From Diphasiastrum complanatum (Eukaryota; Streptophyta; Lycopodiopsida; Lycopodiales; Lycopodiaceae), in contig CM055111.1 of NCBI GenBank assembly GCA_029204225.1, forward strand, positions 25,488,404 through 25,552,403: a stretch of DNA of 64,000 bases, read 5' to 3'. Shown here one piece after another: positions 1 through 64,000 of the stretch. The first letter of the stretch is position 1; every line of letters begins with the position of its first letter. Below the pieces are notes generated by a model that ran no database searches, was not told where the DNA came from, and saw only the letters and a program-made list of their open reading frames with translations. The translations under genes were made by a program, and so were the position numbers.

Positions 1-611
1 TGAATCTATCAAAACCAAAAAATAAAGAGCTAATTTGGTCTTCTTAACAGTTTTCTATCATGAAATAATCTAATAATTGTTTGAATAACTATTGTGTATT
101 TTTAGAACTAGAAATCAATAGACTAAGATACCTTTTGGAAAAGATATGATTAACTTTAGTGGGCCACAACCTATGATTTTAAGGACAACAATTTATCTTA
201 CTATCTGAATGTGTGGTATGCCTAGTGACGTGATGTCCTATGCCCTTTCCCTCGATAACGTGCAAGTATTATTGTTTAGTCAAGTCAACTAGTTTTGACA
301 AAATGGCATGTAAATGAAATCTAACAAAATGGGTAGTTGAAACATAAACTACAAATGGACGTGACATCACAAGATTAATTTCAAAGCAACTACATGGCAC
401 CACATTAAAATGATGCCTTGGCTTGATGTAGTAGTATACTGGTCACATGTTATTTTGCATAAATGGAGACATGGAAAAGCATTTAAAGAAAGAAGCTTGC
501 ATTTCAACGAGAATTCTACAACCCATGTGCAAAATTGTAGCTAACCTTGAAGCAACACATCCCTTCATGTGGCAACTTCTAACACAACCTTGCCTCCATT
601 CAGAGTGCATG

Positions 612-613
<2 letters not shown>

Positions 614-689
<76 letters not shown>
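614..689. repeat. (GA)n microsatellite, about 38 units
   Basis: Uninterrupted GA/AG dinucleotide repeat of 76 bp. It gives artificial open frames on both strands (RE-rich on plus, LS-rich on minus), which are not genes. Confidence 0.97.
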
Positions 690-691
<2 letters not shown>

Positions 692-1282
692 TGGCCACAT
701 GCACCCATTTTTTGATGCTAATCCTAAGAGTTGTTTATTTTTGGATGTGTAGCATTTTAGGAGCTCCTAAGGCAATGGCGTATAACTCAGATTTCAATAG
801 CTCATAAGGTAACTCAATGTGTCAGTAGCACGGACTTTGAGTGTCTGTTAGGTTTATATCCAAGGTGCAAAAAATTGTTCATGGATCATGCCTAGTTTTA
901 AATTGTACAAGTCAAACCAGTTCAAACATATTTGATGAGCCTACAAAATTTTGTGAACTTCAATATTGATGGGCAAACTCTCATAAAAAATGCCATTTTA
1001 ATAAACACCTTCAAAACAAAACTTGAACTATTTTTAGAGCACAATCTAATATAAGCATGCTATGGAATATAGTAAGTAGATACACTTCAAATTGAAAAAA
1101 ATAATGATTCAAATTGGTTCAATACTTCAACAACTCTAGATACCAAAATTAAGATCTTGAAAAAGAAAATTCTCTGAGTCCAAATATAGATGGGCATGTG
1201 TAAGATTCACAACTAGCATGTGCTCTTCACCTTCACAACTAAAGTGGATGGGCATCATTAATGTGCCTTATGCAAGTGGCTA

Positions 1283-1430
<148 letters not shown>

Positions 1431-1737
1431 ATTGCCACACGAATGTTCCAAATGTGCACTGATATAGGATGTCCACCTTCTAAATTGTGGCACTGATCTG
1501 AGAGGTGGGTAATATGAGTTATTACATGTCATTTGCATCCAAGAACTACTTTAACTACAATAGTTATTCCCCAACCCAAGTGTTGATCTTGGTGCAATTA
1601 TGAGGCCTTCAACTTCAAGCCTTCTTGGGCTTCAAATGACTTCTCATTTGCCCTGGTAGTTGCTTGTCTTCTCATTTTCCTTTGTGCTGATAGCTACATT
1701 TTTGCTCCTCTCATTTTTCTTTGCTATCCCCATTGCA

Positions 1738-2333
1738 TTTTTGTATAGCTAGCAAATGTGATGGCATGAGACAAGCTCAAGGTTTGAAAAGTCCAACATC
1801 CTTATGTAGCCTACTTGTGATCATAGCATATAGACTCCATTGGGTGAAGGAGGACACATCTTGCCAAGAAAAAATAGCTCTATCTTGGGTGAAGCAAAGA
1901 TCTTACACTTCCAAGATTTTCAAATTAAAAGAAAAAAATTAAATGAGTGGATGGAAGTAATCAACCTCAACCTCCACATCCACAAATTTTTTTTATATGA
2001 ATGATAGTTAACTTAGTTGACTTCATTTCAATAGACTTGTACATCACAAAGCAAGTCAAGCGATGGAGTACAATGCTCCAATTGTGCTCTTTCATATTCT
2101 AGTTAACAAATGTGGTGCCTCAAGAGAGGCTCAAGGTTTGAAAAGTCCAACATCCTTGTGTAGTAGCCTATCTAAAATAGACTACATTGGGTGAAGGAAA
2201 GACCTTGCCAAGAAAAAACAACTCTATCTTGGGTGAAGCAAAGATCTTGCCAAGAGATTGCGCGCTTTTATGAACTATAAGAGAACAATCTAATGAGTGG
2301 ATGGAAGTAAGCAACCTCCACATTCCACTTTTT
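1738..2333 (+). repeat. pair of diverged direct repeats, about 230 bp each
   Basis: A segment at about 1738-1963 recurs at about 2101-2333 in the same orientation. Shared blocks include 'gctcaaggtttgaaaagtcc', 'ctctatcttgggtgaagcaa' and 'gagtggatggaagtaa', with small indels between the copies. It is a local segmental duplication of non-coding DNA of unknown origin. Confidence 0.8.
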
Positions 2334-2523
2334 TTGTGTCAAGCATCCGACATGAACATATTTCTAACTCAACTACTATGTAGCACACAACTCGACTACT
2401 ATGGAGTGAATACATTCCATTATTAATGCTCTATGGAATTAAACTTAAAATAAGAATTTACTAGATTATTAACCCACTTTAGTGAGGCCATCCTACTATC
2501 ATCCAAAAGGGTTATGTCCCTTG

Positions 2524-2647
<124 letters not shown>

Positions 2648-3793
2648 TACTACAACAAAAGGGTATCATAACAACAATCTTGATGAAAAAAGTTCTTGAT
2701 TACCTTTGCACTAGGACCAATGAACCTAGTGGAAAGGTCAAAAAATCCTATCAGAAGACTAGAGAATGGCTAGGCATACCACATTTCAAGGCCGCTAAAA
2801 TTTTAGTGCACACTTTATGACACTAATGGGTTGCAACCTCCTTGTAAAACTTCTATGTGGACTTTCTTTGGGCAATGACATGATTGCTAGAAATATGTAT
2901 CATTATAATATGCTTGCAAAAAGTTCCTATCCCTCTCAATTATCATAAATTATGATTTGGTTTTTTATGGACTATATATGAAACTTTTGAAGAAAAATAG
3001 GCCACTACAATCCATTTTGTGTAACCCATGCATGAAAAGTGCCTATGAGTGGTTTGCAAATTGAGTGATTTAATTTTCCTTTATATACCATTCTTAGCTT
3101 AATTTAAACATCTACAAGAACATGAAGTAGTTTATTTATTATTCAAATAGGTATTAGCTCAAGCGTGAAACATGGGAACCAATAATGTGCTCCAAACTTG
3201 GATATTCCTAAAAGAATGTCACTTTGCATTAGCTCTAGTAGTGTACCATCAAGTAGGCTAGAGATTCTTAGGCACTGTTGATGTTTGTCTTTCATCCCAA
3301 ACCTTTTTGTATGATGCTTGCCCCGTGTTTATTGGTCAATGCATAGTGTAAAATAAAGTTATTTTGAAGTTTCAAATTGAAATATGATTAAGACTTTGCT
3401 TTGCACTAGCATAGTTATTTGAAAATAATGTGTTGTCGGCCAAGCATTTTTTTAGCTTGAGGGCTCCCAGATCCTAGATGTCCCTTTTGCAGATGTAGTG
3501 GGTATATGACCTTGGGCCTCTATTGCAATATTTAACTATTGTACCAAGCTCACCTACAATAGGGGATCCAATGTTGTTTGCAAATTTGTCATTTTCGTTT
3601 GAGGTAAGTAATATACAAAATATTCACATAGTAGTTTAAGACAAGATTCACCTTTCAAAGTGCTTTCTCAAAATATAAAAGCTACTCGTTAACACTTAAA
3701 ATTCATTCTACTAGCCAAACTTACCAAATCTCACCAAAGGACACGTACAAGCGGGTGAAGTGGACACCACTATCTCCCAACATAGTATGTATC

Positions 3794-3797
<4 letters not shown>

Positions 3798-3830
<33 letters not shown>
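3798..3830. repeat. short (GA)n microsatellite
   Basis: Thirty-three bases of GA dinucleotide repeat, about 900 bp upstream of the receptor-kinase start codon. Confidence 0.95.
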
Positions 3831-3833
<3 letters not shown>

Positions 3834-4059
3834 AAAATTGGCCTGCATCAATCTAGAGAGATCAAGAGAGAGACTAAGCTATATTCAAAGAATAGGGTAA
3901 ATTGTGATACATTCCACATGGAGAGAGAAAGCTCCACAAGATGGGTAGCAAATAGATGCATGAGGACAAAGCAAAGAAAAAACAAAACAAAGCATTGAAG
4001 TTGGCTCTTGAGAAATTAGGAAGAAGATTTGTTGCACTCTTAGGTCAACCATTCCCTAG

Positions 4060-4061
<2 letters not shown>

Positions 4062-4138
<77 letters not shown>
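4062..4138. promoter_or_regulatory. (CT)n(TA)n tract upstream of receptor kinase, possible core promoter
   Basis: A (CT)n tract (4062-4107) is followed by (TA)n (4112-4138), about 600 bp before the receptor-kinase ATG. CT-rich stretches and TATA sequences are common near plant transcription starts, so this could act as a pyrimidine patch plus TATA region. The repeat itself is seen; the promoter role is inference, and the tract could simply be a microsatellite. Confidence 0.35.
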
Positions 4139-4142
<4 letters not shown>

Positions 4143-4414
4143 ATTTCTCCTCCACAAAACCCAGATCTTAAAGAAACCCCAACTTGTCACGCTTTTCATC
4201 TTAAAGATCACACTTTGCGTAGCTTTGGAAGGCTCATGGTATATATTGTTTCAATCAAAAAAACATTCTTGTTATGGGATTAATCTAAAGACACGTGTCC
4301 ATCAAACACACCTCGATAGCCTGAGTTGATCAAAACCCTAATCACACGTGGACCAATCAAAATGCACAAAACCCTTTTTTCCATTGACATTCTCTCTCTC
4401 TCGCACGAGTGAAC

Positions 4415-4522
4415 ATGGGATGGGTTTTGGCCTGTTCTCATTCCTCTTTCATGATGGCCTTGCTCATTCTCTTTTGCTGTTTTCCCAGCTCACCATCCAT
4501 CGCTTCGGAGCTTGCGATGTGA
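4415..4522 (+). CDS. possible upstream ORF in the receptor-kinase leader
   Basis: An ATG at 4415 opens a 35-codon frame ending in TGA at 4520-4522, 220 bp before the main start codon at 4743. The peptide has a hydrophobic core (MMALLILFCCF) like a signal peptide. If the transcript starts upstream, near the TA tract, this would be a uORF able to reduce translation of the kinase. Whether it is transcribed or translated cannot be told from the sequence. Confidence 0.3.
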   Translation: MGWVLACSHSSFMMALLILFCCFPSSPSIASELAM

Positions 4523-4742
4523 TCATCAACCCACCAGAACTGAGGATCAGCAGTATGTACAACAACATCAACAGCAGAAGATTCAGGAGGAACTGGGCTA
4601 TCAAAATCAAACATGATGTTCCACTTGGGTCAGAGCTACGTAGGATTGAGCTGATGATACATCATGAGAGTCATATGAATGAGCTGGACTATGAATTCCT
4701 TATCTGCATGCAGCTCCTCGCATAAGTCGAGCATGCTGAGAG

Positions 4743-7700
4743 ATGCCACGAGGTTATCATGAGGTCTTGAAGCTGGCCACCATCCTCTTATTCCGATGCA
4801 GCGTAAGGCTGTTGTTGGTGATTTGCATGGTAGCATACAGAAGCAGCGGCCATATTACAGCAACAGCAGCGTCTCCTGAAGTCAGTATTTTGCTAGATCT
4901 GCAAAACAGCCTTGTCGATCCTCATGATCTTCTTGACAACTGGAACTCATCCGATTTGCTGCCATGTGAGTGGACAGGAGTTAGCTGCAACAATGCCACA
5001 GGCTTGGTCACTGCATTGGATCTTTCGGACATGGACTTGGAAGGACCTGTGCCGCAGGGAGTCTGTCAGTTACAAAACCTCACTTTTCTCAACCTAGGAA
5101 ACAATTATCTCAGTGGGCAGTTTCCTCAAAAATTGCTTGAATGCACCAGGTTGATCTACCTTAATGTGAGCCAGAATTTGATTGTAGATATCCTTCCAGA
5201 AAACATCTCCCAACTTAATCTGTTAAGAGATCTCGATTTAAGTGGCAATAACTTCTCGGGTTCAATACCTCCGGGCTTTGGAGAGCTTCCTGAGCTACAA
5301 AGCTTGAATTTAACGAACAACCTACTGAATGAAACTATTCCTGGGTATCTGGGGAAGCTGAGCCAGCTGAAATGGCTTGATCTTGCATACAATCCTTACC
5401 AGTTGGGAAGGATTCCAGAAGAACTCGGAAACCTGACCCAGCTGCTCAATCTCCACATGACTATGGCCAATTTGATTGGCCCTATCCCAGCCTCCTTTGG
5501 GAATCTCACAGAGCTCACATACTTCTTTGATTTGTCACATAATTTTCTGGAGGGAAGCATTCCTCCAGGAATCATGCGCCTTCCAAAGCTTACCAAAATG
5601 GAGCTGTATGACAACTTGCTCTCAGGGGAGATTCCTTGGAATCTTAAAGGCTTGTTGGCAATCACAGATATTGATCTATCAAGTAACAGGCTTAATGGAA
5701 GCATCCCTTCTGAAATTGGGCAGCTAAAGACCTTGGAGCTACTGCACTTGTGGTCTAATCAGCTAACAGGGGAGATACCAAATGGGCTTTCAAATCTACC
5801 AAACCTTGGAAGATTGAGACTTTTCAACAACAAATTGTCTGGTAATCTTCCACAAAGCTTTGGAATTGCATATCCTTATGTTTATTTTGATATCTCTATA
5901 AATCAGCTGCAAGGATCTATCCCTCCCTACCTATGCAATGGTGGTAAGCTACTCGAATTCATAGTTTTCAATAATAATTTCTCGGGAAATCTTCCAGAGA
6001 CTTATGGTAATTGCTCCAGCTTGTTTAGGGTTTTTGTCAACAATAACAGACTGTCTGGGATGATCCCTACTGGCTTCTGGAATTCCTCCCACCTCTACAT
6101 AGCTGATTTCTCCTACAATAAATTTGAGGGCATTATTCCTCCAGAAATTGGCCTGGCTAGCAACCTCACAAGCCTCAAATTATCAGCGAATGATTTCAAT
6201 GGCAGCATTCCGCTTGAAATAGGCAAGGCGACAAATCTCAACAAGTTCATGGCGAGCTATAATCGATTCTCTAGCAGTATTCCAGTAGAAGTAGGCAATC
6301 TAGTTAGCTTGAATCAGCTCTATCTAGATCACAATCAGTTCACAGGAAGCATACCCTCAACACTTGGCAACTGCTACAAATTGTCCATTCTTATGCTGTC
6401 CAACAACAGGCTAATGGGTTCCATTCCATTCGGGCTTGGTAACCTTTCAGTGCTCACTCAACTTGATCTTTCACATAATCAACTAAATGAAACTATTCCT
6501 TCGGAGCTAGGAAATCTTAGATTCTCAGATTTTAATGTCTCTTTCAACAATCTAGTGGGATCAGTGCCCAAAGGATTGATAATTGGTGCTTTCAACACTA
6601 GCTTCATAGGCAATCCGGGGCTCTGTGGGGAGCATTTGGATGGCTTAAGCTCTTGCGTTCAAATGGGAAGCCGCCACAATGATGGACATACAGCTTTGAT
6701 ATGGATATCTGCAGTAGGCACATGCCTGGTTGGAATAGTCTTCCTTGTGGGAGGATTAAGCTTCTTATTCAGAAAATCATGCAACCCATTCCAGGAAAAG
6801 CAATCTAGCACATTGTGGAGCCTGACATCTTTTCACAGGTTAGCATTCAATGAGTATGATGTGCCAGGAAGCTTGGATGAGGACAACGTGATAGGAAGTG
6901 GCGGATCTGGTACAGTTTACAAGAGCACACTAAACAATGGCCAGACAGTAGCAGTAAAGAAGCTTTGGACAAACAGCAAGGGAAACATTTTGCAGGACCA
7001 TGGATTCAAGGCAGAGATAGAGACATTGGGTAAGGTTCGCCACAAGAACATAGTAAAGCTCTTGTGCAGCTACTCTAGTGCGGATGGCAATTTGCTGGTG
7101 TATGAGTACATGCCAAATGGTAGTCTGGGAGATTTGCTTCATGGACCAAAGGCTGGTACGTTGGATTGGGCAACCCGCTATAAAATTGCTCTAGGTGCAG
7201 CTGAGGGCCTAGCATATCTCCACCATGACTACACCCCTCCAATCTTGCATTGCGATGTGAAATCGAACAATATTCTGCTAGATGAAGATTATGAAGCTCA
7301 TGTTGCCGACTTTGGGGTTGCCAAGATTCTTGAGAGCTGCTCGGAAGATGTCTCCATGTCGAGAATTACTGGCACATATGGCTACATTGCTCCAGGTAAC
7401 AGGCCACTTACCTCATTCACCAACAAAGCTTTTTTTTCTTAATTCTCTCTTCATTTTCCCTACAATACAACAACCTTTATGTTCTGCTTGCATCTCTTTG
7501 ATTAGCTTCTGCTATTCTATTCTAGTACCTCGCGAAATCTTTTTCACAAATATATCAGGCGTAGTTTACTAGTTGACAGTAATTTCTCTTTTACAATAAG
7601 AGACTGACATCTTTAGATTTTCCCTTGTGTTTGCAGAATATGCCTACACGTTGAAGGTGAATGAGAAGAGTGATATTTATAGCTTTGGTGTTGTGCTACT

Positions 7701-8097
7701 GGAGCTCGTGACTGGAAGACAACCAGTTTCTGCAGAGTTCGGGGATGGCATAGACATTGTGAAGTGGGTTTGCAACAAGATCCAATACGATGATGGGGTG
7801 CAAGAGGCACTGGATTTGAGACTTGGGCTAGAAGCACAAGATAGCATACTGGCAGTGTTGAGAGTGGGGCTGCTGTGCACAAACTTAGTGCCTGGCAAAC
7901 GTCCCTCCATGCTTGAGGTTGTTCAAATGCTCAATAATGCCAACCCCACGAACTCAGCTCAGCATTCCAGCAAAGATAAAAGTATAGCCTCAAAGCTCTC
8001 CCATCCCCATAATGAATATAAATATAGTGATGATGATGATGATGATGATGAAGATTATGTTGACGACATACTCCATGATGTCATTGTAAAGTTGTAG
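4743..8097 (+). CDS. HSL: HAESA/HSL-type leucine-rich-repeat receptor kinase (two exons)
   Basis: Plasma-membrane receptor kinase of LRR class XI, the HAESA/HAESA-LIKE group, whose known members bind IDA-type peptides. Exon 1 is 4743-7395, a 241-bp GT-AG phase-1 intron is 7396-7636, and exon 2 is 7637-8097. Joining restores the APEYAYTL activation-segment motif and gives 1,037 residues, close to the family's usual length. In order: a signal peptide (about 1-38); an LRR cap with C75 and C82; about 21 LRRs of the plant GxIP type; a single transmembrane helix (about 651-676); then a kinase with its glycine loop at 718-725, VAVKK lysine 739, DFG at 856-858, and the family signature NEKSDIYSFGVVLLELVTG. 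The tail is highly acidic (seven consecutive Asp from a GAT repeat). Oddities: the catalytic loop reads HCD (836-838), not HRD, so this is a non-RD kinase; and the motif reading RxR in Arabidopsis HAESA is R429-V-F431. The ATG at 4743 is the only one that leaves a full signal peptide. The assignment to the HAESA clade is firm; the ligand is unknown. Confidence 0.93.
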
Positions 8098-9579
8098 CCA
8101 CATGTAATAATATTTCGGCCATTGTATGGTTTGGACTCGAGCTTCTGCAGTCTGTCTTCCTGCTATTGGTGTCACCTTAATCATTGGCCCACTCATTAGA
8201 ATATTGTCAGCTAGCAGCTGAAGCTACCATGACTATGAACATTACACCAAAAGACAATCTTACAAACCAAGCCTTGTTTTTGTAACCTAACAACAACAAG
8301 CTGTTCATTCGATCAAATTGAATACACTTTTGCTTTTGAAAACCAACCCCTTGTGCTTTTATATTCTCTTGTGAATTGGATCATACCCCATCATGTGGGC
8401 ATTGTGGTTAGAGCTATGATGATTTGAAGCAAAAAAATTAGGGATTTAGAAGAAGAAAACTCGCTTTGCTTTATAACATGAGAATCTAAAGATAGATGGA
8501 GATTCTATGCAAGAAAAGGTTCAACTACTAAATCTGCTAGAAATCATTAGACCAATTGGGACCCTTTCTCTAGTTAATAAACTTGGACACAATCTGATTA
8601 GGCAGAAGGTACAAAGTCTCACTCTCAAATTCACTACAAATATATATGTGAGTGTAGTAACAAGATGGAATGTTGAAGATGCTCAATAGTGATAGATGGA
8701 AAAACTTATGATAGGGATTATCTTAATCAAGTTTTAAGAAAAGATCACACAAGTTTAAATACACATATTAATCAAGAGATACTTGACCACAAAAAAGAGA
8801 GGGGGATGAGCTACATTAGCCTCATGTGTGCATGTCAAATTTTGGATAAGTTGAAGGCAAGCTTCCAATGGGATATGGTATAATCAAGATCAAAATTATA
8901 ATATAGATCAATGTAAGTAGCTAAAGTTGGTGTACTAGGCATTATCCATCACCAAACATAGTGCCCCATAAGCATTGTCATCACTTGGAGACAATTAATA
9001 AAATTATTCTATTATCATGTAATATGGCCAAGTTCTATCCAATTGGAAATGTGTGATTTCTCAAGTAAGACAAATCCCAACTAAGCCCAAAACTTTCATA
9101 AGCATAATAAATCTATTTCAAAACTAGCAAGTGAAAACTTGGTATGTTATACCTAAATTAAATGTGAATATAAAAGTCAACCTACTTAGCACAAGAAACA
9201 CAAATCTATTAGTCAAGACATTTTTGAAAAGCAAGTAAATAAAGCGCTATCTACAATGTATTGAGCATAAACATAATAGTGCTCATAAGGTTGTCTGAAA
9301 GCATGGAAGTAAAAGTTTACTTCTCCATAATGAAGGTGGCTTGAACTTGTTGTAGACCACTCTTCCAAAGTCCAGACTTTAAACCCCTCATTCTAAGTTA
9401 AAATTAATTCAATTTCTTCTCATTCTTTAAACGTCCATAACTTTTTTATTTGAGCTCGGATTTATAAAAAACGAAAATTGATTAGACCGACAAGACGAAC
9501 ATCAAGCATTTATCCAAATTTTGATTTGTCAACTGTAAATTGTTTTGTATTGTACCATCTTAAAAAATGGGCATCCGTG
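8098..9579. other. 3' flank of receptor kinase and intergenic DNA
   Basis: The first few hundred bases probably contain the 3' UTR. Two short adjacent frames at 8507-8689 and 8689-8883 match nothing I know. No element ends or repeats were identified. Confidence 0.5.
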
Positions 9580-10290
9580 GTAAACAAGCACTTGATAAAA
9601 ACAATCCACCTCAAGACAATTGGTTGTCCTGTTGAGATTGTTAGTGATCGGGGAACACATTTTGTTAATGAAACGATCAAGTGTCTATTGGAGGAATTTT
9701 TTGTTATCATTGGTTTAGTACTCCGTATTATCCGAGGGGTAATGGACAAGCAGAATCTTCCAATAAGATTTTTTGTAATATTATGACAAAGACAATGGAA
9801 GCAAGTCGTTTTGATTGGAAACATAAACTACATGCAACATTATGGCCACATACAAGTTGAAATGGCGTCTGATTTGTACTCACGCCGATAGAATTTTTAG
9901 TTCCATCACTACACATAGTAGCAACGGAACGCTTGGATGATGCTAAATCATTACAACTATGTCATAAAGCTTTGCATAAGTTATGTGAAACCAGATTGAT
10001 GGCAATTCATGCATTAGCAGCTGAAAAAGCTCGTCGCAAGGCATGGCATGATCGTCGATTATATAAGAAGGATTTGAAGGAAGGAGATCTTGCCTTATTG
10101 TATAAAACAAAATTGATCAAGGAAAAGTTGAAATTTACAAGTGAAGGACCATACAGAGTTAAAAAGATATTATCTTATGGAGAAGTGGTCTTGGAACACC
10201 TCAATATCAAAGATTTGACACTCCTGTGAATGGTAGCCGATTACGCAAGTTTTGGCAGCCAGATCTACCAAAGTAGCAGGCTAGATCATC
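9580..10290 (+). pseudogene. Ty3/gypsy integrase fragment, decayed
   Basis: In broken frames the translation shows the second half of a Ty3/gypsy integrase: an IVSDRGTHF block with the second catalytic Asp, a degenerate NGQAESSNK block with the catalytic Glu, then a C-terminal domain (9933-10229: ARRKAWHDRRLYKKDLKEGD and EGPYRVKKIL). A frameshift near 10,215 moves the end (PVNGSRLRKFWQPDLPK) into another frame. No RT or RNase H is nearby. It is closely related to the minus-strand fragment at 10,680-11,341, so the two form a convergent pair. Confidence 0.8.
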
Positions 10291-10679
10291 CATAACCCGG
10301 GATGGAGGCTGTCTAGGTCGATTTGTCAGACATGAACTCATCCGAAAATTGTGTGAAGTAAGAATGAACTGGGCGGCTGAGGTATTTATACCAAAAATAT
10401 TTTAGGTCTGGCGTCAGATGCAAATTTCATCGGATGCAAATGGGCTCGTCAGACGCAAATGAGACTGGGGGTTGGCGGATGTAATCTTGTCGGATGCAAT
10501 CTTAGAATGTATTGTCAAGTGAATTTTTTTTTTTTTTTGATTTTTTGAATAAGTGTAAAACCAATGGGTTTACACCAATTGTGGAGAAGAAAAAATATAC
10601 ATAGAAGGAAAAAACAGAAAAGTATGAGGTAAAATATCATAGAAAGATATTGCTACACAGGACTTACCGAATCCGTAGT
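10291..10679. other. LTR-like junction between two convergent gypsy fragments
   Basis: This holds short repeats built on 'tcggatgcaaat' / 'gtcagacgcaaat' (about 10,395-10,500), a T13 tract at 10,526, and an imperfect hairpin at about 10,553-10,576 ('gtgtaaaacc' against 'gggtttacac'). It probably includes the 3' LTR of one or both flanking gypsy copies, but I could not define the ends. Confidence 0.35.
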
Positions 10680-11341
10680 CGGCTACCATTGACTAATGTG
10701 TCAAGGAGTATGCCTTCTAGGGTTTCTAATTGGACTGCACCATTGGTGAAAATTTTCTTGACAACATAGGGGCCTTGGCTACAGAATTTTCATTTTTCGG
10801 GATGGACCTTGGAAGATGTATAAAGTAAAACTTTATCACCATCATGAATATCCTTAGTCCTGACATGACGACCATGCCAAGCCTTTTGTCGTCGTTTATG
10901 AACTAATTGTGCATGATAAGAGATAAGACGTGTTTCACACAATTTCGTCAATGTAACGAGTGGATTCTGAATTTGGTGTTGATAAGCACTATCTTCACTG
11001 ACAAGTTAGTGGCATATGCTAAAGTGATGCGTAGAGAAAAAATTAAAGATTGTACTGGCATAACAGCCTCTTGGCCATATACCAGCTCAAGTGGTATTTT
11101 CCAACTCGTGGCTCGCTTTGGTGTTGTTCGATATGCCCAGATAGCAAAAAATAATTTCGTTTTCCAATCAGATCGACTTGTTTCTATTATCTTGGTCAAG
11201 ACTTTACGAATCATTTTATTCATAGACTCAACTAGTCCATTTCATCTAGGATAGTATGGGGTGCTCTTTCGGTGTATAACAAAGTAATGAGTCAGTAAAC
11301 TGTTGATTAGTTCATTAAGGAAGTGAGAACCGTGATCACTT
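10680..11341 (-). pseudogene. Ty3/gypsy integrase fragment, decayed, minus strand
   Basis: Read on the minus strand from 11,341: SDHGSHFLNELINSLL (catalytic Asp), PYYPR*NGLVESMNKM (catalytic Glu, one stop), then DWKTKLFFAIWAYRTTPKR and a C-terminal domain ending LVNGSRLRIR near 10,680. This is the order of a plant Ty3/gypsy integrase. Several stops and frameshifts are present. At 11,341/11,342 it abuts a copia protease fragment without a spacer, a recombination joint. Confidence 0.8.
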
Positions 11342-11480
11342 AGTGTGTGTGCTATCGTCGCCAAGATGAACATATTTCTTTGTACTGTAAGGCATATAGG
11401 AGTGAAAATGCTCACGATGATTGATCATATGTTGAACTTAGCTCCAAAATCCAGAAACCAAGAATTATCGAATAGTGTCT
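11342..11480 (-). pseudogene. Ty1/copia protease fragment (family B type)
   Basis: Minus-strand translation gives SWFLDFGA (protease DSGA block, altered) and, after a frame change, HMINH and YSTKKYVHLGDD. The same sequence occurs in the two family-B copies (about 30,490-30,600 minus and 35,340-35,460 plus). It is a short orphan piece fused to gypsy integrase on its lower-coordinate side. Confidence 0.65.
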
Positions 11481-12100
11481 TTTGGTCTTTGACCATAAAC
11501 GCTAAGAGATTTATCAGTTATTTGTAACTATAGCGAAGCATGCATACATTCTGATATAATATTGAACGCAATAAGAAGATGGATTGATTCGGTAAGTAGC
11601 ATGTACAAAGTCAGATGATGATGAGCACAAAACAATAGCGGATGAAATTGCGTACTCTAAACTATCTCTGTGGTAGTTGATGGAGATGGTGGATTCAATG
11701 AAGAGAAAATAAAAAATAGTGCAAGAATTACAAATAGAGGTGTTGGAGTTAATCTTCACTCTTACTCACTTGAATTCATTTCTTGAGTACTACCATACTA
11801 TGTAAATATTCTCTTTGTACAACATCATGCAACCTTACTCACATAAGTCTGTATACACATTGACTTCGACTTGTCGACTTTGACTTACCCTACTTTGACT
11901 TCATTGATTGACTCAAGGGCAAATGGTCAACTCAACTCCCTCGACGTCCCCGTCGACTATCACCACTCAATAGGAAGCTCTTGCTATGCTTTGTTCAACA
12001 TAAACTACATCCCTATTCACTTTGCAGTAACTGCACCACTTCACGACTGTTACTCTTACAGTTGTACCACAACTGATGTATTTATATAGATCCATTTGTT
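11481..12100. other. probable LTR-derived sequence with TATA box, unresolved
   Basis: No protein homology is seen. Near 12,077-12,088 is 'tatttatataga', a good plant TATA box on the plus strand, preceded by an inverted repeat 'cagttgt-acc-acaactg'. This suggests an LTR inserted beside the minus-strand copia, but no TG...CA ends or target duplication could be paired. Confidence 0.3.
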
Positions 12101-13560
12101 GTCGATAACTCTCTTGTGAGTGGGGAAGTCGAGCAGTGTCCAGGTCTGGTTCGTCAAAAGTGAGTTGTACTCATTTCCATAGCTTCTTGCCACTTCATAG
12201 AATCCTTAGAGTTAATTGCTTCAGCTAGGGTCTCTGGTTCTTCTAATGAAGTCCAAAATGAAGGAGGTGTATACCTCTCAAGAACTAGGTCTGAACTCGC
12301 TCGGCTTCTATAGTTGTAGCTGCAAGTTCTGTAGAAGGAACATCAACGTTGGAAGAATCCATGCTACGTAAAATAGGATAAAATGATATAGCATCGTTTA
12401 TCGATGGTTGTTTGAAATCATAGTATGTATGTTCTTGAGATATTGCATCCCTAGAGACAAATACTACATTGGTAGATGGATCATAAAATTTGTAAGCTTT
12501 ATGTTCATCGGGATAGCCAATGAAAATACATTTATTTGTCCTATGATCAAGCTTTTTCCTAAGCTATTTAGAAATGTGAATAAAACATATACAACCAAAG
12601 ATTTTTAAATGACTGACACTAGGCTTGTGTCCATTCCAAACTTCATAAGGAGTTTTGTTGTTGACGGCTTTGGTGCTGGATCTATTTTGTAAGTGACAAG
12701 CTGTGGCAGTAGCTTCTGCCCAAAACTTCGCAGGTAGGTGCGCTTGATGTAGCATGGATCTGGCTGAGTTGAGAAGAGTTTGATTCTTTCTTTCTGCAAT
12801 CCTGTTCTGTTGAGGTGAATAACAAGTGGTGAATTGTCTTCTAATACCATGCCATGTAGTCGGACATCTCATTAGAGAAGTATTCGCCGCCACCATCAGT
12901 TCGGAGTGCTTTCACTTTTGTAGACGTTTGTGTCCCAGCCATGGCCTTGAATCTCTTGAAGCATTCAAAGGCTTCTGATATGTGCTTAATGAACATGGAT
13001 GTAGACCATATAGAATAATCATGTATGAAAGTGATAAAATAGATTGCATCTCCTAAGGACGGAGTTGGCATTGGACCACAAAGATCGCTATGTACAAGAT
13101 CCAATACATGCTTTGTTTTGATGGAATGTGATTTGGGAAACTTGCTTCTAGAGTGCTTCTCATATATGCATGATTCACATGAGAAAGATTTCCTTTCCAA
13201 TGAAGAAGGAAAATGTAATCCATCAACTAAATTATTACAACACATATAGGAAAGTGAGCTTGTATTCACGTGTCCAAATTGACTATGCCACATAAGAGCA
13301 TTATCGTTCACATTTTCATGAGAGATGCTAGCTAATCCAATTGAATTAGAGAGTACGTAAAGATTTCCTACTCTAGTGCATGTAGTCAGAGTAGTATTTT
13401 CATTGAAGATTGTACACTGCTCAGATGAGAAAGTAACAGTGTAGCTCTCATCAGTTATTTTAGAAACTGACAACAGGTTCTTTGACAGCTGAGGTACGTG
13501 AAGAACATTTTTAGTTATGGATTTTCACAAGCAAACATCAATTGAAAGAGGCGGACAAAA
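12101..13560 (-). pseudogene. Ty1/copia pol fragment (protease end, GAG-pre-integrase, integrase)
   Basis: From 13,560 down on the minus strand: KNVLHVPQLSKNLLSVSKIT (end of the protease region), LMWHSQFGHVNTSSL and CESC (GAG-pre-integrase with zinc-binding residues), HSDLCGPM, the catalytic D in TFIHDYS, and LRTDGGGEYFSNE. A frameshift follows, then YSPQQNRIAERKNQTLLNSA with the catalytic Glu, FWAEATATACHLQNRS, PYEVWNGHKPSVSHLKIFGC, and after another break GYPDEHKAYKFYDPS. There is no RT or RNase H. It is distinct from families A and B. Confidence 0.88.
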
Positions 13561-14997
13561 TTTGGTGCTTTTAAAAAAACACTCTTTAAAAATTGATGAG
13601 GGAAAAAATAATATAACTATAGTAACAATATGACCCAAAGAAGGATCACAAATCCTATAATAGATTGAATTACCACAAGAACATGGCTATTAAGGATAGA
13701 CAACTCCTTTTTTCTCTTGAAATTTTTGACTGGTATCAACATAATTTAAAATTTTCTTGTCTTCTAGATTTAACATATTTCCAAGCAATTCCACTTCTTC
13801 ACACAAGGACAAAGAGCATTCATAACTTTAAGCTTTCTAAGACTAGGGCTCAAACTAATGTTGTCAAGATCAAACATAGAGAAACTGTGATGAGTAGATG
13901 TTTACTAGAGGTAAAAATTTAACATTAAAAGTGGCTTAAAACAACACACCAAGATTTTGAAAAGACATTTATTTTACAATGTAGAGCAATCAAAAGGGTT
14001 CTTGGGATTGTATCTATTAAACATGTCAAAGAAGAACTTACCCAAAGACATAATCCAAATCAAGCAACCTCCCTATGTAATCTTAATAAGCAAATGTTTT
14101 CGAGACAAAAGGTTAGAATGATTAAAAGTAGGATGAGGAAGAGGGGGAGGAGAAGTTGTGATCATAAGTTGTGAAAGCAAATTGGAGGGGGTGATTAATG
14201 CAATAGAGGTTTTCAGACTTTCAAAGCATTACAAATGTTTGGTGTAAAATTTTTAGGGGTTGGACAAATTATCTGTGAGTTTAGCGAGTTTTAGATATTT
14301 TTATTTTCAAATAGCCAATGGTTAGAATTTTGATTAAGAAAAATGTGAACCCCTTGCAACAACAATGAATTTGAAATTGCAATGTCCAACAATGAAAACA
14401 ATTAAATGAGCTTTTAGGCCAAATTGAATCAAGAAGTTTAAATTTTCAATATACAACAATGAAGATAGACGAAATGAGATATTAAGCCACATAAAAAAAG
14501 TCTTCTTATTTTCGAACCAAGATTAACATAATTGCAATATCCAGGGGAAGTGCCAAGTGTGTGGTATAAAGGTAAGGTATGAAGGTAATACATCATTGGT
14601 GTTTGATTGAATATCATGTGTTTCTATCTAGACTTGTTTATTGACATTGACATTTTTTTGTTACTACAAATAGATACAATTTTTATTTGGTAAAGGAAAG
14701 AAAACTAGACAAGATGCCCTCTTATTTTAAGTTATAAACTCAAAGCTCCAATGTAGAGAGCTGTATGTATAGTGAAAAATACCATGTTGGCTTGAGTGGT
14801 TGGGAGTTGGCAAATAACCCTTGATGGATAAACTTTGATGTTATTTCATGCCCTGACGATGAGAAAGAAAGCTTCAACATGCATGTTGGTGGCAGTTTAT
14901 CTGGTGCTTTTGTAGAGAACGAAGTTCTTTGTATGAAATTGGAAATGGGTGTGAAAAATTGTCAAAATCTATCTTGGTTACTTTATGATTTTATGTT
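13561..14997. other. intergenic DNA, nothing recognised
   Basis: AT-rich, with only short open frames and no retrotransposon motif that I can translate on either strand. It may be old, eroded transposon DNA. Confidence 0.4.
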
Positions 14998-16187
14998 TGT
15001 GAGAACATTTCACACGTGGGGAGCATGTTCCCACGTGTGTACAAATAGTTAGAATTATTTTATAATGTTGACTTTAGGGGTGTCATAAATATTGCTAGTC
15101 AAGCATCTTGATGTCACTAGGTGATAGGTCCAATTTTGGCTTTAGAGGTCAAATAGTCAAGTACACATGTTTTGCCATGATTAGGCCAAAAGTCAATTGT
15201 GATGTACCTCGAGCTAGTTAGGTTGCTTACAAGTGTCCAAGTTATATTTGATGAGTGATCAGGTCAAAGTGTTGGCAAAAGTCAAAGGGTCCAATCATAA
15301 GTGAGATTTGAGGGTCCAATCAAAAGTTAGGGATACTGCATCACTCATCCAATAGGATTAGAGAGGCTATGTTTAAGGGGTCCAATAGGAATCAAGCATG
15401 GATCTCCATGAGTTCTATATGTGCTTTGATTTTCTATCATAGTCTAAGGTGAGTTTTTAAGTCAATTGTGAGATCAATCAATTTTGTGTGTAATCTACTT
15501 TCTCTCTCAACCTGAGACCAACTACTCTATTCTCTCTCTACCTGAGGAGAGGAGCTTGTTGGGACTTAGTTTTTTTCAGTAAGCACTTTTCCCATGTGTG
15601 AAACTACTTGGCTATGAATGTATGCTTCTAGATTTGCCTCTTTGCCTTAAATTTTGTCATTGATCTTGGATTTCAATCAATAGAAGATCTATATTGCATA
15701 AGCTTTTGATGCATCTATCATCCATAGTTTCAAAATTTTCATGAAAATCTAGATTTAGAGAGTGTTGATTGATCTTTCTAACTATCTTGTTGATTGTTGG
15801 ATCAAAAGAGATCAATATTACATTGATTGGGTCTGAACAGGTACTGTACGGAATTTGCTACTCGGAAACGTGTGAGGAATATTAAATTTCAGTCCTTTGG
15901 CTCTCTCTCGTATTTGGTCCAAAATCCTCGCATAATAGGTTGTTTGAAAACTAGAATTATCTAATTTTTGTAGCAATTTTTTTCATACCATTTGGTTGAG
16001 CCAATAGAAAGTTATAAGCTTTTGAAGAGGGTTAGATAGGACACCTAGACCTGTGTGGACACTTTTGGTTTGATCCATATCTTGCTAGTTTGACCAAAAA
16101 ATTCAAGAAGAGGCTTGCCAATCCCATCTATTTGAGATCTAGTTATCATTTTGAGGTCATAGCCACATTGTTTCTTACAATTTCATT
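14998..16187 (+). mobile_element. possible 5' LTR of copia element C
   Basis: It starts 'tgtgagaacatttcacacgt' and ends just before a decayed initiator-Met tRNA primer site, 'ttgtattagagcaatttgtg', at about 16,188-16,207 (the canonical form would be TGGTATCAGAGC). It has CACGTG-type palindromes near the start (15,011 and 15,032), like the other copia LTRs in this window. No 3' LTR partner was found, so the left boundary is uncertain. Confidence 0.45.
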
Positions 16188-17230
16188 GTATTAGAGCAAT
16201 TTGTGGATTCATTCTCAATGACTTGAAGGATGAATATGAGAATCTTGTCCAATCCTATGCTATCAAGGAGGATCTACCAACCTTGGGGGCTTTGCAAAGA
16301 GTGCTAATAGTTGAAGAATCAAGGCATGAGAACAAGCTATTAAGGATGGACAAATTGTCACTCAATCATAATGGTGATGACAAAGTTCTACTTGCCAAGC
16401 ACAAAGAGAGGAGTAAAAAGCAACACCAACACTTCTCTAAGGACAAAGAAAAAGACCATGATGAAGAGGAGGAGGATTTCTCTCAAAAAGAAGAAGAATC
16501 GATTCAAGCAAGCCAACAGATCTCATGAGAAAGAAGACTTTATTGCAAATGATGGAGAATGCTCACTTATGGCATCAGGCTTCTCATCTTCCACCTTCAA
16601 GAAGTATGACTCTTGGTATATTGATAGTGGAACATCTTGGTATATTGATAGTGGAGCATCATCTCATATGTGTAGCTCCAAGGATTCCTTTTCATCTAGT
16701 ATGCCTTATGAAGGAATTAAGAAGTCCATATACATTGCAAGTGATCAAGAGTGCAAAATTGAAGGATTAGGGACTATTCCCTTGAAGCTTGCATCTTCTA
16801 AAATTCTATCTCTTCAAGAGGTTCTCTTTGTTCCCAAGCTTGCAAAGAATCTTATAAGTGTTGGCGAATTATTTGATGGTGGCCTTGATGTCAATTTCCA
16901 TATTGACAATTGTGTGATCAAGAAGGATGGTGAGATCCTTGCACATGGATCTAGATATGAAGGTATTTACAAATTGGATCCAAGAGAGAGTGCAAAATCT
17001 GTTGATGTTGCTTATGTATCCAAGATTTCAAAGGAGGAGGATGACACAAGATGCACATGGTTATATCTTTTTCTTCAAGATTTATGGTGCATGATTATTT
17101 CCTATCATTCAAAGCATATGTTGAGATGAAATTCTCATTGAGAGCTTTGAGGAGTGATGGAGCTCTTGGAGGAAATACACCACATGAAGTATTATTCAAA
17201 AATAAGCCTAAGGTTACACCTTAGAGTCCT
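16188..17230 (+). pseudogene. Ty1/copia element C: gag end, protease, deleted pol
   Basis: After the primer-site relic, gag C-terminal sequence follows (16,223-16,528: LVQSYAIKEDLPTLGALQRV, then a Lys/Glu-rich stretch), then a frameshift into the protease (16,530-17,050: ECSLMA, DSGASSHM, GLGTIPLKL, LQEVLFVPKLAKNLISVGEL). The protease active-site segment is duplicated: 24 bp at 16,611-16,634 repeats at 16,635-16,658, so SWYIDSG appears twice. Near 17,150 LRALRSDG passes straight into NTPHEVLFKNKPKV, which means the integrase middle was deleted between the DNGGEY-type block and the end of the domain. Most of the leader, the gag start, RT and RNase H are missing. Confidence 0.85.
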
Positions 17231-17984
17231 TGGAAGTTCTTGCTTTGCACATATTTCCATCTTCTGCCCTTTCACAATTTCTGACTCATCTAACTCAAGT
17301 ACTATGATTATTTTGCCATTCACCTTTTCATAGGTTATATCATAGAATGTGGCGATGTATCTCAGCAAGTAATTTAGATCAACAAATAAATTGTTTGATG
17401 AATTATAGGAAGCATATGCAACAATATTTAAACTAATTAGAAAATTTGAAAATCAAACATCATAGTCCCCTAATATCCCAAGTTGTAGAGAGTTTAACTA
17501 GCTTTATAGGAGCATATATGGCAACTTTTATCCTTGAGTGGATTGAGAGAAAATGAATATGGAGAGTAGTGAAAATATGTCAAAAACTTCAAAGCTTTGT
17601 AGTCACCATCCATGCAACTGAATAAAACATGCTGAGGAAGAAGACGTGAGAGAATCTTGGCAACAAGTTTGGATCAATACTACTTGAAATATTCAAATAG
17701 CATGAAACATCTTTTTAGCTCAAGCAAAGACAAGGTTGCATATACATGATGAAATTGAAAATAAACAAATTAACTAGAACCATCTATATGCAAGCAAATA
17801 AAATAACCAAGTATGAAAAAACTTGAACAAAAAAGATCAAACTCAAGAAAAAAGAAAAAGAAAAAAAACTAAAAGAAATTGAAGTGACAAATGTCAAAAA
17901 ATTTCTACACACTACAATATTTCTTGATAACTCTCAATATATTGTCATTAACATCAATTTCTACGGATTCGCCATGAATAGTGT
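17231..17984. other. intergenic DNA, nothing recognised
   Basis: AT-rich and A-rich sequence with no translatable element domain and no clear repeat. Confidence 0.4.
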
Positions 17985-18190
17985 TCACACACTACATGAA
18001 GAATATATCTTGTGAATCGCGTAAGGATCTTGACCAACAAATTTTAGCTTGCCCAACATTTCCTTTGATTGGTATGATAGCACTTTATCACCAACACAAA
18101 AGAGTTTGAGTTTAATGTATTGATCATGCCATGTTTTATTCCTTCTTTTATGTACTTGTTGTGCATGAGCACTGATTACTCTCATTTCAC
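17985..18190 (-). pseudogene. Ty3/gypsy integrase C-terminal fragment
   Basis: The minus-strand frame reads ISAHAQQVHKRRNKTWHDQY, then LFCVGDKVL, GKLKFVGQDPYAIHKI. This is the C-terminal integrase domain that follows the catalytic core in plant Ty3/gypsy elements, related to the pieces at 9.9-10.2 kb and 10.7-10.9 kb. No other domain remains beside it. Confidence 0.7.
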
Positions 18191-19180
18191 AAAATTGTTC
18201 CCAATGGTTAAAACACGTACATCAATAGCTTTCTTTCATCCAATTCATTAGACATTGCAACTCTTAAATATGAAATACAAAAGTTGGCAAGTATAACTGC
18301 TTACTAGCCCTTAGAATATCACTAGGAGGTCACCAATTTTTTTTTTTGATCACATACACATGTAAAAAGTTTCCAAAATACCGAAATATTTCTTGAGATG
18401 TCATCCATTTTCATGTGTAGTAACCGGTCATCCACCTTCTAAGTTTTACAAAGCTTAACTATTGTGAAATAAAAACATAAATGAAAAGGGAGCACCAAGG
18501 CTTCCCAATTGGTGCTCTGAATGGAAACTAATTAAGGTGTGGCTAAGGCGGTACCCAATTCAAAGCAAGTATGCACGGACTCTATTGTATAAGTTCTATA
18601 TGCAGGATTGCAAGTCACAAGTGTCTATATATGTGTTCAGATTCGGCCAATGACTACAACATTTATTTCGCGCCAAGGAATTAGACTTTTTGTAGTATTC
18701 CTAATTTTTTCTGCTCTCACAAATACAAAAAAAAACTATTCATCACAACATCACACTTCACCATCATTGTTACACACTATTCACACTCACTCCTCACCAA
18801 TTTGCCAGTCTTCATTTTCTCCATACATGTTCAAAAATACTAGTTCAAAATGCCTATAAGACCTATCACTCTATGTGGGTATCCTTGCCATTCTGGTATA
18901 TGATGGACTAATACTATGTATTTGAGTAAAGATGTCCTTCCTCAATGTAAAATGCCTATGATAGGGGAATATTTGTCATCCTTGGGTACCGACATTGACG
19001 TGAAGTTGCTTAATTGCTTCTTGAAAACAACAATAGACACGTATGAAATCAAAGATGGCATACTTATGAAGACATTAGGGTAGAAACTCGCATGCTTATA
19101 ATGATGATCCAAGTGAGCCAAACTTGAATGATCGGAATTCCATTAGTTGATATGTGGTCTTTATGTGTTGAAAAGGAGGA
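18191..19180. other. intergenic DNA, 5' flank of copia D
   Basis: No LTR, primer site or gag could be recognised, so the copia element that follows appears 5'-truncated or eroded. Confidence 0.4.
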
Positions 19181-19189
19181 AAAAGTCCT

Positions 19190-21789
19190 CCAATTCAGCT
19201 TGGTGTGCTTGCTAATGATGGAGATCTAGATCCATGGTGGATTGATAGTGGAGCAAGTTCACACATGACTTTTCACAAAGAGTACTTCACTTCTTTGTTG
19301 GCATATGGAGATGACAAGAGGGTGTTTTACATAGCCAATGATGGGATTGGCACAATTCCTATTTCTCTCTCTACAAATAGGAGTTCATTCTATCTATTAC
19401 CAAGAATTTTACTTATTGTGAGTCAATTGCCAAGTAAAGGCCTCGAAGTTGAGTTTGATGGAGATGCTTATGATCAAAAGGAAGGATATCTTGATTGCAA
19501 AAGGTAAAAGACAAGAGAAGTTGTTCAAACTAGATGCTTGTGTTATTGCTAACCAAGTTGGATGTGTTGCAAGAGAGCAAATACCTATTCAAGAGGTTTG
19601 GCATAAAAGGATCAACTTCAAGTCATTTGAGGTAATGCCTAGAAAGCAAGTTGTGATAGGTCTTCCAAATTCTTTAAAAAGTAGCAATCATGTTTGCGAG
19701 TCTTGTGCTTTGTCAAAGTCACATAGACTACCTTATACTAGATCTACATCTAATCTACAAAGCCTTTTCAAGTTGTACATTCGGATGCTCATGGAATTAC
19801 TACAATTAGCAATAGTGGAGCTAAGATGTATGTAGCTTTCATTGATAATTTTAGTAGATTTTGTTGGATCTCTCTACTAAAGAGCAAGAATGAAGTGTAT
19901 GCTCTCTTTGTTAAGTTCAAGAATGCAAGGGAGAACCAATTTTCCACAAGGATCAAGTGCTTAGGGAGTGACAATGGTGGAGAGTACATATCTACCAAGT
20001 TCAAGGCTTTTTGTGATAAGCATGGGATCAAGATCCGTGAGTATACAACACCAAGGATCCCACAACAAAATGGAGTGGCTGAAAGGAAGAATAGGACTTT
20101 ATGTGAAAGTGCTGAAGCCATGAGTTCAAGTGCTAACCTTGGTAAGCCATTTTGAGATCAAGCTTTGTTGTGTGCTGATTTCTTGTGCTATAGGTGGCCA
20201 AGTGCTATTTTGGATGGAAGGACACCTTTTGAGAGAGGAGGTCGAGTGTCGACTTTCTTAGAACTTTTGTATGCACATGCTATGTCAACATTACACTTGA
20301 TGATAGGACCAAGGAGGATCCCTCTTCAAGGAAAGGTATACGTTTTGGATATAGTGAGGTGAGTAAAGCCTATAAGGTTTACATTCCTTCTACTAACAAG
20401 GTGATTGTTGGTAGAAATGTCATTTTTTATGAGGGAAACATTCCAAAAGTAACTTCAAGCATTATTGATGGTGATGTGGATGGATCTAACATTCTTGATG
20501 TTGATGTAAAGGATCCTACTTTAGATGGTGAGATAAAGGACCATCATCAAGTCAAAAGCCAAGGAGAACATCAAGGGAAAGACAAATGCCTTCAAGGCTC
20601 ACATATGATGAAAAGGATAAGCAAGTAGTTTTTGGAAATTATATTGCTTTCCTAACCTCTTTTGATGAACCTTCAAGCGTAGATGAAGCAAGGAACAAAG
20701 AGGAGTGGATCCAAGCAATGGATCTTGAGTATCAAGCTCTTATGAAGAATGGAACATGGAGATTGGTGGAGTTATCTAAGGACAAGAAAGTTATTGGATG
20801 CAAATGGATCTTCAAGGTGAAGTAAACAAAGATGGATCTATCAATAAGTACAAGGCAAGGTTGGTGGCAAAAGGTTATGCTCAAGAACATGGGATTGACT
20901 ATGATGGAACCTTTGCACCCGTGGCAAAGATGGTGAGTATTCGGATCATCATTTCCCTTGCTACTCTTTATGGATGGGATCTATGGAAATTGGACATTAC
21001 AAATATTTTTTTGAATGGTGATCTTGTGGAGGAAGTGTACATGAAGCAACCCGAGAGCTACATTTCTTCTACCAAGCCAAAGCATGTGTGTTTACTACAA
21101 AAGAGTTTGTATGGCCTTAAGCAAGCACCAAGGAGTTGGTATGCTAAGATTAACACTTTTTTACTCTCTCAAGGCTTTGTTATGAGTGAGTATGATCATT
21201 CACTTTATTATAGGTTTGCTAGAAATGATGTTACCATCTTGCTAATCTATGTGGATGATATCATCTTGAGTGGTGGAGACAATCAAGATGTGGAATGCAA
21301 GATCCTAGTGAGGAGCATTGGAAGCTAGGGAAACGAGTTTTGAGGTACATCATTGGAAGTCGAGATTTTCATAGGTGATGGAGCTATATCATCGATGTCG
21401 AAGAAACAAGCCACTATCTCATTGTCATCTAGTGAGGCCGAGTACAAAGCTCTTACACATTGCACGAAGGAGATGATATGGATCAAGAGGATGATCAAGG
21501 ATCTTCACTTACTGGATTTTTCAGACAGCCCAATCATCTTTGTGACAATCTATCAGCCCAAAGGTTTCTAACTAGTCCTATCTTTCATGCTAGGAGCAAG
21601 CATATTGAGGTGGCGTATCACTTTGTGAGGGAGCAGGCCATGGCAAAGGAGATGGAGCTTCAACATGTGTCCTCAGGGAATGTGTAGCTGATATCTTCAC
21701 CAAAGCATTGGGAAAGGACTTGTTCATGAATCATAGGACTTCACTTGGAGTGTTTTCAAAGTCTATACTTAAACTAATTTAAGAGAGAG
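19190..21789 (+). pseudogene. Ty1/copia element D, decayed, with canonical RT and RNase H remnants
   Basis: This relative of family A still shows the ordinary copia order. Protease: DPWWIDSGASSHM. GAG-pre-integrase: VWHKR and CESCALSKSHRLPYTRS. Integrase: FIDNFSRF, LGSDNGGEYIS and PQQNGVAERKNRTLCESAEA. RT start: WIQAMDLEYQALMKNGTWRL, KARLVAKGYAQEHGIDYDGT, NGDLVEEVYMKQPESY and SLYGLKQAPRSWY. RT core: LLIYVDDIILSG. RNase H: KKQATISLSSSEAEYKALTH, HIEVAYHFVRE and ADIFTKAL. There are at least six frameshifts or stops. Two internal deletions remove the RT thumb (after YVDDIILSGGDNQD) and part of RNase H (after GSRDFH). The PPT-like 'aagagagagt' precedes the LTR. It is the in-window reference for what family A copy 1 has lost. 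Confidence 0.92.
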
Positions 21790-22430
21790 TGTGAAAGATT
21801 TCAACTAGTTTTGCTATTTTTGCCATATTTGTATATTTGGCGATTGAGGCCAATTTTCATATTAGACTTAGAGTTTGACTTTTAAAAGTTATATTACTCT
21901 AAAGTCATTTGAATAAACACTTTTGGAAAGTGTGAGAAACTATAGAACACGAGATCTGGAGGGATTCAATTTGAGTAGTAGATACATTGAATCTAGTCAC
22001 AAAAATAGTAGGGTTTTCATTATGGAGGGAGAAACAAAGTTTGAATTTAGGTTTGGACCTGTTATAAAAGGATGTAAGTCATGGGAAGAGAAGACATTCT
22101 CTCTCTCTTACCTCATTCATGCTTATACATGGTTCTCTTGGGTTCTACTATCCAATGGTGCACTATACTTGTGATATCTTGCAATTCTATGTGTACAATG
22201 TTTATTAATTGTTATTTTCATATCCACACGTGTGGAATATAGTAGCTTACTATTTTTGTATGAACAGCAGCATTATTTTATGTTTTGATTGATGTTTGAT
22301 CAAGATCTATTAGAGTTTGCATCTCATTCATAGTGTAGATGTTGATTTTTCTACATTGGCAAGATTGGTGATATGCTTGTCTATCTAACCAAAGATCAAA
22401 GAGACATTTTGGATCTTAATGATCTGAAAT
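21790..22430 (+). mobile_element. 3' LTR of copia D (right end uncertain)
   Basis: It begins 'tgtgaaagatttcaactag' directly after the polypurine tract. The start resembles the family-A LTR start (TGTGAAAATT...). It contains a 14-bp perfect palindrome TCCACACGTGTGGA at 22,223-22,236. RNase H sequence of the neighbouring minus-strand copia B begins near 22,440, so the LTR must end before that; no clean CA end or target duplication was found. Confidence 0.55.
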
Positions 22431-22439
22431 TCTTCAAAA

Positions 22440-23367
22440 AATCTAGGGTTGGCCGATAATACAATGGCACTCTGATTATTACATAATGTAATTGTCAAGG
22501 TAAACTGATTCAAACTAATGTTTGACAATAAATTTCTCAACCAAAATGCTTATTTAATAGATTGAGAAACAACAATATACTCTGTTTCTGTCAAGGAAAG
22601 AGCAATAGAGATTTGTTATGGCTATTCCAAGAGATAGGACTGTCATTGAGGAAGAATGTAATCCAAATGTGGATTTACAAATATCTGCATCTCCTCCCCA
22701 ACTTCCATTGAAATATCCACCGAGCCGATGAAGATTGTCGTTGTCGACTTCTCCATAGCAGATGGACTAGTCCGTAGTAGCTCGAATGTATCTCATGACT
22801 CTTACAAGAGCCTTACAATGATCCAAGTATCGATTGATAAAGATACTCTCTCATATGCTCCTCTTTCTGCTTGGTCTGAGGACATTGGTCCTTCGACAAT
22901 CGCTGGCCTGGATTCAGCGGTGAGTGATCTAATTTACAATTGATCAGATTATATATGATAAGAGTATTGTGAAGATAATGTTGTTGAGTGATATAGATCA
23001 GCCGTCTCGCTGTCCCTGTGAATTTGAATGCCCAAACAGTAGTGAGCTTCACCAGATCGGTCATGTCAAATTTGGAAGACATCATCCGTTTAGATTCCTT
23101 CACCATATTGGTACTGTTGCTGAAAAGCAACGTGTAGTCGATGTACAAGGTGATGATAATGAAGGAATGATGCATTGACTTGAATTAAATATTGCAGTAG
23201 GCAATGCTTGGTTGAATATTGTGTTGGATGAGGAATGTGTTGATCCTCTGAAAACAAGCTCTTGCTTATTGCTTCAGGCCATTCCATCAGAGTTACCAGA
23301 GGATCAAGAATTTGAGTCTGGAGATACACATCATGCTCAAGGGTGGTTTATGGAGTTTACAGACATG
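22440..23367 (-). pseudogene. Ty1/copia element B copy 1, 3' part (RT to RNase H), split by element A1
   Basis: Minus strand, in element order from 23,367 down: EGYVLEGM, then VCKLHK (RT), a frameshifted VHRLHVAFQ region, SFIIITLYIDYTLLFSNSTN (the YVDD catalytic motif changed to YIDY), KFDMTDLVKLTTVWAFK, LDHSPLNPG, EYLYQSILGSL, then RNase H remnants (DSPISWNS, LCNNQSAIV-like) ending near 22,440. The frame is broken repeatedly. The 5' half lies beyond element A1, at 29,900-31,300. The plus-strand copy at 34.9-37.2 kb shows the same RT uninterrupted by an insertion. Confidence 0.88.
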
Positions 23368-23372
23368 ATGTC

Positions 23373-24026
23373 TGTGAAAAATACAGATCCTAAGTGGATC
23401 TAAACTCCAAGATCATTGGCTTGAATGCTTGCACTCCAAACTACATAAGCTAGGAATTGGCAACACATTCTATGCTACCTAGAATGCAAAGAACTTGATC
23501 AAAAAGCATTTATCACAAATGGAAACTTCCATAAACATCAAGTGCGGCCCAAAATAGCATTATACAGTCCATAATACATCAGCCTACCACTTTTGGAAAG
23601 CACCTAAGATCATACACAATAGCTTGAAGACAATACACACAACAATGCTCTCAATGGAGGAAGAAACAATGACAATGATCTATTGATCTCAATGAAGCAT
23701 ACAAAAGGTTTCTCCAACCTGTTCTCCACGAATTTCAGCCTAATATAGGTGAGAGAGATGACTCTCTCTCCTCTCTCTAGAACTTAGGACCCAATTTTAG
23801 GACACCAGTAACCTAAAATAGCCAATTTTGGCCTATATGTCCAAATAACATGATTTTAGTGTCATTTAGAAGGTCCCGAAGTTTGAGACTTCTTCAACAT
23901 GAAATATATACTAGAATAAAAGTATCTAGGTCTCTTTCACACGTGTGAAAGGTTAGATCCAAAACTATGTACAAAAATTGCCAATTTAGGCCTCAAACTA
24001 GCTAGGAAATGTTGACAATTTTCACA
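23373..24026 (-). repeat. 3' LTR of element A1
   Basis: 654 bp, TG...CA. It contains a 16-bp perfect palindrome TTTCACACGTGTGAAA (23,935-23,950) and a purine-rich GAGAGAGG segment. It matches 29,241-29,894 without a visible difference. Confidence 0.97.
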
Positions 24027-24037
24027 CTCCCTCTTCA
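24027..24037 (-). promoter_or_regulatory. polypurine tract of element A1
   Basis: Minus-strand TGAAGAGGGAG lies directly against the 3' LTR, where plus-strand DNA synthesis is primed in LTR retrotransposons. The stop codon of the element ORF is at its edge (24,040). Confidence 0.85.
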
Positions 24038-24039
24038 AC

Positions 24040-27000
24040 TTAACTTGCTAGTTTTACAACACTACTTTGCTCCAACCTAAGAATGATCTCCATCATGATG
24101 ATAGATCTCTTTTCAAGTGTTCTAATATGTACAATATGAAGTACAACATAATTGATATAGATAATAGTGCCCATATAGGATGCTTCACTATTTCTTACAT
24201 CAATTTTACATAGAATGGTGAACAAGATACATGTAAAAGAACATAGAATAACAATGAAAGGATTCCTCCATGTATCCACCTTTGAGTTCTCTATAAAACA
24301 GCAGCAAACAAGTTGTAAGTGAAAGTAACCAACAGGTGTTTGCATGCCTCGTCCACATTCCACTATGCCCATAGTGAATGCACCATGTATCTCCATGAAT
24401 GAACCTCCATCACCACCTTGCCTTTGTAGATCTCCAATCCACGAAAGCCCTTGAGTGAATGAATGCCAAAATGATGTGTTCTCTGTTCCATTTGAATGAG
24501 CAAAACCTGAACTTGAAATACTTGAAGTATCTCCACAAGATTTGCATATAACGCTTGATCCTACATTGTCAACAATTTGCCAATTTGCCAACACTAGGAT
24601 GCTAGATCTTGAACTTTGCTCAAAAGTAAACATATTGACCACTTCCATATCTTTTGAGATTTGAATGAATGCATGTACTTGATCATAAAAACCAGCAATG
24701 ATAACTATTCCATCTCCAAGATCCAAAAGATGCAAAACTGTGCAACTAGTTTCATTGAATTTTGACAATTCCAACACATTGACATGACAATGTTCATACA
24801 TGAGATTAAACAAGTAAGGTAGAGTAAAAGGACACTTCCTTGCTGCTCCAAGAACCTTACTTGAACCTTCAAGGACCTGCAAAAACAGATCCAAGATGCT
24901 TTGCCCATGTGGCTCCCCTTTCATGCTTTTGACTAGCTTCCAATTGCTACTTGCCTCTTGGTGTTGATGAAGCAATTCAAGATCAACATCTTGATCTTCC
25001 AATAAAACATCAAGGACTTTGCATTTATAAACATCTTCAGATCTGAACCTCTGAAGAAACTCCCTCTCAAACACATGATTAACATCCCACAAGATCTCAT
25101 CATTGCTTGATTTCAACCTTTCACTATAGTTAGTGAAAACAATGTCACCATCATAAACCAAAAGATAGATTTCTACACTTCTATCCAACATGAAGTAGAG
25201 TAGATGAAGTTGAGTATCAAACCTAATAAAACCAGCCCATTTGAGCTCAAACCAAACCTCAACGAGATCTTCCTTGCCTTGAAGAAATTGCCACTTGAGT
25301 TGCTCCATGTAAATATCTTCTTCAAGATCACCATTCAAGAAGGCATTAGTAACATCCATTTGCCACATATCCCAATCATAAAGAGTTGCAAGAGAGATTA
25401 GGATTCGAATAGTTACCATCTTTGCCACGGGTGCAAAGGTCTCATCATAGTCAATACCATATTCTTGAGCATACCCCTTTGCCACCAACCTTGCCTTGTA
25501 CTTGTTGATTGATCCATCTTGATTTGTCTTGATCTTGAAGATCCACTTACAACCAATTGCCTTCTTGTCCTTTGGAAGCTTTACCAACCTCCATGTGTTG
25601 CTTTTGATGAGTGCTTGATGCTCATGATCCATGGCTTGGATCCATTCCTTCTTTTGAATTGCTTCACCTACACAAGTTGGTTCATCAAAAGAGGTAAGAA
25701 AAGCAAAGTTAGAGTTGTCCACCACTTGCTTTCCTTTTTCATCATAGGTTAGCCTTGATGGCTTAGCCCTTTGCCTTTGAGTCTTCCTTGAAGTTTGCTT
25801 TGGAGTGGCTTCTCCATCTTCATCCAAGACATCTTGCACATCATGATGATTAGTAGGCACATCAACATCAACATCAACAACATTGGAAACATTCTCTTCA
25901 TGAAAGATGACATCCCTACTTATGACAACTTTCTTTGTAGAAGGAATGTACACTTTGTAAGCCTTGCTTACTTCACTATAGCCAACAAACACACCCTTCT
26001 TTGATGAAGGATCTTCTTTAGTTCTATCATCAAGTGTGATATTGACAAAACATGTACATCCAAAGATCCTACAATGCTTGACACTCGGCCTTCTACCATA
26101 AAGAACCTCATGAGGAGTTTTACCATCCAAGGAAGCACTTGTCCATCTATTACATAGATAGTTAGCACATGCTAAAGCTTCCCCCCAAAAAGACTTAGCA
26201 AGATTAGCATGTAGTCTCATTGCCTTGGCACATTCACAAAGGGTTCTATTCTTCCTCTCGGCCACTCCATTCTGTTGTGGAGTCCTAGGACTAGACATCT
26301 CCCTCTTAATCCCATGTGCTATACAAAAGTCTTTGAACCTATTTGAGGTGTATTCCCCTCCATTATCAGATCTTAAGCATTTGATCTTTGTATTGAATTG
26401 GTTTTCCATTTCATTCTTGAACTTGACAAATGCAGCAAACACTTCATCCTTACTTTTAAGAAGATAGATCCAAGTATACCTACTAAAGTCATCAATGAAA
26501 GTTGCATACATCTTTGCCCCACCATTGCTAGTTGTACTAGAAGAATGAATATCAGAATGCACAAGTTGAAAAGCTTCTTTAGATCTAGAAGTAGATCTAG
26601 AATAAGCAAGTCTATGAGATTTGGACAAGGCACAATGTTCACAAACACTATTGTTTGCAACAAGACTTTTAGGGAGACCAAGAACAAGCTCTTTCTTTGC
26701 CATTACCTCCAAAGATTTGAAGTTGGGATGGCCCAACCTCTTGTGCCAAACTTCTTGGTTTGTCAATTGCTCCCTAGCCATACATCCTTCATGATTAGAG
26801 ATCACACATGCATCAAGCTTGAAAAGTTTACCATGCCTCCTACCTTGAGCAATCAAGGATCCACATTTACTTATCAAACATGCATCTCCAATGAACTCCA
26901 CATCAAGTCCTTTGTCAATCATTTGACTTACACTAAGCAAATTCTTAGTGATTGAAGGAATGTACAAAACATTTTCAAGATTTGCTTTCCTATTTGTTGA

Positions 27001-28068
27001 AAGGGAAATAGGAATAGTGCCTATGCCTTTGATGTCACATTGACCATCATTTGCAGTGTAGATGATGTTACCTTCTCCCTCATAAGACAATAAGGATGTA
27101 AAGTATTCCTTATGTCTTGTCATGTGAGATGAGGCTCCACTATCAATCCACCAAGGATCATTATCATCTATGTTGGCTAACAAACTTGAAGTCATAACAA
27201 GTGATTCACATGTGTTATGTTCTTCCTCATCTATTGTAAGATTTCCTTGCCTCTCTCCTTGCTCTCTTTTCTTCTTATAACATTCATTTGCAAAATGACC
27301 TTTTATCCCACAATAAAAGCACTTGAACTTTGACTTATTGTTCTTAGTAGAAGAGGAAGAGGAAGAGTGATCATCATGATCAAAGTTACCACCTTTGGAC
27401 CATTTCCCTTTGCCTTTACCTTTGCCCTTGAATTTGCCTTTTGTGAAGAAAGCCTCTTCACCTCCACCTTGCAAGGATGCACCATCAAGCTTTGATTGCA
27501 ACCTATGTTCTTCAGCCAATAAGATTTCTTGCAAGTCAACCACACTTGGCAAGACTCTTTGAATGGCAAAACTTTGCACAAGGTTAGCATGTTCATTTAG
27601 CAAACCATTCAACATAACTTGGACTATTTCACCATCTTTTATGTTCTCATCAATGCATGCTAAATCATCACTTAGGGACTTAACTCTCAAGATAAATGCA
27701 TGAGCACTTTCACCCTCTCTTTGCCTACTAGAAAATATTTGTCTCCTTAGGGTCAATACCCTAGATGTGGACTTTGATTCAAAGAGCTTCTTTAAGGCAT
27801 TCCATGCCTCACTTGCACTTTGACACTTTCCAACTTCCTTGAGAAGTTCATTTGTAGCATTCATTTTAATGATATGAAGAGCCCTTTTGGCCTTCTTATC
27901 AAACCTTTGTTGCTCTTGAAGTGTGAGAGGTCTCTCTTCAATTTCTGCAACTATGTCCATGAGTTCATTCAACTCAAGTAAGGACTCCATCCTCACTTTC
28001 CAAGTAGAGTAGTTTGATGAACTCAACCTTTCACTAGACTCTAGCATGATCCCACCATTGGAAGCCAT
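24040..28068 (-). CDS. A1 polyprotein: gag-protease-integrase-partial RT fused to a novel C-terminal module
   Basis: 1,342 residues, one frame, ATG at 28,066-28,068. Residues 1 to about 200 are copia gag (UBN2-type, starting MASNGGIMLESS). A CCHC zinc knuckle, CFYCGIKGHFANEC, is near 260. The protease DSGASSHM is near 310; GAG-pre-integrase has VWHKRLGHPNFKSL and CEHCALSKSHRL. The integrase core has Asp in FIDDFSR, Asp in LRSDNGGEY and Glu in NGVAERKNRTLCE. RT begins near 800 (WIQAMDHEHQAL, KARLVAKGYAQEYGIDYDET, MDVTNAFLNGDLEEDIYMEQ) and stops at about residue 921. From there about 420 residues match no RT or RNase H: KWQFLQGKE, YLLVYDGDIVFTNYSERL, LLEDQDVDLELLHQHQEASS, CPFTLPYLFNLMYEHCHVNV, a CKSCGD pair of cysteines, and two hydrophobic segments near the C terminus (NPFIVILCSFTCILFTILC; IIYINYVVLHIVHI). 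The canonical YVDD core and RNase H are absent, so the element should need an RT supplied in trans. The same module is present in A2. Confidence 0.93.
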   Translation of the reverse strand: MASNGGIMLESSERLSSSNYSTWKVRMESLLELNELMDIVAEIEERPLTLQEQQRFDKKAKRALHIIKMNATNELLKEVGKCQSASEAWNALKKLFESKSTSRVLTLRRQIFSSRQREGESAHAFILRVKSLSDDLACIDENIKDGEIVQVMLNGLLNEHANLVQSFAIQRVLPSVVDLQEILLAEEHRLQSKLDGASLQGGGEEAFFTKGKFKGKGKGKGKWSKGGNFDHDDHSSSSSSTKNNKSKFKCFYCGIKGHFANECYKKKREQGERQGNLTIDEEEHNTCESLVMTSSLLANIDDNDPWWIDSGASSHMTRHKEYFTSLLSYEGEGNIIYTANDGQCDIKGIGTIPISLSTNRKANLENVLYIPSITKNLLSVSQMIDKGLDVEFIGDACLISKCGSLIAQGRRHGKLFKLDACVISNHEGCMAREQLTNQEVWHKRLGHPNFKSLEVMAKKELVLGLPKSLVANNSVCEHCALSKSHRLAYSRSTSRSKEAFQLVHSDIHSSSTTSNGGAKMYATFIDDFSRYTWIYLLKSKDEVFAAFVKFKNEMENQFNTKIKCLRSDNGGEYTSNRFKDFCIAHGIKREMSSPRTPQQNGVAERKNRTLCECAKAMRLHANLAKSFWGEALACANYLCNRWTSASLDGKTPHEVLYGRRPSVKHCRIFGCTCFVNITLDDRTKEDPSSKKGVFVGYSEVSKAYKVYIPSTKKVVISRDVIFHEENVSNVVDVDVDVPTNHHDVQDVLDEDGEATPKQTSRKTQRQRAKPSRLTYDEKGKQVVDNSNFAFLTSFDEPTCVGEAIQKKEWIQAMDHEHQALIKSNTWRLVKLPKDKKAIGCKWIFKIKTNQDGSINKYKARLVAKGYAQEYGIDYDETFAPVAKMVTIRILISLATLYDWDMWQMDVTNAFLNGDLEEDIYMEQLKWQFLQGKEDLVEVWFELKWAGFIRFDTQLHLLYFMLDRSVEIYLLVYDGDIVFTNYSERLKSSNDEILWDVNHVFEREFLQRFRSEDVYKCKVLDVLLEDQDVDLELLHQHQEASSNWKLVKSMKGEPHGQSILDLFLQVLEGSSKVLGAARKCPFTLPYLFNLMYEHCHVNVLELSKFNETSCTVLHLLDLGDGIVIIAGFYDQVHAFIQISKDMEVVNMFTFEQSSRSSILVLANWQIVDNVGSSVICKSCGDTSSISSSGFAHSNGTENTSFWHSFTQGLSWIGDLQRQGGDGGSFMEIHGAFTMGIVECGRGMQTPVGYFHLQLVCCCFIENSKVDTWRNPFIVILCSFTCILFTILCKIDVRNSEASYMGTIIYINYVVLHIVHIRTLEKRSIIMMEIILRLEQSSVVKLAS

Positions 28069-29228
28069 GATTCTAATGTTTCTTCAACTTTTAGGTTCTG
28101 TCCTAAAGCACTTAGCACTCACTTTTCTCTCAACAAATGATAGATAAAGAGATCTATGAAGATTTAGGACCCTAAAACACTTCTATCTTGAACCTAGATG
28201 GTTTCCAAGCATAGAAAGGAAGATTGAAACACATGCAACACTTTGCACACACTAAGAATGGATTACAAAATCAAACCAACCTGAACACACTCTTGCTTAA
28301 GCTCTCAAACTTTCCAGCAAGTGACCAAATCAAGTTATGGTGTGAAGAGTTACTTGCATTCTTAGAAAATACCCAAAACTAGGATGCCAAGATTACCTAG
28401 TAATGAACAAACTTGATCAACATATGATCAACACACTAAGATATTGATTCAACCTGTAAAACCACATGTAAACCACACTTCTAAAAGTTTATAAACTCCA
28501 GCAAGTGATAAATACAAGATTTAGAGGTGAATGAATGAGCACACTTAGTGAATCACAAGACTAGCTTCACTATCTTGTCAAATCTTGGTGTTTAGATGTA
28601 GATCTAAGATCACTTCACATGAGAATGTTCCTCAACCTGTTAAGAACCTGAAAACACACTTGCATAATGGTTAACACCTTCCAGCAAATGCTCCAATCAA
28701 ATTACATAAGGAGAGTTACTTACATGCTCAACAAAGTACACCAAAATTTATGCCAAAATTGATGACAATCTTTACAATATGCTCTTCACAATGGAGCTTA
28801 CAATATGTTCACCCAAAAAAGGGGATCTTTCATCCAAATGGGAGCTTTGCTCAGCCTTTAGGAGAATTACAACTCACTCAAAAGAGCATTTGTCATCCAC
28901 TTAAGGAGAAGTTTCATCCACTTAAGGAGAGTGTTCATCCAAGAATGGAGATTGTCAACAATAGGATTGAAAAGAACATTGTTAGTATTGAATATGCACA
29001 AGCCTCACAATCACAAATGATTAGGTGTTATGATCTGAACCAAAATAGTTTCTTTTCAGCCTCTGATCTTCAATAGACTTGAAATATGCTTTTGATCCAC
29101 AAGTTCAACTCACAAAACAAAGGTTAGTAAGATTTGATCAACAAAGCAATGCAAAATCATGCTAGAACTTGATCAAACATCCAAATATCACCAAAAATGG
29201 AATACTTACTGTAAATAGAAGCCAACCA
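28069..29228 (-). other. 5' leader of element A1
   Basis: About 1.16 kb between the primer site and the gag start. It contains short tandem repeats around 'catccacttaaggaga' (about 28,895-28,940). The homologous leader of A2 has the same repeat array (58,400-58,480). An antisense frame (28,750-29,076, plus strand) ends in the same peptide as its A2 counterpart. Packaging and dimerisation signals would be expected here, but none is identifiable by eye. Confidence 0.7.
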
Positions 29229-29240
29229 GCTCTGATACCA
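29229..29240 (-). promoter_or_regulatory. primer-binding site of A1 (initiator-Met tRNA)
   Basis: Minus strand TGGTATCAGAGC immediately follows the 5' LTR with no spacer. This is the standard plant copia site complementary to the 3' end of initiator methionine tRNA. Confidence 0.95.
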
Positions 29241-29894
29241 TGTGAAAAATACAGATCCTAAGTGGATCTAAACTCCAAGATCATTGGCTTGAATGCTTGC
29301 ACTCCAAACTACATAAGCTAGGAATTGGCAACACATTCTATGCTACCTAGAATGCAAAGAACTTGATCAAAAAGCATTTATCACAAATGGAAACTTCCAT
29401 AAACATCAAGTGCGGCCCAAAATAGCATTATACAGTCCATAATACATCAGCCTACCACTTTTGGAAAGCACCTAAGATCATACACAATAGCTTGAAGACA
29501 ATACACACAACAATGCTCTCAATGGAGGAAGAAACAATGACAATGATCTATTGATCTCAATGAAGCATACAAAAGGTTTCTCCAACCTGTTCTCCACGAA
29601 TTTCAGCCTAATATAGGTGAGAGAGATGACTCTCTCTCCTCTCTCTAGAACTTAGGACCCAATTTTAGGACACCAGTAACCTAAAATAGCCAATTTTGGC
29701 CTATATGTCCAAATAACATGATTTTAGTGTCATTTAGAAGGTCCCGAAGTTTGAGACTTCTTCAACATGAAATATATACTAGAATAAAAGTATCTAGGTC
29801 TCTTTCACACGTGTGAAAGGTTAGATCCAAAACTATGTACAAAAATTGCCAATTTAGGCCTCAAACTAGCTAGGAAATGTTGACAATTTTCACA
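29241..29894 (-). repeat. 5' LTR of element A1
   Basis: 654 bp, TG...CA, apparently identical to the 3' LTR, and followed by the second copy of the ATGTC target duplication. On the minus strand it should hold the element promoter; the sequence near AGTATATATTTCATG is a TATA candidate. Confidence 0.97.
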
Positions 29895-29899
29895 ATGTC

Positions 29900-31300
29900 T
29901 CATACCTTCAAGAACATATCCTTCATGTTGTAGCATGTAGATGTCTTTTTCGATGACTCTGTTAAGATAAGTTGTATGTATATCGAGTTGAATCCAAAAA
30001 CTCGGAGGTTCTTCAATGAAGGCTTAGATCCTGTCCAAACCTCATGTGGTGTTTTGCTTGAGAGGCCTTGGTCGAACATCTATTCTAGATGTAAGCTACA
30101 GTGGAGGTAGTTTCAGCCCATAAGCTCTTTGGCAAAGATGTGTGCGCTAGCATGCATTTGGCTAACTCGACCAGAGTACGAGTACTCCTCTTGGCTAAGC
30201 CGTTTGATTGAGGTGAATAGGGAGTGATAAACTGTTGTTCAATGCCTTGGCTCTGGCAGCACTCGTTGAATTCGGTAGAGATATACTCTCCACCATTGTC
30301 GGACCTCATGGCTTTGATTGTTTTGCCAATTTCTTTCTCTGCATGCTCCTTGAAGTTTTTGAAGCAATCAAAAGCTTATGATTTCTTCTTACTAAAGTAC
30401 ACCAATGTGCATTGGATATACAGTAGCCTTGGAATAAAGTATTCCTTAGTTAAGGAAGGGACTCAGCTCAACTGCATACAAGCCATCATCTTGTGTGTTA
30501 TTGTCGCCCAGGTGAACATATCTCTTGGTACTGTAAGGCGTATAGGACTTGAAACAACTGATATAGTTGATCATGTGTTGTGTGGCTCCAGAATCTAAAA
30601 ATCATGGGCTGTCGTTTGATGATTCTTGATGGCTAGTCATGAATGCATCATGATCCACTTCTTGATTGGGTTGTGGTACTTCTACAACTGCATTTGCCAC
30701 TTGATTTGATTGTGCTTTGTTGTTGTTCTTGGCTTGTAGTATGCGGCAATCTCGTGGTTGGTTTGCTTGTAGTATCTACAGAATAACTTATTCCTTGTCG
30801 GCGGGTTTGACTGCTCTTGACATTGTGTCAGCTTCTAGCTTTGTTTTGGTTGCTTCAGGCCTTTCTTCTTCTGCTTAGTCTAGCCTTTGTTGGTGTATAA
30901 GGTGTGAGAGTCAGCAGTCGAGAAATTGGAGGGTTCATTCCTTCTAGTGTCTTCCCACAGCAACATTGTGATGACTCTTGAAAGAGTCAGCTCTGGGTGC
31001 GTCATGTTGATTATCACCCAGCTGTCGTATGAGGTTGACAAGCTTGAAAGTATTAGCGCAAGCATCTTCTGCCTCTACTTCTCTATTAGCGCCTATTCTT
31101 CCTCTATTAGCAGCTAATCAGCCCTTGTGTGCTGCGATTCTACTTGACAGAGATTCTGCCAAACAACGGGTCTGCTTGGTAACAGGTCTGCTATGGCTTC
31201 TAGCGACTGTCTGGTTGTAGTACAATGTTAGTGTGTCTCGCTTGTTAGTGGCACACCTACAACCTGATTTGAATCCTTGATTGACAATGGTAGCTCATCT
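29900..31300 (-). pseudogene. Ty1/copia element B copy 1, 5' part (gag, protease, integrase)
   Basis: Continuation of the host element on the far side of A1. In minus-strand order from high coordinates: a gag UBN2 segment (31,065-30,880: LSSLSTSYDSWVIINMTHPE), a degraded zinc-knuckle region near 30,750, a protease/DSGA-type block at about 30,600-30,490 (YVHLG-type), and integrase (30,309-30,085: MRSDNGGEYISTEFNECCQS, YSPQSNGLAKRSTRTLVELA, with Glu of the catalytic triad replaced by Lys). Then comes the start of RT (DIYMLQHEGYVLEG) running into the insertion point. It has many stops and an internal deletion relative to other copias. Confidence 0.85.
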
Positions 31301-31488
31301 TGGATATAGGATCTGTCAGGAACTTGATTTCCTACTTTCTATAGACTGTTTCAGTTCTTTCATTGTTCTTACAAACTACAAATTATTACTAACTATTCTA
31401 CTCAAGAAATAGAGAATTAAACTAAATCTACTCCTACTGAAATCACAGAATCAACACAACAATCTCAAAACTGGAATCAAATAACCTA

Positions 31489-31765
31489 CAAAGTGCTTCT
31501 TACAACTGTCACTCCACAGTTGTAAGAAGAACTCCTTAGGGAGCCAGAAACCGGGAAACATCAGAATTCAGTGGAATGGTGGATCAATCTCCAAGTCCTG
31601 CACATCTACTTGATGCTAGCACAAATGAGAATCCTACAAAAGTGCTTATTACAACTGTCACTCAACAGTTGTAACAAGAACTCTTCAGAGAGCCAAAACT
31701 AGGAAACATCATAAATCAATGGAATAGTAGATCAATTTCCAAGTCTTGCACGTCTATCTAATGCT
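31489..31765. repeat. tandem duplication of about 140 bp, each unit with a hairpin
   Basis: Unit 1 (about 31,489-31,620) and unit 2 (about 31,634-31,765) share blocks such as 'gtaagaagaactc/gtaacaagaactc', 'gaaacatca' and 'tggatcaat/tagatcaat'. Each carries a near-perfect inverted repeat: CTTACAACTGT-cactcc-ACAGTTGTAAG in unit 1 and TTACAACTGT-cactca-ACAGTTGTAA in unit 2. It lies between the gag end of copia B and the truncated start of a chromovirus, and could be LTR or leader sequence. Confidence 0.8.
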
Positions 31766-31799
31766 AATTTCAAACCAATCCTTAAGAGATGAAAACAAT

Positions 31800-32312
31800 A
31801 ACAAGCACATTCATACAAGATTTCGTTCTAGATTTGGTCATTATGAATTTCTAGTATTGCCATTTGGATTAACGAATGCTCCAGCAACATTCCAGCAAAT
31901 GATGAATGATTTATTTCGTTATTATTTGGGAAAGTTTGTGGTTGTATTCTTAGACGACATTCTCGTTTACAATTAATCCTTGGTGGAACATGTAGAACAC
32001 TTAAAAATGGTCTTGATGAAGCTTTGTCGGGAGTTACTCTACGCTAAAGAGTCCAATTGTGAATTCTTTAAGCAAGAGTTGCTTTATCTCGGTCATAAGA
32101 TCACAGTAAAGGGGATCAAGATTGACGAGGATAAAATCAAGATTGTCATTGAGTGGCCAATTCCGGGAACTGTGAGGCAAGTAAAGTCTTTTTTAGGTTT
32201 TACACTTTTCTTCAAGAGATATATTGAGGATTATGCTAAATTAGTAGCACCACTTAATAATCTGACAAAAGGAATTGTTAATAAAAAGAAAAGAGGGAAT
32301 CAACCTAGTCCG
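31800..32312 (+). pseudogene. Ty3 chromovirus RT fragment, 5'-truncated
   Basis: RT sequence of Ty3/gypsy type: [32 protein letters not shown] (FLDD catalytic motif), a stop at 31,975, then HLKMVLMKLCRELLYAKESN, FLGHKI-type YLGHKITVKGIKID, and the connection motif VRQVKSFLGFTLFFKRYIED. Gag, protease and the first half of RT are missing. It breaks at 32,312 where a foreign segment begins. Confidence 0.9.
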
Positions 32313-32900
32313 TGTTAGAATTTAACAATTTATACATGGTTTTTGATGTATATTAGACATCTATGTGGATCCACACGTGTGAAATGGCACTTGTAATATT
32401 CAGATCCATTTTGATTAGCTTTCATTTGAGTCTAATATGACATCTCCTAAATTATAGGAGTTAGGTCCTAGATTATAGGAATCTAGAAGGTCAACACAAA
32501 CCACCAATGGATGATGTGGCAAACGTGATAGATCTTATCCAAAGTGGATATGGATGAGTACAATGAGCTATCCCACATGTGCTGGATGCAGCTTAGAGAG
32601 AGATTATGATGATTTTGTACTTGATCCATGATGGATCCATTATTGAGCTAATTATGAGAAGCAATCTTGGAGTTTACACTCTCTTAAACACTTTCTTTGT
32701 GGATGAATGCTAAGTAAATGTTTAGTAAACAATTTCTCTGTTATCCAGCCATACAATAGTTGTACTTCACATGTGTGAAGCCGTGGGTCATCATTTTTTT
32801 ATTGTTCTTGCTTGGAAACACAAAGATTGTCAAGTAGAAGCTAGATTTGGAAGCTAGTCTTGATATAGATCAAGATCCCAAGCTACCAATCACTCTTTGT
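32313..32900. mobile_element. probable solo LTR or LTR-like insertion replacing RNase H
   Basis: About 590 bp of non-coding sequence interrupts the chromovirus between the RT connection and the RNase H end. It starts 'tgttagaatttaac' and contains CACACGTGTG (32,372-32,381), like the copia LTRs here. A stretch near 32,760-32,815 resembles 53,470-53,560. The RNase H domain is missing, so deletion accompanied or followed insertion. I could not find a matching CA end or target duplication. Confidence 0.5.
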
Positions 32901-34396
32901 GATCATTTGTAGAGATCCGTTACATAAGAGATAGCTCTAATCAAGTTGCAGATGCTCTTAGTCGGATCGGTGAACTGAACGAGTTGTCATTCACCCAGAT
33001 TTTTACGGATCTATATCTTTCGCTGAGAGGAAAATATGAATCAGATTCCCATTTTGGTCACATTTGGAACATTGTTCAGACCGAAAAAAATGTGGACAGT
33101 GTTGAGTCAGAAACACAGGGGACTCAACTAACTAAGAAAGATAAAAAGATTGTGGAACTATTCACCATTTGAGATGGATTACTATTTCGGAATGAGAAAG
33201 TTTGCGTACATGGTGATGATGAGCTCAAATGGAAGATTTTGTTTGAATGTCATGACATACCCTGTGCAGGACATCCCGGTATACACATGACTCTGGACTT
33301 AGTTAAGAGGAAATTTTATTGGCCAAAGCTCAAGTCATATGTCGAGTCATATGTTGTTAAATGCAAGCCCTGTCAACTAGCAAAGGATGAACGCCATAAG
33401 GCTGGTGGTTTGTTGCATCTGTTAGATATCCCATATAAGAAATGGGAAAGCATATCTATGGATTTTGTAGTTGGACTTCCAAAGACCCAACGACAAAATG
33501 ATTCTATTTGGGTTGTAGTGGATCGGTTAACTAAGTTAGCTGCATTCATACCAATCAAGTCAACTATAAAGGCTTATGATTTAACCAAGATCTTTGTTGA
33601 AAGATTATTTCGGTTGTATGGTCGGCCAAGTGACATTGTTAGTGATAGAGATCCTAAGTTCACAGGTCACTTTTGGTCAGCAGTATTCCATAAACTGGAA
33701 ACTTCTCTGAGTTTAAGTTCTTCTGATCATCCTGAATTAGATGGACAGACAGAAAGGACTAATCAAACTATGGAAGATATTTTGAGGAGGTATGTTTTTC
33801 ACAGGCAATCTCATTGGGAAGATTATGTCCCACTAGTTGAGTTTGCATGTAATAGTAGAAAACATTCAGCTATAGGTTACAGTCCTTTTATGCTTATGTA
33901 CAGTTTTCAACCTAGATCTCCAATAAATGTTGAGACGAAGTCTATTAAGATCAAGAAGGTTGCTGATTTTTTGCATGATATGCAAGAAATATTGCAAATG
34001 GCTAAGGATAGTATCCGAAGTGCCAAGGATAGAGCTAAACACTATACCGATCTTAAGAGATACTTGTAAACCTGGCTCTGATACCCCCTTATAGTGGCGT
34101 ATGAACTCGATCTTCAAGAAAAATTGACTACACACCCAGTATTTCATGTAAGTCGTTTGAAACTAAGTTTACATGATGGTGATACAGTTGGATCGGATGA
34201 GGATTTATCCCATTTTGAAGATTTGTCGCTTAATGTACCTTTGGAACCTGAGAAAGTGCTCAGAACCAGAGATAAACAACTGAGAAATTGTTCTATCTCT
34301 TGATGCTTAATTCGGTGGAAGGGTCGTACTGAGGATGATGATTCATGGGAAAGAGTTGATAGCATAAAGAAGAATTTTCCAAATTTTAGTTTCTAA
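32901..34396 (+). pseudogene. Ty3 chromovirus RNase H end, integrase and chromodomain
   Basis: Continuation of the element: IRYIRDSSNQVADALSRI (end of RNase H), then integrase 33,239-34,069 with HPGIHMTLDLVKRKFYWPKL, zinc-binding CKPCQ, MDFVVGLPKTQ, DRLTKLAAFIP, IVSDRDPKFTGHFW (catalytic Asp) and DGQTERTNQTMEDILR (catalytic Glu). After a stop and frameshift at about 34,070 come HPVFHVSRLKLSL and a chromodomain-like end: EPEKVLRTRDKQLRN, one stop, LIRWKGRTEDDDSWERVDSI. The chromodomain marks the chromovirus lineage, whose members often use it to bind histone marks. Integrase is a 276-codon open frame, the best preserved part. Confidence 0.92.
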
Positions 34397-34424
34397 GGAT
34401 AGAAACAGTTTAAGGAGGGAAGAA

Positions 34425-34947
34425 TGTTATGTCCATGACCAGTACATAGGATACAATATACTCCTAGTCTTGGATACATGGTACTCCAGTGAAACAAGCT
34501 GTTAGTTATGCCACGTCATACTGGACGTGACCCGAAAGTAACTAATATCCTTGTGAGGCCAAGAACACACTAAATGGAGTTTAGACAAGGTATGAGACAG
34601 TGTATGCATGTGTAGAGTTATCATTAGCAATTCTATGAATGGTTGGTCCATGCATAGGACTCTATTCTAGGTGAATCTATGTATAGGGAACATAGGGCTA
34701 TGCATGGCTATGTGCCCAGGATGCTTTTGGCTCTATTTAAGAGGTCCAAACTCGCTCTACTCCTCATCATGGTTCTTGATTCATTGCCAGACTCTCACTC
34801 TACATTCATGCTTCTTGTTCCTTGGCTTAGGGGTGAGGTTTCTAGAGATTGATTGGATGCTTCTACTTGGTTGGGTGGTTTCTCCATAGTGTGTTATCCT
34901 TTTGTGTTTAGGATTTGTAGGCAGGATCTAAGGAGCTTCCCTTATAC
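34425..34947 (+). mobile_element. 3' LTR of chromovirus (right end uncertain)
   Basis: A polypurine tract 'aaggagggaagaa' ends at 34,424 and the LTR begins 'tgttatgtccatgacc'. The same TGTTATG start is seen in the minus-strand chromovirus at 63,662. Homology to copia B copy 2 resumes at about 34,948 ('cacccagagc'), which suggests the LTR ends there and that the chromovirus is inserted in that copia. Confidence 0.6.
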
Positions 34948-37235
34948 ACCCAGAGCCGACTCTTTCAAAAGTCATCACAATGTTGTTGCGGGAAGACACT
35001 AGAATGAATGAACCCTCCATTTTTTGACCTGTCGACTTTCACGTCTTATACACCAACAGAGGCTTGACTAAGACAAAGAAGAAAGGCCCGAAGCAACCAA
35101 AGCAAAGCCAGAAGCCGACACAACATCAAGAGCAGTCGAACCCGCCGACAATGAATATGTTGTTCTGCAAATACTGCAAGTGAACCAACCACGATATCCA
35201 AGACTGTCGCATACTACAAGCCAATAACAACAACAAAGGGCAATCAAAGCAAGTGGAAAATGTAGTTGCAGAAGCACCACCTTCCAACCAAGGAGTGGAT
35301 CATAATGCATTCATGACTAGCCATCAAGAAGCATCAAATGACAGCTCATAGTTTCTAGATTCCAGAGCCACACAACACATGACCAGCCATATCAGTTGTT
35401 TCGAGTCCTATATGTCATACAATACCAAGAGATATGTTCACCTGGACGACAATAACACACAAGCTATTAAAGGTGACGGTACAATAAGATTGAGCTTTGC
35501 AAATGATCAGTCTAAACTACTTTTCAATGTCCTATATATACCAAATCTTTCTACAAATCTGCTCTCTGTAAGCAAAATTACAGATCTAGGACATAAAGTA
35601 GAATTTGAATTTGATTAGTGTAAAGTAGTCGATAGGATAGGCAAGATCCTAGCACTTGAAAATATGCATGGATACTTGTACATATTAAGTCATTGCTTTT
35701 ATGCCTCTAGTCAGGCTCTTAACACTTATGTATAGATCAATAAAAATCTACTTTGGCATTATAGACTTGGTTATTTGAATCATGCTTATGTATTACAAAT
35801 GTCTAAGCAATTTATTATTCTTGATCTAGAATATCCAGATAGGAAAGTCGAATTACTTGTCTGTCAAGACTGTTTAGTCGGTAAGCAGACTAGTTTAGAT
35901 CAAGCCATCAACATGTTGCTAGAATTTTATTAGATATTGTACATACAAACATTTGTGGCCCAATGCAGAATCCTTTACTAAAGGATGCAAAATATTTTAT
36001 TACTTTTATTGATGAATTTTTTAGAAGGACTATGGTGTACTTTATGAAGAAGAAATTAGAAGCTTTCAATTGCTTCAAAATCTTTAAGAAATTGACAAAA
36101 CAATCAAAGCCCTGAGGTCCGACAATGGTGGAGAGTATATCTCTATCGAATTCAAGGAGTACTGCCAAAGCCAAGGCATTGAACAACTATTTATCACTCC
36201 CTATTCGCCTCAGTCGAATGACTTAGCTGAGAGGAAGAATCGTACCCTGGTCGAGTCAGCCAAATGCATGCTGGCACACGCATCTTTGCCCAAGAGCTTT
36301 TGGGCTGAAGCTGTCTCCGTTACAGCTTACATCCAAAACAGATCTTCAAGGCCCTCTCAAGCAAAACACCACATGAGGTTTGGATAGGATCTAAGCCTTC
36401 ATTGAAGAACCTTCAAGTTTTCGGATTCAACTCGATGTACAGACATCTTATCTTAACAGAGTCATCGAAGAAGACATCTACATGCTACAACCTAAAGGAT
36501 ATGTTCTTGAAGGTATGAAAGATCATGTATGTAAACTCCATAAAGCACTTTATGGCTTGAAGCAATCAGAAAGAACTTGGTTTTAGAGGATCAACACATT
36601 CCTCATCCAACACGATTTTCAACCAAGCATTGCCTATTGCAATGTTTATTTCATGTTAGTGCAACATTCCTTCATTGTCATCACCTTGTACGTCGACGAC
36701 ACGTTGCTTTTCAGCAATAGTACCAATCTGGTGAAGGATGCTAAACAAATGATGTCCTCCGACTTCGACATGACCGATCTGGCGAAGCTCACTACTGTCT
36801 GGGCATTCAAATCCACAGAGATAGAGTGAGACGACTGATCTATATCACTCAACAAAGGTATCTTCACAATACTCTTATCAAATATAATTTGATCAATTGT
36901 AAATTAGATCACTCACCGATGGATCCAGGCTTGCGATTGTCAAAGGACCAATGTCCTCAGACCAAGCAGAAAGAGGAGCATATGAGAGAGTATCTTTATC
37001 AATCGATACTTAGATCTCTCATGTATGCAATGGTCTGCACAAGACCTGATAGCGCTTTTGTAGTCGGCTCACTCAACCAATTCATGGCTAATCTTTGCAT
37101 CACATGGCATGGATATCAATTGATCCAATTTCAGATCCTATTGGAGATGAACTCATTCATGTCAGCCACGCATTATCTTATGACGAAAATGCATAACTTA
37201 TTGATGAGCAGATTCTAAATCATATGAATCCTACA
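34948..37235 (+). pseudogene. Ty1/copia element B copy 2, plus strand, decayed
   Basis: Second copy of family B in the opposite orientation to copy 1. It starts inside gag (homologous to 30,930-31,020 minus), then a protease region (35,340-35,618: HMTSHISCFESYMSYNTKRY, YVHLDDNNTQ, NLSTNLLSVSKIT), degraded GAG-pre-integrase, and integrase (about 36,110-36,370: LRSDNGGEYISIEFKEYCQS, YSPQSNDLAERKNRTLVESA with catalytic Glu, FWAEAVSVTAYIQNRSS). RT follows directly (DIYMLQPKGYVLEGMKDHVC, LHKALYGLKQSERTW, ITLYVDDTLLFSNSTN with the YVDD motif intact) and then LDHSPMDPGLRL, EYLYQSILRSLMYAMVCTRP. Frameshifts lie between most blocks, and sequence is missing between integrase and RT. RNase H and the LTR were not found. 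Confidence 0.88.
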
Positions 37236-38315
37236 AAATTTGGAGTTCGCGATATTCTTGATGAACCGATTGTTTAGTGTTCTATAACATGCCAAATAAT
37301 CTTCTCAATGTTTGTTGCAATGCTCTCATCTTTTGTAGTCTCGAATGGAAGAGTCTATTGGAAGGAACCTTCATACATCACTCTTTGTCACCATTAGAGG
37401 TTTCTTTACTTTCTTTCTCTTAGAAGGAATGAATGGGTTGATCATAGAATAGAACTTAGCTCCAAAAAGGTGTTCTTGGGTCCTGCTGTGGATTGAGGAC
37501 ACACCATAAATTGTCCCCATCGACACCTAAGTTGAGAGCTACATGATGATCAACAATAGCAATGTTGGCATGGATGTCAAGGAAGAGCAATGATGGCAAT
37601 GATGGTGAGCATGAAAATGATGACAATGACATAAAGTAGGGCAACTTCGGCGGTTGTTAGCATCAATTACAGTTGAGAAGTGAGTTGCTATAGGTTTTAG
37701 AAGATAAACGACAATGACATTGGAAAATTATTGGCTTGTTATAGCCCGCACTTTCACGTGTACGGTCACCTAAATTGTGGTCCAAAAAACTCGACTTGGT
37801 ATCATCTAAATTATAGCCCACTTTCTTGAGGATTTCATTCTCAACTTTGTTCAATGGGGGATGGCCCTTGAATAAAGCCAGCCCAACTCAATAAAAGCCG
37901 CCCTTAGATAAAAGTAGGGCCCATTCACTGTTCAGGCCCAAGTAACTAGTGCCACGAAGGATTTTAAACCCGCCACCATTGGATCTGTTTAGACATTCAT
38001 ATACGGCCACGTATCATCACTGACAACATGCCACATGGCAGTTATGACGGGTGGCGAGCATCCAACGGGCGTTCTGCCATTCCCTTTGCCCCCGAAATGG
38101 CCGGTTCCAATAGAAATAAAATAGTTGCTCTGTCTTTCCTGCTTTCTTCGTCGCGATCCTCTCTTTTTTGCTATGGCGCCATTTTATTCAGCAGCGGCAC
38201 TAGCCTAGGGTTTATGGAACGTATCAGCTCGTCTCTCAGCTTCTTCATCATCTGCGGACTTTTTTGTGTGTAGCCATCGGCTGAGGACGAGGGATCCCTC
38301 TATCATCCAGCAGCC
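37236..38315. promoter_or_regulatory. intergenic DNA and promoter region of the SRRM1-like gene
   Basis: No coding sequence is recognised. Two GGCCCA motifs (reverse of the TCP site II element TGGGCC) lie at 37,918-37,923 and 37,935-37,940, about 380 bp before the SRRM1 start codon. Site II pairs are typical of promoters of constitutively expressed plant genes for growth and RNA functions. A pyrimidine-rich stretch (38,140-38,170) could mark the transcription start. Promoter function is inference. Confidence 0.5.
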
Positions 38316-41300
38316 ATGTCAGGCGGCTTCTTTAGGGTACGTGGCTATTATCTTTCATGGGTTTATTTTAGTTCTATTGTTGATCTTTAAGGCTGATCCC
38401 TTGGGACCTTGTGACGTGGCTGAGTTGGATCTACATACTCAAGGTTCTGACCGACTCGCTTTTACATGTGTTAGTTTCATGAGATTTGATGCAAAATACA
38501 GAAAAATATCTTGAGATTGGCTATGTAACGTTTGTTGCATGGCAGGGCACATCTTCGGAGCAGGACACAAGGTTTTCGAATAAGATGGCAAAACTGCTGA
38601 AAACGCAGAAATTCGCTCCAGAGCTGGAGCAAGTGGTAGGTTTTTTAGCCTCTTCATGTAGGTCCTAGTTATTAGTATCTGTCAAGAATCCGCAAATTAC
38701 TTACTGCTCCTAATGTTTGCCGTTTCCTTGCAAAGTCTGGTGACATCAACGGTTTTTGAGGCACAACTTGGTCAATGTTTCTTAGCTATGGCACAGCTTA
38801 CATAGGTTTTCTATTATGGTGCAGCTTACATAGGTTTCTTCTGGCACAGCGTGCATATGTTTGTTATTTATGGCACAGCTTACATAGGGTTCTGTGGCAT
38901 AACTTGTGCTGTATGCAGCTTACATAGGATCTGTTATGGTAGAGCTTAGATAGGGTTTGATATTGCACAGCTCTGCAGCTTACATAGGGTTTGTTATCGT
39001 ACACGCTTCATAACGTCTGGTATGGAACAGCTTATATAGGGTTTGATATGGCACAGCTTACATAGGGTTTGCCATGGCACAGCATACATAGGGTGTTTTG
39101 TGGCGCAGCACAGCTTACATAAGATTTGTTGCGACACAGGTTGATATGTCAAAGGTGCAAATGGACGTGATGCGGCCATGGATTGCAGCTAGAGTAACGG
39201 AGTTGCTAGGGTTTGAAGACGAGGTTCTCATCAATTTCATCTACGGCCTGCTTGATGTGAAGGTGGATACACAGCTCAATTTTCCTTTTTGATGGCATAT
39301 TTTGGATTCCTTTGTCTTGTCTAATTTCGCACTTATTGTTCTAGGAGGTGGATGGAAAGCATATTCAGATCCAACTTACAGGTTTTATGGAGAAAAATAC
39401 TGGGCGTTTCATGAAAGAGCTGTGGAGCCTTCTTACCAGTGCGCAGAATAATATAAGTGGGATCCCTCAGCAGTTTTTAGACGCAAAGGCTGAGGAAACG
39501 AAGAAAAAGAAGGTGAATCTTTGCAGCATTTGTTAGGAGAATGGTTTTCTAGTGATTGTAAGGGTCATTTGAGAAGTTACGGTGAGCCCCTGTTAGGGCG
39601 AGAGGTAATTTTGAAAATTACCCGAACTACTAGTAATGTGACTTTGAAAATAATTGAACCAACTAGTTAATGACCTGGCTTACTGTATTTCTTAAGATGA
39701 CCCTTACAACCAATTAAGGTGCACTAGAAAGAACATTCCCTTACGTAAAGGTTGAGTGAAAATTTCCTCTGACCCAAAATGATTGGAACATGTGCTGTAA
39801 ACAATCTTCAGGCATGAATTTTTGTGAGAATTTAATCAGTAGAGGAAAAGACATTCAATGAGCATGTAAATCATCTTACAATGATTTTTTTTGTTGACTG
39901 GGCAAGTTTATGTTGTGGACCATGTAATGCATTTTCATTTTACTCCTAAAATTTTGAGGCAAACTTTCAGAAAAGGATACTGTCGTGCAATGTTCTTTTT
40001 AAAGCAACTTATGGCATCTTTGGGTGTTATACAGGCTGTATGAACGACTGTCTAATGAAGCTCAGGTTTCGTACATCTGTCTTCCCATGCAGGCTGAAGA
40101 ACAACGAATTTTCAGTGAAATCCAGCGAAAGAAAGATCAAGAAAGGACAGCTGAGCAAGAGCAACAAAGAAAGCTTGTGAGAAATTGTTGTTTTCTTGTA
40201 TCATGGTGCTAAGTGCACCTAACACGTGTTTTAACAATGTGTAGTCTCTTATGCAGGATGTTGAAGCCGAGTTGTTGAAGAATGTGGCAGCAGTAGCAGC
40301 CTCTAACCGTCAGCCAAACTCAGGAAAGTTTTCTCCTCAAGGAAACAGAGAGAAGTCATCTGATAGAGCACCATTGGAGGCCAAGGCAGCTGTTAAGAAT
40401 GGGTATCTACTTGTTGCTTTCTCATTGCTGCGTCTGTAAAGTGCAGCACAATTGCTTGTTTGCTTTCATGACTAGTGAGAGACATGAAATTCTGAAACGC
40501 TAGGTAACAAGTTCATTATCCTACGATTTGTACATTTTGTATATTAGAGTTTGCTTCTATTTCAGAAGTTATAGAGATTCTTGGGCAAAAAAAGCTAGGA
40601 TAAATTGGAATTTCATATAGAATTGCTCTTCAGAAGTTCTAGGTCTTCATATATCATGGGCGGTATTGTAAGTGAAGTGATCCTAAGTATGCTGGCTTCA
40701 ATATTCTTATAACTAGCCTTTTCTGAATTTCAGTCCTCTATTTTTGTAGCTGCCCCCACAAGATAGAAAGTGCTAGTGACAATCAGAAACTCGGAAGAAG
40801 AACTTTCAAGGTAAAAAATAACTGAAAGTTGCTCTGCTGAAAGTATGGATTTCCCCCATAAAAAATAAGTGAACTTGTTTTGCTTATTTATGAGTTTTGA
40901 AGTTTTGATATCAAGCTATTGTTCGATCAGCTGTGTGAATACAAAACTGGCATACTGTAAATGCGCGACTATGACTACTCAATTTTTTCCAGTGGCCAGC
41001 CATTGTACTCATTTCAAATTCAATGACTACCATAAAATATGGGGCTTCTACTACTAATTATTTAGGGGATTGAACTTTACGTGCTTGCTTTCCATGGATC
41101 GAGGGTTTTGCATTGGTTAAATTATTGAAATGAAAGCTTGGAGCGCATTTTTCATGCACATCAAATTGATGATGAGACATATTCTATGAAATTTTCTGGA
41201 GTATTTTATCAAAATTCCACTCTAGATGTTTAGAACCTGGAAAATTTCGTACAGAATTTCGCATACAAAGTTACGAACTAATTTTTTTTATATGTCGAGG

Positions 41301-44300
41301 TGTAATTAGAAATCATGAACAAGTCTAAAAAGAAAACGATCAAAAACTTTGAGATTATAAATGTTGGGGTTTTTTTTCCTAGCAATTTGAGCATTCAAGA
41401 TATTGAGATCTTCTTCCTAGTTATGTCCAGCTGGTTTGTGTTAATCGTGTCTATCTTTAGTGGTGCATTTTTCCCACCAGCTGTGCTTTTTAGTTAGGTT
41501 TGAGCAAGTTGAAGTGAAAAAATGTAAACTTTCCTTATTTGTTTAGTTAGGTTTTGAGCAAGTTGAAGTGATAAACTGTAAATTGTCCTTATTTTTTCTT
41601 TGAGGAAGTAGTGACTTTATTTGATTGGCTTTGCTCTTTAGTCCTAGCCTTCATCATGACACAGTTTGTCCTTCAGCTCCAAAGATGATAGAAATTCAGT
41701 ACATTGGTCATTGTACAAATATTTGACAGCTAATGTGGACACATGCTTGTGCATGTGACCTGTACCTACCTATGGCACTGAGGATGTGAGTACGGGATGT
41801 TGTAACATTGGGTCCACACTATGGGTGATGGAATTGATGGTCTACGACTTTATGAGTTGACTCCATAGGGTACATTGCCAATCATATTTGTTAATATCTC
41901 CATTTTGATGATTGATTGAATCACAAGAACTTTGTAGCAAGTCAATTTCAATTCTTGTGTTCTGTTTTGCTCTCCATTTTGAGTTTTTCCCTATACTTGT
42001 AACAATTCGATAACAACATAAATGTAACGAATTTATGCTGTTGGTTATCAACAGTCATGTTTCTAGAGTTATTTCCAAGTTCATTACAGACTAAGAGTAA
42101 TTCCTGATGGGTAATATTTGGTATCTCACCTTGTTTGTTTGATATAAGTCATTTTGCTTTTGGCTACATGTAGATTTTGGTGTAAAGGTAAGAGTGTATT
42201 TATATAGCCTTGGAAGTGGAAAAAATGTCTAACGACTCACGAGTTTAGTATAAGTATTTTGATATTATCATGTACAGAAGTGGAAACATTTTGGCATTTA
42301 AATTTCCCCCTTTGGTATACTGGAAATTTTTTCCAGCTGTTTGGATGGAATGTTTTTTTCCAAAATTTGCAAATTGTAATATATTTATAAGTTTTTCGCT
42401 TGACAAAAGGTTAAGAAATTTGACCATACTAATGTTTGAAAGTCATAATTGAAATTGTAAAAGACTACATGTATGCTCTTTGGTGCTAGCGTTCATTATG
42501 AGTTGAGTTTGCCATTCAGCTCCAGAGAAGTGATAACAATTCAGTACACTGTTCGCTGTACAAATGTGAGTGTGAACGTGAACATATGTTTGTATTTGTG
42601 ATGTGCACCCTACTCGAGCGTGCTGATGCGGGAGTATGGATGTTGTAGTATCTGGTCCATGCTGTGCATGATGAAGTCGATGGTTTAAGACTTTGTGGTT
42701 GGACGCCACAGGGTTGCAGATTGCACGTCCTTTGTTATTTTGGGTATCATTTTAGACATAACATGGCTTATTGATACAGAACAAAGTGATATAATGTAAA
42801 TGAATAATATACAAAAGTTCTGTGCTATATATTTCTGAGTAAGAATAATATAGTTCATTGTTGCTATTTATATTTTAGTGACTGACTGCTTAATTTGTTG
42901 CTATTTAAATTGCAAGTGCCTGTACAGATGATATATACTTATGTTTAACTCTTGTCTACTATTATGTAGTTCAACTCTGCATAGTATCATGTCTTCTCTT
43001 GTACACTTTTATTCACTGTAGTTTTTACTATATAATATATTTTTCTCACGTGCATGTATGATTCCTTTTTGTGTGTGTCTCATGTATCATAAGTCATAAC
43101 AAATATCTTTTTATTGTCACAAACTTTTTTGTAATTCAGAGTGTAAATGTTTGCATTTTGACATTATTCTGTATATTTAATTTTTTTTCTCTTTCTAGGA
43201 TTTTTGTAGTATTCTGAAAGGAAGTTTGTAGCTCAAATGCTGTTTCCCATAGCTCTTTGCAATACTTGTGAAAAAAAGAGCAAATATACATATTATATAG
43301 AAGTGTGATCTATTATCTTTTATTGAGACATTTGTGCCCTTGGACACGTCATGTGGAACATGTACATACATAGTGGACGTCCACATCACGTCCAAGTGGG
43401 GCAGTACATATTTGAAAATGGAGCCATGATGAGACAGGAGTTGAGATGATGGATGTTCTGATTCAGATTATACATGCCACTATGGCTCTATACATCTACA
43501 TGACACTAGAATCATATTTAGATCGAGCTAGCGCCTAATATGATTTGAATTGATGATTGTTAGTCTAGTATTTTCTTTTTGTGGAGGCACATGGTGCTCC
43601 TGTATGATAAAAACTACTTGATATGTGCTCTTTCTGCTTTATAGTAATGATTTTAGAAGTTTCGAGTTTTTATGGGAATATATTATCAACGAGACTCTCT
43701 GATTCATTTATTTGCCAAGGACAAGGTTTTTTTGTTTATTTCTCCTCCATTTGTGGTGTTAGCCTTTATTCAAACTTTTCGTTTTAGCAAATTGAATGTC
43801 GCCATCTATTTGAGATTGTGTAAGATCAGATGTACATGGTTTGTCACCTTCAAGGTTTGGTTAGAATAGGATCTAAAACAAGCATCGAAGTCTGAAGAAA
43901 CACCAAGATTGCATTGCAGTATCATCTCCAAACACTAACAGACTGCATAGTTGGTCATGATTGAATTTCCTTAACCCCCCCCTAACCCCCCCCCCCACCC
44001 CCCCCCACCTCTTTTAATAGATTACCTGTTACAAGTTCAGGGCTTGACATTTCTACTCTGTTTTCAGGGCCCGAGATTGAGTAGTGAACTTACCTCCTCT
44101 TCAAGATAGGAGGAGAATGGGTTTTGATTAGTAGTAGCTTCTGAAACCTTATTTTGCTCTTACAAGCAATTGCTTTCTTGTGGAATTTTTATGTGAGTGT
44201 TTCGTTTTTTCAGGAAAAGATCTCATGGAGATTCCCAATCATCTTCAGGCATAAAATCATCATCGGCATCTCCAAGTTCTTCAAGGTCTGGAGTTCTTGA

Positions 44301-46856
44301 AACTTTTGTATGACTTTTCTTTTGCATGTAGTATACTGAATTTGCAGGTGTACTGAGCAAGTAATAATTATCCCCATCCCCAAGCACTTTCTGATTTTCT
44401 ACAATTTCCACTTTTCCTGGAACAACCTGCAAGCGTTTGTAATCAGGATCTGTTTCATTATGCAGGGAACCCTCACCTCATGTACGTGGACACCGACATA
44501 TTTCTCGTAGTCTTTCAATATCGCCTCCACGCTATCGTACATCAAGGTCTCCTGTTTTACGAAGACACAGTCCTCCAAATAGACGTTCTCCTCGAAGGCA
44601 TTTGCGATCACCCCCTCAGTATCGATCTCCAGCACGACGCAGACGCTCACCTTCGCGTTCTCCTTCACTTCCAAGGCGTAGACATGCTCCCTTGCATTCA
44701 CCATCACCTCCATCAAGACGTAGGTATCCACACTCACCATCACCTCCAAGGCGTAGACGCTTACCACATTCTCGTTCACCCCCAAGGAGAAGGCACTCAC
44801 CTCGACGCTTACATTCACCTTCCAACCGAAGGTTTTCACCGTTGCATTCTCGCTCGCCTCCAATTCGACATCGCTCACCTGTCAGGCGACTCCGCTCACC
44901 ACTGCAGTCTCGTTCTCCTCCAAGGCGTTCTCCACCCTTGTCCCGATCTCCTGTAAGAAATCTACGCTCTCAACCACTTTCTCGGTCACCTGCACGGCGA
45001 TTGCACTCACCCCTACCACCTCGTTCGCCTGCAAGGCGTTTGCGATCGGCATTACCCTCTCGGTCCCCTGCAAGGCGTCTGCGTTCGCCGGTACAGTCTC
45101 GGTCTCCTGGAAGGCGTCTGCGTTCTCCTATGCAGTCTCATTCTCCGGCTAGGCGTCTGCGCTCACCAATGTATTCCCGTTCCCCTCCAAGGCAGCCGTG
45201 CTCTCCATTGCAGTCTCGCTCCCCGGCCAGGCGTATATGCTCACCTGTTTACTCTCCAAGAAGGAGTCTGCCTTCGCCAGTACTTGCTCACAGTTCTCCA
45301 TGGCATGCAAAATCTCCTTTGCAAGTTCGTTCACCTGTGAGGCGCATATCGTCACCTCCGCAGACGCATTCTCCTCCTAGGCGTACACGCACGCCCATGC
45401 ACTCTCCTTATGCGAAGCCAATTCATTCTCCTCTGCATTCCAATTCTCCTGACAAGTTTTCTGATTCGTCTTTGCACTCTCACTCACCCCAGCAGCCTGT
45501 GCAGAAAGAACCACACTCTCCATTGCATTTGCGTTCTTCTCCAAAACGAAAACGTTCTTTGCAAAATTCCCAATCACCTCCAAGGAAGAAGCAGTTGTCC
45601 CGACATCGGTCTCCTTTGGAAGCGCCTTCTCTTGCACATTCTCTTTCACCTAAGAGGCAACCAAAATCCCCTGTGCATTCTTGCTCTCCGAGGCAAAGGT
45701 TGAAACCTCCTACATCACATCCTTCTCAACGATCTCCTAGGTATGCTCCTTATCATTCTGGTCGTCCAGATTGTCTTTTGCTAAAGCAGCCTGCTGTCCT
45801 TTGGTGTCATGATATGAATACTTCACATTTGCTTTCCTAAGCTGCAAGGGGCAAGGGGCTTTGTTCAGATTCAGAACATTGACATTTTCTCCTTGTACAG
45901 TTCCGCAAATCCTGTGCCAAGTGGTAAACTATCGAGCAGAAGAGTTGAAGCTTTTAATGGACCATTCGTGCAATCTGCCAGTCCTCCAAGTACTGCCAAC
46001 AGTCATCGCAGGTAGGTCCTTGACTTATGCAAAAGTGATTCAGCTCTCTGTGTGTACTGTGCACCTTTTTCCCCCTTTGCAAGTCCTTTGTGGGGCTAGA
46101 GAAATTGAACTCCAGACCTTAACCAACACACTGCAGTTAGAACATCCGTAACTGATTATACCTGTGAAATGTTGCAGTCAAAGTCCTGTTCAAACTCAAA
46201 GAACTCTTAGCAGACAGCATGTAGTTCCTTACGGAGGAAGGGAACCAAGAGCAGCGGCAGGATCATTTCTACAAGATAGGTGAATAATCTTTTGTAATAC
46301 AAGTTGTAACAGGTAGATTGATTGGGTCTAAAGTACTTGTTAGCTTATGAATTTTGTTCATTGGATATTGTGTCTCATATTGAAAGCGAAACACTTAACA
46401 TGATCTGTTTAGGGTTGATGTAGTGTGGCACTGAGAGTGGTTATTAACTCCGCTCTGCTGTTGTCACGTCTTGTATTATGTTCATTCTCTGGTTATTGCT
46501 CCAGATCTCCTGGAACAAGTGAAGAAAGGCTTGAAGCAAAGAGACGTAAAAAAGAAGAGAGACGTGTACGGAGAGAACAGAAGCGAAAGAGACGGGAAGA
46601 AAGAAGGAAAAGGAGGGAGGAGAGGCGGACTGCAAAGGCTGCAGCTAAGTCAAACATATCTGTTGGTTGGGTATCTGCAAGAGTTAATATAAATAATGAC
46701 TCGGGAACATCTGATGGTGATGATGACAACGTCCCAGAAACAAGGCCTCGGACTGAGGATGAAGAAATGGAGAGTGAGCAAAAGAGGATTGAAAATGAGT
46801 TAAGGAAGAAAGCTCTCGAGTCACTGAGAGCTAGGAAGGGTATTTTGTCATCCTAA
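38316..46856 (+). CDS. SRRM1: SRRM1/SRm160-like PWI-domain splicing co-activator, 11 coding exons
   Basis: Nuclear serine/arginine-repetitive matrix protein, a pre-mRNA splicing co-activator whose PWI domain binds nucleic acid. Exons reconstructed from GT-AG sites with matching phases: 38316-38336, 38546-38635, 39140-39262, 39345-39512, 40093-40176, 40257-40402, 44214-44285, 44466-45740, 45901-46011, 46178-46279, 46505-46856; total 2,544 nt, 847 residues. The start MSGGFFR|GTSSEQDTRF matches the plant SRRM1 N terminus as I remember it. PWI domain at about residues 43-125, with the P50-W51-I52 triad and LLGFEDEVLINFIYGLLD; then a charged helix (AEEQRIFSEIQRKKDQ); then a long RS/SP domain, mostly exon 44466-45740, built on repeats like SPPRRR and RSPARRLRSP. 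The end is basic (EERRKRREERR), then acidic, closing with KKALESLRARKG, a family signature. Introns are phase 0 in the PWI part and phase 2 from exon 6 on. Intron 6 is 3.8 kb and holds dispersed repeats and a poly-C tract. Confidence 0.94.
38790..39126 (+). repeat. intronic minisatellite of about 30-bp units in SRRM1 intron 2
   Basis: About 11-12 degenerate copies of a unit like 'atggcacagcttacataggg' fill the 3' part of intron 2 up to the true acceptor at 39,139. Most units contain 'gcacag' or 'gcag', each a possible AG acceptor-like sequence. The real acceptor, 'gcgacacag', resembles the unit. Confidence 0.88.
41480..41890 (+). repeat. dispersed repeat R1, copy 1 (SRRM1 intron 6)
   Basis: About 400 bp including 'gatttgattggctttgctc', 'ccttcatcatgac', 'ccttcagctcca', 'gtgcatgtgacct', 'gtgagtacgggatgttgtaac' and 'gatggaattgatgg'. 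Related copies lie at 42,450-42,740, 50,270-50,480 and 50,590-50,970. Its first 110 bp hold a tandem duplication of a 54-bp piece ('ttagttaggtttgagcaag...', 41,491 and 41,545). No coding capacity, TIR or poly-A tail is visible. Confidence 0.75.
42450..42740 (+). repeat. dispersed repeat R1, copy 2 (SRRM1 intron 6)
   Basis: Shares with copy 1, in the same order: 'gccattcagctcca', 'aattcagtaca', 'gtacaaatgtgagtg', 'cgggagtatggatgttgtag', 'ggtccatgctgtgcatgatg' and 'gccacagggttgca'. It is more diverged at its left end. Confidence 0.7.
43975..44006. repeat. poly-C tract in SRRM1 intron 6
   Basis: Three C runs (8, 11 and 9 bases) separated by one or three bases. The G-rich minus strand could fold as a G-quadruplex; the C-rich transcript strand could bind poly-C-binding proteins. 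It lies about 200 bp before the intron's acceptor at 44,213. Confidence 0.9.
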
Positions 46857-49800
46857 TATGAGAATTTCTATTTAGAAGTTATTGAGACACGGTTTTTGCT
46901 GTTACAGCTCATTTTCTATGTTTCATAGCTCTGAAAACTAGCCAACTTATATGCGCTCATTCATTTTGTGGAGCTGTGGTTCGGCCAAATAATTTGAAGT
47001 TTGAACGTTGACTGGATCCTCTACAAAGATACAAGCACTCAGCAAGTGGTGGAACTGGCAGTTTCTGTATAATGGTACTGGCAGAAGGACTTCAAGCCAT
47101 TTGGGATTCTTGGTGTATGAATGCATTGTCTGAAGATAGGTTGCAATCTTCATCTTCTAAGATAATTATCTTCATCTCCTTGCCTTCATCAAATGGTACT
47201 GTCTTGTTTATGCTGTCATTCAGCTTACTCGCTAAACGTAACATTCCTAGCTTGCAGCTTTCCTACTTTGGATTTTTCAGACCTTCTGCAGCGTACTACA
47301 CAGAGCCTGGTTGAATTCGTAGTAGGGAAGCTGCATAACGAATGATTAGTTTCGTTAATGTCCAATTTGAATGTTGTTGATGCAAATTACTTAGGTGTTT
47401 TGGAAGATCAACTGCTTTGTTAATGGTGATTGGTGATGAGCTTGACGAGGCCATCAACAGATAAGTGTTTGACATGCTGCAACTTGTTGGGCATAATTTT
47501 TGAATGGAAGTTTGTCTTGGTCCCCTTGGATGCTCTGGAAGAACTGTTGGTCTGGTCACTTATGTTTGGTGGATTTGTTATCAGGCAAGTCAAGCACTGA
47601 GATATGAGCACTTTGATTTGAGGTTAGCGGTGGACATCCAGGGACCCATCTGCGCAATGGGGAGTAGGTCAGTGTTAATGAGTTCAATTTTTTACATTGA
47701 GGTTTGCCCGTTTTGCGGACTCAAGGACCAAGTTCTTGCCGCAGAGTTTCTCTTCTACCCCAATATGCAATTGCTGTGATTCTGGAAAATACAGTAATGG
47801 TATTCTCAGCGTATCTGCACTCTCTACACACGCTCGTTTCACGGTTGATATACGTGCATATATATTCTTTGATAACATTGCCTGTGTATGTATGAGTCAC
47901 GGGTGTCTCCTTCAAAATTTTCTCTGCTACATGTAATTTTTGCACTTTTAAAGAGTCATGGTTGCATCTGGTTATTCACTTTTTGACATACACGATCATA
48001 GAAATATTGCATGCTTGAAAGGTTAGTTGTGTTGCAATGGAAGCTACATCATAATTTGTTGCAATTGATGTTCAGCTCTGATGAGTTCCATGCGGGTTGA
48101 CAGATTATGTGCATAAACTAAAGTTTATGTTTCAAGTTTAATTATTCACTGAACCTACCTTGCAACTAACTACCCATAACATTTCTTGTCTGCTGGCCTT
48201 ACTCGATGAGGGGTCTATTCCTTTTTTGGCCACCAAATAAAAGAAAATGTCGACTCTCAGATCTGCAGGCTTACGGGTTTTCTACAACTTTTTCAGTACA
48301 CATTTATGTGTACAAATTAGACAAGTCATTATAATATGTTCTTTTCAATCACAATTGACATGAATGAAAGTGAATCTCCTTGGGCATCTTTTCTGGGCTA
48401 ATTTCACTACTTTTGCGTTTTGTCAAAGCTATGTATTGGAGCCTTGTAGACTCGTGTTCATGTTATGTACACTATTATTCCACACAATACAGGTTAGTGC
48501 TTCTTCAGTCAACTGTAGCTTGAAGTTTTAGACATGTTTGCACAATCTTGCATGAAATTATCAGTGATTGTTTTTGATCAAGATTTGTAGTTGTGGTGCG
48601 GCATTGTTTTCTGTAGGTATTGCGTTCTATATGATACAGCCAAGTAAGAGCATCCTGCTTGTTTTAATAAAAATCAATAACGATTCAAGAAATTGTACAT
48701 TTTGTGAAAATCCTTTCTTTAAGAGTAAACATGAATGGGTGTGAATTTGGTGCCTATTAATCCCAATCTTCGACATGGCATTTCAATTTTTGCAGACCTG
48801 ACATTGCAGTTTATGCAGGTCTCCTAGAGGACATATAACTATGGTACTCCAGGCATTGTTGCATAAAGTTCTGGTGTTTAATTTTGTCACGTTCTTCCTG
48901 TGTCATATAGGTCGTAGTTCTTATTAAAGAGATGCAGCCTCCATTCTTGACTCGGGCAGCAACGGGCTGATTTTTTGTCAATTGATTACATATAGTAGAT
49001 ACGCCGGGGGCATCCATGCACATTAACCCCAGCCTACTGCTAAACATGGCGATTAGTTCTTTCAAAAGTTATTGCCCATGTTGCCAGTAGCTCTAAGTCA
49101 AAGTTCCTAAAACCTGTTAACAAGGTGCAGGCTGTAATTTTGTTGCCAGGTTCTTCAGAATTCTTTGTTGAGTGCATGCAAGATTATTGTTAGTTTCCCA
49201 TTGGAATGATTTCTGGCTGGCAAAAGAAGTGATTCAGAGCATTGAGACACCAAAAGTGAATCCTAGATGTGGAGGTCGTGTTGCTACATGTATCAAGTAT
49301 TCAGATTCATTGACATAGGGAGAGATTGCTTTCTATCCCACATATGTGTGGCACGGACTCTCAGATGTCTTAACTTGAGAATCGAGAGGCTGTTTATGTT
49401 GCACAGGTTAAGAGGGGTGAACTTTGTGTTGGCCTCTGGAGGGCTTGCAGCATTTGGCTGCCATTGTTGGTTGTTTTATGCTTTATGAATTCACATACAG
49501 AATTTACCATGGTGGGATGTATTTTTGTTACGTTTTCTTGAAAGTATGCTCTGTCCTTGCCAAGTTTGAGCATTCCCTTTATTGAATTTAGATTGTTCCC
49601 TCTCCTTTTAAAGATAGTTTGAAAAGTGTCATTGGCTAATTGATAGTATGGGTACTTAAAATCAACATTGTAACTGATATATGGCTAATTGATAATTGAT
49701 TCTGTCAACTTTCTTAGATGATGGAAAGCTGCTATCCACTTTACTCAACTTTATAGTAATATGTTTACCTAGTATTAAGTACGGAACGAAAGACAAAGTG

Positions 49801-50269
49801 GAGGTGCCCTACCAAACCCCCTCCCATTTAAATGTCTTCTTTGCTTTTTGGCACTTGCTAAAATATAAGTGGTTGTGAAAATTGGAAATTTAAGTATGCA
49901 TGCCTTCACAGGGGAAGCTTCAATATCAATAATTAGTATGAGGTGCATTTTGTGTTGTCATACTTTTATGGAAAAATGATGTTTGCTATGAAGCCTACAG
50001 GACAAGCTTTTATAACAAAAGCTGGTCTGAAGCTATCTAAAATCTTTGCATGCGATCTCTATTATTAGGCCTATATAGCTGTACTTGTCGTTATAAAAAA
50101 CTCATATAAAACTTCTAGGGAAACATCTTGTGGATCTTCTCTATAGTTCCTCATCTGGGGCTTTTTTTTTGTGAGTTTATCCTGCGGGCTCCACCCCCAT
50201 TGCTGAGAGATTTATGTTGCTGAACTGAATATGCCACATCACTCTGTAAAAGCAGTGAATTCTTTGATC

Positions 50270-50480
50270 TAGATGATGTGAGAAACCTCAATTGGTCTTT
50301 GTACGAGTGTGCATGGAAGATAGTCTCCACACATGTTTGACCTAACCTACTCTTGGGCACTGACAAAATGAGTAGGGATGTTTTAGCACTTGTCCAACCT
50401 ACACGTGATGATGATGTTCATGATCTCAAACTTTGCAGCTAGACTTTGTAACACTGAAATATTGCACGCCTCCTTTGTCA
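50270..50480 (+). repeat. dispersed repeat R1, copy 3 (partial)
   Basis: Right half of the repeat only: 'gacctaacctactcttggg', 'gagtagggatgttttagcac', 'gatgatgttcatgatc'. It lies about 110 bp before copy 4, in the same orientation. Confidence 0.6.
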
Positions 50481-50589
50481 AGTCGGCTACCATATTAGAC
50501 ATAACAGTGTAGATTTATTGTGGCCATAGAGGACACGTAGTAGTCATTTGAGATTTTGTCTAATGTGGTGAACTTGTTTATGCTATTTC

Positions 50590-50970
50590 TTTGTATTTAA
50601 ATGGTGCAATTTACCCACCAACTTTGAATTTGAGTTAGGTTTTTAGCTAGTTGAAGTGATGAATTGTAATCTTTTCATTTTCTTGTATGAAGTTGGGACT
50701 GTATTTGATTGGCTTTACTCGCAAGTGATAGTCTTCATCATGGCTGACACTACCCCTCACCTTCAGAGAAATGATAGACACTTAGTTTTCGGTTTTTGTA
50801 CAAGTCGACGAAAGTTTTTGTTATGTATGTCTGTGCATGTGACCTAACTTACTCTTTGACTTTATCCAAGTGAGTAGGGATCGTGTAGCACTATATTTGC
50901 ACTTTGCATGATGAAATTAAAGTTATGAGGCTTTTTGGCTCTACTCTCTAAGGTTGACAATTGCATCTCT
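50590..50970 (+). repeat. dispersed repeat R1, copy 4
   Basis: A long copy: 'gagttaggtttttagctag', 'gtatttgattggctttactc', 'gtcttcatcatggctgac', 'ccttcagagaaatgatag', 'tgtgcatgtgacctaact', 'gtgagtagggatcgtgtagc' and 'gcatgatgaaattaaag', in the same order as copy 1 at 41.5 kb. Confidence 0.72.
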
Positions 50971-53939
50971 ATTCCTGGCAATAACATTGATATCAATAGT
51001 TATGGAAATATACAAGAAGTCCTAAAAAATGAACTTATTTCAATGTCAACTAGTATAAGTTGTGAATTGATTCTGGATAGGCTAGCTCATTTTAATTAAA
51101 CCCAAGATTTGTGGGCCTTAGGTCTTGGGCACTTACCTCCATTATTTTTGTTGATAAACCTTTGGATTAGACCCAGCTGAGCCTTGTTAGTGTTGAGTCT
51201 AGTTGACCAAGCAATTTTTATGGAATTGGAGGGAAATCTGAACAATGCTTATTTAAATCTGACCAACTACAATGATGCATTATTTTTTCCATCACCCAAG
51301 ACATATGAGCCCATTCTTGGAATGATGCTGCAAATTTTATGACATCATATGACAAAAATGAGTCATAAAAAGGTATTCTTCTTGCCTTTTCTAATTGTGA
51401 AAATGCAAAATTTGTTGAAATTGACAATGAACTTGACACAACTATCTTGTCATAGTTTTGAATGTCAAGATAGCTTAAAAATCCACAAATCAGTTTTGTA
51501 CAACCTTCATGTGAAAGAGAATTCATTATTCCCAAGTTTCAGATGGTCAAATTGACAATATGTTGAAATATAGCTGTTTAATAATTATGTTTGATCATGC
51601 TCATTGTTAGCTACACATTTTTTCCACATACTATAATAATAAGTTATAAATATAGAAGTGATTCAGCCTATTTTTTAAGGAGGATATCATTGAATTGGGC
51701 TCTTAATTCATATGGAATAATCCCAAGCTTGTTATATGATCTCCTTTAGCTCATTGTACTTGATCAGAGGTCTCATTGTAATGATTACCTTATGTGCTAA
51801 CTATGCCAATTGAGTATGTAATCTATAACAGTCACCTTTGTGCAATGGGATTACACCAAGCATCATCTATTGTAAATTGTTAGCTATGTTGTTTTATACT
51901 ACCCTGTTCCATCTTGCAATGCAAGCCTACGACATGTAGACACAAGATACCATCGACTTGGCATGAATTAGAGATTAAAGAATGAATGTAGTACTAGTGT
52001 GTCCTCCAGGCTATTTATACTAGCAAGAAAAGTATGCTAAATCTATATTAATAGAGATTCGAAATGGATGATCGTAAAATCTAGGTCTAGATGCATGGAG
52101 ACAAATTATTTTTTATTAGAGTCATCATTTGATTAAATTACTATCTATAAGAAGCTAATCGAAAGTCTCATATGGTTGTGACTATCACTAGACTCGAGCG
52201 TAGTCAAGTTATGCAAAATCCTTTTAGCCCCAAACCAAAGAGTGCTTGTAGGCACAATCCTGAGATAGAATTGCAATGATTTCATGAGTACATAAATTGT
52301 GGATGGTGATATTGATGATTGACTTGTTGAATATTGGACTATTAGATTTAGATGATGACATGTGGATCTTAGTACAATATTCCTATTGAATAAACAAATT
52401 GTTGAGTCTTGGGTCTCTGTCATAGTGCATGTTTCATGGACTCAGATTTATGTGATTTCACACACATTGGATCAATCATCTTTCATGCACGCTTAAAAGT
52501 GTGGACCCTTAATGATTTGATGAAGATTGTTTGAGATGTGTTTTAGATGCTTGGCTTTGCTCCAATTGATTCACAAACCTAGGTATAAATTTGATTGTTT
52601 GATAACTCACTCTTTGAATTGTGGATGATGGGATTGAGTAGCTAAATGTTGGTTAGAATCATTTGTATAGGTGCAAACCTTTATCCCTCTAGCAAAGACA
52701 CTCTTAGATTTGATCACAAAGATCTTGCATAATGTGCACCTGCTGCCTATTATCCAATCTTGGGCCCACCATGTCATATATTTGCATGCTCCATTAGAGT
52801 CTTAGACACGTTTGATTTTGGAACAAATGGGCTCTGCTTCTCTCACACGTGTGTACAATTATGCACCCATACTTGCATGTGCACATTTGAGATGAGATTG
52901 TCGCACAAGCCTAGTGATAGTGCACACATAAGTGTTGACTCTTGGGTCTATGTCATAGTGCGATATGTGCTACAAGGCCTTGGAATTATATTTTCTCATA
53001 CATAATGGATACATCATTTCTCATCAAGGCCCTAAACCCTAAAGCATCTAAGTGAGAATTATGCAAGAAATAGCTTGATGTGGGCCAAAATTATGTACAT
53101 ATGGCCATCCCACATGCGTGGAGGACGTTCTCATGTGTGAACACATGCAAAAGTTTTGGTGACATGCATGTAGAAAATCATGTAATATAGTCAAAAATTG
53201 ACATTTGGCAATTTCTAGGTGTCTAGGTGGTGCGAAATCAATGAATGATGATGAGGCACTAAGAGTGGCATGCATACAAGTACATGCAACATCCCCACAC
53301 ATGTGAAAGATGCCATATCAGGTCGTGCTCCCTCCATCATGGAGTCTATTTTGTATAGAGAATCAAGGAGAAAATAGAGCTAGATTTGCACAAAACAAAG
53401 ATTTCTCTCATTGTCTTGCGTTTTTTGTAATCTAATGTGGTAATTATTGTTAGAACTTTATGCTCAGGCTTATGTTTGTACAACAGGCTTCCATTCACAT
53501 ATGTGAAGCCAAATTTGATCATAAACACTTGTATAATCATTGTTCTTGCTTGTTTTTTTGGTGGTAGATCAATTCTAGCTCTTGTAATTGATAGAACCAT
53601 TGAAAGCTATGCATCCAATCACTCATTAGAGGAGTTACAAACATCAAAAGGGCCGTCTAAGAAATGCCATGTAGGACAAAAAAAACGCCGGATTTTGGAA
53701 ATTCGACAAACTTTCAGGTCCAGTTTAGCTTAACCTTACTAGTAACGTGTAGTTAACATGACACGTTAATGACGTATGCAACTGAGACTTCAAGAACCGA
53801 TTGACGCTCATTAACTAACTTTTTCAAATTTGAAAATGAGATTGTGTCTCTCGTTTTAACTAGCGAGAGAATAAACATAGAATCTCAAGTACGCCATGTA
53901 TAAAGAAGAGTGTCTATTTTCTTTTTGGTCTGTCAGCTG

Positions 53940-56561
53940 ATGTTTGCGGAGATGTCTTAGTTTCATCTACACATTGTTCTCCCTACCGAGAATGCTTTGA
54001 TAGCTAAAAGAGGAGTAGTGAAAGAATCCATAGTTTCTCCACTTGATATGATGGCTCACACAAGTTTGTATCCATCGGATCCGAGCTCGATGCAAGCTTC
54101 ACAATTCCAATCCATCATCCAATTAATAAAGTTTTTGTGTGACGAAGAAAACGGTTTACTGGGTTATTGTGAAAGATTGACGACTTATGGTGTTGCAAAC
54201 TCGGTTCAGAAAATACAGAGTTTAGAATGTATGTTAAATGGTTTGCTTGCTGACTATAGAAAAAGAGAGACCGCATTATTACAAACAAAAGAAGATAATG
54301 CACGTACACATAATATTATGTTAAATTTGAATGCAAGTAATGATCAATTCCAACAAGTTGTTTAGACATCACGTATATCAAATGACCAGTTAAAAGAAGA
54401 AACTCACATACTAGATAAGAATTAAAAAGAAACAAGCGAAAAAGAATTTTGAAGGTTATTGATGAGCTTTTGCTAAATGGAGGCCAACGGAGAAAAATGA
54501 TTAAAGCATTCAAGTAAGGATTTGATTTGAATCATTTTATTTTTGTTTTGTGAAGTAGCATGACATTTATTATGTGGCCTATTTGGGTTTTTTGATTTTC
54601 ACAATCATTTGCAGATCAGCATTGGTTGCTAATGAGCATCTGAGGGACAATGACATGATCGAAAAATCATTGAGTTCGGTATTGACAACCAAGTCCACAA
54701 AGTCTTTATTGGACAATAATCGATATTCTCGAATCAAGTCCAAGGTCACTAAGGCTTTGATGAACGAGGTCGATAAGGTAATTGACCGAACGTTAATTCA
54801 GAGAGCATGTGATTTCTCAGGTATTAGTTGGGAGGCATATGCCAGTATATTTAAAATTATTAAAGAGGCTTTTGGACAAGTGCATGTAAGAAAATTTTCC
54901 ATTCCTCACCCTTTTCAGATAAGATTGGAGAGAAATGTATGAATAAGGGTATGCAAAACGTCATTGGAATCCCTTTTCACATCAATGAGATTTACAATTC
55001 AAAGTTTGGCAATTTGTCATATGATTCTCCCAACAACTTATTTGTGGATTTGAATCATTTATTGAGATTTATAGTGAAATTCTATAATATTACAAGTGTT
55101 AGTATGAGCAAACTTATTCTGGTGGTCAAGCTAGATGAATCGGAAGTTATAAAAGGACAAAAGTTAGAAAGAGTAAGTATTACTCTCATGAATGGAGCAT
55201 TGAACAATGCAACAAACTCAAGGGATATCAACTTCAGTGTGCAATCAGAAAACAACATATGGTGGCTAGCATGTTTTCAGGTAAAAAATGGCTGTTATTC
55301 ATGTGCAATTTCTTTTGGTAATTGTTTTGAATATATAAAAACTTGTGATTCCATATGTTGGACAGATTATCAAAGAGGATTACGATGTTCTTTCCTGGAT
55401 TTTTAGCTGAACAAGTTATCTAGATATCATAAAGGATCATATGAATGACAAAGTATTTAGCGTTCCTGAAAGAGGTGAATTTTTTGTGGAATGGCATTTA
55501 GCTGGAGACTTGAAGTCATTGAAATGTATGTTCAATGTATCTCATGGAGCAAATTCGAAACACATGTCTATATTGTATGAAATCATCAAATGACATCTCA
55601 AGGAGCACAAGAGTTTCAAGAGATATTGAAGATCCCAACTGGAAACCAGTGTACCAATTCCTTTACAGAATGTTCATATTTGCACACTTCATGGAGAGGT
55701 GAGGATCATAGAGAAATTAATATACTTTCATGTTTGTTTGCATGGAATACTAAGCCAGAGTGAGCATCAAAACAAGCAATAGCTCGATTAGAGGAAGTGT
55801 TGTCAAAAGCGGGCCTTCATAAAGGACATTTTAAAATACAAAAAGCTGAAAAGCTTTCGGGAAAAACAGGAAACGTACCCAGTAAACCTAGCATAGGAGG
55901 AGTCAAAGCTCGTCGATTTTTATCAAATCATTCTAAAGAGTCGTCTAAGATCCAATACTCGCTTTGGAAAGATGTTATTTCTGCAACACAAGACTTTGAA
56001 GATAAAGGAACAACAAAGGCAAAGAAGGTTGAAAAGCTCGATAATATGGTTGAAGTGCTTAGAAAAGACACAATTTCATATGCAGATGCACTCTTGTTGG
56101 AGAAAACAACAATAGAGTTTGTAGATGCAGTTAGGGTGGCTCAAGGCTCAGATCACGTCACCCACTACATGCTAGGATACATTTGAACAATGTCTTACAA
56201 TTTTATAGTTTGTATAACTTGCTTGATAGATTTTAAATGCATATTTTTCTAACCAATGCATAGATCTTTGATATTACAGCACATATTAAGGCATCATGCA
56301 TCATTTTTTGCAAAAAAGTATGGCAGTTTGAGTATATGGTCCTCACAAGGAATGGAGAAATCACATTGACAGGCGAGAGCAGCATTTCATTGAAATACAC
56401 AACATGGTGGAACATAATCAAAAAATAGTTACATCATTCAGCTATTCCAATGGTTTTATAGACGGGCTCAAGTTCGATACAGAACAAGATCAACTGAATA
56501 TCAAAGATTCAAAAAAGCATGTAAATTTATAAGCCAAAACTACATTGATGGCATTCAATAA
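53940..56561 (+). pseudogene. decayed multi-exon gene of an orphan (possibly transposase-like) family
   Basis: Pieces of one protein can be followed in order. 53,997-54,365: GYCERLTTYGVANSVQKIQS, then stops. A GT-AG intron at 54,514-54,614 joins KAFK to SALVANEHLRDND. 54,615-55,280: TLIQRACDFSGISWEAYASI, a frameshift, GIPFHINEIYNS, KLILVVKLDESEVIKGQKLE. A second GT-AG intron, 55,281-55,365, joins ACFQ to IIKEDYDVLSW. Then EFFVEWHLAGDLKSLKCMFN, VSHGANSKHM followed after a frameshift by CLYCMKSS (a CxxC pair), RLEEVLSKAGLHKGHFKIQ, and VTHYMLGYI. The last exon, from 56,280, has YGSLSIWSSQGMEKSH, QARAAFH, NTQHGG and IQLFQWFYRRAQ, ending at 56,561. At least five in-frame stops occur; two fit C-to-T or G-to-A changes of CGA or TGG codons. 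The layout (GDLK, ANS, CxxC, late QGMEKS) reminds me of large uncharacterised proteins in algae and animals, but I cannot name the family. Confidence 0.6.
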
Positions 56562-56715
56562 AGATCAAACGCGTGTGATCAAAAACTCTCAAATTTCACA
56601 TACATTAAATGGAAAAGAGTACAATCATTTTTTTTTTACATTGTCTCTAAGGACAATTTTTGCTGGTCATGAAGGAATTTTTTTCTATCCTTGCTAATCG
56701 GCGCCTCATATTGAT

Positions 56716-58024
<1,309 letters not shown>

Positions 58025-59262
58025 AATAATTTGTAAATAACAAAATTTGTATTCTTCATGAAAGGTTTTTTGTGAATGCGGGAACCTTAATCATGGCCAT
58101 CAAGGCCCTATCTTATTTTGCCCAGGGGCATAAATATCCAAAAAATACATATAGAATCATTTTTGTCAAAAGAGATGTTGCTCTTAAAGTGTTCAATTAC
58201 GTGCCGAAAAATGTTCCTACGAGATCATCTGCTCTGGCAATTCTATAAGGATATATAGATTGTTTCAGGTCTATTGAAGATTAGAGGATGAGAAGAAGCT
58301 ATTTTGGATCAGATCATAACACCTAGTCATTTGTTGATTGTGAGGCTTGTGCATATTCAATACTAACAATGTTCTGTTCAATGTATTATTGACAATCTCC
58401 ACTTCTGTGGATGAACACTCTCCTTTGTGGATGAACACTCTCCTTAAGTGGATGAACCTTCTCCTTAAGTGGATGACAAATACTCTTTGAGTGTTTTTGT
58501 ATTCCTCCAAAAGGCTAAGCAAAGCTCCCACTTGGATGAAAGATCCCCTTTTGGGTGAACAGATTGTCAACAATCTTTTGCATAAATTTTGGTGTACTTT
58601 GTTGAGCATGTAAGTAAATCTCCTTATGTAATTTGATTGGAGCATTTGCTGGAAGGTTTTAACCATTATGCGAATGTGTTTTCAGGTTCTTAACAGGTCG
58701 AGGAACATTCTCATGTGAAGTGATCTTAGATCTACATCTAAACACCAAGATTTGACAAGCTAGTGAAGCTAGTCTTGTGATTCACTAAGTGTGCTCTTTC
58801 TTTCACCTATAAAGCTTGTACTTATCACTTGCTAGAGTTTATAAACTTTTAGAAGTGTGGTTTACATGTGGTTTTACAGGTTGAATCAATATCTTAGTGT
58901 GTTAATCATATGATGATCAAGTTTGTTCAATTCTAGGTATTCTTGGCAGCCTAGTCATTTGTATTTTCTAAGAATGTAAGTAACTCTTCACACCATGGCT
59001 TGATTTGGTCACTTGCTGGAAAGTTTGAGAGCTTAAAAAGAGTGTTCAGGTTGGTTTGAGTTTGTAATCCATTCTTAGTGTGTGCAAAGTGTTGCATGTG
59101 TTTCAATCTTCCTTTCTATGCTTGGAAACCAACCAGTTTCAAGATAGAAGTGTTTTAGGGTTCTAGATCTTCTGAGATCTCCTTTTTTTATCATTTGTTG
59201 AGAGAAAAGTGAGTGCTAGGTGCATTAGGACAGAGCCTAAAAGTTGAAGAATCATTATATTC

Positions 59263-60642
59263 ATGGCTTCCAATGGTGGGATCATGCTAGAAACTAATGA
59301 TAGGTTGAGTTCATCAAACTACTCTACCTGGAAAGTGAGGATAGAATCCTTACTTGAGTTGAATGAACTCATGGACATAGTTGCAAGAACTGAAGAGAGA
59401 CCACCCACAGCTCAAGAGCAACAAAGGTTTGATAAGAAGTCTAAAAGGGCTCTTCATATCATTAAAATAAATGTTACCAATGAACGTCTCAAGGAAGTTG
59501 GTAAAAGTCAAAGTGCAAGTGAGGCATGGAATGCCTTGAAGAAGCTCTTTGAATCAAAGTCCACATCTAGGGTATTTACCCCAAGGAGGCAAATATTTTC
59601 TAGTAGACAAAGAGAGGGAGAAAGTGCTCATGCATTTGTCTTGAGGGTTAAGTCCTTAAGTGATGATCTAGCATGCATTAATGAAAGCATAAAAGATGGT
59701 GAAATAGTCCAGGTTATGTTGAACGATTTGCTAGATGAACATGCTAACCTTGTGCAAAGTTTTGCAATTCAAAGAGTCTTGCCAAGTGTGGTTGACTTGC
59801 AGGAAATCTTATTGGCTAAAGAACATAGGTTGCAATCAAAGCTTGATGGTGCATCCTTGCAAGGTGGAGGTGAAGAGGCTTTCTTCACAAAAGGCAAAGT
59901 CAAAGGAAAAGGTAAAGGCAAAGGGAAATGGTCCAAAGGTGGTGACTCGGATCATGATGATCACTCTTCCTCCTCTTCTACTTCTTTTAGAAAGAAAGAT
60001 AAGTCAAAGTTCAAGTGCTTTTATTGTGGGATAAAACGTCATTTTGCAAATGAATGTCATAAGGTGCAAAGTAATGAAGGTAGCAAGCAAAACAACTTTT
60101 GTACTTCTAATGAGGATCTAGATTCTTGTGATTATCTCATGATGTGTTTTTCAAGTCTAATGTCAAGTGGAAGTGACAAGGATTCATGGTGGATAGATAG
60201 TGGATCTAGTTGACACATGACTAGTCACAAGGAGTTCTTTACTTCTTTGATCTCTTATGTTTAAACCAAAAAAGTGGTTCACATGCCAAATGGTGGTGAG
60301 TGTATGATCAAAGGTATTGGCTCAATTCATATTTGGCTTTCTACTAATAGTAATGCAAGGCTTGATGGTGTTCTTTACATTCCTTCACTTTCAAAGAATT
60401 TGCTAAGTGTTGGTCAAATGTTAAAGAAAGGATACAAGACAAAGTTTGTTAGAGATGTTTGTTTCATTACTAAAAGAGATGTCTTGATTTCTAGGGGCAA
60501 TAGACAAGGTAGACTTTACAAGCTTGATGCATTTGTTATGTCCAACAAGAGGAATGAAATGGATGTTGGTGGTTCTCTCAACTTTCAAAAGTCAATTCCT
60601 AGCATCAATAAGTTTGGTAGATCTTATGCAAAGTCTAAATAG
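59263..60642 (+). pseudogene. A2 gag-protease, interrupted
   Basis: Gag is open for 317 codons and close to A1 throughout (MASNGGIMLETNDRLSSSNY; zinc knuckle CFYCGIKRHFANEC; a basic KGKGKGKGKWSKGG linker). The protease reads WWIDSGSS, then TGA, then HMTSHKEFF; another stop (TAA) follows at about 60,262, and the region VLYIPSLSKNLLSVGQMLKK continues to 60,642. Downstream of the protease it departs from A1: in place of VWHKRLGH and integrase there is a 150-bp stop-containing spacer, then the unique ORF. Confidence 0.88.
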
Positions 60643-60790
60643 ATTTCTTATGCTAGATCTAGGTTGAGATCTAATGAGCTTCTTGGAGATAGTTATTGTT
60701 GTACTAACTTGGCAACTTTTGGTGAATCTATGATCAATGTTTTGGAACCATCCGAGATCTTGAAGATGGAGTAGTGCTACCTATTAGTCA

Positions 60791-61705
60791 ATGGAGCCAT
60801 GTGGTGCTAAATTAGTATCGTGTCTAAACTCTTCTACTCATAGATTTCCAAGTCTTGGTGGCTCTTCAATGGAAGTACATGGCAAGTGCAAAAATGGAAA
60901 AGATAAGAAGAGATCTAACTTCATCAATGGAGGTGATGAAAACTCTTCTTTGGAAATGGTTGTTGCTAATGACTCATTTACTCATTTTGAAAAAGATGGT
61001 GCTTTGAGCATGTTTGAAGAAAAAGTTTCTTTTGCATCTTTATGTGATGAGTCCAAGAAAGTCATTTGTGCAACAAGTGGTGTCACATGTATTCATAAAG
61101 AAAATAGATCAAAAGGTTCTATCATGAGACTTGGTGAGGAAGATCTCAAGTCAAAAGGGAGAGATGAGTGTGAAGTGTTCAAAGTAGGATGTACTTTGAA
61201 TGATGATTTTGTGAGTGATAGTGAGGGTTCATTATCATTATATATATCATTGATTAGAAGTCCAGGTTTGACAGGAAAAAGTACTTCAATCATTCTTATG
61301 TTGAAGGTACTATGTATTCTTTTCATGGATTATAATGTTCGAGATTCTTCCATTTCTTATGATGCACCTATCAAGAGGGAGATTGCTAACTTTTGTGGTG
61401 TGATCATTAAGATGGAGTCTTGTGAAGGAAAGGGCAAAAAAAGAGTGACTCTTAGGAAGATCCAAGGCATGGATCTTTCATCTGTTCATCAACTCAAAGG
61501 ATGCTATAATTGTGGTGGAGTGTTCATGCATGATCAAGATGGCAAAAGGTTGGATGAAGAAGAGCAACTCAAGTGGCAATTTCTTCAAGGCAAGGAAGTT
61601 CTCATTGGTGAGCTCATTGAGGTATGGTTTGAACTCAAATGGGCTAGTTTGATTAGTTTTGATACTAACTTCATCTACTCTACTTCATGTTGGATAGAAT
61701 TGTAG
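60791..61705 (+). CDS. A2 unique ORF upstream of the shared module
   Basis: 304 codons, open from an ATG at 60,791. The first about 260 residues have no counterpart in A1 and match no family I know. They are rich in Ser, Lys and Gly, with a C-x2-C pair (CYNCGG) near the end. The last about 45 residues (EEEQLKWQFLQGKE, VWFELKWAS) are shared with A1 from its junction onward. The frame is then lost, and the module continues in the overlapping frame at 61,687. In an unbroken ancestor the two frames may have formed one protein of roughly 680 residues. Confidence 0.55.
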   Translation: MEPCGAKLVSCLNSSTHRFPSLGGSSMEVHGKCKNGKDKKRSNFINGGDENSSLEMVVANDSFTHFEKDGALSMFEEKVSFASLCDESKKVICATSGVTCIHKENRSKGSIMRLGEEDLKSKGRDECEVFKVGCTLNDDFVSDSEGSLSLYISLIRSPGLTGKSTSIILMLKVLCILFMDYNVRDSSISYDAPIKREIANFCGVIIKMESCEGKGKKRVTLRKIQGMDLSSVHQLKGCYNCGGVFMHDQDGKRLDEEEQLKWQFLQGKEVLIGELIEVWFELKWASLISFDTNFIYSTSCWIEL

Positions 61706-62829
61706 AAATCTATCTTTTGGTTTATGATGGTGACATTGTTTTCACTAACTATAGTGAAAGGTTGAAATCAAGCAATAATGAGATCTTGTGGGATGTTAAT
61801 CATGTCAGGGAGTATCTTCAGAGGTTCAGATCTAAAGATGTTCATAAATTCAAAGCCCTTGATGTTTTATTGGAAGATCAAGATGTTGATCTTGAATTGC
61901 TTCATCAACACCAAGAGGCAAGTAGCAATTGGAAGCTAGTCAAAAGCATCAAAGGGGAGCCACATGGGCAAAGCATTTTGGATCTGTTGTTACAGGTTCT
62001 TGAAGGTTCAAGTAATCTTGGAGCAAAAAGAAAGTGTCCTTTTACTCTACCTTACTTGTTTAATCTCATGTATGAACATTGTCATGTCAATGTCTTGGAA
62101 TTGTCAAAATTCAATGAAACTAGTTCCATAGTTTTGCATCCTTTGGATCTTGGAGATGGAATAGTTATCATTGCTGGTTTTTATGATAAAGTACATGCAT
62201 TCATTCAAATCTTGAAAGATATTGAAGTGGTCAATATGTTTACTTTTGAGCAAAGTTCAAGATCTAGGATCCTAATGTTGGCAAATTGGCAAATTGTTGA
62301 CAATGTAGGATCAAGGGTTGTATGCAAATCTTGTGGAGATACTTCAAGTATTTCAAGTTCAAGTTTTGCTCATTCAAATGGAGCAGAGAACACATCATTT
62401 TGGCATTCATTCACTCAAGGGTTTTCATGGATTGGAGATCTACAAAGGCAAGGTGGTGAAGGAGGTTCATTCATGGAGATACATGGTGCATTCCCTATGG
62501 GCATAGTGGAATGTGGAGGAGGCATGCAAACACTTGTTGGTTACTTTTACTTACAACTTATTTGTTGCTGTTTTATAGAGAATTTAAAGGTGGATACATG
62601 GAGGAATCCTTTCATTATGATTCTATGTTCTTTTACATGTATCTTGTTCACCATTCTATGTAAAATTGATGTAAGAAATAGTGAAGCATCCTTTATGGAT
62701 ACTATTATCTATATCAATTATGTTGTACTTTATATTGTACATATGAGAATATTTGAGAAGACATCTATTATCATGATGGAGATCATTCTTAGGTTGGAGC
62801 AGAGTAGTGTTGTAAAACTAGCAAGTTAA
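61687..62829 (+). CDS. A2 copy of the conserved family-A module
   Basis: 380 codons, open to a TAA beside the polypurine tract. It aligns with the A1 C-terminal module over its whole length. Shared blocks include YLLVYDGDIVFTNYSERLKS, LLEDQDVDLELLHQHQEASS, CPFTLPYLFNLMYEHCHVNV, FTFEQSSRS, ANWQIVDNVGS, CKSCGDTSSISSS, SFWHSFTQG, SWIGDLQRQGG and LRLEQSSVVKLAS. The length differences I see (VFERE against VRE; SKVLG against SNLG) are whole codons, so the frame has been kept. Two hydrophobic segments near the C terminus are conserved. Function unknown; one line, LLVYDGDIVFTNYSERL, faintly resembles the copia RT YVDD strand. Confidence 0.75.
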   Translation: MLDRIVEIYLLVYDGDIVFTNYSERLKSSNNEILWDVNHVREYLQRFRSKDVHKFKALDVLLEDQDVDLELLHQHQEASSNWKLVKSIKGEPHGQSILDLLLQVLEGSSNLGAKRKCPFTLPYLFNLMYEHCHVNVLELSKFNETSSIVLHPLDLGDGIVIIAGFYDKVHAFIQILKDIEVVNMFTFEQSSRSRILMLANWQIVDNVGSRVVCKSCGDTSSISSSSFAHSNGAENTSFWHSFTQGFSWIGDLQRQGGEGGSFMEIHGAFPMGIVECGGGMQTLVGYFYLQLICCCFIENLKVDTWRNPFIMILCSFTCILFTILCKIDVRNSEASFMDTIIYINYVVLYIVHMRIFEKTSIIMMEIILRLEQSSVVKLAS

Positions 62830-62842
62830 GTTGAAGAGGGAG

Positions 62843-63290
62843 TGTGAAAATTGTCGACATTTCCTAGCTAGTTTGAGGCCTAAATTGGCAATTTTTGTAC
62901 ATAGTTTTGGATCTAAGCTTTCACACATGTGAAAGAGGCCTAGATACTTTTAGTTTAGTATATATTTTATATTGAAGAAGTCTCAAACTTTAGGACCTTC
63001 GAAATGACATCAAAATCATGTTATTTGGACATATAGGCCAAAATTGGCTATTTTAGGCTATTGGTGTCCTGAAATTGGGTCCTAAGTTCTAGAGAGAGGA
63101 GAGAGAGTCATCTCTCTCACCTATATTAGGCTGAAATTCGTGGATAACAGGTTGGAGAAACTTATTGTGTTGTTGAGAGAGATCAATAGATCATTGTCAC
63201 AGTTTCTTCTTCCATTGAGAGCATTACGTTGTGTATTGTCTTCAAGCTCTTGAGTATGATCTTAGGTGCTATCCAAAAGTGGTGAGGTGC
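62843..63290 (+). repeat. 3' LTR of A2, truncated
   Basis: Begins 'tgtgaaaattgtcgacat' after the polypurine tract and follows the A1 LTR to about 63,283-63,290, some 200 bp short of full length. The internal palindrome is TTTCACACATGTGAAA (62,919-62,934), one base different from the perfect A1 version. Confidence 0.88.
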
Positions 63291-63662
63291 TGTTCCACGA
63301 CTTGTTTCCTACTATTTTTGGCTGCCATCAATATCTTTCGTGAGCTTCTTTTGTCTCTTGAATGCTTTGTCAAGTTCATCTGTATCAAAGGTAGCATTAG
63401 ACCTTAGCTTGTTGTAGCTTGTTGTGCAAAGATCTTAGCCAAAACATCCACCAACTCCTGATTAGACTGAGTGAATGGAAAGAGGAAAACCCCACCACTA
63501 TATAGACATAGCCCAGTGGGTCCCATAAAGCATAATCCTGTCGGCGACATGTGACCACCTAGGATGGTGACGCGTGGCACCTAAACATGTCGATAACTCT
63601 AGTCCTGCGTCATGCCCCTTGCGAGGCCATCACTGAAGGGCGTACCGTTATGGTACATAACA
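63291..63662 (-). repeat. 3' LTR of a minus-strand chromovirus
   Basis: On the minus strand it starts TGTTATGTACC next to a polypurine tract (ATTGGGGGGCGGGAAA) and ends ...AACA at 63,291, giving TGTT/AACA inverted termini and a 372-bp LTR. A TATA-like TCTATATAGTGG lies inside. It abuts the truncated A2 LTR, so the chromovirus probably inserted there. Confidence 0.7.
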
Positions 63663-63690
63663 TTTCCCGCCCCCCAATAAAAACTTCCTT

Positions 63691-64000
63691 CTATGGGAAA
63701 AAAAAACCATGGAATCTAAGTCTTAAGTCATCCTCCTTCTCCCAAGTGTCCTCATCATCTGACTTACCTTTCCAACGAATCAAATGTTCAGAAATCAAAC
63801 GATTTCTCAGCTGATGTCGACGAGTATGCATGATTCTTTCCGGTTCATGGGGTACAAAAGCAGTCAAATCCTCCAATAGAACTAGATCAGGAACTAGGTC
63901 ATCTTTTTCACCAAGTCGTTCTTTTAAATGACTAACATGGAATACAGGATGAACCTTAGTTCCAACAAGGGGTTCTAATCTATAAGCAATCCTACCAATC
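63691..64000 (-). CDS. chromovirus polyprotein C terminus: integrase end and chromodomain, partial
   Basis: Open from the window edge down to a stop at 63,691-63,693. It reads IAYRLEPLVGTKVHPVFHVS and HLKERLGEKDD (integrase C-terminal region), then EPERIMHTRRHQLRNRLI and a chromodomain, EHLIRWKGKSDDEDTWEKED, and ends LRLRFHGFFFP. The frame is intact here, unlike the chromovirus at 34 kb, so this element may be younger. Its 5' part lies outside the window. Confidence 0.9.
   Translation of the reverse strand, partial: IGRIAYRLEPLVGTKVHPVFHVSHLKERLGEKDDLVPDLVLLEDLTAFVPHEPERIMHTRRHQLRNRLISEHLIRWKGKSDDEDTWEKEDDLRLRFHGFFFP

Follow-up and report, generated by a model that had tools for sequence, protein, structure and literature searches.

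How does a copia element with no recognizable RT palm, thumb or RNase H of its own come to look as if it had moved only recently? This question is raised by A1, an LTR retrotransposon in the 64,000-nucleotide stretch of Diphasiastrum complanatum DNA analysed here (the window, which lies on contig C20). An earlier, sequence-only reading saw in A1 a young element whose RT core and RNase H had been replaced by an unknown module, which was taken for a stable accessory part. Comparison with related copies in the same genome, of which 1.74 Gb was searched, leads us to a different account. A1 is very likely a recombinant of two copia families that share one plant genome: A0, which has a normal RT and RNase H, and A2, an older non-autonomous family.

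Results

Structure of A1

The features of A1 and of a second copia relative nearby are listed below in window coordinates.

23373 to 29894, minus strand: A1, a whole copia-type LTR retrotransposon (identical 654-bp LTRs, PBS, PPT, TSD)
29895 to 29899, no strand: TSD copy of A1, ATGTC on the plus strand, from the sequence
29598 to 29894, minus strand: 5' LTR, U3 part (approximate), A2-like and not A0-like (A1-A2 0.92-1.0, A1-A0 0.52-0.92, in 60-column blocks)
29241 to 29597, minus strand: 5' LTR, R-U5 part (approximate), A0-like and not A2-like (A1-A0 0.95-1.0, A1-A2 0.38-0.95, in 60-column blocks)
29229 to 29240, minus strand: PBS, TGGTATCAGAGC
24040 to 28068, minus strand: single ORF of 1342 aa, with gag, zinc knuckle, PR-like domain, integrase, N-terminal part of RT, and the module
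25306 to 28068, minus strand: part of the ORF attributed to A0, from gag to the RT motif EEDIYM, by identity to A0 over 1301 bp and over 187 bp beside the junction
25299 to 25311, minus strand: recombination junction, the 13-nt block TACATGGAGCAAC common to A0 and A2, from A0, A1 and A2 copies side by side
24040 to 25305, minus strand: the module (421 aa and stop), attributed to the A2 family by sequence comparison
24985 to 25230, minus strand: module stretch aligned to A0 RT DNA, with YDGD (module residues 51-54) where YVDD is expected
24432 to 24561, minus strand: module stretch with a tentative alignment to the RNase H region of A0
24027 to 24039, minus strand: polypurine tract (PPT) region, GTTGAAGAGGGAG, the PPT ending in GAGGGAG
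23730 to 24026, minus strand: 3' LTR, U3 part (approximate), A2-like
23373 to 23729, minus strand: 3' LTR, R-U5 part (approximate), A0-like
23368 to 23372, no strand: TSD copy of A1, ATGTC on the plus strand, from the sequence
20798 to 21776, plus strand: another copia relative, interrupted, that continues into a normal RT (YVDD) and RNase H

The LTRs, tRNA-type PBS, PPT and 5-bp TSD mark A1 as a copia-type LTR retrotransposon, and Pfam profiles place gag, PR and IN ahead of RT, the domain order of copia elements. Several observations of the sequence-only reading hold, coordinates included. The ORF is unbroken from 24040 to 28068 and leaves copia homology within RT; the relative at 19.2-21.8 kb does have the normal RT/RNase H continuation, though split by frame breaks; and A1 is young, its LTRs (23373-24026 and 29241-29894) being 100% identical across 654 bp and flanked by the 5-bp TSD. 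On the ORF, Pfam recognizes Retrotran_gag_2, the PR-like Pol_BBD, gag_pre-integrs, rve, SH3_retrovirus and part of RVT_2, the last over profile positions 2-101 of 244 only, and no Pfam domain above cut-off follows this N-terminal part of RVT_2. Searched alone, the module gives just TMEM18, at E 0.082 and below the Pfam cut-off. With an RVT_2 match that stops at 101 of 244 positions and YDGD for YVDD, A1 does not have the complete RT and RNase H of an autonomous copia element. Because it has no recognizable RT palm/thumb or RNase H, RT supplied in trans, as had been proposed, is the natural inference.

A1 is a multi-copy subfamily

It is next to inconceivable that A1 is an assembly artefact or a one-off, since its junction occurs at 78 + 73 = 151 genome sites (≤2 mismatches; 0 for a reversed-pattern control) across many contigs, and the downstream flanks are different in most of the 30 A1 copies fetched. 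The module is complete at approximately 100% in all 40 genome places scored, the window copy among them (40 of 3219 candidates were scored). In the 30 fetched copies, again counting the window copy, it has at most 5 mismatches of 1266 and its frame is open throughout. The 3' LTR is within 4 mismatches of that of A1 in 28 of the 30; the exceptions, L020 and L029, have no position-by-position match to it (a shift or break). The upstream part is within 7 mismatches of 1500 in 26 of the 30, and in the other four (L013, L014, L021 and L024) identity to A1 drops farther upstream. The A1 family thus consists of young copies despite the missing RT, as is expected of a non-autonomous element mobilised in trans.

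Copy counts are perhaps somewhat inflated, since certain pairs of near-identical copies could be duplicates made by the assembly.

A0, a young family with normal RT and RNase H

The normal continuation of A0, EDIYMEQPEGF, is present at 1695 + 1734 = 3429 genome sites (≤3 mismatches; control 0), a count of pattern sites and not of proven intact elements. Our comparisons with A0 rest on one copy, read as three pieces, and 501 bp of a second copy. Across 1301 bp of gag-PR the A0 copy matches A1 at 99.77%, compared with ~84% for two A2 copies, and across the 187 bp of RT up to the junction it matches A1 at 98.9%. Past the junction, the frame of the A0 copy stays open through YGLKQAPRSWY, YVDD and RNase H, and a blastn search with the module found no match in this downstream part. 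The LTRs of the A0 copy differ at 3 of 655 positions (99.54% identical; TSD ACTCC), a near-identity that indicates that A0 is young. The genome that harbours A1 therefore also contains a young related element with a complete RT and RNase H.

A2, an older non-autonomous family

A copy of A2, which the sequence-only reading had not linked to A1, lies in the window itself.

58263 to 63283, plus strand: A2 copy, an older non-autonomous relative, whose homology to A1 stops within the 5' leader at one end and within the 3' LTR at the other
59263 to 60213, plus strand: A2 gag ORF, 316 aa
60546 to 61561, plus strand: A2 middle region, in the place of integrase and the RT N-terminus, its ORF without a Pfam match
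61562 to 62829, plus strand: A2 module copy, with one 1-bp frameshift relative to A1
62843 to 63283, plus strand: A2 3' LTR, first 441 bp

The copy consists of a related gag, a protease-like sequence (53-71% identical to A1 in 100-column blocks), 1 kb without recognizable copia domains, a module ~93% identical to that of A1, and the start of the LTR, and no recognizable integrase or RT was found between 58263 and 63283. The A2 junction occurs at 560 + 581 = 1141 genome sites (≤3 mismatches), and the middle region was present at ≥94% in each of the 40 places scored from 2842 candidates. Among 30 fetched A2-type copies, the module, complete or partial, follows the middle region in all 30, the LTR start follows the module in 21, and the junction word is matched in 29. 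DEEDYMEQ, which is the copia RT motif EEDIYMEQ minus one residue, stands just upstream of the module; it is exact in 19 of 29 readable junctions, altered by one or two changes or a stop in 9, and absent in the window copy. Its retention in most of the A2 copies read provides a switch site common to A0 and A2.

One of the 30 A2-type copies, L047, was selected for its open frame. Its LTRs are 97.55% identical (TSD AAGGC), and an open frame of 829 codons runs from the end of the protease through the module, with a break separating it from the gag frame. When L047 from protease to junction was compared with A1 integrase/RT, only the protease and the integrase start could be matched, with best scores of 145 (null maximum 64) and 59 (null maximum 48); the three pieces that follow scored 48, 36 and 38, within the null.

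A1 carries two joints between A0 and A2

With the copies aligned side by side around TACATGGAGCAAC, A1 tracks A0 upstream and A2 downstream, placing the internal breakpoint in parent-shared sequence, the 13-nt block at the RT motif EEDIYMEQ, as in a template switch. The LTRs contain a second joint, being A2-like in columns 1 to ~297 and A0-like from ~320 to the end. The change lies a few tens of bases past CTATATTAGG, which we take to be a TATA-like motif, and near the expected U3/R boundary, the position of which is inferred from that motif. During reverse transcription, a new LTR is assembled from the 3' U3 and the 5' R-U5, so that both A1 LTRs would become U3(A2)-R-U5(A0); the U3 of the 3' donor joined to the R-U5 of the 5' donor is the arrangement that we observe. 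The chimeric boundary is present at 164 + 158 = 322 sites (≤2 mismatches; control 0), about twice the 151 junctions. Among the 59 junctions listed for C1-C11, the exact chimeric boundary flanks 26 on both sides, 26 on one side and 7 on neither, a split that gives lower bounds because LTR sites with mismatches fall outside that list. An internal junction together with chimeric LTRs is what a template switch in the course of reverse transcription leaves behind.

It seems unlikely to us that A1 arose when integrated copies of A0 and A2 underwent ectopic DNA recombination or gene conversion. Both families are dispersed and abundant, and head-to-tail A1 pairs with a shared LTR, found at two loci and spaced 5868 bp apart, the length of one LTR and one internal region, may reflect exchange at the DNA level. 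However, a single DNA crossover would leave an A0-type 5' LTR and an A2-type 3' LTR, whereas uniform U3(A2)-R-U5(A0) LTRs with the switch near the U3/R boundary require a round of reverse transcription. A DNA crossover could still have come first, with transposition following it.

In the template-switch model, which we prefer, particles presumably contained A0 RNA together with A2 RNA, and a change of template occurred during reverse transcription. A0 would have served as template for the 5' half (gag, protease, integrase and RT to EEDIYMEQ) and A2 for the 3' half (module, PPT and U3), either by way of a single chimeric template with A0 at the 5' end and A2 at the 3' end, or through a first strand transfer from A0 onto A2 RNA and a switch back at the 13-nt block. 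The product, with gag, PR and IN domains and without a recognizable working RT or RNase H, would then have been amplified to ~150 junction-bearing copies. Most likely A1 RNA was packaged with A0 RNA, RT and RNase H being supplied by A0 Gag-Pol particles; Gag and protease would be nearly identical in A0 and A1 particles. A1 keeps its own gag, protease and integrase, and on this model it probably borrows RT and RNase H from A0. The presence of the A2 U3 in A1 suggests that a different promoter may have aided its burst.

The module appears to begin in decayed RT

That the RT core and RNase H have been replaced by a module is correct in that copia homology is lost, but A1 is better described as a product of recombination with a non-autonomous relative, from which it took the 3' half. 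Nor does the module look like a foreign acquisition of A1: it derives, together with its U3, from A2, where, judged by sequence, it is a frame standing in place of the downstream half of pol. The description of the module as unknown still suits most of it, which matches no identified family; its first quarter, however, resembles a decayed RT.

Module nucleotides 1-330 score 70 against the colinear stretch of A0 RT (69 for L047), compared with 42 for the best of 32 controls; the z value is 5.73, where none of 19 control targets exceeds 2.09, and 0 of 200 shuffles reach the score of this first part in any of four settings. A tblastn match to A0 at the YVDD/YDGD site has E 0.008 in A1 and 0.073 in L047. 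The alignment sets A0 HSLYF...LLLIYVDDII opposite module HLLYF...YLLVYDGDIVF, which implies that the catalytic YVDD turned into YDGD. Thus, the first quarter of the module appears to be descended from RT, with YVDD lost.

At the RNase H site there is a weaker in-frame match, FSDSDFAGD against ISSSGFAHS (read from the DNA alignment), and its score of 49 (53 for the same part of L047) is equalled by one of 32 controls, the next reaching 36. The piece covering module nucleotides 330-660 reaches 58 (43 for L047) against the A0 RT stretch, which is not its colinear place, and so exceeds the best control at 42; scores against A0 may therefore run high generally. Against an RT origin of the module as a whole, Pfam RVT_2 has no match in it, entire or divided into five pieces, and a small RT profile gives 0.5 bits, a value reached by 4.8% of 2000 shuffles. 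Alignment of the whole module protein to A0 has P 0.074; the middle of the module gives P 0.165 and 0.17 in global tests, and 0/200 and 0.06 in local ones; and the last 330 nt give P 0.01, 0.005, 0.14 and 0.05 in four settings. The last 300 residues of the module may be decayed thumb and RNase H, or may have another origin.

A frame-shifted normal RT fails as the whole explanation, the other two sense frames being stop-rich and scoring no higher than shuffles when aligned to A0 (P 0.81 and 0.25), as does an ordinary divergent RT/RNase H, which Pfam does not see. In viral contigs, three stretches matched the search pattern, and none of them encodes a relative of the module.

A further explanation, which we consider rather improbable, is that the module is a host gene fragment, transduced as in the maize element Bs1, acquired by A2 and passed on to A1. 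Bs1 is not known to carry an RT. The module frame is coding-like, with 0 stops and period-3 composition, and no Pfam family is matched above cut-off; matches in the PDB are weak, the best (E 0.0057) being to an uncharacterised protein. Element copies saturated the genome search, in which 40 of 3219 candidates were scored, so that a single-copy host source may lie outside its reach. Against capture, the first quarter aligns with copia RT in frame and in place, most of the A2 copies read retain DEEDYMEQ just before the module, the module ends in KLAS next to the PPT as A0 does, and its 421 aa are close in length to the 390 aa of the missing A0 part.

Is the module functional?

The module frame has 421 codons and 0 stops, whereas 2000 sequences from a first-order model matched in composition had a mean of 24.8 stops (minimum 8) and 2000 from a second-order one a mean of 17.5 (minimum 7). 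Together with the coding-like codon-position composition, this absence of stops indicates that the module is, or recently was, coding. The sequence-only reading went further and took it for a stable accessory part. On present evidence we consider it quite improbable that the module is a working accessory protein, kept for helping A1 and A2 move.

Between A1 and A2, the module has 25 near-fixed differences (one at a site polymorphic in A1), of which 10 are synonymous, 15 non-synonymous and none a stop; random placement of these changes would give 6.2, 17.1 and 1.6, respectively. This test used 18 A2 rows after the near-duplicates L042, L050, L057, L059 and L060 had been dropped. The direction favours a maintained protein, but neutrality is not rejected at P 0.05 (0.06 for the synonymous excess, 0.18 for the absence of stops). 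The frame is also open in all 30 fetched A1-type copies, and through the module in L047, which was selected for openness; the P values for stop depletion in A1 versus L047 (0.028 and 0.097) are not relied on because L047 was picked for its open frame.

Pooled over 15 A2 copies, which include near-duplicate pairs, pN/pS is 0.52 in gag, 0.87 in the middle region and 0.87 in the module. The higher value for the module than for gag counts against a maintained protein, though these ratios reflect mostly post-insertion decay, which weighs on gag and module alike. For polymorphisms in at least three A2 copies, the ratio is 0.28 in gag (21 sites), 0.91 in the middle region (18) and 0.47 in the module (20), the last in favour of constraint; for singletons it is 0.72, 1.02 and 0.74. 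A gag-deleted A2 pair, 8 module differences apart, has three module stops in common, which speaks against a requirement for the protein, though the pair may reflect duplication. Structure prediction from two module sequences (mean pLDDT 33) is evidence for neither side. Overall, these data do not firmly support a working module protein, although weak selection may act on it.

We also considered the speculative idea that the module is a placeholder frame, a pol stripped of catalytic sequence yet kept open and translated because an open frame is itself of use, for example in sparing a long genomic-RNA tail from nonsense-mediated decay or as a Gag-Pol spacer, with selection acting on openness over residues. 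We consider this, too, quite improbable.

Discussion

Our results suggest that A1 is a clean natural record of defective retrotransposons regaining circulation. One template switch is legible twice within it, at the internal junction and at the U3/R boundary, and the product became a subfamily. Having gag, protease and integrase domains and no recognizable RT, A1 can be regarded as a natural separation-of-function mutant, one in which the cis requirements of the parts of copia Gag-Pol could be tested. It is also a reminder that a young element can contain a long open frame without that frame being a new functional gene.

Among the closest parallels is Onsen (Arabidopsis Copia78), for which passages of Sanchez et al. 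2017 (PMC5668417) describe young and old members recombining pairwise in transposition bursts, with recombinant LTRs and the return of old members to the replication cycle. As described there, Onsen resembles A1 in recombination during reverse transcription, recombinant LTRs and the revival of older members. However, the Onsen partners belong to one family and the burst was experimentally induced, whereas the A1 partners were two families, one with complete RT and one non-autonomous, which gave rise to an RT-less subfamily with ~150 junction-bearing copies. In soybean, an autonomous and a non-autonomous partner underwent 'LTR swapping' (Du et al. 2010, by its title), and one sentence of PMC3701649 reports strong amplification of the subfamily. 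By that title alone, the soybean case is like A1 in that an autonomous/non-autonomous partnership was altered by LTR exchange. As far as the cited passages go, recombination in reverse transcription, recombinant LTRs, the revival of old members and LTR swapping are already documented; what A1 adds is a recombinant without RT in which the gag, PR and IN domains are retained and whose subfamily has expanded.

Other plant elements share single traits with A1. In the part of PMC13317346 considered here, BARE-1/BARE-2 and Veju are given as chimeric LTR elements formed by abnormal template switching; they are template-switch chimeras like A1, although the families differ, and in A1 the internal junction and the LTR chimera are tied together within one element. 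The same part describes Bs1 as an LTR element with captured host gene segments, thus, like A1, bearing an unusual reading frame; its segments are identifiable as host genes, whereas the A1 module is partly RT-like and no host source was identified for it in Pfam, the PDB or the 40 genome places scored. Finally, TARE1 of tomato, a mutant copia family in the relevant lines of PMC3701649, was recently amplified, as A1 was, but most TARE1 copies keep the full gene set, unlike those of A1.

Insertion site of A1 and composition of A2

An older copia copy was apparently the insertion target of the young copia element A1, because both flanks of A1 (22820–23282 and 29900–30404) match adjoining parts of a single inverted copia fragment at 36033–37016, from copia RT, with identities of 90% and 85%, respectively. 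The 36.0–37.0 kb segment is therefore close to a paralogous empty site. Judging from sequence comparison, A2, the older non-autonomous family, itself looks like an older mosaic, since its window copy (59263–60545) is approximately 92% similar to A1 (26795–28068) in gag, but only 53–71% similar in the protease region.

Tandem, near-duplicate and deleted copies

Elsewhere in the assembly, A1 copies lie head-to-tail with a shared LTR, both as the pair L032/L033 on contig C19 and as L034 with L014/L015 on contig C12; the repeat unit of these head-to-tail pairs is 5868 bp.

Several fetched copies form very similar pairs, namely the A2-type L041/L042, L043/L044, L049/L050, L056/L057 and L058/L059 and the A1-type L019/L020, the last of which share a downstream flank with a one-base shift. 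In some such pairs, one partner sits on a small contig. Very similar pairs are perhaps haplotype or segmental duplicates within the assembly, and the genome counts may therefore be somewhat inflated.

In two A2 derivatives on contig C6, L055 and L060, the protease region and gag are largely missing. Their modules differ at 8 positions and share three stops, and the two copies possibly represent a further deleted mobile form, or else a duplication.

Other features of the window

Three further features were recorded:

4743–8097, LRR receptor kinase-like gene as judged by eye, two ORFs, probably with an intron
44602–45840, SR-type ORF with many Arg-Ser-Pro repeats; shorter ORFs overlap it on both strands
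about 57850–58000, long GA microsatellite a short distance upstream of the A2 copy
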